Source of the DNA: Aminobacter aganoensis
Lineage (GTDB): Bacteria; Pseudomonadota; Alphaproteobacteria; Rhizobiales; Rhizobiaceae
Direction: 5' to 3'
Assembly (NCBI RefSeq): GCF_014206975.1
Contig: NZ_JACHOU010000007.1
Location: 1-64,000, forward strand
Length of the DNA stretch: 64,000 bases
Below are positions 1 through 64,000 of the stretch, piece after piece (position 1 is the first letter of the stretch; every line of letters starts with the position of its first letter). The notes under the pieces are model-generated. The model ran no database searches. It saw only the letters and a program-made list of their open reading frames with translations, and was not told the origin of the DNA. A program made the translations under genes and the position numbers.

Positions 1-15
1 CTCGTTGTTGAGGCG

Positions 16-45
16 TATATAGTCGCCACCCCTTCAAACTGTCAA
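16..45 (-). promoter_or_regulatory. Strong sigma70-type promoter firing left out of the window
   Basis: On the minus strand a perfect TTGACA (40-45) and TATATA (16-21) are separated by 18 bases. Just upstream (about 50-75) is an A/T-rich tract with runs of five or six T, like an UP element. This is an unusually consensus promoter for a GC-rich rhizobial genome. Such promoters there typically drive rRNA operons, but the transcribed gene lies outside the window, so its identity is inference. Confidence 0.6.
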
Positions 46-339
46 CGACCTTTTTCCAACTTTTGCGAATTTTTTGCGACAAACGCCCAAACACCCACAA
101 GACCCTGCGTAAGGTGCCCGAAGAATCTTCAAGGGTGTCCACAGAGACCGCGAGACGTCCGCAATCTGGACGCGAAATCAACCACTTGGGCCCTCCCTTG
201 GCGCGAAACCGGCAAACGAATCCCGATTCCCCAGGCCCAAAAAGGCACGGCCGGATGCCGAAAAATCTGCACCCGGCCGCAAGAAAGATGATTCAGGGCC
301 GATTCACCGGCGAATCCCCTGATTGAACCACCCGGTGAT
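46..339. other. Left-edge non-coding stretch
   Basis: No convincing gene lies here. The short open frames that cross it lack a plausible start context and protein-like composition. It holds the A/T-rich tract upstream of the left-edge promoter and the region downstream of the hydantoinase stop codon. I see no clear terminator hairpin for the hydantoinase gene. Confidence 0.5.
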
Positions 340-4209
<3,870 letters not shown>

Positions 4210-4328
4210 GACGCTCTCCCGATCTGCTGTCGCGCTATCGCTCGAACACGATACCGCTTGCGAGGAGGAAGCGTCAGGGCTGACGCCCCGTCAAGAGCAG
4301 AAAGCCGTCCCGCGCTGTGGCGGCAGGG

Positions 4329-4910
4329 TCAGGCATCCTGATCGTAGAGCACGACCATCAGCGCTCTGGCCGTGCCGGCGCCGTCGTTGGTGATTTCGTG
4401 GGCGATGTCGGCACGGTAGCGGGCGGTCTCGCCCGATTTGAGCGGCTGACGGCCAAGTTCGGTCTCGACCAGCAGGCCGTCGGTATAGGCTGTTAGGTGT
4501 TCGAAGGTGCCCGGCGCATGCGGCGCGCTCTGCAGCTTGCAGGCCGGCGCGATCTCGACCTCGTACCATTCGATGCGGCCGGCCAGCGCGGGCGAACTCA
4601 GGATGCGCAGGCGCCAGGCACCGTCGGGGCTCTTGATCTCCGGCGTCAGCGCCAGTGTCACCAGTTCGATGGCGTCGGCCTTGCGCTGGTGGGTGATGCC
4701 GCCGGCGATGAGCTGGGAAAAGTCGATGCCGAGCGCCTGGGTCAGCGACCACAGCACGGCAAAGGTCGGGTTGGCCTCGCCGCGCTCGATCTGCGACAGC
4801 ATCGAGCGCGAGACGCCCGAAAGTGCGGCCAGCCGGTCGAGCGTCAGGTGGCGCTCCTTGCGTTCTTTCTGGAGCACCGGACCGATCTTCGGCGCATTGT
4901 TCACTTCCAT
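4329..4910 (-). CDS. XRE-family regulator with C-terminal cupin domain
   Basis: The 193-residue protein has an N-terminal helix-turn-helix (about residues 8-60; LAALSGVSRSMLSQIERGE is the classic XRE pattern) and a C-terminal cupin fold (about 110-193) that probably binds a small effector. I chose the ATG at 4910, giving MEVNNAPKIG, because a GGGAGG ribosome site precedes it. The in-frame ATG 27 codons upstream gives an N-terminus unlike the family. It is divergent from kbl-tdh and lies just upstream of the hydantoinase gene, so it may control either. Members of this family often regulate amino acid or polyamine catabolism. Confidence 0.85.
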   Translation of the reverse strand: MEVNNAPKIGPVLQKERKERHLTLDRLAALSGVSRSMLSQIERGEANPTFAVLWSLTQALGIDFSQLIAGGITHQRKADAIELVTLALTPEIKSPDGAWRLRILSSPALAGRIEWYEVEIAPACKLQSAPHAPGTFEHLTAYTDGLLVETELGRQPLKSGETARYRADIAHEITNDGAGTARALMVVLYDQDA

Positions 4911-5013
4911 GTGGCCTCCCCCAAAGGTTGCACACTGATAGCACCGCGCCTCACGTCCTGCGAGGCATTTGCGTCTGGCATGCTGGTCCAAGCGGATTCC
5001 GCTAGACTTAACA

Positions 5014-5022
5014 TTGTATCCA
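5014..5022. promoter_or_regulatory. TTGTATCCA site between the XRE gene and kbl
   Basis: An exact copy of the 9-mer TGGATACAA (reverse strand) lies about 40 bp upstream of kbl in the divergent promoter region. The same 9-mer recurs upstream of the racemase, allantoinase and malate synthase genes. It is a candidate operator half-site, though it could partly coincide with a -10 region. Confidence 0.4.
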
Positions 5023-5060
5023 TTATATCGGAATTTCTATCTTAACGGATGGCGAGACCG

Positions 5061-6263
5061 ATGAGCCAAGATTTCCTTTCCCATATCTCGAACGTTCTCC
5101 AGGGCATCGAGGCCGATGGCCTCTACAAGCGCGAGCGCCTGATCTCCGGCATGCAGGCCGGCCGCATCAAGGTGAAAGGTGCGGCGGGCGAGCGCCAGAT
5201 GGTCAATCTCTGCGCCAACAACTATCTCGGCCTCGCCGACAATGCCGATATCCGCAAGGCAGCAGCGGCAGCGCTCGACGAGTTCGGCTTCGGCATGGCC
5301 TCGGTGCGCTTCATCTGCGGCACCCAGACGTTGCATCGCGAGCTGGAGCACGCCATCGCCGACTATCTCGGCAAGGACGATGCGATCCTGTTCGCCGCCT
5401 GCTTCGACGCAAATGGCGCGCTGTTCGAACCGCTGCTCGGCGCCGAGGATGCGATCATCTCCGACAGCCTCAACCACGCCTCGATCATCGACGGCGTCAG
5501 GCTCTCCAAGGCCAAGCGTTTCCGCTACGCCCAGGGCGACATGGACGACCTGGAGACCCAGCTCAAGCAGGCCGCCGCCGATGGTGCCCGCTTCAAGCTG
5601 GTCGTCACCGACGGGGTGTTCTCGATGGACGGCCACGTCGCCAAGCTGAAGCAGATCTGCGATCTCGCCGAGCGCTACGGTGCCATCGTCGCCGTCGACG
5701 ACTGCCATGCGACCGGCCATATCGGCGAGCAGGGCCGCGGCACGCCGGCGCTGACGGGCACAGGCAACCGCGTCGACATTGTCACCGGCACGCTCGGCAA
5801 GACGCTGGGCGGCGCCATGGGCGGCTTCATCGCCGCGTCGCAGCCGATCATCGACCTGCTGCGCCAGCGCGCGCGGCCCTATCTCTTCTCCAACTCCCTG
5901 GCACCGGCAGTTGCCGCCGGCTCGCTGAAGGCGATCGAGATCGCACGCGGCGCAGACGACCTGCGCGCAAAACTCGGCCGCCACACGACTCGGTTCCGCG
6001 ACGGGCTGACCCAGGCCGGCTTCACCCTGCTTCCGGGCGAAACGCCGATCATCCCGGTCATGCTGGGCGATGCGGTGCTGGCGCAGCGAATGGCCAAGGC
6101 GCTCGACGAGCGCGGCGTCTATGTCGCCGGCTTCTTCTTTCCCGTCGTCCCCCAGGGCAAGGCGCGCATCCGCACCCAGATGTCGGCAGCCCTCGACGAC
6201 CAGGACATCACCTTCGCCATCGACGCATTTGCCGACGCTGGCAAGTCGCTCGGCATCATCTGA
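5061..6263 (+). CDS. kbl: Glycine C-acetyltransferase (2-amino-3-ketobutyrate CoA ligase)
   Basis: This PLP enzyme cleaves 2-amino-3-ketobutyrate with CoA to glycine and acetyl-CoA, the second step of threonine degradation after Tdh. The 400-residue length matches the family. The N-terminus FLSHISNVL...[10 protein letters not shown] is typical of Kbl. The PLP-binding lysine lies in [10 protein letters not shown] (about residue 247), and DDCHATGH provides the cofactor-binding Asp/His. I prefer the ATG at 5061 because a purine-rich GGCGAGA precedes it. The ATG at 5049 would add four residues. tdh follows 17 bp downstream, so the two form an operon ended by the hairpin at 7323-7359. Confidence 0.95.
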
Positions 6264-6280
6264 TTTTCAGGAGCTTTCCC

Positions 6281-7303
6281 ATGCGCGCACTGGTCAAGGC
6301 CAAGGCTGAACCCGGCATCTGGATGGAAGACCGGCCCGTGCCGGAGGTCGGCCCCGACGACGTGCTGATCAAGGTCAACAAGACCGGCATCTGCGGCACC
6401 GACATCCACATCTACAAGTGGGACGAATGGGCGGCGAAGACGGTGCCAGTGCCGATGGTCACCGGCCATGAATATGCCGGCGAGATCGTCGAGATCGGCT
6501 CGCATGTACGCGGCTTCAAGGTCGGCCAGCGCGTTTCGGGCGAAGGCCACGTCATCGGCATGCGCAGCCGCGCCAGCCGCGCCGGTCGTTTCCACCTCGA
6601 TCCCGAGACGCAAGGCATCGGCGTCAACCTGCCGGGCGCCTTCGCCGAATATGTACGCATCCCCGCCTTCAACGTGGTGCCGCTGCCCGATTCGATCGAC
6701 GACGAACTCGGCGCCATCCTCGACCCGCTCGGCAACGCCGTGCACACGGCACTTTCCTTCGACGTCGCCGGCGAGGACGTGCTGATCACCGGTGCAGGGC
6801 CGATCGGCATCATGGGTGCGGCGGTCGCCCGCCATTGCGGCGCGCGCCATGTCGTCATCACCGACGTCAACCCGAAGCGCCTGGAGCTCGCCACCCAGGT
6901 GGCGGATGTCACACCCGTCAACGTCGCCGAGGAAGAGCTGCGCGACGCCATGGGTCGCCTCGGCATGCGCGAGGGCTTCGACGTCGGCTTCGAGATGAGC
7001 GGCTCGCCCGCCGCCTTCGACCAGCTGATCGAGCACACGCTGATGGGCGGCCGCATCGCCCTGCTCGGCGTGCCGGCAAAGCCCTTCCCCATCGATCTCG
7101 CCAAGATCGTGTTCAAGATGATCACGCTCAAGGGCATCTACGGCCGCGAGATGTTCGAGACCTGGCACAAGATGCTGGCGATGCTGGAAAGCGGGCTCGA
7201 CATCCGCAAGGTCATCACCAGCCGCATGAAGGCCGACGACTACCAGGCCGCGTTCCACAACGCCGCCAACGGCGAGGCGGGGAAGATCGTGCTGGAGTGG
7301 TAG
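6281..7303 (+). CDS. tdh: L-threonine 3-dehydrogenase
   Basis: This zinc- and NAD-dependent medium-chain dehydrogenase oxidises L-threonine to 2-amino-3-ketobutyrate, the substrate of the adjacent Kbl. The 340-residue length is standard. Catalytic-zinc residues are present: Cys in GICGTDIH (about residue 38) and His-Glu in TGHEYAGE. The Rossmann motif is GAGPIGIMG. The structural-zinc loop is unusual. After GEGH, where the E. coli enzyme has four cysteines, this protein reads [20 protein letters not shown] with no cysteine, so it probably lacks the structural zinc. The GGAGC upstream of the ATG fits the start. Confidence 0.95.
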
Positions 7304-7322
7304 GGTTTCGGGGACACAATTG

Positions 7323-7359
7323 AATGTAAAGGCCGCGCCAAAAGCGCGGCCTTTACATT
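7323..7359 (+). terminator. Rho-independent terminator of kbl-tdh
   Basis: A perfect 16-bp stem (7323-7338 with 7344-7359, containing AAAGGCCGCGC and its complement) with a 5-base loop starts 19 bp after the tdh stop and ends in a short T-run. The symmetric A and T tracts mean it could work in both directions. Confidence 0.85.
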
Positions 7360-7400
7360 TCGGGCCATCCCGGCGTGGTCGGACTGCTGTCGCGGAAAGG

Positions 7401-7570
7401 CCCCCCCTTCTCCGTCTCGGGCTTTGCCCGAGCCACCTCTCCCCCACTTTGTGGGGGCGAGGAATCGCCAATCGCAAAAGCAGCGCTCCCGTGGAAGCAA
7501 CCTCGTAGATCCTGGGTTCCTCGCCCCACGAAGTGGGGAGAGGTGCCGAGCACAGCGAGGCGGAGACGGG
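7401..7570. repeat. Intergenic inverted pair of palindromic repeat units
   Basis: This gene-free stretch between the tdh terminator and the terminator of the next operon holds two facing hairpin units. CCTCTCCCCCACTTTGTGGG with GGCGAGGAA near 7435-7463 is matched in reverse by TTCCTCGCCCCACGAAG with TGGGGAGAGG near 7518-7543. Outer arms containing TCCGTCTCGG and GGCGGAGACGGG also pair loosely. The architecture resembles the repeats inside the hydantoinase gene, but the sequence differs, so it is a second repeat family or variant. Confidence 0.75.
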
Positions 7571-7592
7571 TTCTCAACACCACAGAAACACA

Positions 7593-7622
7593 AAACCCAC
7601 GGAAGCTGCCTTCCGCGGGTTT
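7593..7622 (-). terminator. Rho-independent terminator of the peptide-type ABC operon
   Basis: A 13-bp stem (7593-7605 with 7610-7622, AAACCC/GGGTTT ends, one G-U wobble) with a 4-base loop lies 24 bp past the stop codon of the isomerase-like gene. On the minus strand it runs into TTTTGTGTTT. It ends the leftward operon that starts at 14079. Confidence 0.75.
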
Positions 7623-7646
7623 GTTGTTCGAACCGATAAGCCGTCC

Positions 7647-8735
7647 CTATGCAGCCTTGCTCAGCGGCAGGCCGAGTTCTTCACAGATACCGCGGACATG
7701 GGCGGCGCTGTCCTTTATGTAAGCGACCGTCTCGTCATAGTGATAGTTCTTCACCGCCCAGGCGGCGAAGCTCTCGCGGTCCATGACCTCGCCGCTGGCG
7801 ATGCGGGCGACATAGTCCTGCACCATCTTCATGTAGGCGGCATATTCCTCGACGCTCAGGTCGGGGTGGCCTTCGAGCCATTTCGGATCGGCGATCTCGA
7901 TGATCATCTTGGGCGGATTGCGCGGCCGGTCGGAGAAGGATTCGTAGTTCTCGATCGACAGGTTGAGGTGCGGGTTGGCCTCGGCCAGGATCGGCATGAC
8001 GGCGCGGAAGTCGACCACGCCGCCGCCGCAGGGACGCATCTGGAAGTCGAGCACCTCGCCGTCATAGGCGATCAGCGCATCCTTGATGTGGGTCTGACGG
8101 ACATAAGGCGCGACGCGCTTGGCCGCCCAGACGGGGTGCTCGCCACGCTGCAGGACGTTGGCCGTGTCGAAGACGATGCCGGTCGTATCCGGCCCGACCT
8201 CCTCGACCAGCCGCACCAGCTCGAACGAGGTGATCTCCTCGTGCGTTTCGAGGTTCATGTGGATGCCGAGGTCGCGGGCGATCGGCGCCAGCTTCTTCAG
8301 GAAACGCGCGGTGGCGTCGAGCTGCTCGCGCCAGGTCACGTCGGTGCGGAAGCGGTCGTAGGCGAAGCGGCCGGTGAAGGCCGGCTTGTAGTTGGCGGTC
8401 GCCACCCACAGCTCGCGGCAGTCGATGGCCGCACACGCCTCCATCATGCGGCGGAAGCCGAGCACGATGTCGCCATCGCCGATCAGGCGCAGTTCGGGCG
8501 CTTCGGGCGTGGCAAAGGGATTGACCTTGCCGAGACCGGTTTCGAGATACATGCCGAGCTCGTTGGCGCGCTGCTTGATCTCGCCGAGATAGCCGGCATC
8601 GAGCGTCGGGCTCATGTCGAGCACGGTGCGGAAGAACAGGCCCTCCATGCCCAATTCCCGGGCATGATCGAAGCTGGCCACGGGACCGCGCTTGGCGGCT
8701 TCGGGGATCTTGCGGCCATCGACACCGATGCGCAT
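7647..8735 (-). CDS. Sugar phosphate isomerase/epimerase-like TIM-barrel protein (paralogue 1)
   Basis: The 362-residue protein belongs to the xylose isomerase-like/AP endonuclease 2 TIM-barrel superfamily, whose members isomerise, epimerise or dehydrate small polyols and keto acids with a divalent metal. Candidate metal and catalytic residues lie in NLETHEEITS (about 170-180), FDTANVLQR, RQTHIKDAL and the C-terminal SIENYESFSD. It is the last gene of the leftward transporter operon, 20 bp after the second ATPase gene, so it probably acts on the imported compound or a product of it. A second gene at 17980-18915 shares the same layout (DxSPTLD, THEEIT, N-V-L). The substrate is unknown. Confidence 0.75.
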   Translation of the reverse strand: MRIGVDGRKIPEAAKRGPVASFDHARELGMEGLFFRTVLDMSPTLDAGYLGEIKQRANELGMYLETGLGKVNPFATPEAPELRLIGDGDIVLGFRRMMEACAAIDCRELWVATANYKPAFTGRFAYDRFRTDVTWREQLDATARFLKKLAPIARDLGIHMNLETHEEITSFELVRLVEEVGPDTTGIVFDTANVLQRGEHPVWAAKRVAPYVRQTHIKDALIAYDGEVLDFQMRPCGGGVVDFRAVMPILAEANPHLNLSIENYESFSDRPRNPPKMIIEIADPKWLEGHPDLSVEEYAAYMKMVQDYVARIASGEVMDRESFAAWAVKNYHYDETVAYIKDSAAHVRGICEELGLPLSKAA

Positions 8736-8755
8736 CGGCAGTCTCCTTAGTCTTG

Positions 8756-9574
8756 TCAGTTTGCGGTTTCGAGGCGGCGCGCCGCACGGCGGGCACGGCC
8801 GACGACGGGATCGGGCACCGGCACCGCCGCCAGCAGCGACTGGGTGTAGGGCATCTTGGGAGCGCCGAAGATTTCGTCGCGCGAACCCTGCTCGACGACC
8901 TTGCCCTTGTGCAGCACGACGATCTTTTCGCAGAGATGGCGGACGACGGCGAGGTCATGCGCCACGAAGACGATGGCGAGGTTGAGCTTCTTCTGCATGT
9001 CCTGCAGCAGGTTGATGACCTGCGCCTGCACCGACACGTCGAGAGCCGCCACCGGCTCGTCGCAGACGAGGATGCGCGGGCGGATCACCAGCGCGCGAGC
9101 AATGGCGATGCGCTGGCGCTGGCCGCCTGAGAAGGAGCGCGTGTAGCGGTCCATGTCGTTGGGGTTGAGGCCGACCATCTCCATCATCTCGGCAACGCGG
9201 GCACGGCGGGCTGCAGCCGTCGGTTCGAGCTTGTGGATCAACAGGCCCTCGCCGATCAGCTCCTCCACCGTCATGCGTGGATTGAGGCTGCCGTAAGGGT
9301 CCTGGAACACCATCTGCACTTCGCGGCGGAAGCGCCTGAGGTCGTCGCCTTTGGCGTGGATGACGTCGATGCCGTCATAGGTGATCCTGCCTTCTTCCGG
9401 CTTGATCAGCGCCAGCATGCATTTGGCGATGGTCGACTTGCCGGAACCGGATTCGCCGACAAGGCCGATGGCTTCGCCGGTGTCGACGTTGAGGGTCACG
9501 TCGTGCAGCACCTTGGCCGGCGGGTTTGGAAAGGCGTTGTACGACTTGCTGATGCTGTCGATGGACATGAGCAT
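8756..9574 (-). CDS. Dipeptide/oligopeptide-type ABC transporter ATPase (DppF-like)
   Basis: This 272-residue ATPase is the second of the two in the operon. It has Walker A GESGSGKST (about residue 39), the ABC signature SGGQRQRIAIARAL and Walker B ILVCDEP followed by AALDVS. It is shorter than most DppF/OppF proteins because the C-terminal oligopeptide-transporter extension is largely missing; the protein ends soon after PYTQSLLAAVP. It works with the 9577-10593 ATPase beneath the DppB/DppC-like permeases. It starts 2 bp after the preceding gene, which suggests translational coupling. Confidence 0.9.
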   Translation of the reverse strand: MLMSIDSISKSYNAFPNPPAKVLHDVTLNVDTGEAIGLVGESGSGKSTIAKCMLALIKPEEGRITYDGIDVIHAKGDDLRRFRREVQMVFQDPYGSLNPRMTVEELIGEGLLIHKLEPTAAARRARVAEMMEMVGLNPNDMDRYTRSFSGGQRQRIAIARALVIRPRILVCDEPVAALDVSVQAQVINLLQDMQKKLNLAIVFVAHDLAVVRHLCEKIVVLHKGKVVEQGSRDEIFGAPKMPYTQSLLAAVPVPDPVVGRARRAARRLETAN

Positions 9575-9576
9575 GG

Positions 9577-10593
9577 TCAGGCACCTTTTCCGTCGAGCAG
9601 GTGGCAGGCGACACGCGACATGCCGACCGGCTGCAGCGCCGGCAGATCGACGCCGCAGCGGTCGAAACGCTGGTCGCAGCGCGGGTGGAACGGGCAGCCG
9701 CTCGGCCGCGCCAGCGGCGGCGGCGGCGCGCCGGGGATAGCGTAAAGCGTGTTGAGATCCTGGTCGATGCGCGGCACCGCCTTGATCAGCCCCTGCGTGT
9801 AGGGATGGCTCGGCTTGGCGAAGACACTGGCGACCTCGCCATCCTCGACGATGCGACCCGAATACATGACCATGACGCGCTCGGCGAAGCCGGCGACGAC
9901 GCCGAGATCGTGGGTGATGAACAGCACGGCAAGGCCACGGCGCGTCGAGACGTCGTCGAGCAAATCGAGCACCTGGTCCTGGACGCGCACGTCGAGCGCG
10001 GTTGTCGGCTCGTCGGCGATCAGCAGGCGCGGCTCGCCGACCAGCGCCATGGCAAGCACGACGCGCTGGCGCATGCCGCCGGAGAATTCATGCGGATAGG
10101 CATCGAGCCGTTCGGCAGCGCGGTCAACGCCGAGCTCGTCGAGCACGGCCAGCGCCCGCTTGCGCGCCTCGGCCTTGCCGATGCCACGAATGCGCAGCGT
10201 TTCGGCGACCTGGTCGCCGATGGTCATCAGCGGATCGAGGAAGCTCATCGGGTCCTGGAAGACCATGGCGATGGAGCTGCCGCGCAGCTTGCCCATGTCG
10301 CGGTCGGACAGCTTGAGCAGGTCAGTGCCGTCGAAATCGACCCGGCCGGACAGTTTGGCCAGGCGGTCGAGCCGCATCAGGGCGCGCGCCGTCAGCGATT
10401 TGCCCGAGCCGGACTCGCCGACAAGCGCGACACGCTCGCCGACGCCAATGGTGAAGTCGACGCCATCGACGATGCGGACGCTCGAGCCGCTGCGGCCGAG
10501 CGGCATGTCGACGGTGAGCTTTTCGACGGTGATGAGCGGCTGGCGAACCGGAACCACGGACGCTTCGTCAGGCAAGGGATGTACTGTCTTCAT
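9577..10593 (-). CDS. Dipeptide/oligopeptide-type ABC transporter ATPase (DppD-like)
   Basis: The 338-residue ATPase has Walker A GESGSGKSLT (about residue 57), signature SGGMRQRVVLAMAL, Walker B LLIADEPTTALD and the switch His in FITHDLGV. The C-terminal oligopeptide-family extension is present, with the cysteine-bearing CPFHPRCDQRFDRC found in many DppD proteins. It is 1 bp downstream of the DppC-like permease gene. The substrate is not predictable from the ATPase. The neighbourhood (hydantoinase, racemase, allantoinase) suggests a nitrogenous compound. Confidence 0.92.
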   Translation of the reverse strand: MKTVHPLPDEASVVPVRQPLITVEKLTVDMPLGRSGSSVRIVDGVDFTIGVGERVALVGESGSGKSLTARALMRLDRLAKLSGRVDFDGTDLLKLSDRDMGKLRGSSIAMVFQDPMSFLDPLMTIGDQVAETLRIRGIGKAEARKRALAVLDELGVDRAAERLDAYPHEFSGGMRQRVVLAMALVGEPRLLIADEPTTALDVRVQDQVLDLLDDVSTRRGLAVLFITHDLGVVAGFAERVMVMYSGRIVEDGEVASVFAKPSHPYTQGLIKAVPRIDQDLNTLYAIPGAPPPPLARPSGCPFHPRCDQRFDRCGVDLPALQPVGMSRVACHLLDGKGA

Positions 10594-10594
10594 C

Positions 10595-11449
10595 TCAGTT
10601 GCCCCTCAAGGACGGATCGCGGCGGACCTGGATGATGTCGCCCAGAAGGCCGAAGGCGATCGAAGTTATGGCGACGGCGGCACCGGGGGCGACGACGGTC
10701 CACCAGGCGGTCGAGACATAGCCGCGTGCGCTGGCAATGGTGGCGCCCCATTCGGCGCTCGGCGGCTGGGCTCCGACGCCGATGAAGGACAGGCTGGCCA
10801 GCACCAGCACTGTGGTGCCGATGTCGCCGGCCCATTTGACGATCAGCACGTCGAGCGAATTGGGCAGCACGTGCTTGGTCATCAGCCGCCACTTCGACAC
10901 GCCCAGCACCTGGGCGCCGGCGACGAAGGGCTGTTCCATGGTCTGGCGCATGATGCCGCGCAGCATGCGGGCGGTGATCGGCCAGCCGGTGATGGCCATG
11001 GCGATGACGGCCGAACGCAGGCTGGCGCCCATGGCGGCGGCGAAGCCGAGCGCCACGATCATGCCGGGCAGCGCCAGGCCGATGTCGGTGATGCGCATCA
11101 GCCCCTCGTCGAGCCAGCGCGGGCCGGCGGCGGCGACGGTGGCGATGGTGACGCCGATCAGCGAATAGAGCGTCACCACCAGGAAGGCCGACAGCAGCGT
11201 CGTCTGGGCGCCGACGATGAGGCGCCAGAACACGTCGCGACCCTGGTCGTCGGTACCGAACCAGTTGGCAGCGCTCGGCGGCATCAGCGAGTTAGCGATG
11301 TCGGAGCTGTAGATGCTGTCGGGTGCGAAAAACGGCCCGAAGACGGCGATGGCGAGCAACGCCACGACGAGGGCAAAGACGAACATCTCGAAGGCCGAGA
11401 AGCCTTCCTTGCGGCGGGCGGCAGGCTGGGCGATGGCAGGGGCGGTCAT
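10595..11449 (-). CDS. Dipeptide/oligopeptide-type ABC permease (DppC-like)
   Basis: This 284-residue inner-membrane permease has an N-terminal membrane helix (about 22-42) and the extracytoplasmic motif GTDDQGRDVFWRLI typical of DppC. About four to five further helices surround the EAA loop, recognisable as MRQTMEQPFVAGAQVLGVSK. Its start overlaps the end of the DppB-like gene by four bases (ATGA type), so the two are coupled. The partners are the DppB-like protein and the two ATPases downstream. Confidence 0.9.
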   Translation of the reverse strand: MTAPAIAQPAARRKEGFSAFEMFVFALVVALLAIAVFGPFFAPDSIYSSDIANSLMPPSAANWFGTDDQGRDVFWRLIVGAQTTLLSAFLVVTLYSLIGVTIATVAAAGPRWLDEGLMRITDIGLALPGMIVALGFAAAMGASLRSAVIAMAITGWPITARMLRGIMRQTMEQPFVAGAQVLGVSKWRLMTKHVLPNSLDVLIVKWAGDIGTTVLVLASLSFIGVGAQPPSAEWGATIASARGYVSTAWWTVVAPGAAVAITSIAFGLLGDIIQVRRDPSLRGN

Positions 11450-12492
11450 TGGCCTTGGCTCCCCAGTTGTGCGGCGCGGATGCGCGGGTCGACCAGAAGC
11501 TGGAGGATGTCGACGATCAGGTTGACGAGGCAGACGACGGTGCCGATGAACATGACCGAGCCGAGCACGGCGAAGGCGTCCTTCTGGGCGACGGCGTTGA
11601 ACATGTAGGCGCCGATGCCCTGGCGGGCGAAGACGGTCTCGACCAGCACGGCCGAGCCGATCATGGCGCCGGCCTGGGTGCCCGACAGCGTCAGCACCGG
11701 GTTGAGGCTGTTTGGCAAGGCGTGGCGCACCAGCATGTGGCGGGCCGTCGCTCCCTTGGCGCGCACGGCCATGATGAAGTCGGAACGCAGGACGCCAAGC
11801 AGCGACGCACGCAAGGTGCGGAAGATCTGGGTGGCAAAGAGTGCCGCAAGCACGGCCGCCGGCAGGATGATGTGATGCAGGGCATCAAAGAAGGCACCGA
11901 CATTCAGGGCCATCAGGGCATCGAGGGTGGGCGCGCCGGTGACGATCGGCGACGCCATGCCGTAGCTCTGCTGGCCCGAGATCGGCACCACGCGCCAGAC
12001 GCTGCCCAGCACATATTGCAGCACCAGCGCCAGCCAGAAGGCGGGCATGCCGCCGAGCATGACGGCGGTGACGCGGCTGGTCGCGTCAAAGACGCCACCC
12101 TGGCGGTAGGCGGCAACGATGCCGGCCGGGATGGCCACCGCAAGGTTGAGCAGCATGGCGATAAAGACGAGTTCCAGCGTGCTGGGCAGGACCTTTTCGA
12201 GGTCGGCCAGGACCGGCTGGAGCGTGACGATGGACGTGCCCAGGTCGCCGCGCAGGAGGCGACCCAGGAAGCTGAAATACTGCATGATGACCGGGGCATC
12301 GAGCCCCAGCCGTTCACGCACCGCCTCGATCTGAGCGGCGGAAGCGTCCGCGCCGGCGGCCATCTGGGCCTCGTCGCCGGGCATGAGCTTGATCATCAGG
12401 AAGACCAGCGAAGCCAGTCCCCAAAGGGTCAGAAGTGCAAGGCCCAGACGGCGGGACAGAAACCAGGAATAGGCGCGGAACGCGAGCATCAC
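11446..12492 (-). CDS. Dipeptide/oligopeptide-type ABC permease (DppB-like)
   Basis: The 348-residue permease begins with a membrane helix after SRRLGLALLTLWGLA and has the DppB-type periplasmic loop (GDEAQMA; ERLGLDAPV). The binding-protein-dependent transport domain follows (about 100-340), with an EAA loop near LLGVLRSDFIMAVRAKGAT. It lies 9 bp downstream of the substrate-binding protein gene and pairs with the DppC-like permease. Confidence 0.9.
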   Translation of the reverse strand: MMLAFRAYSWFLSRRLGLALLTLWGLASLVFLMIKLMPGDEAQMAAGADASAAQIEAVRERLGLDAPVIMQYFSFLGRLLRGDLGTSIVTLQPVLADLEKVLPSTLELVFIAMLLNLAVAIPAGIVAAYRQGGVFDATSRVTAVMLGGMPAFWLALVLQYVLGSVWRVVPISGQQSYGMASPIVTGAPTLDALMALNVGAFFDALHHIILPAAVLAALFATQIFRTLRASLLGVLRSDFIMAVRAKGATARHMLVRHALPNSLNPVLTLSGTQAGAMIGSAVLVETVFARQGIGAYMFNAVAQKDAFAVLGSVMFIGTVVCLVNLIVDILQLLVDPRIRAAQLGSQGQ

Positions 12493-12501
12493 AGACCTCG
12501 C

Positions 12502-14079
12502 TTACGGCTTGGCAAGCCGGAAGTCCGCCGGCTCGGCGGGCGTGGCAAGCATGCTGGCCTTGAGGTCGGCGAGCGTGCCGACGCGATAGGCGGCCGGCTT
12601 GTAGACACCATACATGTCGACCATCACGGAGTCATTGTCGAGGATGGTCTGGACCTGCTTGTAGAGGTCGCAGCGCTTGGCGTCGTCGGCGGTGGCGAGA
12701 GCGGTGTCGAGCAGCTTGTCGACTTCCGGATTGGCATAGCCGGTTCGGTTGGTGCCGATGGCGTCCGACTTGTAGCCCTTGACCAGCATGATGCCGGCAT
12801 CCGGGAACTGGGCGAAGTCCTCGAGCAGCATCATCTGCGGGATCGAGTTCGGGTCCTTCAGGCTGGCGAGATAGTTCGGATAGGCAATCGGCTCGAGTTC
12901 GAGGTCGATGCCGATCTCGCGCAGGTTGGACTGGAACAGCGTCGCTTCCTGCTTCTGCAGCTCGAACACCGGCTGGAAGTTCATCTTGAGCTTCAGGCTG
13001 GACGCACCGGCCTCGGCGAGCATCGCCTTGGCAGCTTCGAGGTCGCGCTTGACCTCCGGCAGCTCGGGACGGCAGTCGAGACGCGCCGGCAGCGGGCCAT
13101 TGGCCACCTTGCCGTTGCCGCCGCGGACGCCACGCAGGCCGCCGGCATAGTCGTAGACCATGCGCAGTGCCTTGCGCACCTTGGGATCGGCGGTCGGGCC
13201 GACCTTGGTGTTGAAGACGACTTCGGTCTGGTAGCTGGTGTTGATCGGCACCACCTTCAGCGCCGGATCGGTGGCCATGGCGGCGGCATCGCGGTCGGCG
13301 AAGCCGAAGGCGACGTCGATGTTGCCGGCACGGAGCTCGTCGCGGCGCGTCGAGCTTTCGTCGATGCGGCGGAAGACGATGGATTCGGGACGACCTGCCT
13401 CTGCGGCCCAGTATCCCGGGAAGAGGTCGATGACCACGGCCTGCGACTGGTCGCCCAGCACGTAGGGGCCCGAGCCGGCATCATGCGCCTGCAGCCAGCC
13501 CTGGCCGTCGTCGCCGCCCTTGTTGGTTTCGACCAGCGCGGAATTGAGGATGTAGATCTTGCTCAGCGACGGCAGGAACAGCGTGTTGGGCTTGCTCAGG
13601 TTGATGGTGAGATGCGTGTCGTCGGTGACAGTGGTCGAGTCGTAGCCGTCGATCAGCGAGGCGACGCCGGCGCCAAGGCGCTTCAGGCGGTCGAGCGTAT
13701 AGGCGACATCCTTGGCGGTCAGTGCCGTGCCATCGTGGAACTTGACGTCGGGACGCAGCGTGAAGGTGATCGACTTGGCATCATCCGAATAGGCGTATTC
13801 GGTGGCCAGGCTGCCGACCAGCTTGGTGTCGTCATAGGTCACCAGCGTATCGTAGACGGCGCTGATGATGGTGTTGGTCTGGTTGTAGTCGGCGCGCAGC
13901 GGATCGAGCGTGTTGATCTGGCCGCCGAGGCCCACGATGATGGTGTGCTCGCGGTCGGCCGCCGAAGCCACCGAACCGCCGAAGCCGACGGCAACCGCAA
14001 GGGCAGCACCACCGACGGTCGCCAGAAACTGCCGCCGGCCATGCGACAGCGCCGAAAAGGCCGAGAAAAATGCATGCAT
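12502..14079 (-). CDS. Peptide/nickel-type ABC substrate-binding protein
   Basis: The 525-residue periplasmic protein of binding-protein family 5 captures the ligand for the transporter encoded downstream. The N-terminus has a twin-arginine-like signal (GRRQFLATVGG, then a hydrophobic stretch ending SVASA), so it may be exported folded by Tat. Family motifs include TFTLRPDVKFHDGTALTAKDV near residue 85. I placed the start at the ATG at 14079 because GGGAGCG sits 5 bp upstream; an ATG at 14094 would add five residues. It is the first gene of the leftward six-gene operon ending at 7647. Inverted TGTATCC/GGATACA half-sites lie in its promoter region. Confidence 0.9.
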   Translation of the reverse strand: MHAFFSAFSALSHGRRQFLATVGGAALAVAVGFGGSVASAADREHTIIVGLGGQINTLDPLRADYNQTNTIISAVYDTLVTYDDTKLVGSLATEYAYSDDAKSITFTLRPDVKFHDGTALTAKDVAYTLDRLKRLGAGVASLIDGYDSTTVTDDTHLTINLSKPNTLFLPSLSKIYILNSALVETNKGGDDGQGWLQAHDAGSGPYVLGDQSQAVVIDLFPGYWAAEAGRPESIVFRRIDESSTRRDELRAGNIDVAFGFADRDAAAMATDPALKVVPINTSYQTEVVFNTKVGPTADPKVRKALRMVYDYAGGLRGVRGGNGKVANGPLPARLDCRPELPEVKRDLEAAKAMLAEAGASSLKLKMNFQPVFELQKQEATLFQSNLREIGIDLELEPIAYPNYLASLKDPNSIPQMMLLEDFAQFPDAGIMLVKGYKSDAIGTNRTGYANPEVDKLLDTALATADDAKRCDLYKQVQTILDNDSVMVDMYGVYKPAAYRVGTLADLKASMLATPAEPADFRLAKP

Positions 14080-14563
14080 GATTGTCGCTCCCATATGCTG
14101 AATTGACTCTGCCTTTTCGCAAAGGCGCTCCCTATCTTTTTGTATCCGATTTTTTTCTCAATGGATACATAAATGTTGCCTGACGGATGCAAATCGCTCA
14201 CCCGCCGACCTGGCTGGATAATATTGTTGTAAATCAGTTAGATAATCGATCCCGATACCCAAGTTCATCGCCAAACGGCAAAAATTTTATGGCAGCGAAC
14301 ACGATCCAATGGCGCGACTGGTAGGCATTCTTGACGATTCCGGACGATCCAAAGAGTAGGCAATTGTCGCGCAGCGCCGGCGAAAATGTGCGCAATTTTT
14401 GGATACAAACTTTACACATGATCTGATACAATGATATCAGGATGGCACTGCAGCTCGACCATGCCCTGCAAATGGGCGTGGTCGCAGCCCAGCCAAGCGC
14501 CTCACTTCACCATGGGGCAAAGGCCGGGTCCGCAGCAAAGCCCGTTGTGCCCAGAGGAACCCG
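14080..14563. promoter_or_regulatory. Divergent control region between the binding protein and racemase genes
   Basis: This 484-bp A/T-richer region separates the leftward transporter operon from the rightward racemase gene. It holds a perfect 7-bp inverted repeat TGTATCC (14141-14147) and GGATACA (14163-14169) with half-site centres about two helical turns apart. It also holds TGGATACAA (14400-14408) and the palindromic CTGATA-N6-TATCAG (14423-14440), which contains TGATACAA. No gene-like frame is present. The repeats look like operators shared with other genes of this region. Confidence 0.55.
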
Positions 14564-15322
14564 ATGCATCGCCTGCCTCGCCTGCTCGTCATCAATCCAA
14601 ACACGTCCGCCGACGTCAGCAAGGTCATCGACGCGCTGGTGCGCGAGGAGACGGCGGGTGCCGCCAAGGTACAGACGGTGACCGCAGGCTTCGGCTTCAG
14701 CTACATCTCGACCCGTGTTGCGGTTTCGATCGCCGCGCACGCCGTGCTCGACGCCGCCGCCAAGGCGATGGCCGAAGGCGCCGAACCCGACGCGATCCTG
14801 CTTGCCTGTTTCGGCGACCCTGGCCGCGAGGCGCTTGCCGAGATGACCGGGCTGCCGGTCATCGGCTTTGCCGAAGCGGGCCTGCTGGCCGCGGCGGCCC
14901 TGCCGGGAACATCGCTGGTGTCGACCAATGGCAGCGTCTGGTGCGAAATGCTGGGCGAACTGGTGCTGAAGCTTGGCCTTGGCGACAAGGTTGCCGGCAT
15001 CCGCTCCATCGAAACGGTCGCTGACGACACGCAGGCCATTGCCGATTTCCTCACCCATGAAGCGACGGCCCTGGGCGCCGACCGTGTCGTGCTCGGGGGC
15101 GCCGGCCTGATCCCGGGCCTCCCCGGCATCGTCGCATCGTCACGCGTGCCGATCCTGGACCCGCATCGTGCTGCGATCGGCAAGGCACTGAACATGGCAG
15201 CGACGCCGCGGGCGAACCCGGCGCCCGGCCATCATCCCACCGAAACGCTCGGCCTGTCGCGCTTTCTTTCAGATGCCCTGAACAGGGGCGCCGCCATCGC
15301 CCCCTTGCGCCGCAGCGCCTGA
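14564..15322 (+). CDS. Asp/Glu/hydantoin racemase family protein lacking the second catalytic cysteine
   Basis: The 252-residue protein belongs to the Asp/Glu/hydantoin racemase superfamily, which includes allantoin racemase. Characteristic motifs are INPNTSADV (10-18) and ACFGDPG with the first catalytic Cys (Cys82). The second catalytic Cys, normally in a GCxG-type motif, is Gly179 here (VVLGGAGLIPG). Two-base racemisation would therefore need another residue, and the protein may catalyse a different isomerisation or lyase step. AGAGGAA upstream of the ATG supports the start. It stands alone on the plus strand, opposite the transporter operon, with the GntR gene next. Confidence 0.8.
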   Translation: MHRLPRLLVINPNTSADVSKVIDALVREETAGAAKVQTVTAGFGFSYISTRVAVSIAAHAVLDAAAKAMAEGAEPDAILLACFGDPGREALAEMTGLPVIGFAEAGLLAAAALPGTSLVSTNGSVWCEMLGELVLKLGLGDKVAGIRSIETVADDTQAIADFLTHEATALGADRVVLGGAGLIPGLPGIVASSRVPILDPHRAAIGKALNMAATPRANPAPGHHPTETLGLSRFLSDALNRGAAIAPLRRSA

Positions 15323-15667
15323 TCCATTTTCCGCGGCCGCGCCGACCGTTAGATCCATGCCCCGCCAAGCCGGGCGGGAGCGCATTTTCAAATCGTATTC
15401 AAAACACCTTACGATTGCGCGCAATGGATTTCGCTATTGTATTAGAAAACATGTGCTAGAGTGGCCGCAATGCAAACTGGCGCCACGCCGGCTTGCAGTG
15501 GAGGAGGCACGGCAGGCAGCGGCATGCCGGCTGCATCGCATGACACCGGCTAATACATAACGAACAACGAAGCAAGGCTCGCATTTTTCTTGTCTTCCGC
15601 CCGGTGGCGATGCATCTGAGACGTAGCATAGTTGCATGCTGCCCGTGCAAAACCGGCTGGTGAGGGA
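15323..15667. other. Gap between the racemase and GntR genes
   Basis: This 345-bp stretch has no gene. A weak hairpin, CCCGCC/GGCGGG (15361-15366/15373-15378), may end the racemase transcript. A perfect 12-bp palindrome, ATTGCGCGCAAT (15414-15425), and a degenerate TTGTATTAG (15437-15445) lie about 230 bp upstream of the GntR gene and could be operator sequence for autoregulation. Confidence 0.4.
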
Positions 15668-16378
15668 ATGGCTAAAGCTGCGAATACTGATTTCGACGAG
15701 AAAGCCGGATCGAAGATCGATGCGATCTACCAGGCGCTGTTCAGGGCCATTCTGGCACGCGAGCTGACGCCCGGCACAAAGCTCAGCGAAGAATCGATCG
15801 GCTCGCTGTTTTCGGTCAGCCGCACCATCGTGCGCGCGGCGCTCAACCGCCTGCATACCGAATCGCTCGTCGAGTTCCGGCAGAACCGAGGTGCCTTCGT
15901 CGCCAGCACGACGCCCGACGAGGCCCGCCAGGTGTTCGAGGCCCGCAATGCGATCGAACGCGAGATATTCTCAAAGCTCGCCACCGTCGTCACCGACAAG
16001 CAGATAGCCGCCCTGGAGCAGCATCTGCACCATGAGCACGCCATCCGCCACGCCGGCGACCACACCGCAGCCATCGTGGCGTCGGGGGAGTTCCACCTGC
16101 TCGCCGCGCACATGGCCGGCAACGAGGTGCTTGCCGGCTTCCTCAAGTCGCTGATTTCACGGACCTCGCTGATCCTGGCGCAGCACAGCACCCACCAGGA
16201 AACCGACTGCAGCGTCGACGAGCACGCCGCGATCCTGCAGGCGCTGCGAGCGCGCGACCCCAAGGCAAGCGCCGACGCGATCATCGAGCACCTGCAGCAG
16301 GTGTTCGAGCAGGCCAATATCGGCCAGACCAAGCGCACCAAGCGCAATCTCAGCGAGATCCTGTCGCGCTACGCCTGA
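15668..16378 (+). CDS. GntR-family regulator, FCD subfamily
   Basis: This 236-residue repressor-type protein has an N-terminal winged helix (about 12-75, with LSEESIGSLFSVSRTIVRAALNRL in two parts) and a C-terminal all-helical FCD ligand-binding domain (about 85-225). The FCD metal-site histidines appear in EFHLLAAHMAGN and VDEHAAILQAL. I chose the ATG at 15668 because GGTGAGGG is next to it; the spacing is tight, and an ATG at 15632 without a ribosome site is the alternative. It sits between the racemase and allantoinase genes and is the best candidate to bind the TGGATACAA-type sites scattered from 5 to 19 kb. That assignment is inference. Confidence 0.88.
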   Translation: MAKAANTDFDEKAGSKIDAIYQALFRAILARELTPGTKLSEESIGSLFSVSRTIVRAALNRLHTESLVEFRQNRGAFVASTTPDEARQVFEARNAIEREIFSKLATVVTDKQIAALEQHLHHEHAIRHAGDHTAAIVASGEFHLLAAHMAGNEVLAGFLKSLISRTSLILAQHSTHQETDCSVDEHAAILQALRARDPKASADAIIEHLQQVFEQANIGQTKRTKRNLSEILSRYA

Positions 16379-16445
16379 GGTCGAGGTCGGTGCGCCCTTC
16401 GAGGCCCGCTTCGCGAGCCCCTAAGGACGCAGTTGCAATCCGGCG

Positions 16446-17852
16446 CTATTCGGAAAAGCGCGCCTCGACCTGGATTTCGGCCAGGCGCTCGACCTCGCCA
16501 TAGGTGACAGCCAGTTCGGTCTCGCCGTCCGTCTCCAGCCGCGCTTCCAGCGACGACAGAAGCGACGCGGTGGTGTAGTTGCGGACCACGAAGATGGCGC
16601 CGAAGCCAAACTTTTCTTCATAGACGCCGAGCAGTTCCAGCAGCCGTCGTTGCTGGCCGGCGGTCATGACATCGAGGCTGACCGATTGGCTCTCGTCGGC
16701 GACGATCCTGGCCGCCTGGATGCGCGGGTCAAGCGGGGTATAGCCCTTCAGCACCTCGAACTTCTCGGCAGCGCTTGCCGCGCGGAACTGTGTCCGCAAG
16801 GCAAAGAACAGGCCATAGGCGCTGTCGTTCACCGGGCCCAGTTCACCGTCGAAGGCCCGCTCGGCAAGCAGGGCACCGTTGCGGAAGCAGCCTCCGAATT
16901 TTTCGACGAAACCGGCCCTGTCCATCTTCGACGGCACCACCGCGGGTCTGGCGTAGGGATGTTCCCTGGCCCAGTGATGCGCGATATCGATGCGCTTGGC
17001 GATCCACACCTTGTCGTGGCCCTGCACGTATTCGATGAAGCGCTTGAGGGCCGCGATGCGGCCGGCGCGGCCGACGAGGCGGCAATGCAGGCCGATGGAG
17101 AACATCTTGGGACGGCCGGCGGCACCCTCGGCATAGAGATAGTCGAAGGTGTCCTTGAGATAGGCGAAGAACTGGTCGCCCGAATTGAAGCCGTTGGGCG
17201 TGCCGAAGCGCATGTCGTTGGCTTCGAGCGTATAGGGGATGATCAGCTGCTCGCGGCCCTCGTGCTCGCGCCAGTAGGGCAGGTCGTCGTCATAGGTGTC
17301 GGAGACATAGGCGAAACCGCCTTCCTCGGAGACGAGATCGACGGTGTTGACCGAGCAACGGCCGGTGTACCAGCCGGTCGGGCGTTCGCCTGTCGCCAGG
17401 GTATGCAGGCGGATCGCCTCCTGGATCTGGACGCGCTCCTCGTCGGCCGGCATGTCCTTGTGCTCGACCCATTTGTAGCCGTGGCTGGCGATCTCCCAGT
17501 CGGCCTGCTGCATGGCGCGAAGCTGTTCGGGGGCGCGCATCAGCGCGGTCGCGACGCCATAGACCGTCACCGGCACGTCGAGGTCGGTGAACAGCCGATG
17601 CAGGCGCCAGAAGCCGGCGCGGGCGCCGTACTCGTAGACCGACTCCATGTTCCAGTGGCGCTGCCCCGGCCATTGCGCAGCACCGGGGATTTCCGACAGG
17701 AAGGCTTCGCTTGCGGCATCGCCGTGGAGGATGTTGTTTTCGCCGCCCTCCTCGTAGTTGAGCACGAACTGGACAGCGACATTTGCGCCGCCGGGCCAAT
17801 TGGCGTGGGGCGGATTGGCGCCGTAGCCGCGCATGTCCCTGGGATATCGCAT
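16446..17852 (-). CDS. puuE: PuuE-type allantoinase fused to a degenerate OHCU decarboxylase (UraD) domain
   Basis: The 468-residue protein joins a cofactor-independent allantoinase of the polysaccharide deacetylase fold (about 1-305; QFVLNYEEGGENN, EYGARAGFWRL, ASHGYKWVEH) to a C-terminal domain (about 310-468) resembling OHCU decarboxylase. PuuE opens allantoin to allantoate; UraD acts just before it in urate degradation. In the UraD-like part the usual HPDL motif with the catalytic His reads YTPLDP, so that half may be inactive or altered. The start at 17852 has GGAG seven bases upstream. A longer in-frame reading to 18527 only covers sequence antisense to or within the next gene and is rejected. 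A TGGATACAA site lies about 100 bp upstream. Confidence 0.85.
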   Translation of the reverse strand: MRYPRDMRGYGANPPHANWPGGANVAVQFVLNYEEGGENNILHGDAASEAFLSEIPGAAQWPGQRHWNMESVYEYGARAGFWRLHRLFTDLDVPVTVYGVATALMRAPEQLRAMQQADWEIASHGYKWVEHKDMPADEERVQIQEAIRLHTLATGERPTGWYTGRCSVNTVDLVSEEGGFAYVSDTYDDDLPYWREHEGREQLIIPYTLEANDMRFGTPNGFNSGDQFFAYLKDTFDYLYAEGAAGRPKMFSIGLHCRLVGRAGRIAALKRFIEYVQGHDKVWIAKRIDIAHHWAREHPYARPAVVPSKMDRAGFVEKFGGCFRNGALLAERAFDGELGPVNDSAYGLFFALRTQFRAASAAEKFEVLKGYTPLDPRIQAARIVADESQSVSLDVMTAGQQRRLLELLGVYEEKFGFGAIFVVRNYTTASLLSSLEARLETDGETELAVTYGEVERLAEIQVEARFSE

Positions 17853-17953
17853 GAGTGTCTCCTGAGCTTGGGGCTGCGCGGCTTCCCGTGCATGATTGAG
17901 TGTGGAGGCCTGGGCGCGGACAGCCCGACGCCTCAAGGGTGGGCCATAAAGAA

Positions 17954-17962
17954 TTGTATCCA
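17954..17962. promoter_or_regulatory. TTGTATCCA site upstream of the allantoinase gene
   Basis: An exact TGGATACAA 9-mer on the minus strand lies about 100 bp upstream of puuE, in the 127-bp gap after the second isomerase-like gene. It is a candidate operator half-site of the set shared by this region. Confidence 0.45.
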
Positions 17963-17979
17963 ATATGGACGCACTGACG

Positions 17980-18915
17980 TCATCGCGGCAGCAGCCTTTG
18001 CAGGGCCTGAGGCAATCGGGCGACGGGCGCAGCCTGGTCCCAAGGCTCGTCCTGCGCGCCGAATTTCGCCGCCATGGCCAGCACCACCGCGAATTCAGCC
18101 AGCGCGACCTCGGGCTGCACGCGCAGCCACTCCGCGTCGAACACCGGCATGGCGAACTGGCCGGAATGCATCTCGATCCAGACCTTCGCGTCGGGGATCT
18201 GCGGCATGATCGCGTCCCAGTCGACGAAACCCTCGCCAAGCGGCGCGAGGAAGCGGCGGATGCCGTTTTCCTGGAACCGAAGCACGGCGTCGTCAACATA
18301 GATCTGGGTGGCATGAGGCGCGATGCGCCTTGCCGCCGCGACCGGATCCTCGAGGCGGCACAGCACGTTGACCGGATCGAAGGCGACGCCAACCACGTCA
18401 GGCCCGACCTTTTCGACCAGGGCCGCGACCTCGGCAGTGGTGATCTCCTCATGGGTCTTGAGCAGAAGCTTCGAGCCGTTCCGGCGCAGCAGCGGCGCGC
18501 AACGCGCGAGCAGGTCAGAGACGCCATCGACCTGCGCCTGCCAGGAGACCGGCGCCTCGAAGCGGTCCTCGATCATGCCGATGATGAAGAACATGTCGTG
18601 GATGCCGATGCCGGCCGCCAGTTCGACCAACCGCCCGATGCCGGTCTCCAGGTCGCCGCCGCCAGCATCGACAATCGGCTGGCTGCGGGCCGGCAGCGCT
18701 GGATTGACGATGCCGAGCATCGACGAGATCTCGAGGCCGAGGCGATCAGCCTCGGCACGTGCAGCCGCCAGCTCCGCCGGATCGAGCGTCGGGCTGATGT
18801 CGAACAGCGAGTTGAACAGCAGCCCCTGGAGGCCCAGTTGCCTTGCGGCCTCCAGCGCCTGGAGCGCGGACAGCTTGCGGCCGTCCGGCAATGAACTCTT
18901 GATGATGCCGATCAT
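17980..18915 (-). CDS. Sugar phosphate isomerase/epimerase-like TIM-barrel protein (paralogue 2)
   Basis: The 311-residue protein is of the same TIM-barrel superfamily as the 7647-8735 product. Shared landmarks are the N-terminal DGRK, DISPTLD near residue 45, THEEIT (about 145) and FDPVNVLCR, against FDTANVLQR in the paralogue. The C-terminal WIEMHSGQF gives likely metal ligands. I placed the start at the ATG at 18915 (MIGIIKSSLPDG) because homology to the paralogue begins there. The upstream extension to 19056 is untypical and crosses repeat-like promoter sites. puuE follows 127 bp downstream on the same strand. Function unknown; it may handle a product of ureide breakdown such as a glyoxylate-derived hydroxy acid. 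Confidence 0.72.
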   Translation of the reverse strand: MIGIIKSSLPDGRKLSALQALEAARQLGLQGLLFNSLFDISPTLDPAELAAARAEADRLGLEISSMLGIVNPALPARSQPIVDAGGGDLETGIGRLVELAAGIGIHDMFFIIGMIEDRFEAPVSWQAQVDGVSDLLARCAPLLRRNGSKLLLKTHEEITTAEVAALVEKVGPDVVGVAFDPVNVLCRLEDPVAAARRIAPHATQIYVDDAVLRFQENGIRRFLAPLGEGFVDWDAIMPQIPDAKVWIEMHSGQFAMPVFDAEWLRVQPEVALAEFAVVLAMAAKFGAQDEPWDQAAPVARLPQALQRLLPR

Positions 18916-18997
18916 GGGGCAAACCTGCGACAGAGAACGGGCGCCGGCCACCACCCCGGCGCCGCACATTGACCGACGCGCCGGCAGGCCAGACACT

Positions 18998-19040
18998 TGG
19001 ATACTATCCTGTATCAAAAAATTCTTGTCAATGGATACAA
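18998..19040. promoter_or_regulatory. Cluster of GATAC-type sites between isomerase 2 and glcB
   Basis: Three sites lie within 43 bp: TTGGATAC (18998-19005) and TGTATCAA (19010-19017), which form GATAC-N6-GTATC, and an exact TGGATACAA (19032-19040). They sit in the divergent promoter region between the isomerase-like gene (left) and malate synthase G (right), where one regulator could control both. Confidence 0.5.
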
Positions 19041-19100
19041 TCACTGTCATCAGCATCGTACAGAATTGCCCGCGCCTCGCGCGTATCGAAGGAGCATCCC

Positions 19101-21278
19101 ATGACCAAGACCTATGAAAGCGTGGCCGGCCTTTCGGTCCACCCGGCGCTGCGCGCCTTCGTCGAGCAGGAGGTGCTGCCGTCGGCGCGCCTTGAGCCAG
19201 CAGCGTTCTGGACCGGCCTCTCGGAGATCATCCGCGACCTCGCGCCCAGGCATCACGAGCTGCTCGCCATCCGCGGCGACCTCCAGGCCAAGATCGACGC
19301 CTGGCATCTGGAGCGCAAGGGCAAGCCGCATGACGCAGCCGGCTACGAGCAGTTCCTGCGCGACATCGGCTATCTGGTGCCGGCACCCGCGGCCGACGCC
19401 TACCAGGTCGCGACCAAGAACGTCGACGCCGAGATCGGCACCATCGCCGGCCCGCAGCTGGTGGTGCCGCTGTCCAATGCGCGCTACGCCCTGAACGCCG
19501 CCAATGCGCGCTGGGGTTCGCTCTACGACGCGTTCTATGGCACCGACGCCATCGCCGAGAGCGACGGCGCCGAACGCAGCAAGAGCTTCAATCCTGTTCG
19601 CGCAGGCCGCGTCATCGCCCGCGTGCGCGAATTCCTCGACCAGGCCGTGCCGCTGGCACAGGGCAGCCATGCCGACGCCACCGCCTACATCATCGAGCGT
19701 GGCAAGCTGCAGGTGAGCCTCGCCGACGGCAGCAAGACCGGGCTCAGGTCGGCTGGCCAGCTTGCCGGCTTCACCGGTCCGCGCCATGAGCCCAGGAGCG
19801 TGCTCCTGGTCAACAACGGCCTGCACATCGAGCTGGTGTTCGATCGCGAGCACCAGGTCGGCGCGCTCGATTCCGCCGGCATATCGGATGTCGTCATCGA
19901 GGCGGCGATCTCGATCATCATGGACCTCGAGGACGCGGTTTCGGCCGTCGATGCCGAGGACAAGGTCACCGTCTACCGCAACTGGCAGCGCCTGATGGAC
20001 GGCAGCCTGAGCTCGGAATTCACCAGGGACGGCAAGACCATCACCCGCAAGCTGGTCGAGGACCGCGTCTTCACCGCGCCCGGCGGCGGCAAGCTGACGC
20101 TCAACGGCCGCTCGACGATGCTGGTGCGCAATGTCGGCCACCACATGTTCACCGACGCCGTGCTCGACGAGGCCGGCAATCCGGTGCCCGAGGCGATCCT
20201 CGACGCGGCGATCACCGTGGCCAGTGCTGCCCAGGACATCCGCGGCGAAAACGCGGTGCGCAACAGCCGCACCGGCTCGGTCTATGTCGTCAAGCCCAAG
20301 ATGCACGGTCCAGACGAGGTCGGCCTGTCGGATGCGCTGTTCAAGCGCATCGAAGAACTCGTCGGCCTGCCGAAATACACCATGAAGATCGGCGTCATGG
20401 ACGAGGAGCGCCGCACCTCGGCCAACCTTGCAGCCTGCCTGTCCAAGGTGCGCGACCGCACGGTGTTCATCAACACCGGCTTCCTCGACCGCACCGGCGA
20501 CGAGATCCACACCTCGATGGAAGCCGGCCCGATGATGCGCAAGGCCGAGATGGCATCGGCGACCTGGCTCACGGCCTATGAGGCGAACAATGTCGATGTC
20601 GGCATCGCCCGCAACCTGCCGGGCCGGGCCCAGATCGGCAAGGGCATGTGGGCGGCACCCGACCAGATGGCGGCGCTGCTCGACAAGAAGGTCGCCCACC
20701 CCGGCGCCGGCGCCAGCACCGCCTGGGTGCCGACCCCGACGGCAGCAGCATTGCACGCCCTGCACTATCACCTCGTCGACGTGGCGGCCGTACAGGACCA
20801 GTTGCGCGGCAAGGAGCAGACCTCGCTGACCGACCTGCTGACCATTCCGCTGGCAACGCGCAGCTACACGACCGAGGAGATCCAGACCGAGCTCGAAAAC
20901 AACCTGCAGGGCCTGCTCGGTTATGTCGTGCGCTGGGTCGGCCAGGGCGTCGGCGTCTCGACGGTGCCTGATCTCGACAATGTGCGCCTGATGGAAGACC
21001 GCGCGACGCTGCGGATCGCCTCGCAGCACGTCGCCAACTGGCTGTGCCACGGCATCGTCGGCGAGGCCGGGGTGCGCGAGACGATGCAGCGCATGGCAGC
21101 CGTGGTCGACAGGCAGAATGCGGACACGGAAGGCTACAAGCCGCTGGCGCCCCGCTTCGACAGCCCGGCCTTCAAGGCGGCCGAAGACCTGGTGTTCACC
21201 GGCCGGACCCAGCCCAGCGGCTACACCGAGCATGTGCTGCATGCCCGCCGCCGCGAAGCCAAGGCGCTGTCTGCCTGA
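19101..21278 (+). CDS. glcB: Malate synthase G
   Basis: The 725-residue enzyme condenses glyoxylate with acetyl-CoA to malate. Length and motifs match isoform G: LVNNGLHIEL, the acidic metal-site segment IIMDLEDAVSAVDAEDK, RNSRTGSVYVVKPKMHG and AGASTAWVPTPTAAALHALHYH. The start is the ATG at 19101, with AAGGAGC seven bases upstream; an in-frame ATG at 18969 lies across the operator-like sites. It is monocistronic, ended by the hairpin at 21299. Next to allantoin-degrading genes it plausibly disposes of the glyoxylate released from ureidoglycolate. Confidence 0.96.
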   Translation: MTKTYESVAGLSVHPALRAFVEQEVLPSARLEPAAFWTGLSEIIRDLAPRHHELLAIRGDLQAKIDAWHLERKGKPHDAAGYEQFLRDIGYLVPAPAADAYQVATKNVDAEIGTIAGPQLVVPLSNARYALNAANARWGSLYDAFYGTDAIAESDGAERSKSFNPVRAGRVIARVREFLDQAVPLAQGSHADATAYIIERGKLQVSLADGSKTGLRSAGQLAGFTGPRHEPRSVLLVNNGLHIELVFDREHQVGALDSAGISDVVIEAAISIIMDLEDAVSAVDAEDKVTVYRNWQRLMDGSLSSEFTRDGKTITRKLVEDRVFTAPGGGKLTLNGRSTMLVRNVGHHMFTDAVLDEAGNPVPEAILDAAITVASAAQDIRGENAVRNSRTGSVYVVKPKMHGPDEVGLSDALFKRIEELVGLPKYTMKIGVMDEERRTSANLAACLSKVRDRTVFINTGFLDRTGDEIHTSMEAGPMMRKAEMASATWLTAYEANNVDVGIARNLPGRAQIGKGMWAAPDQMAALLDKKVAHPGAGASTAWVPTPTAAALHALHYHLVDVAAVQDQLRGKEQTSLTDLLTIPLATRSYTTEEIQTELENNLQGLLGYVVRWVGQGVGVSTVPDLDNVRLMEDRATLRIASQHVANWLCHGIVGEAGVRETMQRMAAVVDRQNADTEGYKPLAPRFDSPAFKAAEDLVFTGRTQPSGYTEHVLHARRREAKALSA

Positions 21279-21298
21279 ACGATCTACCTGGCATTGCC

Positions 21299-21327
21299 AA
21301 AGGCCCCGCGACGAGCGGGGCCTTTTT
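21299..21327 (+). terminator. Rho-independent terminator of glcB
   Basis: An 11-bp perfect stem (AAAGGCCCCGC at 21299-21309 with GCGGGGCCTTT at 21315-21325) and a 5-base loop are followed by a T-run, 20 bp after the glcB stop. Confidence 0.88.
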
Positions 21328-21411
21328 GCGTGGTGCGACATGCCCACGGCTTGCGTGGCCTGCCCGGCTGATGGAATGTCGAGCGAGAAGCAAATCGGCC
21401 GGGAGTGCACC

Positions 21412-22965
21412 ATGGGCACCGGAATCCACCACATCACGCTCATCACCCGCAAGGTGCAGGCCAATGTCGACTTCTATGTCGGCTTTCTCGGGCTGAGGCT
21501 GGTCAAGCAAACCGGCGGCTATGAGGACGCGACCCAGCTTCACTTGTTCTATGGCGACGGCGCGGCCAATCCGGGCACGCTGATCACCTTCCTGGTCTGG
21601 GAGGATGGCGCCCGGGGGCGCGTCGGCCATGGCCAGCCGAGCGAAATCTCGCTCGCCATCGAGCCGTCGAGCATCGGCTTCTGGTTGACCCGGGCACTGT
21701 CCCACCATGTCGAGATATCAGGCCCGGTCGACGAGATGGGCGAGCCGACGCTCAGGCTCAAGGATCCCGACGGGGTGATCGTCAAGCTCGTCGGCATCGG
21801 CGGCTTTGCCGCGACCGATGTCTGGGAGGGCAGCGGAGTGCCTGCCGATCACGCGATCCGGCGCATCCGCGGCGCCACCATCATGAGCGAAGTGCCGGAG
21901 ATGACGGAGAGCTTCGTCGCCCGGCATTTCGGCTATCAGCCGACGGAAAGCACCGAGTTCATCCGGCGTCTCGTCTCCGACAGCGGCGACGTCATCGACA
22001 TCAGGGATGCCAAGGGTTTCTGGACGAGCGCGCCGGGCACCGGCACCATCGACCACATCGCCTTCCGTGCCGGCGACATCGACGAGGTCGAACGGGTCCA
22101 TGGCGAACTCGGATCCAGCAATTCGACCATCACCAATGTGCACGACCGCAAGTATTTCTACTCGCTCTATGTCCGCGAACCGGGCGGCACACTGTTCGAG
22201 CTGGCGACCGACGGTCCCGGCATGGCGATCGACGAGCCGGCCGAAACGATGGGCACGCAGCTCTTCGTGCCGCCGGAACGCGCCGACAAGATCGACGAAC
22301 TGGTGACGATGCTGCCGCAATTCTCCTGGCCGGGCGAGGAGCGGGTGATCTATCGCGACCTGCCCTTCGTCCACCGCTTCTACACGCCGAAAGATGCCGA
22401 CGGCCGCGTCATCGTCCTGCTGCACGGCTCGGGCGGCAACGAGACCAGCCTTTTGCCGTTTGCCGCCAAGGCCGCGCCGCGCGCGACATTGCTCGCCCTG
22501 CGCGGCCGCGCCACCGACGAGGGCACGCCACGCTGGTTCCGCCGGCATTCGGCCAACACGTTCGACCAGGCCGACATCAAGTCGGAGGCGGAAGCGCTCG
22601 CCGCTTTCATCGAGGACGCCATCGAGGCTTACCGCATCGATCCCGAAAAGCTCGTCTTCCTCGGCCACTCCAACGGCGCCAACATGATCGCCGCAACCAT
22701 GCTGCTTCACCCGCATGTGATCCGCCGCGCGGCGCTGCTGAGGCCGGCGATGGTGCTGGAGCAGCCGCCGGCCGCCGATCTGTCGGACGTGGATGCGCTG
22801 CTCGTCGCCGGGAACGTCGACGTGTTCAGCAATTTCGGCCCCGATCTCGCCGCGCTGCTGCGCGACGCCGGTGCCAAGGTCGACGCCCGCACGATCGCCT
22901 CGGGCCATGCCTTCGAGGCGGCCGATGCCGAGATCGTCGGCAACTGGATCGCCGCGCGCGACTGA
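21412..22965 (+). CDS. Ring-cleavage-type VOC protein fused to an MhqD-like serine esterase
   Basis: The 517-residue protein has two parts. Residues 1 to about 310 hold two glyoxalase/VOC modules like hydroquinone-type ring-cleaving dioxygenases (MhqO/LinE/PcpA group). Candidate metal ligands are His in GIHHITLI, His in TIDHIAFRAGD and Glu in GTLFELATDGPG. Residues about 325-517 form an alpha/beta hydrolase with HGSGGNE (oxyanion loop), the nucleophile elbow FLGHSNGAN, Asp in AGNVDVF and His in SGHAFEAAD. In Bacillus the equivalents MhqO and MhqD are separate proteins of a quinone-response operon. The start at ATG 21412 has GGGAG six bases upstream. It probably detoxifies (hydro)quinones by ring opening and hydrolysis of the product; this is inferred from family. 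Confidence 0.85.
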   Translation: MGTGIHHITLITRKVQANVDFYVGFLGLRLVKQTGGYEDATQLHLFYGDGAANPGTLITFLVWEDGARGRVGHGQPSEISLAIEPSSIGFWLTRALSHHVEISGPVDEMGEPTLRLKDPDGVIVKLVGIGGFAATDVWEGSGVPADHAIRRIRGATIMSEVPEMTESFVARHFGYQPTESTEFIRRLVSDSGDVIDIRDAKGFWTSAPGTGTIDHIAFRAGDIDEVERVHGELGSSNSTITNVHDRKYFYSLYVREPGGTLFELATDGPGMAIDEPAETMGTQLFVPPERADKIDELVTMLPQFSWPGEERVIYRDLPFVHRFYTPKDADGRVIVLLHGSGGNETSLLPFAAKAAPRATLLALRGRATDEGTPRWFRRHSANTFDQADIKSEAEALAAFIEDAIEAYRIDPEKLVFLGHSNGANMIAATMLLHPHVIRRAALLRPAMVLEQPPAADLSDVDALLVAGNVDVFSNFGPDLAALLRDAGAKVDARTIASGHAFEAADAEIVGNWIAARD

Positions 22966-23003
22966 AGGCCCAGGTGGCGTGTGAGGCTCGGGGAAGCCCG
23001 GCC

Positions 23004-23324
23004 TCAGTACTGCTCGCGCGGCAGGTGAACGACCAGCCCGTCGAGCGCCTCCGACATCTTGAGCTGGCAGGTCAGCCTGCTGCGCTCGGTCGGGTTCATC
23101 AGGCACTCGATCATGCCCTGCTCGGATTCGTCGGGTGCCGGCAGGCGTTCGGTCCAGCTCTGGTCGACATAGCAATGGCAGGTGCCGCAGGCACAGGAAC
23201 CGCCGCATTCGGCGAGGATCTGGTCGATGCCGTTGGCGACCGCCACGGACATGACGCTCTGGCCCTGCTGGGCGGTGAGTTCGGTCGCCTGTCCGTCGGC
23301 GTCGATGAAGGTTACGCGGTACAT
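23004..23324 (-). CDS. [2Fe-2S] ferredoxin, adrenodoxin/putidaredoxin type
   Basis: This 106-residue electron carrier has the cluster cysteines Cys40-X5-Cys46-X2-Cys49 and Cys86 (LTCQL), the spacing of P450-reducing ferredoxins. Two further cysteines, Cys44 and Cys51, flank the cluster loop. It lies 16 bp downstream of the P450 gene on the same strand and is presumably its redox partner. No ferredoxin reductase gene is nearby, so one must be supplied from elsewhere. The start was chosen at MYRVTFIDADG, where the ferredoxin fold begins. Confidence 0.92.
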   Translation of the reverse strand: MYRVTFIDADGQATELTAQQGQSVMSVAVANGIDQILAECGGSCACGTCHCYVDQSWTERLPAPDESEQGMIECLMNPTERSRLTCQLKMSEALDGLVVHLPREQY

Positions 23325-23340
23325 CAGGAATACTCCGGGA

Positions 23341-24594
23341 TCAGGCAGGCGTGAGAGCCAGGCGCAGCGCCTTGGGGCCGCGCACGGACAGGCCGCGCTT
23401 ATATTGCGGCTCGGCCTCGGCAAGCGCGATCGACGACAGGCGCGTGAGCAAGGTGGTGAAGATCACCTCCATGTCGAGGCGGGCGAGGTGGTTGCCGAGG
23501 CAGAAATGGGCGCCGCCGCCAAAGGCGAGGTGACGGTTTGGGTTGCGGCCGGCGTCGAAGACATCAGCATCGCCGCCGAAGGCGGCCGGATCGCGGTTGG
23601 CCGCGCCATAGAGCAGGCCGAACTTGGTGCCGCGCGGGAACGACTTGCCGCCGACCACGCAGTCGGCGGTGGCGTAGCGGTGGAAGAAGGGCAGCGGCGA
23701 TTCGAAACGGAACATCTCCTGGATCGCGGTGTGGATCAGGGCGGGGTCGTGGCGCAGCCGCGCCATCTGGTCAGGAAAGCGCAACAGCGCGTGCATGCCC
23801 GAACCGAGCACGTCGATGGTCGAGCCGTGGCCGGCCATCAGGATCAGCATGCAGGTCGAGACCAGCTCATCCTCGTTGAGGTGGCCGGCGTCCTGCGCCG
23901 CGATCAGGCGAGTGATCAGATCCTCCTGCGGCGCAGCGCGGCGCTCGGCCATCAGCTTGAGCAGATAGTGGTAGAACTCGGTCGTCGCCTGCTCCGCCAA
24001 CGCCTTGCGCGCGTCGGAACGGTCGATGTCGAAGAACTGCACCACGCGCTCCGACCAGACGCGCAACTGCGGGCAGTCCTCGTCGGGCACGCCGAGCACA
24101 CGGCCGATGATGTGGCCCGGCACCTGGGCGGCGAGGTCCTCGACGAAGTCGATCTCGCCCTTGTCGATCAGGCTGTCGACGAGCCTGTCGACGAAACTCT
24201 GGATCATCGTGCGCTGGCGGGCGATGAAGGCCGGCGTGAACTCGCGGAACACCTGCTTACGCAGCCGGTCATGCACCGGACCATCACTGTCGAGCATGGA
24301 GAACTGGACGAAGCGCTGGTGGTGCGGCATGTCGAGCCAGTTCTGCAGGCGCTTCTGCTCGGTGATCTCTTCCTCGGACATGAAGAATTCGGGCGAGCGC
24401 ACCATCGAGATGTCGCGGGCGATGCCAGCAACATCGTCGAAGCGCGTCACCAGCCACATGTCGAAATCGGCGAAGAACTGCGGCTCGCCCTTGTCGCGCA
24501 GCGCGGCATAGGCGGGATAGGGGTTCTGGGCGAAGGTGGCCGACAAGGGCTCGAAAGCCGTGCCGTGTTCGCTTGCCTTCGGGGTAGCGGTCAT
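23341..24594 (-). CDS. Cytochrome P450
   Basis: The 417-residue soluble class I P450 monooxygenase has the I-helix oxygen-activation motif LMAGHGST (about residue 245), the K-helix ExxR within EMFRFESPL, and the heme-binding loop FGGGAHFCLG with the Cys ligand (about residue 365). It forms an operon with the ferredoxin gene downstream and diverges from an AraC regulator that may control it. The substrate cannot be deduced. The MhqO-MhqD-like fusion beyond the ferredoxin hints at aromatic compounds, but it is on the other strand. Confidence 0.95.
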   Translation of the reverse strand: MTATPKASEHGTAFEPLSATFAQNPYPAYAALRDKGEPQFFADFDMWLVTRFDDVAGIARDISMVRSPEFFMSEEEITEQKRLQNWLDMPHHQRFVQFSMLDSDGPVHDRLRKQVFREFTPAFIARQRTMIQSFVDRLVDSLIDKGEIDFVEDLAAQVPGHIIGRVLGVPDEDCPQLRVWSERVVQFFDIDRSDARKALAEQATTEFYHYLLKLMAERRAAPQEDLITRLIAAQDAGHLNEDELVSTCMLILMAGHGSTIDVLGSGMHALLRFPDQMARLRHDPALIHTAIQEMFRFESPLPFFHRYATADCVVGGKSFPRGTKFGLLYGAANRDPAAFGGDADVFDAGRNPNRHLAFGGGAHFCLGNHLARLDMEVIFTTLLTRLSSIALAEAEPQYKRGLSVRGPKALRLALTPA

Positions 24595-24766
24595 CCGACG
24601 CTCCAGTCATGGATTTTCGGCAGCAAGGAGGCCGCCACCATCCAGTCTAACGGCAATGGCGGCGAGATGAATGCATGCCACTCGCACGATGCTGGATAAA
24701 ACTCGCATCTCGATTTGCGCGCAGGTACAGTAGGCGAAACCCTCCGACAGCCATCCCTGCGCAAAA

Positions 24767-25612
24767 ATGACCAACCAGACGGACGAAAGCAATTCGATCT
24801 TCTTCCACACGCCGGGCCGGCATGCGGATGCCTTTCCCTACAAGATCCTTGTCGCCGGCCGCACGCATTTCGGCCATCGCGACGGCCTCGTCACCAGGCG
24901 CTTCCACCACCATACGCTGATCTGCACCCTGTCCGGCCAGGGCCTGATCGAGACCGGCGGCAGCCGGGCGGCGGCCGGGCCGCGCACCATCGCGTGGCTC
25001 GACACGTCGATGTCATATGCCCATGGCTGCCACCCCGACGCCGACCACTGGCGCTATCTCTGGATGAGCATCGAGGGCCATGGGCTCGACGCGGTGTTCT
25101 CGTTCCTCCGTGTTGCCGGCAACCCGCTGTTTGCAACACCAGGCGAAAGCGCCGCCTCAGGCTTCGAGCGTGCCATCCAGAACCTCGCCCGGCGCGGGCA
25201 GACGACCGACGCCATTTCGAGCGCCGTCGTCGCCCGGCTTGTCGAAACGCTCGTCGCCGAACGCGGCGAGCAGGACAGCTCGGAAGATCGCGGCGAACGC
25301 GTGCTGCGGGTGATGCGCGAGGTGCGCGCCGACATCGCGCGCAACTGGCCCATCGAGGAACTGGCCGCGATCTCCAACCTCAGCGCCTCGCAACTGCACC
25401 GGCAGTTCAAGCAAAAGACCGGCACGACGCCGATGGACTGGATCCGCCACGAGCGCATGAACCTGGCCAAGCGCCTGCTGATCGCACCCGACATCAAGAT
25501 CGCTGCCGTGGCGCTGAGCTGCGGCTATGCCGATCCCTATCATTTCAGCCGCGACTTCCGCCGCATCGCCGGCCAGTCGCCAAGCGAGTTCAGGCGGGCG
25601 CAGGGGCAATAG
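24767..25612 (+). CDS. AraC-family transcriptional regulator
   Basis: The 281-residue protein has an N-terminal cupin-like sensing domain (about 10-150; RTHFGHRDG, FHHHTLICTLSGQG) and a C-terminal double helix-turn-helix (about 185-280; IEELAAISNLSASQLHRQFK and VALSCGYADPYHFSRDFRR). It is divergently transcribed from the P450-ferredoxin operon across a 172-bp gap, the usual layout of a local activator. The gene begins with ATG at 24767; I see only a weak ribosome site. Confidence 0.9.
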   Translation: MTNQTDESNSIFFHTPGRHADAFPYKILVAGRTHFGHRDGLVTRRFHHHTLICTLSGQGLIETGGSRAAAGPRTIAWLDTSMSYAHGCHPDADHWRYLWMSIEGHGLDAVFSFLRVAGNPLFATPGESAASGFERAIQNLARRGQTTDAISSAVVARLVETLVAERGEQDSSEDRGERVLRVMREVRADIARNWPIEELAAISNLSASQLHRQFKQKTGTTPMDWIRHERMNLAKRLLIAPDIKIAAVALSCGYADPYHFSRDFRRIAGQSPSEFRRAQGQ

Positions 25613-25712
25613 CGGCTCGACGACGATCGCTGGCCCAGTGCCTGCCCCGTCGACATGCCACTTCGTTTCGGGCAGGCTGCGGACCTCGCCCCACCAGCAC
25701 GAGCGCACCGAC

Positions 25713-26519
25713 ATGACGTCCAAGCCAGCGGTCTACGAATTCAACGCGGCCATCGTGCGCGAGCCGGCTCGGTCGGTTGTCAACGGCCTGCGCGCCGACG
25801 ACCGCGGCAACCCGACCTTCGACGGCGTCAAGGCCGAGCATGCGGCCTATGTCGCGGCGATGCGCGCCGCAGGCGTGGAGGTGACGGCGCTGCCGGCGCT
25901 TGAGGCGTTTCCCGATTCGATCTTCGTCGAGGACCCGGCGCTGGTGTTTCCCGAAGGGGCGATCCTGCTTCGGCCCGGCGCCGAGACGCGCGTCAGGGAA
26001 ACCGTCGAGATCGCACCCACGCTGAAGGCCATGTTCGGCACCGTGGTCGACCTGCCCACGCCCGGCTATGCCGATGGCGGCGACGTGCTGACGACGCCGA
26101 GAAGCGTGATGATCGGGCTGTCGGCCCGCACCGACCGGGCTGGTGCCGAAGGGCTGATCGCCAGCCTCGACCGGCTCGGGCGCAAGGGCGAGATCGTGCA
26201 GACGCCGGAAGGCGTGCTGCATTTCAAGAGCGACTGTTCGCTGCTCGACGGCGAGACCATGCTGTCAACGAAGCGGCTTGCGCGCTCGGGTGTGTTCAAG
26301 GATTTCCGCGAGGTGCTCATCCCCGAGGGCGAGGAGCCGGCGGCCAACGCGCTGCGCGTCAACGACGTGGTGATGGTCGGGGCGGATTACCCCCGGACCA
26401 TCGAGATGCTCGACAAGCTCGGCTACCAGGTGGTCGCGCTCAAGACCACCGAGATCGGCAAGATCGACGCCGGCCTGTCCTGCATGTCGCTGCGCTGGCA
26501 CCGCGGCCAACGCCTTTGA
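25713..26519 (+). CDS. Dimethylarginine dimethylaminohydrolase (DDAH)-like amidinohydrolase
   Basis: This 268-residue protein of the guanidine-modifying (arginine deiminase/DDAH) superfamily hydrolyses N-omega-methylated arginine to citrulline and methylamine, or a related guanidino substrate. Visible active-site elements are the substrate-binding DSIFVEDPA, ADGGDVL, the catalytic His in GVLHFKSDCSLLDG and the C-terminal nucleophile Cys in GLSCMSLRW. The start at ATG 25713 is where homology begins; an earlier ATG at 25527 lies inside the AraC gene. It could release nitrogen for the catabolic genes around it. Confidence 0.88.
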   Translation: MTSKPAVYEFNAAIVREPARSVVNGLRADDRGNPTFDGVKAEHAAYVAAMRAAGVEVTALPALEAFPDSIFVEDPALVFPEGAILLRPGAETRVRETVEIAPTLKAMFGTVVDLPTPGYADGGDVLTTPRSVMIGLSARTDRAGAEGLIASLDRLGRKGEIVQTPEGVLHFKSDCSLLDGETMLSTKRLARSGVFKDFREVLIPEGEEPAANALRVNDVVMVGADYPRTIEMLDKLGYQVVALKTTEIGKIDAGLSCMSLRWHRGQRL

Positions 26520-26645
26520 TCGGCATGCCGTCCCTGAGCGTCGGCAAGTATTGGTCAAGCTTCGCTACAATGTAGGGATCGCGACAACGGACCGGGCGGT
26601 TTGCGACAATCGCAACCGACGAGACGTCCGACAGCAACAGATCAA

Positions 26646-26675
26646 TTGACAAGGCTTCCGCCGGCTGTCTAGTCT
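26646..26675 (+). promoter_or_regulatory. Candidate promoter of the cobalamin uptake operon
   Basis: TTGACA (26646-26651) and TAGTCT (26670-26675) are spaced by 18 bp. Transcription would begin close to 26682, exactly where the riboswitch fold begins. Confidence 0.5.
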
Positions 26676-26680
26676 CGACC

Positions 26681-26865
26681 CCGGAATCGGTTCCACCGAA
26701 AGGTGGATGAAAAGGGAACACGGTGAGGCCGAAGGCCAAATCCGCGACTGCCCCCGCAACTGTAACCGTTGAGCCTCTTCCATCATGCCACTGAACGCAT
26801 TCGTGCGTTCGGGAAGGCGGAAGAAGGCTATGACACGGAAGTCAGGAGACCTGCCCGTTCCGGTC
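26681..26865 (+). promoter_or_regulatory. Cobalamin (B12) riboswitch
   Basis: Conserved aptamer segments appear in order: GGTTCC near 26689, AAAGGGAACACGGTGAGGCC (26710-26729), the core CTGCCCCCGCAACTGTAA (26748-26765), GCCACTG (26787-26793), GGGAAGGCGG (26811-26820) and the 3' AAGTCAGGAGACCTGCCC (26839-26856). Together these identify an adenosylcobalamin-class riboswitch. It precedes the BtuB-BtuFCD operon, so high cobalamin should switch the operon off, probably by hiding the ribosome site. Confidence 0.95.
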
Positions 26866-27051
26866 ACCCATGCTTGTCCACGGGGTGTGGTCAGGCGCGG
26901 TCGCCCGTGGCGGTGACATTGAAAAGTGTTGCCGCATGCGGAAGGCCGCCGGGTCGATCTTGTCCCAATGTCTGCCTGCCGACCTGTCTTGCCTGCGGTT
27001 TGGAACCGGGTGCGATGCCTGTCGCGCCCACCGAACCATTTGGGGGCAGAA

Positions 27052-28914
27052 TTGCAGAGACTCATCCTCGCCACCAGCGCCGTCGCGCTGGTCATTCCGA
27101 CGCAAACCCACGCGCAGCAGTCGCCGTCGCGCGACGACGTGACCGTGCTTCGACCGCTGGTGGTGTCGACGCCGCTGCGGCGCGAGACGGCGCTCGTCCG
27201 CTCGACGTCGTCGGTCACCGTCATCGACGAGGAGGAGCTCCGGACATCGGCGGCCGCCGACCTGCCGTCGCTGCTCAAGCGCTACGCCGGCGTGTCGATC
27301 ATCGGCTATGGCGGCCAGGGCTCGGCCTCGAACGTCTCCCTGCGCGGTATGTCGGCCGGGCAGACTCTGGTGCTGGTCAACGGCATCCGCACCGCCTCGG
27401 CAACCAGCGGCACCAGCTCGATCTTCAACATTCCCCTTGCCTCGATCGAACGAATCGAGATCGCCAAGGGGCCGCACTCGGCCCAGTATGGCGCCGACGC
27501 GATCGGCGGCGTCGTCAACATCATCACCAGGCAAGGTGGCCAGTGCGCCGACGGCCGCAGTGCCTGCGCCAGCATCACCACCGGCGTCACATACCCATGG
27601 GGCGGCTATGTCTCGGGCGATGTGCGCGGCCGCAGCGAAGGAGGCGTCGACTACTCCGTCGGCGGCAGCATTCTCGGCACGCGCGGCTACGACTTCACCA
27701 CGCCGCTGGCCTGGGGCCACGAGCCCGACGATGACGGCTTCCTGCAGGGCTCGCTGAATTTTTCGCTGGCCAAGGAATTCGACTGGGGCAGGCTTTATGC
27801 CGACGGCCTGTTCGCACGCGGCCGTTCGCAATATGACGACACCTTCCCGTCCAGCAATGAAGTCGACACCGACACGTTTGCCGGCAAGGCGGGTGCGCGG
27901 CTGAAGCACTCCGACAGCTGGTCCTCGACTGTCGAGCTGTCCAGCAGCCTGGACAGTTCGACCAACTTCCGTGACGGGGTTCCTGGCGACAGCAGGTTCG
28001 ACACCAAGCGCTACGGCATCTTCGCCTCGACCGAAAAGACCTTCGAGACCGGCGATGCCCGCCATGTCGTGACCGGCGGGGCCGAGGCCTATCGCGAACA
28101 GGTCGATACCACCGTCGATTTCGACGTCACCTCGCGCGGTCTCGAGGCGGTGTTCGGACAATATTCGGTCGAGTATGGCGCGCTGACCATCGACAGCGGG
28201 CTGCGCTACGATCACAATGAGCAGTTCGGCGGTGCCACCACCTACAATATCGGTGCCAGCTTCGAGATCGTGCCCGATCTCGTCGCCCGGGCCTCCTACG
28301 GCACCGGCTTCCGCGCCCCGACCTTCAACGACCTCTATTATCCCGGCTATTCGAACCCGAATTTGAAGCCGGAGACATCCCGGTCCTACGAACTTGGCGT
28401 CAACTGGCGGCCTACCGACAGCACGACGCTCGACGTCGCCTTCTACCAGACGTGGCTGAGCGACGCGATCGCCTCCAACCCGCCCACCTACATCCCCTTC
28501 AACGTCGCGCGCGCCAAGGTGACGGGCGTCGAGGCATCGCTGTCGCACGAGTTCGGCGACCGCTGGAGCGGCAAGGCATCGATCGACTACCGCTCGCCCA
28601 GGAACGAGGACAACGGCCGCTACATTCCCTATCGCGACCGCTTCAAGGCGACCGCAGAGCTGGGTTTTGCCGCGACCGACAGCCTGGACCTGACCGCCAG
28701 GCTGCTCTACGGGGCGGCGCGCCATGCCGACGCTGCGAACACCGTGAAGCTGCCCGACTACGTGACGGTGGATTTTGCCGCCAACTACACATTTGATGCG
28801 CAGTCGAGCCTGAAATTCTCGGTCGAGAACCTGTTCGACGAGCAGTATTCGACCGTCACCAACTATCGCGCGCCGGGCCGGACCTTCAACCTGAGCTTCA
28901 CGCGCGTGTTCTAA
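27052..28914 (+). CDS. btuB: TonB-dependent outer-membrane cobalamin receptor (BtuB-like)
   Basis: The 620-residue receptor imports cobalamin across the outer membrane using TonB energy. The best start is TTG at 27052: GGGGG lies six bases upstream and translation gives LQRLILATSAVALVIPTQ then THA-QQ, a clean Sec signal peptide. Upstream ATGs (26926, 26968) give an Arg/Pro-rich leader without signal features. A TonB-box-like region (RPLVVSTPLRR) is followed by the plug (SLRGMSAGQTLVLVNGIR; GPHSAQYGADAIGGVVNI) and a 22-strand barrel ending in aromatic FTRVF. The riboswitch 190 bp upstream fixes the B12 assignment. The next gene overlaps or abuts its stop. Confidence 0.9.
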   Translation: MQRLILATSAVALVIPTQTHAQQSPSRDDVTVLRPLVVSTPLRRETALVRSTSSVTVIDEEELRTSAAADLPSLLKRYAGVSIIGYGGQGSASNVSLRGMSAGQTLVLVNGIRTASATSGTSSIFNIPLASIERIEIAKGPHSAQYGADAIGGVVNIITRQGGQCADGRSACASITTGVTYPWGGYVSGDVRGRSEGGVDYSVGGSILGTRGYDFTTPLAWGHEPDDDGFLQGSLNFSLAKEFDWGRLYADGLFARGRSQYDDTFPSSNEVDTDTFAGKAGARLKHSDSWSSTVELSSSLDSSTNFRDGVPGDSRFDTKRYGIFASTEKTFETGDARHVVTGGAEAYREQVDTTVDFDVTSRGLEAVFGQYSVEYGALTIDSGLRYDHNEQFGGATTYNIGASFEIVPDLVARASYGTGFRAPTFNDLYYPGYSNPNLKPETSRSYELGVNWRPTDSTTLDVAFYQTWLSDAIASNPPTYIPFNVARAKVTGVEASLSHEFGDRWSGKASIDYRSPRNEDNGRYIPYRDRFKATAELGFAATDSLDLTARLLYGAARHADAANTVKLPDYVTVDFAANYTFDAQSSLKFSVENLFDEQYSTVTNYRAPGRTFNLSFTRVF

Positions 28915-28925
28915 TGGGAGCCAGC

Positions 28926-29792
28926 ATGCCGACCGATCGCTTCCGCATCCCCCGCCGTCGAGAGTGGCTGCTCGTGCTGGCGGGGGCCATATCCAGCACC
29001 GCTGCCCCGGCCATCGCCGCGCCGCCGAAACGCGTCGTCTCGATGAATGTCTGCACCGATCAGCTGGCCATGCTGGTGGCGGCGGAGGGCCAATTGCACT
29101 CCGTCTCATATCTGGCGCGAGACCCCGAGACGTCGGTGCTCGCCGGGCGCGCCAAGGGCCTCGTCGTCAACCATGGCCTCGCCGAGGAGGTCTTCCTGAT
29201 GCAGCCCGACCTTGTGCTTGCGGGTGCCTACACGACGCGGTCGACCGTTGCCCTGTTGCGGCGCCTCGGCATGCGCGTCGAGGAATTCGCACCCGACAAT
29301 TCCATCGCCGAGATCAGGGCGAACATCGTCCGCATGGGCGAGGTGCTGGAGCGGCGTGAGCGGGCGGCGGACCTGGTCGCGGAACTGGACAATGGGGTGG
29401 CTGAACTGGCCGTCCGGCCGGCCTCGGGAAAGACGGTCGCGACCTATTATGCCAACAGCTACACGTCGGGCGCGGGCACGCTGGTCGACGACATCGTCAG
29501 GCTCTCGGGCCTCGTCAATGTCGCCGACAGTCTGGGTCTCAGCGGCACGGCCCGTCTGCCGCTCGAGATGCTGGTGCTGGCCCAGCCCGATCTCGTCGCC
29601 GGCGGCGGCGAAAGCTACGATGCACCGGCGCTGGCACAGGAGAATTTCGTCCACCCGGCATACCGGGCGGTCGCCGCGCAAGGCAGCGCCGTGCCGGTTC
29701 CGGCGCGCTACACCATCTGCGGCGCGCCGTTCACGCTCGAGGCCGCGCGCCTGCTGCGCGACGCCGCCGACGGCAAGGGTGGCGTCCAATGA
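28926..29792 (+). CDS. btuF: Cobalamin ABC transporter periplasmic binding protein (BtuF-like)
   Basis: The 288-residue protein of the helical-backbone metal/cobalamin binding family delivers B12 to BtuCD. A signal peptide (RRREWLLVLAGAISSTAAPAIAA) is followed by KRVVSMNVCTDQLAMLV. I placed the start at ATG 28926, which has GGGAG five bases upstream; an ATG at 28914, overlapping the btuB stop codon, would add four residues. It overlaps the permease gene by four bases. Confidence 0.88.
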   Translation: MPTDRFRIPRRREWLLVLAGAISSTAAPAIAAPPKRVVSMNVCTDQLAMLVAAEGQLHSVSYLARDPETSVLAGRAKGLVVNHGLAEEVFLMQPDLVLAGAYTTRSTVALLRRLGMRVEEFAPDNSIAEIRANIVRMGEVLERRERAADLVAELDNGVAELAVRPASGKTVATYYANSYTSGAGTLVDDIVRLSGLVNVADSLGLSGTARLPLEMLVLAQPDLVAGGGESYDAPALAQENFVHPAYRAVAAQGSAVPVPARYTICGAPFTLEAARLLRDAADGKGGVQ

Positions 29793-30790
29793 GCGACACT
29801 TCTCGCTACGGCCTGGTGCTGGGGGCGCTTGCCGCGCTCACCGCGATCCTGTTCCTGCTTTCGCTGACCGTCGGTCCGGCAGCGCTTGGTTTCAGCGACA
29901 GCATCGCCGCATTGTTTTCCGACAAGTCCGGCGCCATCGAACTGATCATGGGCGAGATCCGCCTGCCGCGCGCGCTGCTCGGCCTGATGGTCGGGGCGAC
30001 GCTCGGCCTCTCCGGTGCCGCGCTGCAGGGCTATTTGCGCAATCCGCTGGCCGAGCCGGGGCTGATCGGCGTCAGCGCCTCGGCCTCGCTGGGCGCGGTC
30101 ATCGCCATCTATTCCGGGCTGGCGGCGATCTTCCCGCTCGCCTTGCCGCTGTCGGCGCTGGCCGCCGCGGTGCTGGCCGTCGTCGTCGTTCAATCTCTCG
30201 CCGGCCTGCGCGGCAGCACGCTGACCATCATCCTGGCCGGCGTGGCGGTGTCGAGCTTTGCCGGCGCGATGACCTCGCTGGCGCTCAACCTGTCGCCCAA
30301 TCCGTTCGCCGCGCTCGAAATCATGTTCTGGATGCTCGGATCGCTGACCGACCGGTCGATGACGCATGTCTGGCTGGCCCTGCCGTTCATGCTCGCGGGC
30401 TGGCTGATGCTGGCGATGCTGGGCCGGGCGCTGGATGCGCTGACCCTCGGCAACGAGACGGCGGCAAGCATGGGGATCGACATGCGGAGGGTACAGTTTC
30501 TGGCCGTCTTCGGCACGGCATCGGCGGTCGGCGCGGCGACGGCCGTGGCCGGCGCCATCGGCTTTGTCGGCCTCGTCGTGCCGCACATGCTTCGCCCCCT
30601 GGTCGGGGCAAGGCCGTCGCGGCTCTTGCCGGCAAGCGCTCTCGGCGGCGCCTGCATGCTGCTGGCCGCCGACATCCTGGTTCGGGTCATCGCGCCCGAG
30701 CGCGACCTCAAGCTCGGCGTGCTCACCGCCATCGTCGGTGCGCCGTTCTTCCTCTGGCTGGTCTACCGCACGAGAAGGAAGCTCGCGTGA
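29789..30790 (+). CDS. btuC: Cobalamin ABC transporter permease (BtuC-like, FecCD family)
   Basis: The 333-residue inner-membrane protein has about ten hydrophobic helices and family motifs RLPRALLGLMVGATLGLSGA, GYLRNPLAEPGLIGVSASAS and GFVGLVVPHMLR. It pairs with BtuF and BtuD to bring cobalamin into the cytoplasm. It overlaps btuF by four bases and btuD by one, so translation of the operon appears coupled. Confidence 0.92.
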   Translation: MSDTSRYGLVLGALAALTAILFLLSLTVGPAALGFSDSIAALFSDKSGAIELIMGEIRLPRALLGLMVGATLGLSGAALQGYLRNPLAEPGLIGVSASASLGAVIAIYSGLAAIFPLALPLSALAAAVLAVVVVQSLAGLRGSTLTIILAGVAVSSFAGAMTSLALNLSPNPFAALEIMFWMLGSLTDRSMTHVWLALPFMLAGWLMLAMLGRALDALTLGNETAASMGIDMRRVQFLAVFGTASAVGAATAVAGAIGFVGLVVPHMLRPLVGARPSRLLPASALGGACMLLAADILVRVIAPERDLKLGVLTAIVGAPFFLWLVYRTRRKLA

Positions 30791-31578
30791 TGCTGCTCGA
30801 CGTTCAAAACCTCAAGGCATCGCTGGGCAAGCGGCAGGTGCTCAACGGCATTTCCTTCTCCGTGATGCCGGGCGAGTTCATCGGCCTGATCGGGCCCAAC
30901 GGCGCCGGCAAGTCGACCTTGCTGCGAGCACTGCTGGGGCTCATTCCCTCGCAAGGAGCCGTGGCCCTGGGGACGCTCGACGCCCCCCATGTCGGCGCCA
31001 GGGAGCGCGCACTCCATATGGCCTATGTCGCGCAGGAGCGCGAGATCGCCTGGGCGGTTCCGGTCGAGATGCTGGTGTCGCTCGGCCGCTCGCCACACCG
31101 GCCGGGGTTTGCGGCGCTCACCGCCACCGACCGCGCCGCCGTCGAACGGGCGATGCAGCGGATGGAGGTGGACGGGTTCCGCGAGCGGGCGGCGACCGAA
31201 CTGTCGGGCGGAGAGAAGGCGCGCGTCCTGATCGCCCGGGCGCTGGCCCAGGAAACGCCGCTGCTGCTTGCAGACGAGCCGACGGCCGGCCTCGACCCGT
31301 CGCACCAGATCACGCTGATGCGCCTGTTCGCCGAGCTTGCGGCGAGCGAACGCAGCGTCGTCGCCTCGCTGCACGATCTCGGACTTGCAGCGCGCTGGTG
31401 CACCCGCCTGCTGCTCATCGACGGCGGCCGGATCGTCGCCGACGGACCACCTGCCGACGTGCTCACCGCCGAGACGCTACGCACCGTCTACGGTGTCGAG
31501 GCCTTTTTCGGCGAGAGCGCGGGCGGGCTGGTGGTGCAGCCGCTCGATCTCGTCGCCGAAACCGGAGTTTTGCCATGA
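30790..31578 (+). CDS. btuD: Cobalamin ABC transporter ATPase (BtuD-like)
   Basis: The 262-residue ATPase has Walker A GPNGAGKST (about 36-44), a Q-loop in AYVAQER, signature LSGGEKARVLIARAL, Walker B PLLLADEPTAGLD and the H-loop in ASLHDLG. The start ATG overlaps the btuC stop (TGATG). The ATGA junction at its end starts the next gene, so all five genes are one transcription and translation unit. Confidence 0.92.
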   Translation: MLLDVQNLKASLGKRQVLNGISFSVMPGEFIGLIGPNGAGKSTLLRALLGLIPSQGAVALGTLDAPHVGARERALHMAYVAQEREIAWAVPVEMLVSLGRSPHRPGFAALTATDRAAVERAMQRMEVDGFRERAATELSGGEKARVLIARALAQETPLLLADEPTAGLDPSHQITLMRLFAELAASERSVVASLHDLGLAARWCTRLLLIDGGRIVADGPPADVLTAETLRTVYGVEAFFGESAGGLVVQPLDLVAETGVLP

Positions 31579-32606
31579 CCCACCTGGAGCAGCTGTTGCG
31601 CCATCACTTGCTGGACTGGCGAAGCGGATGGAGCATGGGCACGTTCGGCGCCATCGCCGAGTTCCATCAGGATGACGGCGAGATCGCGGTGATCGACGAC
31701 CGCCAACTCCTGACCCGGGCAACGCGGCGCGGCGGCATCCGCCTGGAACGCAGCATGATGGCAGGGTTGGTGCCCGTCGCCTACGAGACGCTGAGCCCGA
31801 GGCGGCATCGCTGGAGCCAGGCGCTGGCGCTGTGCCTGCCCGATGCCAAGGCCCGGCGCAGCGGCCGATCGGTGCTGACCGAGATCGGACCGGACGACCA
31901 CGCGATCCGCGGCATCGACCGGACCGGCATCCTGTTCGACATGGGCCTGTCCCTGCCGCAATGCGATTTCTGCATCCGCACCAGCGAGCCGAAGCTCCTG
32001 GTCGAGCTGCGCGCCAATCTTGGCCGGTCGGTGTTCGACCCTGCCAGCGGCGCCATGCCGGCGATCCTGCGAACGCACCCGCATCGCGTCGCGCTGACCA
32101 ATATCGGGCGCGTCGAGGTCTACCAGAAGATCGGCGGACCGGACACCGGCGGCGTGTCGCCGGAGGGACCGCATACGCATGTGCTGCCGAAGCTGCTGAA
32201 GGGCGGGCGTACCCATTCGGCCAACACGCCGATTCCCGACGGCCTGCTGCCGCTCGGCGCGCTTCACCCCGGCAACCCCGTCATCGATCCGCTCGGACGC
32301 GACCGGCCGTTCGAGCCGATCCTGCATGGCGCATTCCAGGAGATGATGACCCGCTTCGGCACGGCCGAGGCCCTGGCCGGACGGATACATGTCGACGGCG
32401 CGCTCGCTGCCGGACTGTCGCCGATCGAAACCGAAGCGCCCTCCGGCCGCTTTGCCCGGTCGGCGATGCGGGTCGCGTTGCGCCAGAAGGCCCATCTCGC
32501 TGCGCATTCTGGTGACACCGCGCTCGTCCGGCTGGTTGCGGACTGGCAAGCGGCCTTCGAGCAATCCGCAACGGAAACCGAAGATGACGACGCTCCCGGC
32601 CACTGA
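31575..32606 (+). CDS. Unrecognised protein coupled to the cobalamin transporter genes
   Basis: I do not recognise this 343-residue soluble protein; it has no signal peptide or membrane helix. It starts in an ATGA overlap with btuD, so it is made together with the transporter under riboswitch control. Notable features are a CxxC pair in LPQCDFCIRT (about 133-136), a His-rich stretch GPHTHVLPKLL (about 200) followed by HSANTPIP, and a second Pro/His-containing segment GALHPGNPV. These could bind a metal or corrinoid, for example in cobalamin dealkylation, remodelling or intracellular handling, but nothing in the sequence proves this. The C-terminus is acidic (TETEDDD). Confidence 0.7.
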   Translation: MTHLEQLLRHHLLDWRSGWSMGTFGAIAEFHQDDGEIAVIDDRQLLTRATRRGGIRLERSMMAGLVPVAYETLSPRRHRWSQALALCLPDAKARRSGRSVLTEIGPDDHAIRGIDRTGILFDMGLSLPQCDFCIRTSEPKLLVELRANLGRSVFDPASGAMPAILRTHPHRVALTNIGRVEVYQKIGGPDTGGVSPEGPHTHVLPKLLKGGRTHSANTPIPDGLLPLGALHPGNPVIDPLGRDRPFEPILHGAFQEMMTRFGTAEALAGRIHVDGALAAGLSPIETEAPSGRFARSAMRVALRQKAHLAAHSGDTALVRLVADWQAAFEQSATETEDDDAPGH

Positions 32607-32659
32607 CGCCGCCATGCACGAGACGTCTGCGAACAAAACGGGCGTGGCCTTCCGATGAT

Positions 32660-32682
32660 TTCTTGATAAAAGAAGTCAAGAA
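32660..32682. promoter_or_regulatory. RirA-type iron-responsive operator (IRO) upstream of exbB
   Basis: A perfect 7-bp inverted repeat TTCTTGA (32660-32666) and TCAAGAA (32676-32682) with 9 bp between matches the IRO consensus TGA-N9-TCA of the rhizobial iron regulator RirA. It lies about 80 bp upstream of the exbB start, where iron repression of the energy-transduction operon would be expected. Confidence 0.7.
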
Positions 32683-32759
32683 TGTTAGTGGGCTCCCGAC
32701 CCGGCCGGGCAAGAGGCGCTCAAGCCATCGGTCAAATGGTTCGAAGTCGGAGATTCGAG

Positions 32760-33944
32760 ATGCTAGGCAGTGGGCTCATCGCAAGTGAAGGCAAGGCCGG
32801 CCGGTCCGGGCCGATCCGCCGATCCGCGCAGATCCTCGCAGTCATGTGTCTCGTCGCATCAACAACAGCAGCGTTCTCCCAAGACGCCGCTCCGGGCAAT
32901 GCGCCCGTCCAGCCGGCACCCGCCGCCCAGGCGCCGGCTGTCCCCACGTCCCAGGCTCCTGCCGCGCAGGCCCCGGCCGCCGCCGGAGAAGCCTCAGGTG
33001 CACCGGCGGTGCCGCAACCAGCGCCTGCTGCAGCCGCGCCGAACGCAGCGCCCACGGCATCGCCCGCTCCGGCAGATGGCGGGGCCGCAACTGGCGACCG
33101 TTTGCCCGGTGCCGTGCCCATGGGCATCGAAGCGCCGCTCGACAACATGACCGGCGCAGCGCCCGCCGCCGAGGTCCCGGCCAGCACGCTGCCGCACGAC
33201 CTGTCGCCATGGGGCATGTTCATGGCCGCCGACTGGGTGGTGAAGGCGGTGATGATCGGCCTCGCTTTCGCCTCGCTGATCACCTGGACCGTCTGGCTTG
33301 CCAAGTCGCTGGAGATTGCCGGCAGCAAGGCCCGCCTTGCCAAGGCGCTGCGCGGCATTCTCGGCGCGCGCCGGCTCGAGGACGCCTCGCAGGCGCTCGG
33401 CGACCATGCCGGCATCGGCGGCGTGCTGGTACGGGCAGCGGTCGAAGAGATGGAGATGTCGGGCCACGACCTCGGCCACGGCGATCCCGCAGGCATCAAG
33501 GAGCGTGTCGAATCCCGCCTGATCCGCATCCAGGCGCAGGCCGGCCGCCGGCTCAGCCGCGGCACCGGCGTGCTCGCCACCATCGGCTCGACGGCACCCT
33601 TCGTCGGCCTGTTCGGTACCGTCTGGGGCATCATGAACTCGTTCATCGGCATCTCGGAATCGCAGACCACCAACCTTGCGGTCGTCGCGCCGGGCATCGC
33701 CGAGGCGCTTTTGGCCACCGCCGTCGGCCTGATCGCCGCCATTCCGGCCGTTGTCGTCTACAACGTCTTTGCCCGCTCGATCACCGGCTACCGCCAGGGC
33801 CTGGCCGACGCCGCGGCCGGCGTGCAGCGACTGGTCAGCCGCGATCTCGACCGCCAGCCGCAGCGCAGCCAGCACGAGCGTCCGCATGCGGTCACCGTGG
33901 CCACGCCGGCCAATGGCCGCCACGCGCCTGCGGTCGCGGTCTAG
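32760..33944 (+). CDS. exbB: TonB-system proton channel protein ExbB
   Basis: The 394-residue ExbB of the MotA/TolQ/ExbB family forms with ExbD the proton channel that energises TonB. The start at ATG 32760 has GGAG seven bases upstream; earlier in-frame starts would overlap the IRO region. A signal-like N-terminus (ILAVMCLVASTTAAFSQ) is followed by a long Ala/Pro-rich periplasmic segment (about 42-140), as in the long ExbB type. Three membrane helices follow near 158-185, 270-295 and 315-340, with the conserved GTVWGIMNSF. The gene starts exbB-exbD-tonB. Confidence 0.93.
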   Translation: MLGSGLIASEGKAGRSGPIRRSAQILAVMCLVASTTAAFSQDAAPGNAPVQPAPAAQAPAVPTSQAPAAQAPAAAGEASGAPAVPQPAPAAAAPNAAPTASPAPADGGAATGDRLPGAVPMGIEAPLDNMTGAAPAAEVPASTLPHDLSPWGMFMAADWVVKAVMIGLAFASLITWTVWLAKSLEIAGSKARLAKALRGILGARRLEDASQALGDHAGIGGVLVRAAVEEMEMSGHDLGHGDPAGIKERVESRLIRIQAQAGRRLSRGTGVLATIGSTAPFVGLFGTVWGIMNSFIGISESQTTNLAVVAPGIAEALLATAVGLIAAIPAVVVYNVFARSITGYRQGLADAAAGVQRLVSRDLDRQPQRSQHERPHAVTVATPANGRHAPAVAV

Positions 33945-33955
33945 GAGCAGGTCCG

Positions 33956-34413
<458 letters not shown>

Positions 34414-34417
<4 letters not shown>

Positions 34418-35319
34418 CGGCGGCGGCGCATCTCGGCTTCGGCCTCGGCGGCATGAGCCGCCGCGAACTGGCGCTGTGGTCGGGCGCGGCCATGGTCATC
34501 GTCAGCGTCCATCTCGCCGGCGCCTGGTACCTCCAGCGGCAGCCGCCGATGATGCTGGACGAGATGCAGGCGCAATCCGCCGTGATGATCGACCTCGCGC
34601 CGATGGCGATGGCGCCGGAAGCAGTGCCGCAGGATACGACCGACCTCGTCGACAGCCAGGCTGCCGAAACCGTCGAGGAGCCGACCGAGACCATCACGCC
34701 GGATCCCGTCGAGCCGGTGACCCAGCCCGTGGAGGACGTCGCCGAAGATACGCCCGAGCCGCTGGAAGAGGTGACCGAGGCGGAGCCCGTCGAAGAGGTT
34801 GTGCCCGACATCGTGGAGGCGCCGCTGCCGGAAGTGGCAATGGCCATCCCCGAACCGCGCCCGGAGATCAAGAAGCCGAAGCCGGTCGAAAAGCCGGTGC
34901 GCGAAAAGAAGCCGGTGCAAAAGAAGCCGGAGCCGGTGAAGCAGGCCAAGGTCGAGAAAAAGCCGGCGGCGACCAACAGCCAGGCCTCGCAGAAATCGGC
35001 CCAGAATTCCGACAGCACCCGCGCGCCCGCGCCGGGACAGGGTGGCGGCAAGGCGATGTCGCCGGCGCGCTGGCAGTCGCGCGTCTACTCCCACCTCAAC
35101 CGGCACAAGCCCAGGAACGTGCGCAGCCGCGGTTCGGTCGCCGTCCGGTTCTCCTTCAACACCAATGGCGACGTGCTGTCGGTCAGGCTGGTGAGTTCCT
35201 CCGGCGACCAGGCCCTCGACGAGGCCGCGGTCAACCTGGTGCGCCGCTCGTCGCCGATCCCGGCGCCGCCGCCTTCGGTGCCGACGAGCATCATCGTGCC
35301 GATCGACTTCAAGCGCTGA
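34414..35319 (+). CDS. tonB: TonB energy transducer
   Basis: The 301-residue protein spans from the inner membrane to outer-membrane receptors. It has an N-terminal membrane anchor (about 22-42; LWSGAAMVIVSVHLAGAWYL), a long Glu/Pro then Lys/Pro-rich linker (about 65-185), and a C-terminal TonB domain (about 215-301) with YSHLNRHKPRN, GSVAVRFSFNTNGDV and the final IIVPIDFKR. It should serve both the BtuB-like receptor upstream and the STN-type receptor downstream. Confidence 0.94.
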
Positions 35320-35699
35320 CGCTGGGCCTGCCATTGCCGTGAAAACGGGACGGGCGGCGGTCTTCCAGGCTTGCACCGACCGTTCGCGGCAGCGTCCGCG
35401 AGCGGCGGCGTGGCGTGCTCACCTTTCGGTTGCGGCCCGCGCTGTGCCCAATTCGCCACACCCTCCCAACATAGTGCTGCGACAATTCGTGCCGGAGCGA
35501 GACGTCGCGCCGCAGTTAGCGCAGCAGAATCAAACACTAAACATGATAAAAATAGGAAGGTTTTCGTGCGACCCGCCCCGTTTCGCTAAGACATTGGGGT
35601 TGCACGACATTTTTTGAACGCCTAGTGAGCCTGCGTTGCCGTCGTTTCCAAACGGAACCGGCCTGCCAGCGCGAACTGGCGTGAAGAAGAGTGAGCAAG
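35320..35699. other. Gap between tonB and the ECF sigma factor gene
   Basis: This 380-bp stretch has no gene. A 9-bp GC-rich hairpin (35381-35389 with 35396-35404) may end the tonB transcript but lacks a T-run. An A/T-rich block near 35530-35570 contains ATGATAAAAATAGG. This resembles one half of the exbB IRO site (TGATAAAA) without the TCA half, and may be the promoter region of the sigma factor. Confidence 0.4.
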
Positions 35700-36203
35700 A
35701 TGGAACTCACCAGGCTACTACAGAGCTTTGCCTCGCTGCGCCCGCGCATCGAGGCCTTGACGCGCGGCCGTGTCGGCTGCAGCGCAACGGCGGAAGACAT
35801 CCTCCAGGATACCTGGGTCAGGCTGTCCAACGTCAGGCATGACGATGCCATCGACAATCACGCCGCCTTCGCCATGCGGGCCGCCAAGAACGCCGCCATC
35901 GGCCATTTCCGCAAGCAGCAGCGACGCAACGAGATCGACGCCGAGGTCAACGACCTGCTGTGGCAATCGGTCGACGAGATTTCGCCCGAGCGGATCGTGA
36001 TGGGCCGCGACATGCTGCGCGCCGTCGACGCGGCATTGCAGGACATGCCCGAACGGAGCCGGCGCATCTTCCTGATGAACCGGATCAATGGTGTTTCCCA
36101 TCGCGAGATCGCGCGCCAGATCGGCATCAGCGAAGAGGCGGTCTACTACCACATCCGACGTGTCGTCGAGCGCTTGGCCGAACTGCGCGACAGCCAGGCT
36201 TAG
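35700..36203 (+). CDS. ECF sigma factor, FecI-like
   Basis: The 167-residue sigma-70 family protein has region 2 (about 10-85; ATAEDILQDTWVRLSN) and region 4 (about 110-165; SRRIFLMNRINGVSHREIARQIGISEEAVYYHIRR). It is followed by a FecR-like gene and a receptor with an STN domain, the standard cell-surface signalling trio. It should therefore activate the receptor gene when ligand binds. The start could be GTG 35691 or ATG 35700; GTGAG lies close to the latter. Confidence 0.92.
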   Translation: MELTRLLQSFASLRPRIEALTRGRVGCSATAEDILQDTWVRLSNVRHDDAIDNHAAFAMRAAKNAAIGHFRKQQRRNEIDAEVNDLLWQSVDEISPERIVMGRDMLRAVDAALQDMPERSRRIFLMNRINGVSHREIARQIGISEEAVYYHIRRVVERLAELRDSQA

Positions 36204-36309
36204 GCCTGCGACAACATTTATTTTGCCATGACGCTTAGGCGTGGTGCCGTCTCGCTCGTCTATGATAGCAAGATGGTTGGGGTGCCCGTAACAAGCGGGC
36301 ACGTGCTGC

Positions 36310-37290
36310 GTGACGGGCATGGGCAAAGGGCAAGAACGATCCGAGATCGACCGAGGCGTCGCACTCGATGCGCGTGACTGGATCGTTCGGCTGACCGCCG
36401 GCAATCTCAGCCGGCAGGAGCTCGAGCGATTCCGCGCCTGGCAGGCGCAGTCGCCGGAACATGCCCGCGCATTCGCCCGCGAGAAGCAATTCTGGCAGCT
36501 GCTGCAAGGCGTGAACGACGGCAACCCGCCTGCCGCGCCCGTTGCGGTGCCAACGCTGCGTCGACCGGTCAGCCGGCGCTCGCTCCTCGTCGGCGGGGCG
36601 CTTGCCGCCTCGGCGGCGGCTGTCGCTGCGCCGCGTGTCATCACATGGATGCGTTCGGACTTCACCACCGGCTCGGGCGAGCAGGCGACGGCCACCTTGC
36701 CCGACGGCTCGACGATGTTGCTCAACACCAACAGTTCCGTTGCCATCGATTTCCGGGCCGGCCGGCGACTCGTGAGCCTGCTCGCCGGCGAGGCGGAGTT
36801 CGCCGTCAAGCCGGCCGCAGGCGCGCCGTTCAGCGTCTCGGCGCTTGGCGGAAGCAGCGACGCAAATGGCGGTGCCTATGCCGTGCGCTCGATCGCCGGC
36901 GAGGTCACTGTCACCGCATCGACAGGAACCGTCTCGGTGACCGGCGGAGAGGCGGGCGCTGCCGCCAACATGGTGTCGCTCGCCCCCGGACAGCAGACCC
37001 GCTACCTGAGCGGCGGCGCACCAAGGTCGGCTTCGGACGTCGACCTCGACACCGAACTCGCCTGGCGCGCCGGTCGCGTGGTGTTCGACGCCCGACCGTT
37101 CAGCAGTGCAGTCGCCGAGCTTGGCCGCTACGTTTCCGAACGGCTGGTGTTCACCACCCATGCGCATGATGCGAGCCCGATCACGGCGGTGTTCCTGACA
37201 CGCGACGCCCACGCGGCGATCGAGGCCCTGGCGCATACACAGGGGCTTTCGGTGCGCCGGGTTCCGGGCGTCGTCATCGTCATTTCCTGA
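36310..37290 (+). CDS. FecR-like transmembrane anti-sigma factor/signal transducer
   Basis: The 326-residue protein has an N-terminal cytoplasmic sigma-binding domain (about 15-65; DWIVRLTAGNLSRQELERFRAWQAQSPEHA, in two parts), a membrane segment (about 92-112; LLVGGALAASAAAVAA), the periplasmic FecR domain (about 120-230; TLPDGSTMLLNTNSSVAIDF) and a C-terminal STN-like fold (about 255-326). It relays the signal from the STN domain of the receptor to the sigma factor. The probable start is GTG 36310, or ATG 36319 three codons on. Confidence 0.9.
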   Translation: MTGMGKGQERSEIDRGVALDARDWIVRLTAGNLSRQELERFRAWQAQSPEHARAFAREKQFWQLLQGVNDGNPPAAPVAVPTLRRPVSRRSLLVGGALAASAAAVAAPRVITWMRSDFTTGSGEQATATLPDGSTMLLNTNSSVAIDFRAGRRLVSLLAGEAEFAVKPAAGAPFSVSALGGSSDANGGAYAVRSIAGEVTVTASTGTVSVTGGEAGAAANMVSLAPGQQTRYLSGGAPRSASDVDLDTELAWRAGRVVFDARPFSSAVAELGRYVSERLVFTTHAHDASPITAVFLTRDAHAAIEALAHTQGLSVRRVPGVVIVIS

Positions 37291-37418
37291 CCCTGACGAA
37301 CTCGCGCCAACTTATTTCAGAAAAAATGCAGACAGCTCTTTAGGCGACGGGCCCCGTCGCGCGTCACACCATCGAAGGCGCTCGGTGGATGGGTGCGCCA
37401 CGCTTTTTGGGGACCAGC

Positions 37419-39722
37419 ATGACGGGCAAGAGCAACAGGGATTTTGGCGGCACGGCGTCGGGGCGCCTGCTGCGGCGGCTTCTGATGGGAACGGCGCTCG
37501 GCGCGGGCATGCTCGTGGCCACCGTGCCATACGCTCCTGCCCAGGCGCAGTCGGCGCAGATGCACAGCATCAACCTGCCGGCGCAGCCGCTGGCGCAGTC
37601 ACTGAAGCAGCTCGCCGCGCAGACCGGCCTGCAGATCGCCTTCGGCACGGCCGACATCGGCTCGGCCCGCGCGCCTGCGGTCTCCGGCAACATTTCCGCC
37701 GAGCAGGCGCTCGGCAGCGTGCTTTCCGGCAGCGGCCTCAGCTACCGCTTCACCGGCCCCAACACGGTGTCGATCCAGTCGGCGGTAGCGAGCGCTTCGA
37801 CCGGCGGCCTCAATATCGCGGCCAATGGCGCGGTCGTCCTGAACACGATCGACATCAACGCCCAGGGCGGCGAAGGCGGGGTCAACAACGTCCAGATCAC
37901 GGCGGAGGACCTGGCGCGGAAAAAGCCGGCCGACCTGCAGGAAGTGTTTGCCGACGAGCCCAAGGTTGCCGTCGGCAGCTCGCTGCCGATGTCGCAGAAG
38001 GTCTATGTCCAGGGCATCGAGGAAACCAACCTTGCGGTGACCGTCGATGGCGCGCGGCAGAACAACAAGGTGTTCCACCACAACGCGACCAACCTGATCG
38101 ATCCGTCGCTGCTCAAGGCCGTCAGCGTCGACGCCGGCGTTGCGCCGGCCGATGCCGGACCAGGCGCGCTGGGCGGCGCGATCGCCTACGAGACCAAGGA
38201 CGCGCGCGACCTGCTGGAGCCGGGCAAGAGCATCGGCGGGCTTGTCACCGGAACCTACGACTTCAACAGCAAGACCCCCACGGTCGGCCTGTCGGCCTAT
38301 GGCATCGAAGGCGGCTTCGAATATTTCGGCTACCTGAACTTTGCCAAGGGCGACAACTTCACCGCCGGCAATGGCAGCGTCATCGACGGCACCAGCGCCA
38401 ACCTGCTGAGCGGTCTGGGCAAGGTTGCCTATCAGGCGGAAAGCGGCCACCGCTTCGAGCTGAGCCACGAGCAGTTGCGCGACGACGCTCCACGTCCGTT
38501 CCGGGCCAACATGGGCAAACTCGTTCCCCCGAAATCCTGGGAACCAGATGTTCGCGACTACACGCTCGACCGAAGCAGCACCGTCTTCACCTATACCGAT
38601 GAGTCGCCTGAAGGATGGTGGGATCCGAAAGTGGTGATCGCCTACACCAGCGCCCGGGTGGAGACGCTGATCTATCCGAGACCGGTGGCCCCAAGCACCG
38701 AGTCCGACACCTATACCGGCGTCGGAAAGACCGAGAGCTTCAACGGCAAGGCGGAAAATCGTTTCGCGCTCGACATGGGCAGCATTACGGCCGGCTTCGA
38801 TTTCTACAAGGACACCGCCGATCTCGAAGACAAGTTCGAACCCGGGACCGAGCATGCCAGCAATGTCGGCCTCTACGCCCAGGCGCGGCTGGAGCCATGG
38901 GAACGGACGCGGCTTTCCTTCGGCGCACGTGGCGACAACCAGTGGTTCGAGGGAGTCACAGGCGAGGAGTGGACCAATGCCGGACTGAGCGGCAACGTCT
39001 CCGGCGAATATGATCTCGTCCCCGATTTCCTGACCGCCAAGGCGGGCTATTCGCATGTCTGGGCCGGTGTGCCGCTGGCGGAAAACTTCAACTTCAATCC
39101 GAACTGGAACTATGGCGACGGGCCGAAGCCGGTGACCTCGGACAACCTCACCGCCGGACTGGTCGCCACCTATCAGGGCTTCACGCTAGAAGCCGGCATC
39201 TTCCGCACCGACATCTACGACGCCCGCTCCGCCCTCTACAAGACCACCGCCTTCGAGGCCCATGATGTCCGTTCCCAGGGCTTCACCCTCAGCGGCGGCT
39301 ACGACTGGGGTTCGGGCCACGCCAGTATCAAGTACGTCAACATCGACGTCACCATCGATGGCAAGCCGGCTGACTCCTACCTCGGCAACTACCTGGTGAC
39401 GCCGGTCGGCCAGATCTTCACGCTGGCGGCGCTTCACCGTTTCGACGACTGGGGCGTGACCGTCGGCGGCGACGTCGAGATCGCCCTCGACTACGACAAG
39501 GTGCCAGCCGGATCACAGAAGATCGAGGGGCATGAGGTGGTCAACGTCTTCATCGAGTACCAGCCGCCGTCGAACCCAAACCTGACCTTCCGCGGCGAGG
39601 TGAAGAACCTGTTCGACGAGGACTACGCCAGCAGGGCAACCTATGGCCAGGAGTTCGGCGACGTCAGGCCGCTGTTGGAGCCGGGCCGGTCGTTCCGCTT
39701 GAGCGCAACCGCAAAGTTCTGA
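37419..39722 (+). CDS. TonB-dependent receptor with N-terminal STN signalling domain (heme-receptor-like or siderophore)
   Basis: The 767-residue outer-membrane receptor has a signal peptide ending APAQAQ, then an STN domain (about 45-130; LPAQPLAQSLKQLAAQTGLQ), which contacts FecR. The plug (about 155-260; VYVQGIEETNLAVTVDGARQ; PGALGGAIAYETKD) and a barrel ending RSFRLSATAKF follow. The plug motifs resemble the heme/hemoglobin receptor group (HasR-like). Its position between ECF/FecR and a petrobactin-type cluster makes a siderophore ligand equally plausible. The start at ATG 37419 has TTGGGGA five bases upstream; ATG 37389 is an alternative. Confidence 0.88.
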   Translation: MTGKSNRDFGGTASGRLLRRLLMGTALGAGMLVATVPYAPAQAQSAQMHSINLPAQPLAQSLKQLAAQTGLQIAFGTADIGSARAPAVSGNISAEQALGSVLSGSGLSYRFTGPNTVSIQSAVASASTGGLNIAANGAVVLNTIDINAQGGEGGVNNVQITAEDLARKKPADLQEVFADEPKVAVGSSLPMSQKVYVQGIEETNLAVTVDGARQNNKVFHHNATNLIDPSLLKAVSVDAGVAPADAGPGALGGAIAYETKDARDLLEPGKSIGGLVTGTYDFNSKTPTVGLSAYGIEGGFEYFGYLNFAKGDNFTAGNGSVIDGTSANLLSGLGKVAYQAESGHRFELSHEQLRDDAPRPFRANMGKLVPPKSWEPDVRDYTLDRSSTVFTYTDESPEGWWDPKVVIAYTSARVETLIYPRPVAPSTESDTYTGVGKTESFNGKAENRFALDMGSITAGFDFYKDTADLEDKFEPGTEHASNVGLYAQARLEPWERTRLSFGARGDNQWFEGVTGEEWTNAGLSGNVSGEYDLVPDFLTAKAGYSHVWAGVPLAENFNFNPNWNYGDGPKPVTSDNLTAGLVATYQGFTLEAGIFRTDIYDARSALYKTTAFEAHDVRSQGFTLSGGYDWGSGHASIKYVNIDVTIDGKPADSYLGNYLVTPVGQIFTLAALHRFDDWGVTVGGDVEIALDYDKVPAGSQKIEGHEVVNVFIEYQPPSNPNLTFRGEVKNLFDEDYASRATYGQEFGDVRPLLEPGRSFRLSATAKF

Positions 39723-39732
39723 ACCCGGTGGC

Positions 39733-39751
39733 CACGGGCCTTGCCCGTGGT
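39733..39751 (+). terminator. Hairpin after the receptor gene
   Basis: An 8-bp stem CCACGGGC/GCCCGTGG with a 3-base loop starts 11 bp after the receptor stop codon. The T-run is weak (CATTT), so it may reduce rather than stop transcription into the DUF2218 gene. Confidence 0.4.
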
Positions 39752-39788
39752 GCCCATTTGGCATCAACGACGGACAGGGAACGAAACC

Positions 39789-40073
39789 ATGGTTCAATCG
39801 TCGGGCAGGTTCGAAACCGAACATGGCGCCAAGTACCTGACCCAGCTCTGCAAGCACTTCGCGCACAAGATCGAGGTGTCCCATGCCGATCGGCGCGGCG
39901 AATGCCATTTCCCGTTCGGCCATGCCGTGCTGGAAGCCGACGACGCTGCGCTGACCATCGAGCTGGACGCACCCGATGCCGACCAGTTGGCTCGAACCAA
40001 GTCTGTGATCGACGACCATCTCGCCCGCTTCGCCTTCCGCGAGCCCGGGCGTGCCATCCAGTGGAGTGCCTGA
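39789..40073 (+). CDS. DUF2218 family protein
   Basis: The 94-residue cytoplasmic protein begins MVQSSGRFETEHGAKYLTQL. The conserved HFAHKIEV and the region ADRRGECHFPFGHAVLEAD are the hallmark of DUF2218 proteins. Their biochemical role is not established, but such genes often sit beside TonB receptors and siderophore uptake genes. GGGA precedes the ATG. It lies between the receptor and the siderophore genes, so it may act in handling the incoming ferric ligand. Confidence 0.75.
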   Translation: MVQSSGRFETEHGAKYLTQLCKHFAHKIEVSHADRRGECHFPFGHAVLEADDAALTIELDAPDADQLARTKSVIDDHLARFAFREPGRAIQWSA

Positions 40074-40090
40074 GGCCAGCCTTCGTTCTC

Positions 40091-40105
40091 CGATAAAATC
40101 CGTCA
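40091..40105. promoter_or_regulatory. Degenerate IRO-like site upstream of asbA
   Basis: CGA-N9-TCA (40091-40105) differs from the IRO consensus TGA-N9-TCA at one base and shares GATAAAA-N3-GTCA with the site in front of exbB. It lies 53 bp upstream of asbA. It is a possible iron-regulated operator for the siderophore operon. Confidence 0.4.
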
Positions 40106-40158
40106 GATACCTAGCTGCTGCAAGGCATTCGGTCGGTCCAACCACATGGTGACGACAG

Positions 40159-41940
40159 ATGAAGCTCACGCCGCGGCAGGTTGCCGAACATGCGACGTTC
40201 CAGAATTTCGCGAACTGCTATGTCCGTGAAATCTCGCCCGGCAGGGTGACCCAGCACAGGGGCGGAGCCGAGGATCCCGTCGATTGCATCGAGTGGGTGC
40301 TGGCGGCCCAGCAACTTGTGCTCCGCGCCGAGCTTGTGTCGCATTCCCGCTGCGGGCCGCACCGCTTCGGCCAGACCTGGGTCCGCCGGGCGACCGACGC
40401 CGGCTGGCGTCACAGCGAGCCGTTCGCGGCACTGCAGCTGTTGCTGCACGAAGCCTACAGGCAGTTGCACGACGAGCGCAGCGATGCCATGCGCGGCTGC
40501 GAACTCGAACTGCTCGGCCGGGCACTGCAGAGCTACCAGCAGACGCTGCGCTACATCGAAGCGCATGGTGCCGCTACGGAGGACGACAGCTTCATCGCTG
40601 CCGAACAGTCGCTGGTGTTCGGGCACTCGCTGCACCCGACGCCGAAGAGCCGGCAAGGCATGACGTCGTGGCAAGAGCCGAGCTACGCCCCCGAGCTGCA
40701 CGGCAGGTTCCAGCTCGTCTATTTCGCCGCCGATGCCTCTGTCGTCAGCCACAAGTCGGCAGCCGCCGAGACCGCGCCGGAGATCGTCGCTGCGCTGGCA
40801 GGCGCCGGCGAAATCGAAACGCGGCCCGGCGAGATGCTGTTGCCGATGCACCCGCTGCAGGCCGAAGCGCTGCTGCTCGATGACGGCGTGCGCGATCTGG
40901 TGGCCGCCGGCAAGCTCAGGCTCGCCGGTGCCGCCGGCCCTGCCTTCACGGCGACGTCTTCGGTGCGCACGGTCTACAACGAAGACCTGCCGTGGATGCT
41001 CAAGTTCTCGCTGCCGGTGCGCATCACCAATTCGCTCAGGGTCAACAGCCGCAAGGAGCTGGAAGCGGGTGTCGCCGTGGCCAAGCTGCTCGGGCGGACG
41101 GGCATCGGCAGCGGCGACAGCCGTTTCAAGGTGATCGCCGACCCGGCCTACATCACCCTCGACCTTCCCGGCCGCTGCGAAAGCGGCTTCGAGGTGATCC
41201 TGCGCGAGAACCCGTTCGTCGCCTGCGGGGGGCGCGGCAAGATCACCATCGCCGCACTCACCGCCGAGCCGCTGCCGGGCCAACAGTCGCGGCTGGAGCG
41301 GATCATCAGGGCGCTGTGCCTGCGCGACGGAACGCATCCGGAACTGGTCTGCAAGCACTGGTTCCAGCGCTATCTCGACTGCGCGCTCGACCCGCTGGTG
41401 TCGCTCTACGACGACTTCGGGCTGGCACTGGAGGCGCACCAGCAGAACAGCCTGCTCGACGTCAGCCAGGGCTATCCGAGCGCCAGCTACTACCGCGACA
41501 ACCAGGGCTTCTACCTCTCCAAGCGATACCGCGCCCGCTTCAGCCTGCATGTGCCGGAAGCTGCCGAGATCGCCTCGCTCTATTATGACGACCGCGACAT
41601 CCAGGACCGCTTCGCCTACTACCTTGTCGTCAACCAGATCTTCTCGGTCATCGCCCGCATGGGGCATGACGGCCTGATCGACGAAGAGGTGCTGCTGCGC
41701 CTGCTGCGCGACCGCCTGGAGGTGTTGTCGCGCACGACCAGTGCCGTCGGCCGCGAATTCGTCCGCGGCGTGCTCGACCGCCCGACGGTGGCTTTCAAGG
41801 CCAATCTGATGACGCGGCTGTTCGACGTCGACGAGTTGCAGACCAGCAACGAGCGTTCACTCTACGCCCGCCAGCCCAACCCGCTCTTCGCCGCCATCGC
41901 CGGCCTCTATCACGGAGACGGCAGTGCCCTTGCCTCTTGA
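40159..41940 (+). CDS. asbA: Petrobactin-type NIS siderophore synthetase AsbA
   Basis: The 593-residue IucA/IucC-family enzyme is expected to condense citrate with spermidine (or an aroylated spermidine) using ATP. Similarity to AsbA, as I recall that protein, is strong along the chain: AEHATFQNFANCY at residue 9, EQSLVFGHSLHPTPKSRQG (about 150), LLPMHPLQAEALLL, TATSSVRTVYN, FEVILRENPF, LEAHQQNSLLD and YYRDNQGFYLS. It is the first gene of a six-step biosynthetic operon. The next gene overlaps its end by 17 bases. Confidence 0.9.
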   Translation: MKLTPRQVAEHATFQNFANCYVREISPGRVTQHRGGAEDPVDCIEWVLAAQQLVLRAELVSHSRCGPHRFGQTWVRRATDAGWRHSEPFAALQLLLHEAYRQLHDERSDAMRGCELELLGRALQSYQQTLRYIEAHGAATEDDSFIAAEQSLVFGHSLHPTPKSRQGMTSWQEPSYAPELHGRFQLVYFAADASVVSHKSAAAETAPEIVAALAGAGEIETRPGEMLLPMHPLQAEALLLDDGVRDLVAAGKLRLAGAAGPAFTATSSVRTVYNEDLPWMLKFSLPVRITNSLRVNSRKELEAGVAVAKLLGRTGIGSGDSRFKVIADPAYITLDLPGRCESGFEVILRENPFVACGGRGKITIAALTAEPLPGQQSRLERIIRALCLRDGTHPELVCKHWFQRYLDCALDPLVSLYDDFGLALEAHQQNSLLDVSQGYPSASYYRDNQGFYLSKRYRARFSLHVPEAAEIASLYYDDRDIQDRFAYYLVVNQIFSVIARMGHDGLIDEEVLLRLLRDRLEVLSRTTSAVGREFVRGVLDRPTVAFKANLMTRLFDVDELQTSNERSLYARQPNPLFAAIAGLYHGDGSALAS

Positions 41941-43636
41941 CCTGCCGGGGCGCCCGGACGAGCGCGTCGTCAGGCAACTTGTCGAGGCCGTGCTGTTCGA
42001 AAAGCTTATCGCGGCAACGATTGCCGAGGACGGCGACCAGCTTGCCTTCTCATGGTCGCATGAGGGCAAGCGCTTTCGCTGCGCCGGCGTCGAAGGCGCG
42101 TTCAGCCGCATCCGCATCGCGCCGGGTTCGGTCGAGAGCGAAGGATGCGACGGCACCTGGCGCCCGGCTGCGCTGGACGAGCTGGTCGGGAGCCTGCCGG
42201 CATCCGCGGACGACAGGCGCCGGCTGCTCGGCGAGTTGCAGAGCACGCTTGCCCATTGCAGCTGGAACGACCGCAACCTGCCACAGCGCGCCCGCCGCGA
42301 TCTCGGCTTCGCCGCACTCGAAGGCGCGCTGCACGAAGGCCATGCCTACCATCCCTGCTTCAAGGCGCGGACAGGGTTCAGCGAAAGCGACCATCGCGAC
42401 TTCGGACCCGAAGGCGGCAACAGCTTCCAGCTCGCCTGGCTGCTGGTGCGGCGCGAAGAGGTGAACCAGCGCCTGCCCGTCGACGAAGCGACCTTCTGGA
42501 CCGGCGAGCTTGGCGCGGAGACCTTCGCCCGGATAGAGAAGCGTCGCTCCGAGCTGGACCTGGGCCGGGACGAGTTCGCGCTGCTGCCGCTGCATCCCTG
42601 GCAGTGGACGGCGCTGAAGGACACGCTGCTGGCGCCATGGCTGGCGGACGGGACGGCCCATTTCGCCGGCATTTCGGGCGACCGCTACACGGCGAGCCAG
42701 TCGATCCGGACATTGCTCAATGCCGACCGGCCCGAGGCGGCGAACGTCAAGCTGTCGATGAACATGAGCAACTCGTCGTCGCTGCGGACGATCGAGCCGC
42801 ATTCGGTGTGCACGGCGCCGGTGATCTCATGCTGGCTGGGCGACATCGTCGCCGGCGACCCGCTGTTCCGGACCGCCTACCCGCTGACGGTGCTCGACGA
42901 ATATGCCGGCATCATCGCCGGCCGCGACGGCCCGCTCGCCGGGCAGCTCGCCGCGATCTGGCGCCGCAGCGTCAGCTCGGTGCTCGGCGAAGGCGAACAG
43001 GCGGTGCCGTTCAACGCGCTGATGACGATCGAGCATGACGGCAAGCCGTTCATCGACGAGTGGGTCCGCCGCCACGGCTTCCGTGCCTGGCTCGGTCAGC
43101 TGTTGCAGGTCGCCATCCTGCCGGTGTGGCACCTGCTGGTCGGGCACGGCATCGCCACCGAGGCGCATGGCCAGAACATGGTGCTCGTCCACCGCGACGG
43201 CTGGCCGGTCCGACTGGTGCTGCGCGACTTTCACGACAGCGTCGAATACGTGCCCCACTTCCTGCGCGACCCCGGCAAGGTGCCCGACTTCCTGGCGCTC
43301 GACCCGGCTTATCGCGAGGCCCTTCCCGACCAGTACTACTGGATGGAGGACGTCGAGACGCTCGGCGAACTGGTGACGGACGCGCTGTTCGTCTTCAACA
43401 TGGCCGAGATCTCGCACCTGCTGCAGACCCATTACGGACTGCGCGAGGCCGATTTCTGGAAAACGGTCCGGCACATGCTGTCCGACTATGCCGCCGGCCA
43501 CGGCGTGGCCGCGCGCCAGGCGCAGCTCGGCCTCGCCCGCCCAGAGATCGCCGCCGAGGCGCTGCTTGCCCGCAAGCTCAACATCGGCCGTTCGAGCCAC
43601 GTCGTTTCCAACACCCTCTCCACCGCCCACGCCTGA
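41924..43636 (+). CDS. asbB: Petrobactin-type NIS siderophore synthetase AsbB
   Basis: The 570-residue second IucA/IucC-family enzyme would couple the second spermidine arm to the citrate intermediate. Family motifs are KARTGFS (about 144), LPLHPWQWTALKD, YTASQSIRTLLN, KLSMNMSNSSSLRTIEP and HGQNMVLVHRDGWPVRLVLRDFHD (in two parts; the last gives metal and ATP-site residues). It starts with GTG at 41924 inside the end of asbA, with GGAGA six bases upstream, so the two synthetases are translationally coupled. Confidence 0.9.
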   Translation: MPLPLDLPGRPDERVVRQLVEAVLFEKLIAATIAEDGDQLAFSWSHEGKRFRCAGVEGAFSRIRIAPGSVESEGCDGTWRPAALDELVGSLPASADDRRRLLGELQSTLAHCSWNDRNLPQRARRDLGFAALEGALHEGHAYHPCFKARTGFSESDHRDFGPEGGNSFQLAWLLVRREEVNQRLPVDEATFWTGELGAETFARIEKRRSELDLGRDEFALLPLHPWQWTALKDTLLAPWLADGTAHFAGISGDRYTASQSIRTLLNADRPEAANVKLSMNMSNSSSLRTIEPHSVCTAPVISCWLGDIVAGDPLFRTAYPLTVLDEYAGIIAGRDGPLAGQLAAIWRRSVSSVLGEGEQAVPFNALMTIEHDGKPFIDEWVRRHGFRAWLGQLLQVAILPVWHLLVGHGIATEAHGQNMVLVHRDGWPVRLVLRDFHDSVEYVPHFLRDPGKVPDFLALDPAYREALPDQYYWMEDVETLGELVTDALFVFNMAEISHLLQTHYGLREADFWKTVRHMLSDYAAGHGVAARQAQLGLARPEIAAEALLARKLNIGRSSHVVSNTLSTAHA

Positions 43637-43647
43637 AGGGAAAATCG

Positions 43648-44916
43648 ATGCTCCAGATCGACGACAGGTACTACGACCGACAGAAATTCGAGCAGATGGT
43701 GGCGGAAAGCGCCGACAGGGCCAGCCTCGACGCGAATGCGCGCTACGCCGTGTGCTTCACTGATACCGCCGGCTGGCTGGCGCTGTTCTTCGCCATCCGC
43801 GACATCGGCGCCAGCGTCTTCCCGATCCATCCTGCGACGCCGCACCCCGCGGCGCGCCGGCTGGCTGCCGCCGCAGGCTGCCACGCGCTGTATTTCAACA
43901 GCCTCGAAGCGGAGAGCCTGTCGGCCGAGATCGAGCCGGCCTCGCAGGGCCAGCTCTTGCAGATGAGCTCCGGCACCACGGGTGCGCCGAAATGCATCGC
44001 GCGAAGCTGGGCCGATATCGACGCCGAGGTGGCGAGCTATGCCGCGACGTTCCGCCAGCCCGAGGAGATGACGCCGGTCATCGCCTGCCCGACGACGCAT
44101 TCCTACGGCCTGATCTGCGGCATACTGGTGGCGCTCAAGCGCGGCCGCACGCCCGTCGTCGTCGATGCCGGCAATCCGAAATACCTGCTGCGGATCTTGC
44201 GCGACATCGAGCGGCCTCTGCTCTACTCGTCGCCGGCGGTGCTGCACACGCTGGCGCGGCTGATGCCCGAGGGCGAGACGCTGCACGCGGCCATGACCTC
44301 GGGCACGGTTCTGCCCGAACCGTGGTTCGCGCGCATCCGGGCCCGCACGACGCATCTGTTCCAGCAATATGGCTGCTCGGAAACCGGCTGCATCGCGGTC
44401 AATCCCGACGTCACCGACGCGGCCGACATGGGTTTCGTGCTGCCGCACCACGTTGTTACCTGCAGCAACAGCGCGGTCGCGCCGTCCGAGATGATCGTCA
44501 GCGGACCGGCCGGCGAGATCGCGACCCGAGACCTCGGCTATTTCCGGCCCGACGGCATGCTGGTGTTCGTCTCCCGCCTCGACGACACCATCAATGTCTC
44601 CGGCCTCAACGTCTATCCGCGCGAGGTCGAGGACGTGGTGATGTCAATGCCTTCGGTCACCGACGCCGTCGCCTTCCGCAAGACGGACACGCTGGCGGGC
44701 GAACGGGTCGGCCTGCTGTTCAGCGCCAGCGAACGGCTGGACGGCCCGGCCGTGCGGCAGTGGTGCGCCCGCAACCTCGCCAGCCACCAGCTGCCGATGG
44801 AAATCGTCCAGGTCGACGCGATCCCGCGCCAGGCCAACGGCAAGATCAGCCGCCGCGAGGTGGCGGCGCAGCATGCAGCGGGACAGTTCACGGCCTTGGT
44901 GAGGGAGGTCGCGTGA
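43648..44916 (+). CDS. asbC: 3,4-dihydroxybenzoate-AMP ligase AsbC
   Basis: The 422-residue adenylate-forming enzyme activates 3,4-dihydroxybenzoate for loading onto the aryl carrier domain of the next gene product. The core motif MSSGTTGAPK is at 106-115. Further motifs are QQYGCSETG, GYFRPDG with VSRLDDTINVSGLNVYPREVE (hinge region) and the catalytic lysine in QANGKISRRE near the end. It is shorter than typical adenylating enzymes, as AsbC is. GAAGGG precedes the ATG. Specificity for 3,4- rather than 2,3-dihydroxybenzoate is inferred from the adjacent asbF. Confidence 0.88.
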   Translation: MLQIDDRYYDRQKFEQMVAESADRASLDANARYAVCFTDTAGWLALFFAIRDIGASVFPIHPATPHPAARRLAAAAGCHALYFNSLEAESLSAEIEPASQGQLLQMSSGTTGAPKCIARSWADIDAEVASYAATFRQPEEMTPVIACPTTHSYGLICGILVALKRGRTPVVVDAGNPKYLLRILRDIERPLLYSSPAVLHTLARLMPEGETLHAAMTSGTVLPEPWFARIRARTTHLFQQYGCSETGCIAVNPDVTDAADMGFVLPHHVVTCSNSAVAPSEMIVSGPAGEIATRDLGYFRPDGMLVFVSRLDDTINVSGLNVYPREVEDVVMSMPSVTDAVAFRKTDTLAGERVGLLFSASERLDGPAVRQWCARNLASHQLPMEIVQVDAIPRQANGKISRREVAAQHAAGQFTALVREVA

Positions 44917-46217
44917 TGAATACCGAACAAGCGATCGAGGCGATCCACACGGTCCTGCGCGACCACATGAACCATGCCCATCTCGACCGGTTCGGCCCCG
45001 AGGCGCGGCTCAACGAGGACCTCTATCTCGACTCGGTGCTGATCCTCGAGATCTTCCTCACCCTGGAACTGGAGTTTGGCCTGCCGGCGCCGGAGGAGGC
45101 GATCAACCGCCAGGACATCGAGACGGTGCGGGATCTTGCGCAACTGTTCACCGGCGAAGCCAGCGTCGCTGCGGCGCGTCCCGAGCCGGCCGGCGAAGGC
45201 GTGCATGGCGAGGACTACATCGACATCAAGGTGCACTGCTTCGTCAGCAGCGTCTGCGACGCGCTGAAGCGCTCAGGCATCGACCAGCGGCCGTTCTATT
45301 TCAGCGTCTGGGACGCCGGCTTCGCCATCACCGACAAATGGCAGCTCGCCTATCACGACAAGTCGATCACCCACGGCTTCTTCCGCGCCTGGTACGAACG
45401 GCTCTACGGCGTGGCCATGCATGAATGGTATGACCCGGCGCGGTCGAAGGACCAGAACCTGGTCACCATGCTCGACCTGCTCGAACGCAAGCGCGACAGC
45501 GAATACCTGATGGTGATGCTCGACCTGTTCCACCTGCCGGAGCGGGAGAACAAGTTCAACCAGAACCCCTTCCCGCACTATCTGATGATCGAAAAGACCG
45601 ACGATCCGAAGATATGGCAGGTCAACGATCCCGACTTCCGCTGGGAAGGCCGGATCGCGCGCGACAAGGTCATCCATGCCATCCGCCAGCCGACCGTCGG
45701 CGGCGGCTACATCTTCGACCGGCTGGAGGCGCGAAAACCCGCAGCCAGCGACCTGCGCGACTTCTTCCTCGCCTGCTACCGGCCCGATCACAATCCCCTG
45801 GTCGACGGCGTGCACAGCATCGTCTCGGCCCATCTCGAAGGACGCGACGGCGTCAAGCTCGCCGATCTCGGCGCAGCGTTGCGCGAGGTGCCGGTGATCT
45901 CGATCCGCAAATACGCCTACGAGCACGGCTTCGCCTTCTTCTGGCGCGAAATGAAGCTCGCCAATGCCGATTTCGACCATTGGTGCGACGAGATCGAGCG
46001 CGTGATCCAGGAGTTCAAGGCGCTGCACTACGCCGTCATGAAGCTCGCCCAGACCGGCGACCGCAGCCTGGCCGACGACGTCTTCCGCCGCTTGGACACG
46101 CTGGACGGGCTGGAGAAGCGGATAAAGGGCAGGCTCGGCGAGGCCTTCGAAGCCTGGTGCGCGACGAACGGCATCCCGCACACAATTCCCAGCGAATTGC
46201 TGGGAGCAGCCGAATGA
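44916..46217 (+). CDS. asbDE: Fused aryl carrier protein and aroyl-spermidine condensing enzyme (AsbD-AsbE)
   Basis: The 433-residue protein joins two functions that are separate in Bacillus anthracis. Residues 1 to about 78 form an acyl/aryl carrier domain with the phosphopantetheine Ser40 in LYLDSVLILE. After a short Pro/Glu/Gly linker (about 79-93), residues about 95-433 resemble AsbE, which transfers the aroyl group from the carrier to spermidine (PFYFSVWDAGFAITDKWQLAYHD in two parts; LFHLPERENKFNQNPFPHYL in two parts; YEHGFAFFWREMKL). Its start overlaps the asbC stop (TGATG), and GGGAGG lies just upstream. The fusion would hold the thioester next to the transferase. Confidence 0.88.
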   Translation: MNTEQAIEAIHTVLRDHMNHAHLDRFGPEARLNEDLYLDSVLILEIFLTLELEFGLPAPEEAINRQDIETVRDLAQLFTGEASVAAARPEPAGEGVHGEDYIDIKVHCFVSSVCDALKRSGIDQRPFYFSVWDAGFAITDKWQLAYHDKSITHGFFRAWYERLYGVAMHEWYDPARSKDQNLVTMLDLLERKRDSEYLMVMLDLFHLPERENKFNQNPFPHYLMIEKTDDPKIWQVNDPDFRWEGRIARDKVIHAIRQPTVGGGYIFDRLEARKPAASDLRDFFLACYRPDHNPLVDGVHSIVSAHLEGRDGVKLADLGAALREVPVISIRKYAYEHGFAFFWREMKLANADFDHWCDEIERVIQEFKALHYAVMKLAQTGDRSLADDVFRRLDTLDGLEKRIKGRLGEAFEAWCATNGIPHTIPSELLGAAE

Positions 46218-47059
46218 AGATCTCGCTCTGCACCATCACCTTTCGCCACCACCTCGCCTCGCTCGAGGACATCGCCAGATGGGCCCGCGCCAATGACTTC
46301 CAGGGCATCGAGTTGTGGGGCGTGCATGCCCGCAACCTCGCCTATCAGCCGCATCGCGATGCCGACTGGCTCGCCGGGCTCGGGCTCTACGTGCCGATGG
46401 TCAGCGACTACCTGCCGCTCGAGGGCGATGCCGAGGCGCTGCGCACCAAGGCCGTCGACCTGTGCCGGCTCGCCCGGAACTGGCGGGCGGGCAAGATCCG
46501 CACCTTCGCCGGCAGCCGCGGCAGCCGGGACACGCCGGCCGAGGTCAGGCGCATCATCACAGCAAGGCTGCGCGAAATGTCCGCGATCGCCGCCGATTTC
46601 GGCCTGGAACTGCTGGCCGAGACGCATCCGGGGACGCTTGCCGATTGCGGCTCGTCGACGCTGAGGCTGATCGCCGAGGTCGACCATCCGGCGTTCAAGC
46701 TCAACTTCGACACGTTGCATGTCTGGGAGGGCGGGGACGATCCCGTCGCCGCCCATGCCGCGATGCGGCCGCATATCCGCCACTACCACCTCAAGAACGT
46801 GCGCTCGCGCGCCGATCTGCGCGTGTTCGAGCCGGCCAATGTCTACGCCGCCGCCGGCAACCGCGAAGGCATGACGCCGCTGTTCGACGGCAAGGTCGAC
46901 TACCGGCGCTTCCTCGCCGAGCTGCGCGACGACGCTATGGCCGAAGCCTCGCTCGAATGGTTCGGCAATGATTGCTTCAACGTCCTGCGCAGCGACCGGC
47001 AGGCAATAAAGCGACTTAAGAGTCGCGATGAAGTCTTGTTGCGCACGGGCAGCTTCTGA
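46214..47059 (+). CDS. asbF: 3-dehydroshikimate dehydratase AsbF
   Basis: This 281-residue TIM-barrel enzyme converts 3-dehydroshikimate to 3,4-dihydroxybenzoate (protocatechuate), the catechol of petrobactin. It is close to Bacillus AsbF (280 residues): SLCTITFRHHLAS at the start, GIELWGVHARNL, MVSDYLPL, KIRTFAGSRGS, ETHPGTLAD, LNFDTLHVWE, HYHLKNV, VYAAAGNREGM and ASLEWFGND, which include the expected metal ligands and catalytic residues. It overlaps asbDE by four bases. The last 16 codons contain an inverted repeat, GCGACT/AGTCGC (47011-47026). Confidence 0.93.
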   Translation: MKISLCTITFRHHLASLEDIARWARANDFQGIELWGVHARNLAYQPHRDADWLAGLGLYVPMVSDYLPLEGDAEALRTKAVDLCRLARNWRAGKIRTFAGSRGSRDTPAEVRRIITARLREMSAIAADFGLELLAETHPGTLADCGSSTLRLIAEVDHPAFKLNFDTLHVWEGGDDPVAAHAAMRPHIRHYHLKNVRSRADLRVFEPANVYAAAGNREGMTPLFDGKVDYRRFLAELRDDAMAEASLEWFGNDCFNVLRSDRQAIKRLKSRDEVLLRTGSF

Positions 47060-47064
47060 TATGT

Positions 47065-47084
47065 GCCAAAGAAGAGTATTTGGC
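47065..47084. promoter_or_regulatory. Inverted repeat between asbF and the uptake genes
   Basis: GCCAAA-N8-TTTGGC (47065-47070/47079-47084) lies in the 72-bp gap after asbF, about 50 bp before the binding-protein gene. It could be an operator or a processing hairpin that separates biosynthesis from uptake. No known consensus matches. Confidence 0.3.
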
Positions 47085-47131
47085 GAAGGATTTATCGATC
47101 CAACGCCGATGGCACGAGACGGAGACACGAG

Positions 47132-48037
47132 ATGAAGTATGTTCGGCTGCTGGCCAACCTTGCAGCGGCGCTGGCGATCGCCACCGCACCTGCCATGGCC
47201 GTGGAAATCACCACCGCGACCGGTCCGAAGACCATCGACAAGGTGCCGGCCAGGATCGCCGTCTACGACATCGCCGCAATCGACACGCTGACCCGCATCG
47301 GCGTGCAGCCGGCAGGTGTCCCCGACAAGCTGTTCGTTCCTGAACTGGCCGATGTCGCCAAGAACGCCACCGTCGTCGGCACGCTGTTCGAACCGGACCT
47401 TGAAGCGCTGAACGCACTCGCGCCCGATCTGGTGATCGTCGGCGGCCGCTCGTCGACGCAGGTCGAGGCAACGTCGCGCGTCGCCCCCACCATCGACATG
47501 ACGATGGCTGGCGACGATCTCGTGGCCCAGGCCAAGGCGCGCCTGGCCGCCTATGGCGACCTCTTCGCCAAGCCCGACGAAGCCGCCGCCGCGGCGAAGG
47601 AACTGGACGCCGCCGTCGAAGCAGCCAGGCAGGCCGTGAAAGGCAAGGGCAAGGCGCTGATCCTGATGACCAACGGCCCGAAGATCACCGCCTATGGCCC
47701 GGGATCACGCTTCGGCTGGGTGCACAAGACGCTCGACCTCGAACCCGCCGTCGCCGATGTCGAGAGCGCGACCCATGGCGAGGCGATCTCGTTCGAGTTC
47801 ATCAGCAAGGCCAACCCGGACTGGCTGCTCGTGCTCGACCGCGCCGCAGCCATCGGCTCGGGCGACCAGGGCGCCAAGGCCACGCTCGACAACGAACTGG
47901 TGGCGCAGACGACCGCGTGGAAGAAGGGCCAGGTGGTGTTCCTGCCGTCACAGGATTTCTACATCGCCGCCGGCGGCGTGCAGTCGACGCACCGCGTGCT
48001 CTCGACCATCGAACAAGCCTTCGCCAAGGCGAAGTGA
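47132..48037 (+). CDS. Siderophore ABC transporter periplasmic binding protein (FatB/YclQ/CeuE type)
   Basis: The 301-residue periplasmic protein has a Sec signal peptide ending APAMA, then a helical-backbone siderophore-binding fold: RIAVYDIAAIDTLTRIGV, LEALNALAPDLVIVGGRSS, LMTNGPKITAYGPGSRFGW and AAGGVQSTHRVL. The family includes the Bacillus petrobactin receptors YclQ and FatB and Campylobacter CeuE, all binding catecholate or mixed ferric ligands. GGAGA precedes the ATG at 47132. It follows asbF directly, so it probably returns ferric petrobactin-like siderophore to the cell. Confidence 0.9.
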   Translation: MKYVRLLANLAAALAIATAPAMAVEITTATGPKTIDKVPARIAVYDIAAIDTLTRIGVQPAGVPDKLFVPELADVAKNATVVGTLFEPDLEALNALAPDLVIVGGRSSTQVEATSRVAPTIDMTMAGDDLVAQAKARLAAYGDLFAKPDEAAAAAKELDAAVEAARQAVKGKGKALILMTNGPKITAYGPGSRFGWVHKTLDLEPAVADVESATHGEAISFEFISKANPDWLLVLDRAAAIGSGDQGAKATLDNELVAQTTAWKKGQVVFLPSQDFYIAAGGVQSTHRVLSTIEQAFAKAK

Positions 48038-49002
48038 TGCCTGCGGCAGTGCCAAACGCCCGGCTTGTGGTCGCCACCGGCCTCGTCGGGCTGTTTGCGC
48101 TGAGCCTGTGCATCGGCGTCGACGACATGTCGCTGGACAGGATCGGAACCAATGCGGGGGCGTTGCAGCTCCTGCTCGTCAGCCGCCTGCCGAGAACGGT
48201 GGCGGTGGTGCTCACCGGCGCAGGCCTGGCTATTGCCGGGCTCGTGCTGCAGATACTGGTGCGCAACCGCTTCGTCGAGCCGATCACCACCGGCACGGGC
48301 CAGAGCGCCGCATTGGGCGTGCTCGCCGTGACGCTGCTGTTTCCGACCGCGTCGATCGGGGCGAAGACCCTCGCCGCCAGCGCGACCGCGCTTGCCGGCA
48401 CGTCGATCTTCCTCGCCATCGCGCACAAGCTGCCGCCGACGCAACCTTTCCTCATCCCGCTGTTCGGCCTCGTCTATGGCGGCGTCATCGGCGCGGCGGT
48501 GACCTTCATCGCCTGGCAGACCGACCTGCTGCAATATGTCGACGTCTGGACCAATGGCGAATTTTCCGGCGTGCTGCGCGGCCGCTACGAGCTTCTGTGG
48601 ATCCTCGCTGCCATGGTGGCGCTGGCGTGGTGGGTGGCCGACCGGCTGACCATCGCCTCGATGGGCCGCGAGGTCAGCGTCGGGCTCGGCCTCGACTACC
48701 AACGCATCGTGCAGCTCGGCCTCGTCATGGTGGCGGTGATCTCGTCGCTGGCGGTGGTCGTGGTCGGCATGATCCCGTTCGTCGGCCTGGTGGTGCCGAA
48801 CCTCGTCTCCAGGTTGATGGGCGACAATCTGAAAAGCGCCCTGCCCTGGGTGGCCGTCACCGGCGCAACCCTGCTGCTGGCCTGCGACATCATCGGCCGC
48901 GTCATCCGCTACCCCTATGAAATTCCCGTCGGCACCGTGCTCGGCGTCGTCGGCTCGGGGCTGTTCCTGTGGATCCTGTTCGGGCGGACGCAACGTGCCT
49001 GA
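48037..49002 (+). CDS. Siderophore ABC transporter permease (YclN/FatD-like)
   Basis: The 321-residue FecCD-family permease has about nine to ten helices and motifs RLPRTVAVVLTGAGLAIAGLVLQ, NRFVEPITTGTGQSAALG and GMIPFVGLVVPNLVSRLMG. It forms the membrane channel with the next permease. Its ATG overlaps the stop codon of the binding-protein gene (TGATG). Confidence 0.9.
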   Translation: MPAAVPNARLVVATGLVGLFALSLCIGVDDMSLDRIGTNAGALQLLLVSRLPRTVAVVLTGAGLAIAGLVLQILVRNRFVEPITTGTGQSAALGVLAVTLLFPTASIGAKTLAASATALAGTSIFLAIAHKLPPTQPFLIPLFGLVYGGVIGAAVTFIAWQTDLLQYVDVWTNGEFSGVLRGRYELLWILAAMVALAWWVADRLTIASMGREVSVGLGLDYQRIVQLGLVMVAVISSLAVVVVGMIPFVGLVVPNLVSRLMGDNLKSALPWVAVTGATLLLACDIIGRVIRYPYEIPVGTVLGVVGSGLFLWILFGRTQRA

Positions 49003-49936
49003 CAAGCGGCTTCTGATCCTCGCCGCCGTGGCGCTGGCCGTGGCGGCCGCCTTCATGACCGTCGGCCTGCGCGGCAATATCGGCTTTGCGCTCGAACTGC
49101 GCGCGGTGCGCCTGCTGACGCTGGTACAGGTCGGCGTGGCGATCGCGATCTCGACGGTGGTGTTCCAGACCGTGACGGCCAACCGGGTGCTGACGCCGCA
49201 GATCATGGGCCTCGACGCGCTCTACCTGTTCGGCCAGATGGCGCTTGTGCTGACGCTCGGCAGCGTCGGTTTCGTCGCGCTCGACCCACGGCTGAAATTC
49301 GCCGGCGAGTCGGTGCTGATGATGGCGATGGCGCTGATGCTGTTCCTGCCGATGCTGCGCCGGCGCTTCGACATCGGGCTGCTGCTTCTGACCGGCGTGG
49401 TGCTCGGCGTGCTGTTCCGCAGCCTCGCCAGCCTTGTGGCGCGGGTGATCGACCCGAACGAATTCGCCGTGGTCCAGGGGTCGAGCTTCGCCGATTTCAA
49501 CACCGTGCGGCCGGACCTGGTGGTCATCGGCCTGATCGTGACGCTCGTCGCCGGTGCCATCATCTGGCGGCTGCGCCACACGCTCGACATCGTCGCGCTG
49601 GGCGCCGACAGCGCCACCGGCCTCGGCGTCGACTGGACCCGGGCGCTGGCCGGCCTGTTGCTGCTGGTCGCCGCACTGGTGGCGGTGTCGACGGCACTGG
49701 TCGGGCCGGTGACGTTCTTCGGGCTGCTGGTGGTGGCGCTGGCCGAGCGCATCGTCGACAGCCGGCGGCACCAGCTGCTGCTGCCTGCCGCGATGCTGAC
49801 GGCGATCATCGTGCTGCTTGGCGGCCAGATTGTTCTGCAGCACGTGCTGGGGGGTGCGGCCACCCTCGGCGTCGTCATCGAATTCGTGGGCGGCCTCGTG
49901 TTCCTGGCCATGCTGATCACAACGAGCAAGCGATGA
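48995..49936 (+). CDS. Siderophore ABC transporter permease (YclO/FatC-like)
   Basis: The 313-residue second FecCD-family permease starts at GTG 48995, inside the end of the previous gene (VPDKRLLILAAVALAVAAAF), since homology and the first helix begin there. Motifs include TVTANRVLTPQIMGLDALY, LGADSATGLGVDW and GPVTFFGLLVVALAE. It has about nine hydrophobic helices. It overlaps the ATPase gene by four bases. Confidence 0.9.
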   Translation: MPDKRLLILAAVALAVAAAFMTVGLRGNIGFALELRAVRLLTLVQVGVAIAISTVVFQTVTANRVLTPQIMGLDALYLFGQMALVLTLGSVGFVALDPRLKFAGESVLMMAMALMLFLPMLRRRFDIGLLLLTGVVLGVLFRSLASLVARVIDPNEFAVVQGSSFADFNTVRPDLVVIGLIVTLVAGAIIWRLRHTLDIVALGADSATGLGVDWTRALAGLLLLVAALVAVSTALVGPVTFFGLLVVALAERIVDSRRHQLLLPAAMLTAIIVLLGGQIVLQHVLGGAATLGVVIEFVGGLVFLAMLITTSKR

Positions 49937-50691
49937 TCGAGATCAAGAATGTTTCGCTGCGCCTCGGCGACACGCAAATCCTGGAAGATGTGTCGCTGAC
50001 GATGCCCAAGGGCGGGCTGACGGCGCTGGTCGGGCCGAACGGCGCCGGCAAGTCAAGCCTGTTGTCGCTGATCGCCCGGCTGCAGCCGCTGCAAAGCGGG
50101 TCCATTTCGGTCGATGGCCTGGCGGTGGACACGACGCCGAGCCGCCGGCTGGCGAAGACACTCGCCATCCTGCGCCAGGACCCTGCCGTGGCGAGCCGGC
50201 TCAAGGTGCGCGAACTGGTCGGCTTCGGCCGCTTTCCGCACCAGCGCGGCCGCATCGACGACAATGATCTGAGGCTGATCGAGGCGGCACTGCAGCAGTT
50301 CGGCCTGACCGATCTCGCCGATCGTTTCCTCGACCATCTGTCGGGCGGCCAGCGCCAGCGCGCCATGGTCGCCATGGCCTTCTGCCAGGGTACCGACTAC
50401 ATGCTGCTCGACGAGCCGCTGAACAATCTCGACATGATGTTTGCCCGCCAGCTGATGCGCGACCTGCGCGCCGCCGCCGACAAGGACAGGCGCACCGTCA
50501 TCGTTGTGCTGCACGACATCAACCACGCCGCCGTCTATGCCGACCGGATCGTGGCGATGAAGGACGGCCGCATCGTCGCCGACGGGCCACCGGCGGAAGT
50601 GCTGCAGCCCGACGTCCTGGCCAAGGTCTTCGGCTACGAGATGGACGTCATCGAGGTCGGCGGTGCGCCGCTGGTGCTGCACCACCGCTGA
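49933..50691 (+). CDS. Siderophore ABC transporter ATPase (YclP-like)
   Basis: The 252-residue ATPase of the iron-siderophore type has Walker A GPNGAGKSSL (about 35-44), Q-loop LRQDPAV, signature LSGGQRQRAMVAMAF, Walker B YMLLDEPLNNLD and H-loop VLHDINHA. It ends the 10.5-kb siderophore synthesis and uptake array. The next gene is convergent, 57 bp away. Confidence 0.93.
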   Translation: MIEIKNVSLRLGDTQILEDVSLTMPKGGLTALVGPNGAGKSSLLSLIARLQPLQSGSISVDGLAVDTTPSRRLAKTLAILRQDPAVASRLKVRELVGFGRFPHQRGRIDDNDLRLIEAALQQFGLTDLADRFLDHLSGGQRQRAMVAMAFCQGTDYMLLDEPLNNLDMMFARQLMRDLRAAADKDRRTVIVVLHDINHAAVYADRIVAMKDGRIVADGPPAEVLQPDVLAKVFGYEMDVIEVGGAPLVLHHR

Positions 50692-50748
50692 TTCCATCGA
50701 TACTGCGCAGTGGAAGGGGCCGGCGAGCGCCCCCAACGCGCTGCCGTC

Positions 50749-52230
50749 TCAGAAGGGATAGGCCGGCGGCGCGTTGCGGATGGTCAGCCACTGCCACTGG
50801 GTGAAATCGTCGATGTTGCTCGGGCCGCCAATGCTGGTGCCGTTGCCCGACGCGCCGACGCCACCGAACGGGTTGATCACCTCGTCGTTGACCGTCTGGT
50901 CGTTGATGTGCAGCAGGCCGGCGCGCAGCCGGTCGCCGATCGCCATGGCGCGGCCGATGTCGGGCGAGATCACCGCGGCCGACAGCCCGTATTCGGTGCG
51001 GTTGGCGAGTTCCACCGCCTCGTCGTCGCCGCTGAAGGAGGTGACGCAGGCGACGGGCCCGAAGATTTCCTCCTCGAAGGCGGCCATGCCCGGCTTGACG
51101 CCAGCGAGCACCGACGGTGCGTAGAACAGGTTCTCATAGGTGCCGCCTGCGAGGAGCTGCGCGCCCTGCTCGACAGATGTCTTCACCACCCTGTCGATGT
51201 GATCGAGCTGGGCCTTGTTGATGATCGGACCGAGCGCGACATTGTCGGTCGCCGGGTTGCCGACGGGCAGGCTCTTTGCCTTCTTCGCCAGTGCGTCGAT
51301 GAACGCCTCGAAGATCGGTGCCTCGACGAGAATGCGGCCCGACGACATGCAGATCTGGCCCTGGTGCAGCCAGGCGCCCCAGGCGGCGTTCTTCACCGCC
51401 AGGTCGAGGTCGGCATCCCTGAGGATGACAAGCGTGTTCTTGCCGCCAAGCTCGAGCGACACCTTCTTGAGATGGCGGCTGGCGTTCTCGCCGACGATGC
51501 GGCCAGCCTTGGTCGAGCCGGTGAACTGGATCATGGCGATGTTCGGGTCGGCGACGAGCGCGGCGCCCGCATCGCCGGCACCGGGCAGGACGTGGATGAG
51601 CCCCTCGGGCAGGCCGGCCTTTTCGAACAGCGCGGCGAACACCAGTCCGCCGCATACCGCCGTGCGCGGATCGGGCTTCAGCACCACCGCATTGCCGACG
51701 GCGAGGGCCGGCGCCACCGCGCGCATGGCGAGATAGAGCGGGAAGTTGAACGGCGAGATGACGCCGACGACGCCGAGCGGACGGCGGCGTGCGAGGTTCA
51801 TCCGGCCGGCTTCCGACGGCAGCACGAGACCCTGTGGCTGCGAGGCGAGCGCTGCCGCCTCGTTCAGCGCCTTGATGCTGAGCTGCGTCTCGAATTCGGC
51901 CTTGCCACGGGCCGAACCGCTCTCCCGGACCAGCCATCCGACCACGTCGGCGAAGTGCGCTTCGAGCAGGCCCGCCGCCTTGCGGATCACCGCCGACCGC
52001 GTGTCATAGCTCGCGGCAGCCCAGTCGCGCTGTGCCTTGGCCGCTGTTGCCGATGCCTGAGCGACATCGGCCGGGGATGCCATGCCGATGCGGCCGAGCA
52101 CGGAGCCGGTCGCGGGCTCGATGACGTCGGCTGCCTGCGAGGCGTGCTGCCAGCCGCCGGAATAGACGATCCCGTCGAGGTGCTCGCGCCCGATCAGCCT
52201 GGGCTCACCGGAAGAGACTGTGCCGTCCAT
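50749..52230 (-). CDS. Benzaldehyde dehydrogenase (NAD-dependent), XylC-like
   Basis: This 493-residue aldehyde dehydrogenase oxidises an aromatic aldehyde, probably benzaldehyde, to the acid used by the ben genes upstream. Motifs are GVISPFNFPLYLAMRAVAPALA (in part), FTGSTKAGR, the catalytic Glu in LELGGKN and the catalytic Cys in GQICMSSGRI. The C-terminal VNDEVINPFGG and TQWQWLTIR are typical of benzaldehyde dehydrogenases. I chose ATG 52230 because GGAG lies seven bases upstream; it overlaps the end of pcaD by 26 bases. It is the last gene of the leftward operon. Confidence 0.85.
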   Translation of the reverse strand: MDGTVSSGEPRLIGREHLDGIVYSGGWQHASQAADVIEPATGSVLGRIGMASPADVAQASATAAKAQRDWAAASYDTRSAVIRKAAGLLEAHFADVVGWLVRESGSARGKAEFETQLSIKALNEAAALASQPQGLVLPSEAGRMNLARRRPLGVVGVISPFNFPLYLAMRAVAPALAVGNAVVLKPDPRTAVCGGLVFAALFEKAGLPEGLIHVLPGAGDAGAALVADPNIAMIQFTGSTKAGRIVGENASRHLKKVSLELGGKNTLVILRDADLDLAVKNAAWGAWLHQGQICMSSGRILVEAPIFEAFIDALAKKAKSLPVGNPATDNVALGPIINKAQLDHIDRVVKTSVEQGAQLLAGGTYENLFYAPSVLAGVKPGMAAFEEEIFGPVACVTSFSGDDEAVELANRTEYGLSAAVISPDIGRAMAIGDRLRAGLLHINDQTVNDEVINPFGGVGASGNGTSIGGPSNIDDFTQWQWLTIRNAPPAYPF

Positions 52231-53071
52231 CTTGTCGCTCCTTGTCATATGCACGCGGCCTTGGGCCGCCCTGTTCGGCGGCGGGGAGCCGCTGGGAAAG
52301 AAAATCGCGCAGCAGGCCGGACACGTCGCCCGGACGCTCAATGCACGGCAAATGGCCGGCACCGGCAATGGTGCGGAAGGCCGCTGCGGGTATTCGCCGC
52401 GCCGTGTCGGCGACAAGTTCAGGCGGCGTCGACAGGTCCTCGTCGCCGGCGATGACCAGCGTCGGGGCAACAATCCTTGCGATCGCGCCGGTCAGGTCGG
52501 CGTCGCGCAGCGCCCTGCAGGTGTCGGCGTATCCTTTGGCCGGAGTGCGCTCAAGCATCCGCTGCCAGCCGGCGAAGGCGTCGGGTTCGGCGTCGCGGTA
52601 GGCGAACGAAAACCAGCGCTCCATGATCTGGTCGCCGATGGCCGCCACTCCTTGGTGCAGCACCGCCTCGATGCGGGCGTTCCATGCCTCCGGCGTGCCG
52701 ATCCTGGCCGCCGTATCCATAAGCACCAGCCTGGTCACCCGTTCCGGCGCGCGGACCGCCATGTCCATGGCGATCAGCCCGCCTACGGAAAGCCCGCAGA
52801 CGGCCGCGCTGCCCCAGCCGACATGGTCGAGCAGGCCGGCAAGGTCGTCTGCGTGGTCGGCAATGCCGCGAGGCGCGGGCGCGACCTCGCTCAGCCCGTG
52901 ACCGCGCTTGTCGTAGAAGAGCAGGTCGAAATCGCGGCCGAGTTCGTCGGCGACATCGTCCCAGATCGCCAGGTCGGAGCCGAGCGAATTGGCGAAGACG
53001 ATCCTCGGCCCGGCGCTGCGGCCAAGGCGACGATAGTGGAGGACGACACCGTTGGTTCTAGCGAAGGACAT
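52205..53071 (-). CDS. pcaD: 3-oxoadipate enol-lactonase
   Basis: The 288-residue alpha/beta hydrolase opens 3-oxoadipate enol-lactone to 3-oxoadipate in the beta-ketoadipate pathway. It has the family motifs FANSLGSDLAIWD, YDKRGHGLSE, nucleophile elbow CGLSVGGLIAMD, the acid in IAGDEDLSTPP and His in AGAGHLPCIE. The C-terminal 25 residues are basic and polar and overlap the aldehyde dehydrogenase start. It lies 10 bp after livF-like. It fits the catechol branch, but catB and catC, which link it to catA, are not in the window. Confidence 0.9.
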   Translation of the reverse strand: MSFARTNGVVLHYRRLGRSAGPRIVFANSLGSDLAIWDDVADELGRDFDLLFYDKRGHGLSEVAPAPRGIADHADDLAGLLDHVGWGSAAVCGLSVGGLIAMDMAVRAPERVTRLVLMDTAARIGTPEAWNARIEAVLHQGVAAIGDQIMERWFSFAYRDAEPDAFAGWQRMLERTPAKGYADTCRALRDADLTGAIARIVAPTLVIAGDEDLSTPPELVADTARRIPAAAFRTIAGAGHLPCIERPGDVSGLLRDFLSQRLPAAEQGGPRPRAYDKERQDGRHSLFR

Positions 53072-53081
53072 GATGGGTGCC

Positions 53082-53795
53082 TCAGTGCAGGCCGAGATGG
53101 CGTTCGAGCAGCTCGGGCTGGGCCAGCAGGTCGGCGGGCGTGCCGTCGAACTCGATGCCGCCCTTCGACATCACCACCATGCGGTCGGCGACCTTCGACA
53201 GGTTCTTGATGTCCTTGTCGACGACGATGGTGGCGATGCCTTCGCCGCGGATGACGGCGAGCGTCTTCCAGATCTCGTCTGCCACCAGGGGCGCCAGTCC
53301 CTCGGTCGCCTCGTCGATGAGGATGATCTCCGGATTGGTCATCAGCGCCCGCCCGATGGTCAGCATCTGCTGCTCGCCGCCCGAGAGCTGGTGGCCGCCA
53401 TTGCCACGACGCTGGGCGAGGCGCGGAAACACCGACAGCACACGGTCCAGCGTCCAGCTACGCTTGCCGTTGCGACCGGCGCGCGACGCCATGACGAGAT
53501 TTTCGATCACCGAGAGCGAGCCGAAGACGCCGCGCCCCTCGGGCACGAAGGCGACACCGGCCAGCGAGATGGCTTCCGGCTTGCTGCCGCGGATCGAGCT
53601 GCCATTCAGGTCGATCGTGCCCTGGACACGCGGCACCAGCCCCATCAGCGAGCGCAGCAATGTGGTCTTGCCCATGCCATTGCGGCCGATGAGCGCCACC
53701 TGCTCGCCCGGGCGCACGGCGAGGCTGACGCCATGCAGGATCTGGCTCGGCCCGTAGAAGCTCTCCAGCCGGTCGACTGTCAGAAGCATGCTCAT
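53082..53795 (-). CDS. Branched-chain-type ABC transporter ATPase (LivF-like)
   Basis: The 237-residue ATPase has Walker A GRNGMGKTTL, signature LSGGEQQMLTIGRAL and Walker B IILIDEATEGLAP, the LivF pattern. It works with the LivG-like ATPase, whose gene overlaps it by four bases, and with the LivH/LivM-like permeases. Placed between benzoate catabolic genes, the transporter probably takes up benzoate or a related aromatic acid rather than amino acids. Confidence 0.9.
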   Translation of the reverse strand: MSMLLTVDRLESFYGPSQILHGVSLAVRPGEQVALIGRNGMGKTTLLRSLMGLVPRVQGTIDLNGSSIRGSKPEAISLAGVAFVPEGRGVFGSLSVIENLVMASRAGRNGKRSWTLDRVLSVFPRLAQRRGNGGHQLSGGEQQMLTIGRALMTNPEIILIDEATEGLAPLVADEIWKTLAVIRGEGIATIVVDKDIKNLSKVADRMVVMSKGGIEFDGTPADLLAQPELLERHLGLH

Positions 53796-54550
53796 GCGAC
53801 GTCCTCCGCTTCTCCGAGATAGGCGGCCCGCACCACCGGGTCGCGCCGGACGGCATCGACCGTGCCCGAGGCAATGACCTTGCCGTCGGCCATGACGGTG
53901 AGCCGGTCGGCGATGGCAAAGACCGCGTCCATGTCGTGCTCGACCAGCAGGATGCCCCGGCCCGCCTTCAGCGACGCGATCAGCCCCGTCATGCGGCGCG
54001 CCTCGGCGTGCCCCATGCCGGCGAGCGGCTCGTCAAGCAAGACCAGCCGCGGCGCGGTCGCCAGCACCATGGCGACTTCGAGCTGGCGCTGTTCGCCATG
54101 GCTCATCGATCTGGCCGGGGTGTCGGCGCGGCCTTCGAGGCCGACCTCGGCCAGCGCAGCAAGCGCCGCCTCGCGCACGTCGGACCGGCGCTTGCCGTCG
54201 CAGCGCATGGCAAGGGCGCCGGGCCGTGTCGCCTGGGCAGCCAGCCTGGCGTTGTCGAACACCGTGCGTTCGGGAAAGATCGTCGTCTTCTGGTAGGAAC
54301 GGCCGATGCCGCCCCGGCAGCGCCGGTCGGGGCCGCTGACGGTGACGTCGCGGCCATCGAGCAGGATGGTACCGTCGGTCGGCCGCAGGTCGCCCGACAG
54401 CAGGTTGATGAGCGTCGACTTGCCAGCGCCGTTGGGGCCGATGACGGCATGGACCTCGCCTTCGCGGACGCTGAGGGAAACGCCCGAGCAGGCGGCAAGC
54501 CCGCCGAAACGTTTGCCCAGGCCACGGGCTTCGAGAACGTCACCCGACAT
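53792..54550 (-). CDS. Branched-chain-type ABC transporter ATPase (LivG-like)
   Basis: The 252-residue ATPase has Walker A GPNGAGKSTL (about 38-47), the LivG-type insert with RSYQKTTIFPE, signature MSHGEQRQLEVAMVL (an SHGEQ variant common in LivG) and Walker B LVLLDEPLAGMG. It overlaps livF-like by four bases and livM-like by eleven. Confidence 0.9.
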   Translation of the reverse strand: MSGDVLEARGLGKRFGGLAACSGVSLSVREGEVHAVIGPNGAGKSTLINLLSGDLRPTDGTILLDGRDVTVSGPDRRCRGGIGRSYQKTTIFPERTVFDNARLAAQATRPGALAMRCDGKRRSDVREAALAALAEVGLEGRADTPARSMSHGEQRQLEVAMVLATAPRLVLLDEPLAGMGHAEARRMTGLIASLKAGRGILLVEHDMDAVFAIADRLTVMADGKVIASGTVDAVRRDPVVRAAYLGEAEDVA

Positions 54551-55541
54551 TGTTCGCCTCCTTCAGCTTGAGCGCCGGCGTGCCCGCACGCCTGCCGAGG
54601 CCCGTCAGCCTTGCGACGTCCTGCAGGCCGCCGGGTGCAAGCAGAACCAGCGCGATGACGATCAGGCCGTAGACGAGCTTCCAATCGTCGATGAAATATT
54701 TCAGCACCTCCTCGAGCCCGGTCACGACCAGGGCGCCTGCAAGCGGTCCGGCGACGCGGCGCGTGCCGCCGAGCACGACCATCACCAGGGCGGTGGCGGA
54801 GAGATGCCAGCCGAGCATCTGCGGCGCGACAAAGCCGAACTGGGCGGCCGAGAGATAGCCGGCAAGCCCTGCCAGGGCAGCGGACAGCACGAAGGCAATC
54901 AGGCGCACCCGGAACACCGGGATGCCGAGCGCCAGCGCCCGCCGCTCGTTGTCGCGCGCGGCCGTCAGGGCATCGCCGAACGGCGTCGACAGCAGATGCC
55001 GGATCAGCCACCAGGTCCCTGCCGCCGCGGCCAGCGAGACAAGGTAGAATGTCACCGGATTGCCGAGGTCGAGCAGGATCGTCTCGCCGAACGCCAGCAC
55101 CGGCTTGACGTAGAGGAACAGCCCGTCCGAGCCACCGCCGATGGGGGTGTCATGGAACAGGAAGAACAGCATTTCGCCGAAGGCGAGCGTCACCATGATG
55201 AAGTAGACGCCGCGCGTCCTCAGCGACAGCACGCCGACGACCAACGCGACGAGCACGGTGGCACCAACGGCAAGCGGCAGCGTCAGCAACAGCGACGGCT
55301 CATCGTATTCGGGTGCGGCCAGCACCAGCGCATAGCCGGCCAGGCCGAAGAAGGCGGCATGGCAGAGACTGACGAGCCCGCCGAAGCCGACGGCGAGGTT
55401 CAGCGCCATGGCCAGCGTGCCGAGGATCAGCACCTTGGCCGCGAACTGGACGTAGTAGTCGGGCACCAGCGCCGGAAGTATTGCCGCCGCAACGACGGCC
55501 GCCAGCAGCGCAATGTGGGTGCGTGTAGACAGGGGTTGCAT
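54540..55541 (-). CDS. Branched-chain-type ABC permease (LivM-like)
   Basis: The 333-residue permease has about eight to ten helices and the LivM motifs VGFGGLVSLCHAAFFGLAGY, LRTRGVYFIMVTLAFGEM and ALAGLAGYLSAAQFGFVAP. The start at ATG 55541 has GGAGGT five bases upstream; a longer reading to 55592 is not supported. It lies one base after livH-like. Confidence 0.9.
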   Translation of the reverse strand: MQPLSTRTHIALLAAVVAAAILPALVPDYYVQFAAKVLILGTLAMALNLAVGFGGLVSLCHAAFFGLAGYALVLAAPEYDEPSLLLTLPLAVGATVLVALVVGVLSLRTRGVYFIMVTLAFGEMLFFLFHDTPIGGGSDGLFLYVKPVLAFGETILLDLGNPVTFYLVSLAAAAGTWWLIRHLLSTPFGDALTAARDNERRALALGIPVFRVRLIAFVLSAALAGLAGYLSAAQFGFVAPQMLGWHLSATALVMVVLGGTRRVAGPLAGALVVTGLEEVLKYFIDDWKLVYGLIVIALVLLAPGGLQDVARLTGLGRRAGTPALKLKEANNVG

Positions 55542-55542
55542 C

Positions 55543-56415
55543 TCAGACCTCCCGCTTGCCGAGGATGCCGGTGGGGCGAACCACCAGGACAACGGCCATC
55601 AGCACGTAGACGAGGATGCCGGCGAGTTCCGGCATGAACACCTTGCCGAAGGTGTCGATCAGGCCGATCAGCAGCGCGCCGATGGCAGCGCCCGGCACCG
55701 AGCCGATGCCGCCCAGCACCACCACCACGAAGGACAGGATGAGCATGCCGTCGCCCATGCCGGGGAACACCGTCGAGATCGGCGCGATGACGGCGCCGGC
55801 GAGTGCGGCGAGCGCAATGCCGACGGCAAAGACGTAGCGGTTGACGCTGTCGAACGGGATGCCGAGCGCGCGGGTCATTTCCCGGTTCTCGGCGCCGGCG
55901 CGCACCACCATGCCGATTCGGGTCCGGCGGATGACCATGAAGATGGCTACCGCCACCGCCAGGCACAGCAGGCTGACGACGAGCCGATAGACCGGGTAGT
56001 TCAGCACGTCGGTCAGCGGCAGCGAGCCCGACAGCCATTCCGGCAGCGGCACGGACTGTACGTCGCGACCAAACAGCATCTGGCGCAATTCGTCGACGAC
56101 GAGGATCAGGCCGAAGCTGAGCAGCACCTGCGAGAGGTGGTCGCGGCCATAGAGCCTGCGGATGAACACGCTCTCCAGTGCCAGCCCGACGACGAAGCTG
56201 ATGGCGAAGGCGCCGAGGATGCCGACGGCGAAATTGCCGGTGGCGACCGTCAGCCACCAGGCGAGATAGGCGCCGAGCATGTAGAAGACGCCGTGGGCGA
56301 GGTTGATCACTCCGAGGATGCCGAAGACCAGGGTCAGGCCGCTGGCGACGAGGAACAGCACGAGCCCGTACTGGACGGCATTGAGGAGCTGGATGGCGAA
56401 GGTGCCGATATCCAT
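55543..56415 (-). CDS. Branched-chain-type ABC permease (LivH-like)
   Basis: The 290-residue permease begins MDIGTFAIQLLNAVQYGLVL and has LTLVFGILGVINLAHGVFYMLGAY, the LivH hallmark, plus GMVVRAGAENREMTRALG and VLGGIGSVPGAAIGALLIG. It forms the channel with LivM-like. Its gene follows the binding-protein gene after 48 bp, in which a short GC-rich hairpin (GCGGGCGC/GCGCCCGC near 56442-56461) may adjust expression relative to the more abundant binding protein. Confidence 0.9.
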   Translation of the reverse strand: MDIGTFAIQLLNAVQYGLVLFLVASGLTLVFGILGVINLAHGVFYMLGAYLAWWLTVATGNFAVGILGAFAISFVVGLALESVFIRRLYGRDHLSQVLLSFGLILVVDELRQMLFGRDVQSVPLPEWLSGSLPLTDVLNYPVYRLVVSLLCLAVAVAIFMVIRRTRIGMVVRAGAENREMTRALGIPFDSVNRYVFAVGIALAALAGAVIAPISTVFPGMGDGMLILSFVVVVLGGIGSVPGAAIGALLIGLIDTFGKVFMPELAGILVYVLMAVVLVVRPTGILGKREV

Positions 56416-56463
56416 GACTGTCTCCGTGTCCGAGAGGGGAGCGGGCGCTTATGCGCCCGCCGT

Positions 56464-57678
56464 TCAGGCCATGCGGCAGCCGCGCGCCGGATCCTGCACC
56501 GCCTCGCCGGCAACCGAGACCAGGGCATTGCGCCCGTCGCGGACCTCGCGGAGGTAGATGTTCTGGATCGGATTGTGCGCAGCCGAGAAGCTGAGCGGCC
56601 CGCGCGGGCTGTCGATCTTCGCACCCGCCATGGCCGCGAACAGCGCCTCGCGCGCCGAAGCATTGCCGTCGGTGGCGCCGAGGCCGGCCTCCAGCAAGGC
56701 TGCGGCATCAAAACCCTGGACGGCGTAGATGTCGCCGGTCTCGCCGGTCTTGGCCTCGAAAGCCGACAGGAAGGACTTGTTGGCGGGCGTGTCGAGATCG
56801 TCGGCATAGTGCAGCGTGGTGCGGATGCCGGTGGCGGCGTCGCCCTGCGCCTTCAGCGTGCCGTCGGTCAGGAAGCCGGTGCCGTAGAGCGGGATCTTGC
56901 CCTTGAGGCCCGCGGCAGCATAGTCGGTGACGAACTTCACCGCCCCGCCGCCGGCGAAGAAGGCGAACACCGCGTCGGGCTTCAGCGTGGCGATGCGGGT
57001 GATCAGCGCCTGGAACTCGACTTCCGGGAACGGCACCGTCAATGCATCGACGACCGTGCCGCCGGCGGCCTCGAAGCCCTCGGCGAAGGCGCCCACCATC
57101 TGTTGCCCGGCGGTGTAGCGCCAGGTGATGGTGACGACGTTGCGATGTCCCTCGTCGAACACGACCTTGCCCATCGGATGCGCCGGCTGCCAGTTGGAGA
57201 AGGACGTACGGAAGATGTTGGGCGCGCAGAGCGGGCCCGTCGCCTCGTCGGCGCCGGCATTCGGGATGATGAGCGGCACGCCGCTGTCGCGCGCCACCTT
57301 GACCATCGCCATGGCGACCCCGGAATGCACCGTGCCGATGACCACGTCGGCCTTGTCGCGGCTGACCAGCCTGTTCATGTTGTCGGTCGCGGTCTCGGGC
57401 TTGGACTCGTCGTCGAGGCGGATGAACTCAACCTTGCGGCCGCCGAGCACGCCCGACTTCTGCTCGACATAGAGGTTGAAGCCGTTTTCGATGAACTGCC
57501 CGAGCTTGGCGTAGGTGCCGCTGAAGGGCAGCATCAGCCCGACCTTGAGCGGCGCGCCCTGGGCGATGGCCGGCCTGGGAAAGCCAAGGGCGAGGCCGGT
57601 GGCGCCGGCTGCGGTTGCGCCCAGAAAGCTCCGGCGCGTCATGGCGAGTGTCCGTGTCGTCGGCTTGATGATGGTCAT
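56464..57678 (-). CDS. Branched-chain-type ABC substrate-binding protein (aromatic acid candidate)
   Basis: The 404-residue periplasmic binding protein of the leucine/amide family carries a twin-arginine signal (TRRSFLGATAAGATG, cleavage after PAIA) and begins mature sequence APLKVGLMLPFSGTYAKLGQ. Other family landmarks are FIRLDDESKPETATDNMNRL and YAVQGFDAAALLEAGL. Start at ATG 57678 with GGAGGAG upstream. Given its place in the ben operon, it likely binds benzoate or a similar aromatic, as known for related binding proteins in alphaproteobacteria; the ligand is inferred. Confidence 0.87.
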   Translation of the reverse strand: MTIIKPTTRTLAMTRRSFLGATAAGATGLALGFPRPAIAQGAPLKVGLMLPFSGTYAKLGQFIENGFNLYVEQKSGVLGGRKVEFIRLDDESKPETATDNMNRLVSRDKADVVIGTVHSGVAMAMVKVARDSGVPLIIPNAGADEATGPLCAPNIFRTSFSNWQPAHPMGKVVFDEGHRNVVTITWRYTAGQQMVGAFAEGFEAAGGTVVDALTVPFPEVEFQALITRIATLKPDAVFAFFAGGGAVKFVTDYAAAGLKGKIPLYGTGFLTDGTLKAQGDAATGIRTTLHYADDLDTPANKSFLSAFEAKTGETGDIYAVQGFDAAALLEAGLGATDGNASAREALFAAMAGAKIDSPRGPLSFSAAHNPIQNIYLREVRDGRNALVSVAGEAVQDPARGCRMA

Positions 57679-57793
57679 GTCATTTCTCCTCCGTTTTGTC
57701 GTCATTGCTCACTTGCGCGCGAGGCCTCCTCCCCGCGGCGGCCGAAGCCGCTGTCGACCGGGGCCGGGCAGCGCCCAACCCCGGCCAAAAGGT

Positions 57794-59134
57794 TCAATGG
57801 CCCGCGGCAAACGCCTCGACCGGTGCCTGCCGGCGCGTGCGCACCAGCACCACGGCGACGGCGGCGAGGACCAGCGGCACGGCGAGACCGGCGAAGTAGC
57901 CGCTGGTTCCGCCTGCCTGCAGCAGCCAGCCTCCCGCCGCCGAGCCGACGATGGCGCCGGTGCGGCCGATGCCGATTGCCCAGCCGGTGCCGGTGGCGCG
58001 CAGCTCGGTCGGATAGGTGCTGGAGATGAGGTAGTTCAGCGCGATCTGCTGGCCGCCGATGCCGAACCCGGCCAGGGCGACGAGCGCAAAGACCACGGTC
58101 CAGCTGGTGTTCACCAGGGCCAGCCCGGCGCAGACCGCGATGCCGATCATGAACATCACCGTCAGCGTGCGGCGCACGTCGATGCGCGGCAGGAAGATCG
58201 ACAGTGGAATGGCGAAGACGATGAAGGCGGCGTTGACGATCACCGTTCCGAGCGCGGCGGTCGGCTGGTCGAGGCCCATGCCGGTCAGGGCCGTCGGCAG
58301 CCACAGCAGGAACATGAACCAGGCGATCCAGTTGAGCAGGTAGATGGACCAGATGGCGATCGTACTGGTGCGGTACTCCGGCGTGAACAGGGCTGCGACC
58401 GAACCCTTGCCGGCCACTGGCGGAACCATGAAGACCGTGCCATCGGCGATGGGCTTGCCGGCGATGCGGGCGACCAGCCTGCGGGCCCGGGAGAGGTCTT
58501 CAGGCCGGCCGCGCGAAGCGAGGAACTGCGCCGATTCCGGCAGGAAGGCGAGGCAGATCAGCAGCACGACCAGCGGGATCGCGCCGCCGACGATGTAGAT
58601 GCCCTGCCAGCCGATGACCGGCATCCAGCCGGCGGCGAGCACGCCGCCGACCATGGCCCCGGCCGGCAGGCCGAGAAGCACGCCGGTGAGCACCGCACCG
58701 CGCAGGCGCGAGGGGCTGTATTCCGCAGCCATCGCCAGCAGGACCGGCGTCGCGCCGCCCATGCCGAGACCGGTCAGGAAGCGCAGCGCCACGATCTGGG
58801 TGGGCGACTGGGCAAAGGCGATGGCCAGAGAAAAGACGCCGAACAGCACGATCGAGCCGAGGATGGCGACACGGCGGCCGATGCGGTCGCCGATCATGCC
58901 GAGACCCATGGCGCCCAGCGCCATGCCCAGCGTGCCGGAAATGAAGATGTAGGTCATGTCGCCTGGCGACATGCCGAACGCCTTGGCGATGGCCGGGCCG
59001 GTGTAGGCGATGGCCTGGGTGTCGAAGCCGTCAAGCAGCGCGACGAGAAAGCACAGGAAGAAGACCCGCAATTGCAGGCTGCTCACCGGCCGCTCGTCCA
59101 GCACTTGCCGGATATCCAGTGTCGTGGTTCGCAC
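57794..59134 (-). CDS. Aromatic acid:proton symporter, AAHS-family MFS transporter (BenK/PcaK-like)
   Basis: The 446-residue MFS permease has about twelve helices. The first helix carries the AAHS-family motif LLDGFDTQAIAYTGPAI with its essential acidic residues. The loop 2-3 motif GMIGDRIGRR and the loop 8-9 region follow the family. It likely imports benzoate or protocatechuate. It sits between the Liv-type binding-protein gene and benD, so the operon encodes two different uptake systems. Confidence 0.92.
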   Translation of the reverse strand: MRTTTLDIRQVLDERPVSSLQLRVFFLCFLVALLDGFDTQAIAYTGPAIAKAFGMSPGDMTYIFISGTLGMALGAMGLGMIGDRIGRRVAILGSIVLFGVFSLAIAFAQSPTQIVALRFLTGLGMGGATPVLLAMAAEYSPSRLRGAVLTGVLLGLPAGAMVGGVLAAGWMPVIGWQGIYIVGGAIPLVVLLICLAFLPESAQFLASRGRPEDLSRARRLVARIAGKPIADGTVFMVPPVAGKGSVAALFTPEYRTSTIAIWSIYLLNWIAWFMFLLWLPTALTGMGLDQPTAALGTVIVNAAFIVFAIPLSIFLPRIDVRRTLTVMFMIGIAVCAGLALVNTSWTVVFALVALAGFGIGGQQIALNYLISSTYPTELRATGTGWAIGIGRTGAIVGSAAGGWLLQAGGTSGYFAGLAVPLVLAAVAVVLVRTRRQAPVEAFAAGH

Positions 59135-59235
59135 GTCTATTCCTCCTGTGGGAACTTGCTGTTTGGTCCGGCGAGTTCCCGCCGCACTCCGTTGGTTTGT
59201 CCGGGCAGGGGCACGCCTGCCCCCGCGGCGCAGCT

Positions 59236-60024
59236 TCAGCCGCTGTCGCCGCCGCCCACCGGCAGGATTGTGCCGGTGAGGTAGGAGGCCTCATCCGAGG
59301 CCATGAACAGGATGGCGCTGGTCTGTTCAGCGAGCGTGCCGTAGCGCTTCATGAAGCTGGTGGCCTTGGTCTGGTCGACCACCTCCTGCATCCAGGCCGC
59401 GTCACGTTCGTCCTGGGCCGAGGTGTTGCGCGGGATGCGGCGCACCGGCGCCTCGGTGCCGCCAGGCGCCACGGCATTGACGCGGATGCCGCGCTCGGCG
59501 TTCTCCATGGCAAGCGCCACCGTCAGCGCGTTGACCGCGCCTTTCGAAGCCGAATAGGGCACGCGGTTGATGCCGCGCGTGGCGATCGACGAGACGTTGA
59601 CGATGGCCCCGCCGCCGGCCTCGATCATCAACGGGAGCACGGCGCGACAGCACCACATGGTCGGAAACAGCGAGCGGCGGACCTCCGCCTCGATCTGCGT
59701 CTCGTCGAAATATTCGAACGGCCGCATCCAGATCGCGCCGCCGACATTGTTGACCAGCACGTCGACCCGCCCGAGGGCTGCGCGCGCCTCGTGGATCGCG
59801 CCTGACGCGCCCTGCCAGCTTTCGAGGTCGGCCAGGATCGCAATTGCCTTGCCACCGCTGGCGACGATCTCGGCCGCGGCTTCCCTGACCAGGTCCGAGC
59901 GGTCGACCAGCGCCACAGCGGCGCCCTCGGCCCCAGCTTCGATCGCCACCTGGCGACCGATACCTTGCGCGGCCCCGGTGACGACCATCGCCTTGCCGGC
60001 GAAGCGTTTCATTCGATCCGTCAC
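59236..60024 (-). CDS. benD: Benzoate cis-diol dehydrogenase (BenD)
   Basis: This 262-residue short-chain dehydrogenase oxidises 1,6-dihydroxycyclohexa-2,4-diene-1-carboxylate to catechol with loss of CO2. It has the NAD motif VTGAAQGIGRQ (about 15-25), NNVGG, the catalytic Ser in VSSIATRG and YSASKGAVNAL with the YxxxK pair. The pattern AIWMRPFEYF and the C-terminal LTGTILPVGGGDSG are characteristic of BenD/XylL. It overlaps benC by four bases. Confidence 0.94.
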   Translation of the reverse strand: MTDRMKRFAGKAMVVTGAAQGIGRQVAIEAGAEGAAVALVDRSDLVREAAAEIVASGGKAIAILADLESWQGASGAIHEARAALGRVDVLVNNVGGAIWMRPFEYFDETQIEAEVRRSLFPTMWCCRAVLPLMIEAGGGAIVNVSSIATRGINRVPYSASKGAVNALTVALAMENAERGIRVNAVAPGGTEAPVRRIPRNTSAQDERDAAWMQEVVDQTKATSFMKRYGTLAEQTSAILFMASDEASYLTGTILPVGGGDSG

Positions 60025-61040
60025 GATGCGGCCTCCGCGGCTACGAATTTCTCGTGGTAGAAGGCGGCCGGCTTCACGCCGATCTTGTCGAAATGCGCCT
60101 TGACGGCGTCGACCATCGGCGGCGGGCCGCAGAGATAGACGTCGGCCTCGCCGTCGTTGAGGTCGGCGGCGCCGAAGTGGTCGGTGACGAAACCAGTCAG
60201 GCTATGCGTGCTCGCCTTGTCGGAAACGCAGACGTCGAAGGTGAAATCCTCCATCGCCCCGGCGAAGCGCTCGAGCTTTTCGACCTCGACCATGTCGACG
60301 TCGCGGGTGACGCCGTAGACGAGCCTGACTGGGTGGGCGGGGCCGCCCTGCTCTTCCAGATGTTCGAGCATCGCGAGGAAGGGCGCGAGGCCGGTGCCGC
60401 CGGCGAGGAACAGCGTCGGCCGGCGGATCTCGCGCAGGTAGAAGGCGCCCACCGGTCCACGCAACGTCAGCCGGTCGCCCGAGGCCGCCTGGCTGGACAG
60501 GTAGGTCGACATCAGCCCGCCGGGGATGTTGCGGACCAGGAAGCCGGCGCGGCCACCCGAGATGCAGGTGGAGAACGAATAGGCGCGGCTCTCGGCCGTG
60601 CCCGGCACCGAGACCTGCATGTACTGGCCGGGCAGGAAGCTCAGCGCGTCGGGCTGCTCGAGCGCGACGGTGAAGCCGATGGTCGTTTCGGAGAGCTGGC
60701 GCACGTCGGCGAGTTCGGCCTCGAACACCGCCGGCCCGCTCTTGCACAGCGCCGACGTCGCCGGAATGCTGATGACGCAGTCGCTGTCGGGCCGCAGCTG
60801 GCAGGTCAGCACGAAGCCTTCCGACGCCTCGTCCTCGGTCAGCGCGTCCTCGATGTAGTCGCCCATCCTGAAGCGGCCTGATTCGCACTTGCTCTTGCAG
60901 GTGCCGCAGGCGCCGTCGCGGCAATCCATCGGGATGTTGAGGCGGGCGCGATAGGCTGCATCGGCCACGACCTCATTGCCGTCGCATTCGATGAAGCGGG
61001 TGACGCCGTCTTCGAAATTCAAAGCGATCCTGTGTGCCAT
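60021..61040 (-). CDS. benC: Benzoate 1,2-dioxygenase reductase (BenC)
   Basis: This 339-residue electron-transfer component has an N-terminal plant-type [2Fe-2S] domain (Cys in CRDGACGTCKSKC and later VLTCQL; about 1-95), an FAD domain (RAYSFS; about 105-205) and an NAD domain (LAGGTGLAPFLAML; about 210-339). It passes electrons from NADH to the BenAB oxygenase. The gene follows benB after 21 bp. Confidence 0.95.
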   Translation of the reverse strand: MAHRIALNFEDGVTRFIECDGNEVVADAAYRARLNIPMDCRDGACGTCKSKCESGRFRMGDYIEDALTEDEASEGFVLTCQLRPDSDCVISIPATSALCKSGPAVFEAELADVRQLSETTIGFTVALEQPDALSFLPGQYMQVSVPGTAESRAYSFSTCISGGRAGFLVRNIPGGLMSTYLSSQAASGDRLTLRGPVGAFYLREIRRPTLFLAGGTGLAPFLAMLEHLEEQGGPAHPVRLVYGVTRDVDMVEVEKLERFAGAMEDFTFDVCVSDKASTHSLTGFVTDHFGAADLNDGEADVYLCGPPPMVDAVKAHFDKIGVKPAAFYHEKFVAAEAAS

Positions 61041-61061
61041 GGCCCGATCCTCCCTGGCCTG

Positions 61062-61553
61062 TCAGACGTGGTAGATGTCGATGACGTGGTGGATGTAGTC
61101 GTTGGTCAGCACGACCTTCTTGCGGGCGATCTTCAGCCCGTCGTCGCCGGTCTCCAGCGTGTAGAAGGAGGCGCCGTAGTAGGAATCGGTGGTCTTGTAG
61201 CGGAAGTTGAAGGTCAGCCAATTGAAGCGAACCTCGAGCTTCTCCGCGTCCTGCTCCAGGATCTCGACATTGGAGATGTGGTGGATGGTGCGCGGCTCCG
61301 GCAGGCTGGTGGCGCTGGAGCGCTCGGTGCGGATGCGGAAGATGCGGTCCTCCAGCCCCTGCTTGGTCGGGTAGTACATCAGCGAGATTTCGGTCTGCGG
61401 GTCCTCGACGAGCGTTTCGTCGTCGTCCCAGGACGGCATCCAGAACTCGGCATGCGGAGCGTAGAGCGCGAGCCACTCGTCCCACTGCCTGTCGTCGAGA
61501 AAACGGGCCTCGCGATAGAGGAACTCTTCCACCTCTTGGCGTGAAATGGTCAT
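61062..61553 (-). CDS. benB: Benzoate 1,2-dioxygenase small subunit (BenB)
   Basis: This 163-residue beta subunit of the ring-hydroxylating dioxygenase belongs to the SnoaL-like fold group. Markers are EEFLYREARFLDDRQWDEWLALY near the N-terminus and the C-terminal KKVVLTNDYIHHVIDIYHV. It forms a hexamer with BenA; it is structural rather than catalytic. ATG is preceded by GGAGA. Confidence 0.94.
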   Translation of the reverse strand: MTISRQEVEEFLYREARFLDDRQWDEWLALYAPHAEFWMPSWDDDETLVEDPQTEISLMYYPTKQGLEDRIFRIRTERSSATSLPEPRTIHHISNVEILEQDAEKLEVRFNWLTFNFRYKTTDSYYGASFYTLETGDDGLKIARKKVVLTNDYIHHVIDIYHV

Positions 61554-61645
61554 GACGTCTCCTTCCGCAGACCGGGCTCGGTCCGCGCCGTGCGGGCTTG
61601 ATGCTTGAAAGGCGGCGAGCCGGGCTCGCCAGGATCAGTCGCGGG

Positions 61646-63016
61646 TCAGCCGGTCGGATCCTTGCCGACCGCCTTCTCCAGCGTTTCCTTCCAGTATTTG
61701 TGCTGGATCACGAACAGTCCTTCGTCCTCGGTCTTGGCGCCGGAGAGCCGCGGCTTGAGGCCGATCGCCTTGGCGCCTTCGTCGGCGCCCTCGATCCAGT
61801 GGGCGGCACCGCGGCTGAGGTCGTTCCACGCCGCCTGCCGCGCCTGGTAGCCGATCTGGCAGGAGCGGAACTCCTCGAGATCGTCGGGCGTCGCCATGCC
61901 CGACGCGTTGAAGAAATCCTCGTACTGGCGGATGCGGCGGGCGCGCGCCTCAGCCCCCTCGCCCTTGGGCGCGATGCAGTAGATGGTGACCTCGGTCTTG
62001 TCGACCGAGATGGGCCGGTACATGCGGATCTGCGAGGAGAACTGATCCATCAGGTAGACGTTGGGGTAGAGGCACAGGTTGCGCGAGCGGTCGATCATCC
62101 AGTCGGCCCAGGACTGGCCGAACTTCTCGGTCAACTCGCCGCGCTTCTCGGCCAGCGGCCGGTCCTCCGGGTTGCTCCAGCGGGTCCAGAGCAGCAGATG
62201 ACCGTGCTCGAAGGAGTAGAAGCCGCCGCCCTGCTTGGCCCAGGACGAGGCGTCCATGGCGCGGGTGACGTCGACGCCGGCGGCGGCCGCCAGCGCGTCC
62301 TTGCGATGGTTTGTCGTCGCCGCATAGTTCCAGTGCACGGACGAGACGTGATAGCCGTCGGCGCCGTTCTCGGTCTGCAGCTTCCAGTTGCCGTCATAGA
62401 CATAGGTCGAGCCGCCGCGCAGCACTTCCAGCCCGTCGGGTGACTGGTCGACGATCATGTCGATGATCCTGGCGGCCTCGCCGAGATGCTGTTCGAGCGG
62501 CAGCACGTCGGCATTCAGGCTGCCGAACAGGAAGCCGCGATAGTTCTCGAAGCGGGCCACCTTGGTCAGGTCGTGCGAACCGTTCTTGTTGAACTGCTCG
62601 GGATAGCCGGCGCCGTCGGGGTCCTTGGCCTTGAGCAGCTTGCCGCTGTTGGAGAAGGTCCAGCCGTGGAACGGGCAGGTGTAGGTGCTCTTGTTGCCGC
62701 GCTTGTGGCGGCACACCATGGCGCCGCGATGCGAGCAGGCGTTGAGGAAGCAGTGAAGCTCGCCCTTGCGGTCGCGCGAGATGACGATGGGCTGGCGGCC
62801 GATGTGGCCGGTCAGGAAGTCGTTGGCGTTCGGGATCTGGCTTTCATGGGCGAGATAGACCCAGTTGCCTTCCCAGATGTGCCGCATCTCGAGCTCGAAC
62901 AGGTCGGGATCGGTGAAGATGTCCCGCCGGCAGCGGTAGGCGCCGGTGGCGGGGTCGTCGACCACGGCAGCCTCGAGCGTTTCCTCGATGTGCCGATTGG
63001 CGTTTGAATCCAGCAT
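61646..63016 (-). CDS. benA: Benzoate 1,2-dioxygenase large subunit (BenA)
   Basis: This 456-residue catalytic subunit dihydroxylates benzoate to the cis-diol. It has a Rieske centre with Cys94-X-His96 and Cys114-X2-His117 ([18 protein letters not shown]). The catalytic domain shows the iron-ligand region [16 protein letters not shown] and the BenA-type C-terminus. The start was placed at ATG 63016 ([14 protein letters not shown]) because GGAGG lies eight bases upstream; a longer reading to 63058 adds an untypical leader. The gap to benB is 92 bp. Confidence 0.95.
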
Positions 63017-63077
63017 CTTGAAATCCTCCACAAGGGCTTCGCGCGCCGCCTCCCGCACGGCGCGCCGGTTGCTGCCG

Positions 63078-64000
63078 TCAGGCCGAAACGCGCTCGCGCT
63101 CGACCACGGTGTCCGTCACGCCTTCCACCTGAGGCATCAGCACGAAGTCGAAATCGATGGAGGCGAAAGGCTCCTGCACCTGGCGCTCGGCCAGCACCTT
63201 GGGGTCGCTGACGCGGGCAACCGGCGGGATCAGGTCGTTGCGCGTGCCGAAGGCGAAATCCTCGAACAGGTATTCGTCGCCTTCGATGTTGATCTGCGTC
63301 GTCAGGTGGCGGTAGCCGGGCGCCGAAACGAAGAAGTGGATGTGCGCCGGACGATGGCCGTGGCGGCCGAAAGCGAACATCAGCTGTTCGGTCGAGCCGC
63401 CCGGAGGCGTGGCGTAGCCGCTCGGCATGATCGAGCGGAAGCTGTAGCGCCCCTCGGCGTCGGTCTGGATGCGGCGGCGCAGGTTGTAGGCGGCCTGCTG
63501 GGGGTCGAAATGCGAATAGTTGCCGCGCGTGTTGGCATGCCAGACGTCGACGATGGCATCGGCGACGGGCTTGCCGTTCTGGTCGCGGACCTGGCCCTGC
63601 ATGAACACGACCTCGCCCTTGTCGGAACCGTCGTCGAGGCGTGCGGTGCCCTTGGAAAGCGGCGCGCCGGCGATGTAGAGCGGTCCTTCGATGGTGCGCG
63701 CGGTGCCGCCGGCAAGACCGGCGCGGCGCTCGGCCTCGTCGAGGCGCAGGTCGAGGAAATGCTCGAGGCCGATGCCCGGGGCGATCAGGCCGAGTTCGTT
63801 GTTGCGCGCGGCCTGGCCGAGATAGGCGACCGCGGACCAGACCTCGTTCATGCTGATGTCGAGATCGTCGATGGCGGTGAACAGGTCGCCGAGCAGCCGG
63901 TTGGCAACGGTCTTCAGGCGCTGGTCGCCGCCCGGCTGGTCAAGACCGCTGGCGCGGCTGGCGAGATCGGCGATGACGGACTTTTCAATGAGCTTGCTGG
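63078..64000 (-). CDS. catA: Catechol 1,2-dioxygenase (partial; start lies beyond the right edge)
   Basis: This intradiol dioxygenase opens catechol to cis,cis-muconate. The frame stays open from the stop at 63078 through Met at 63851 and on to the window end (translation at the edge: [17 protein letters not shown]), so the true start is off the window and only a few residues are missing. About 307 residues are visible, close to the usual 300-310. The non-heme iron ligands are in GPLYIAGAP (Tyr), [13 protein letters not shown] (Tyr) and [14 protein letters not shown] (two His). The N-terminal helical dimer domain is present. The benA gene follows 61 bp downstream. Confidence 0.93.

Follow-up and report, generated by a model that had tools for sequence, protein, structure and literature searches.

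The window analysed here, a stretch of 64 kb (64,000 nucleotides) from Aminobacter aganoensis, holds at 40159-50691 what is, judged by its predicted proteins, a full complement of genes for the biosynthesis and uptake of a petrobactin-type (Asb) siderophore. The locus is real and largely already known; since the same cluster is published for rhizobia and for Aminobacter, it adds little in itself. Its remaining interest is chemical and concerns the identity of the triamine. The most likely product would be an unacetylated bis-homospermidine petrobactin (C36H54N6O11) with a calculated [M+H]+ of 747.39, against 719.36 for petrobactin, a prediction that we hold with slightly better than even confidence.

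The nine genes from asbA to the ABC transporter ATPase all lie on the + strand by their open reading frame coordinates and fill the interval exactly, asbA starting at 40159 and the ATPase gene ending at 50691. Two NIS synthetases lead the array, AsbA (40159..41940, +, 593 aa) and AsbB (41924..43636, +, 570 aa), each with PF04183 (IucA_IucC) and PF06276 (FhuF); AsbA has the HPLQ, SVRT and HQQN motifs. They are followed by AsbC, the 3,4-dihydroxybenzoate (3,4-DHB) adenylating enzyme (43648..44916, +, 422 aa, Pfam AMP-binding), by AsbDE, a fusion of a probable AsbD aryl carrier domain to the AsbE (DUF6005) ligase (44916..46217, +, 433 aa), and by AsbF, the 3-dehydroshikimate dehydratase yielding 3,4-DHB (46214..47059, +, 281 aa, Pfam AP_endonuc_2). 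The first-pass annotation had counted six Asb functions; all six activities are predicted, but five biosynthetic genes carry them because AsbD and AsbE form a single 433-aa polypeptide. Directly after the asb genes, as that annotation had described, come a FatB/YclQ-type periplasmic binding protein (47132..48037, +, Pfam Peripla_BP_2), two FecCD-type permeases (48037..49002 and 48995..49936, both + and both PF01032) and the ATPase (49933..50691, +, PF00005, ABC_tran), each with its domain match and in unbroken order.

The assignment of these proteins to the Asb family, in preference to other NIS families, follows from the matches of AsbF, AsbB and AsbC. AsbF aligns with the solved AsbF structure 3dx5 at E 5.5e-73 (the next PDB entry is at 7.2e-05), with conservation in the columns of E142, H144, D172, H198 and K200 and at the SLEWFG glutamate; we take these to be the metal-binding and catalytic residues. 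The closest solved structure to AsbB is AsbB 3to3 at 319 bits, with DesD next at 163 bits and IucC at 152 bits, which rules out a desferrioxamine- or aerobactin-type identity. AsbC passes NCBIfam PRK08308, presumably the AsbC model, with 549 bits against a cut-off of 513. Residues 1-78 of AsbDE have AsbD PRK07639 as best model (64.4 bits, E 1e-17, under the cut-off of 100) and contain the LDS motif of the carrier part, and residues 103-422 match DUF6005 (PF19468) with 488 bits, the model named for asbE in PMC11317620. An alignment of the products with another NIS family, the outcome that had been named beforehand as counting against a petrobactin-type locus, did not occur in the protein searches against solved structures.

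Directly upstream of asbA lie fecI, fecR, a TonB-dependent receptor gene and a DUF2218 gene, which the first-pass annotation did not mention. They encode a FecI-type ECF sigma factor (35691..36203, +, 170 aa; an open reading frame with Pfam Sigma70_r2 and r4_2), a FecR-type anti-sigma factor (36310..37290, +, 326 aa; Pfam FecR and DUF4880) that is 90% identical to its counterpart in the A. niigataensis locus, a receptor with an STN signalling domain (37389..39722, +, 777 aa; Pfam STN, Plug and beta-barrel) and a DUF2218 protein (39789..40073, +, 94 aa; PF09981, 106 bits). The best NCBIfam model for the receptor, a haemoglobin/transferrin receptor subfamily, scores 168.5 bits and so falls under its cut-off of 323.75; its ligand is therefore placed by position alone. 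By position too, the receptor is the equivalent of Sinorhizobium fredii FprA and the DUF2218 protein, of the same family as mllG, the equivalent of c14010. Receptor, DUF2218, asb and fat genes stand in one order with FecI/FecR, as in the fprA-asb-fat cluster of Rhizobiales. The binding protein has PDB entry 8bf6 as its best match (200 bits), followed by YclQ 3gfv (159 bits); Vibrio anguibactin FatB (7sf6) is a weaker relative at 91 bits.

TGA-N9-TCA, which we take to be the RirA box motif, occurs 20 times in the 64-kb window against 9.4 expected. Exact copies are absent directly upstream of fecI and fprA and from 34179-36072 and 36088-46002. According to PMC8822346, the S. fredii CCBAU45436 operon is regulated by RirA and FecI, and siderophore overproduction by the rirA mutant requires asbA in the CAS assay.

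Gene content and order, the identity of the domains, the conservation of catalytic columns and the position in the tree are established directly, and the steps of reaction, transport and regulation are read from homologues. We propose with high confidence that this is an iron-starvation locus that would make and re-import a citrate/3,4-dihydroxybenzoate/triamine siderophore of the petrobactin family. AsbF would convert 3-dehydroshikimate to 3,4-DHB, which AsbC would adenylate and load onto the carrier domain of the fused AsbDE protein. The AsbE portion of that protein would then move 3,4-DHB onto the triamine, and AsbA and AsbB would couple two such 3,4-DHB-triamine arms to citrate. The ferric complex would be expected to enter through the TonB-dependent receptor, to pass to the periplasmic binding protein and to cross the inner membrane by means of the two permeases and the ATPase, with FecI/FecR probably relaying a signal from the receptor.

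The Bacillus asb operon has all six predicted activities in common with the window and supplies the closest solved structures for AsbF and AsbB. The triamine of Bacillus petrobactin is spermidine. AsbD and AsbE are separate in Bacillus (PMC11317620) and fused in the window, their models having 91 and 327 positions; the Bacillus operon also lacks an outer-membrane receptor, which the window has (PMC8822346). The cluster fprA-c14010-asbABCDEF-fatBDCE, described for S. fredii CCBAU45436 and Aminobacter aminovorans KCTC 2477 (PMC8822346), has the same genes in the same order and FecI/FecR in the locus. The suggestion that the find was unrecognised in a rhizobial-type genome is thus not supported. 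That it is unusual there has some support: the asb cluster is described as rare in other rhizobia in PMC8822346, which counted Asb in 245 alphaproteobacterial genomes, and it is patchy in the genomes searched here. The locus of S. fredii USDA 205 has the window's gene order and the AsbDE fusion, and its Asb parts are 56-68% identical to those of the window.

Relatives of petrobactin are also on record for Rhodopseudomonas and Methylorubrum (PMC13251462, PMC11317620). Rhodopetrobactin B was obtained from Methylorubrum extorquens PA1 and compared with Rhodopseudomonas palustris CGA009 (PMC13251462). The rhodopetrobactin and methylolanthanin (mll) loci share with the window the AsbDE fusion, DUF2218, sigma/anti-sigma and receptor genes, the fusion being reported for the roseobactin locus as well and the DUF2218 gene for the methylolanthanin and rhodopetrobactin loci (PMC11317620). 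A homospermidine synthase occurs in related genomes, as it does in the genome of the window. The window lacks the acetyltransferase of these loci, and its AsbB and AsbC are separate, whereas they are fused in mll-type loci. Baars 2018 is reportedly the original rhodopetrobactin paper.

For comparison, 101 loci were drawn by likeness to the AsbF of the window and the best 80 retained, each extending at most 10 kb to either side; distant members are under-sampled because of the way the loci were drawn. AsbD and AsbE are fused in all 80 (best 80 of 101) and the fusion is in print (PMC11317620), which disposes of it as a novelty. Within the same best 80 of 101, AsbB and AsbC are also fused in 15 (2 could not be judged), the DUF2218 gene is found in 62, and a counterpart of the receptor (at least 45% identity over at least 60% of the length) in 43. 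The order from receptor to ATPase is identical in at least 15 of these best 80, S. fredii USDA 205 included, a lower bound because the loci reach no further than 10 kb on each side.

The triamine is where the genome and the name petrobactin may part. Petrobactin requires spermidine. The assembly (5.76 Mb, 52 contigs, 100% complete by a completeness tool) encodes a homospermidine synthase of 481 aa with 818 bits to 4plp in a genome-wide search, although no NCBIfam model matches it. AdoMet decarboxylase was not found by homology search of the 52 contigs, nor was an NspC-type decarboxylase found genome-wide: the best nspC match has 28 bits against a cut-off of 409, and the protein behind it is lysA by NCBIfam (495 bits, cut-off 298). 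A SpeE (spermidine synthase)-like protein passes its Pfam cut-off (29-30 bits against 22.9) and lies far under the cut-offs of four NCBIfam aminopropyltransferase models, at best 33 of 472 bits. A saccharopine dehydrogenase-like protein likewise passes its Pfam cut-off at 83 bits and receives no name from the NCBIfam search. CASDH is a protein of the saccharopine dehydrogenase kind; according to PMC13293326, spermidine is not produced by most rhizobia, and the casdh-casdc operon is missing from those that do without it. Despite the SpeE-like and saccharopine dehydrogenase-like proteins, then, no clear spermidine route is apparent in the genome. An MllH-type acetyltransferase has no match in the 64-kb window and no close match genome-wide, the best being 33% identical over 98 residues (26 bits).

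Because the homospermidine synthase is present, and AdoMet decarboxylase, NspC and a close MllH were not found in the 52 contigs, the predicted product is the unacetylated bis-homospermidine compound. The lack of a clear spermidine pathway makes petrobactin itself doubtful. Petrobactin proper, the bis-spermidine compound, with its spermidine coming from uptake or from some unrecognised pathway, would agree with the full Asb set and the FatB/YclQ-type transporter, and the SpeE-like and saccharopine dehydrogenase-like proteins offer it some room; the S. fredii product is moreover so named in PMC8822346 and PMC12815270. The methods of PMC8822346, in their available form, measure the S. fredii siderophore by CAS only, and the main text of PMC12815270, as available, contains neither 'spermidine' nor 'mass spectrometry'. 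Against petrobactin proper stand the missing AdoMet decarboxylase and NspC beside a strong homospermidine synthase, and the chemistry of the relatives: methylolanthanin carries acetylated homospermidine, its homospermidine arms having been shown by NMR, and rhodopetrobactin differs from it in the hydroxybenzoate (PMC11317620). The Rhodopseudomonas and Methylorubrum genomes surveyed, which belong to species other than those of the strains whose products were described, likewise encode homospermidine synthase and lack both spermidine markers. We consider petrobactin itself possible, with roughly one chance in four in its favour.

Rhodopetrobactin B, with acetylated homospermidine arms, would also fit the homospermidine synthase, the AsbDE fusion and the DUF2218 gene common to both loci. 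Against it, the MllH-type acetyltransferase is found in 13 of the best 80 of 101 loci (the Methylobacterium/Methylorubrum group, Nitrobacter and Rhodopseudomonas) and not in the 64-kb window, and the genome as a whole offers at best the 26-bit match; we regard this product as very improbable. The arithmetic used for the masses gives an [M+H]+ of 831.4135 for rhodopetrobactin B, against 831.4228 printed in PMC13251462. The bis-homospermidine prediction could itself be overturned by imported spermidine, by a missed gene or by a strict AsbA.

The polyamine genotype of the window's genome recurs among the asb genomes surveyed. The survey took in the genomes of 50 of the 80 loci, hand-picked for spread, and covered homospermidine synthase and, as spermidine markers, AdoMet decarboxylase and nspC. 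Homospermidine synthase is present in 43 of the 50 (in one as fragments). A full-length nspC match of at least 387 bits occurs in 15 and exceeds the cut-off of 409 in 6 of these, and the next match has 39 bits; AdoMet decarboxylase occurs in 4. The 7 genomes without homospermidine synthase all have an nspC match, and 33 of the 50, S. fredii USDA 205 and A. niigataensis DSM 7050 among them, have homospermidine synthase with neither spermidine marker. Rhodopseudomonas (R. faecalis) and three Methylorubrum genomes belong to these 33, a genotype that agrees with the homospermidine products of those genera, though the species differ (PMC11317620). The acetyltransferase was sought within the loci and their flanks (10 kb or less), and in the whole genome for the window's own. 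It accompanies the locus in 7 of the 33 and is lacking there in 26, which include three Aminobacter and S. fredii USDA 205; the genome of the window is one more.

We suggest that the name petrobactin may be misapplied to much of the rhizobial siderophore that bears it, and that genomes of the type of these 26 of 50 would make the bis-homospermidine form and have a receptor and a binding protein tuned to this form. One judgement, a shade above even, covers the misnaming, the bis-homospermidine product and the tuned receptor and binding protein jointly. No structure of a rhizobial product was recognised in the literature on petrobactin with homospermidine or Ensifer, as far as the sources covered reach (most subscription journals lie outside them). 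Were the homospermidine reading true, the name petrobactin would need correcting for the rhizobial siderophore, and the host polyamine pathway, not a change in asb gene content, would set the siderophore structure; that pathway would perhaps also decide who shares or steals the siderophore in soil and nodules.

The locus is a patchy alphaproteobacterial one that shows no sign of recent arrival. Among the best 80 of 101 loci the nearest are those of Aminobacter niigataensis, A. ciceronei and A. carboxidus. In a quick tree of the six concatenated Asb parts, with SH-aLRT support only and covering the window and 77 of the 80 loci (L059, L082 and L083 left out), the window falls inside the Aminobacter set (SH-aLRT 100), with Kumtagia next, and both lie within a 15-row Phyllobacteriaceae set that includes Mesorhizobium (SH-aLRT 98). 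The G+C of the cluster equals that of the remaining window, and there is no compositional break. This nesting, among rows that include neither Bacillus nor Marinobacter, and the matching G+C leave a recent transfer into this genome unsupported. A foreign island that had come in recently, with Bacillus or Marinobacter as its source, would account for the patchy presence of AsbDE, and horizontal transfer is argued in PMC8822346, with plasmid copies in other genera to the same effect. Such an island would not be expected to nest in Aminobacter, then Kumtagia, then the Mesorhizobium set (in a tree without Bacillus or Marinobacter rows) or to match its surroundings in composition, and we give it hardly any credence. 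Of the horizontal transfer proposed in the first-pass annotation, what survives is the patchiness and the published argument (PMC8822346).

AsbDE occurs in 6 of 10 genomes of the genus. In the family, with E 1e-60 as the threshold, 29 of 297 genomes and 15 of 109 genera have it. The neighbouring aldehyde dehydrogenase (E 1e-150) is present in 2 of the 10 genus genomes, the window's own and one other, so the flank yields no empty-site comparison. A Pararhizobium plasmid repeats the gene order of the window from the sigma factor through FecR, the receptor and DUF2218 to asbA-B-C-DE-F; no fat genes follow immediately. AsbDE is found in 71 plasmid records, chiefly of Phaeobacter (47) and Ensifer (9).

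Among the related asb loci (the best 80 of 101 by likeness to the window's AsbF), AsbB and AsbC are fused in 15 (L018, L023, L029, L042, L054, L058, L060, L062, L066, L067, L069, L075, L077, L081 and L082), which comprise four Shinella loci and a Methylobacterium/Methylorubrum group. Since the fused Shinella loci lie apart from that group on the tree of concatenated Asb parts, the fusion may have arisen independently in the two. A rearranged version of the cluster was seen in nine Mesorhizobium-type loci (L034, L036, L037, L039, L040, L041, L043, L045 and L047), in which the genes for the receptor, the DUF2218 protein and the FatB/YclQ-type transporter are located downstream of asbF on the opposite strand.

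Upstream of the asb locus the window carries a second iron-uptake array (26926-35319, plus strand throughout), encoding a TonB-dependent receptor, binding protein, FecCD permease, ATPase, DUF6925 protein, ExbB, ExbD and TonB. Within it, TGATAAAAGAAGTCA (32664-32678) resembles the IRO-box motif, and the exbB frame begins 3 bases on, at 32682. The IRO-box-like pattern has 20 matches in the 64-kb window vs 9.4 expected, a count reached by none of 100 shuffles.

The asb/transporter operon is adjoined by a minus-strand aldehyde dehydrogenase gene (50749-52473), matched in only two of the 10 genus genomes, the window's own and G005 (E 1e-150). Further away lies a minus-strand frame (16446-18527) in which a polysaccharide-deacetylase-like domain is fused with one of the OHCU decarboxylase family; it probably has a role in purine breakdown.
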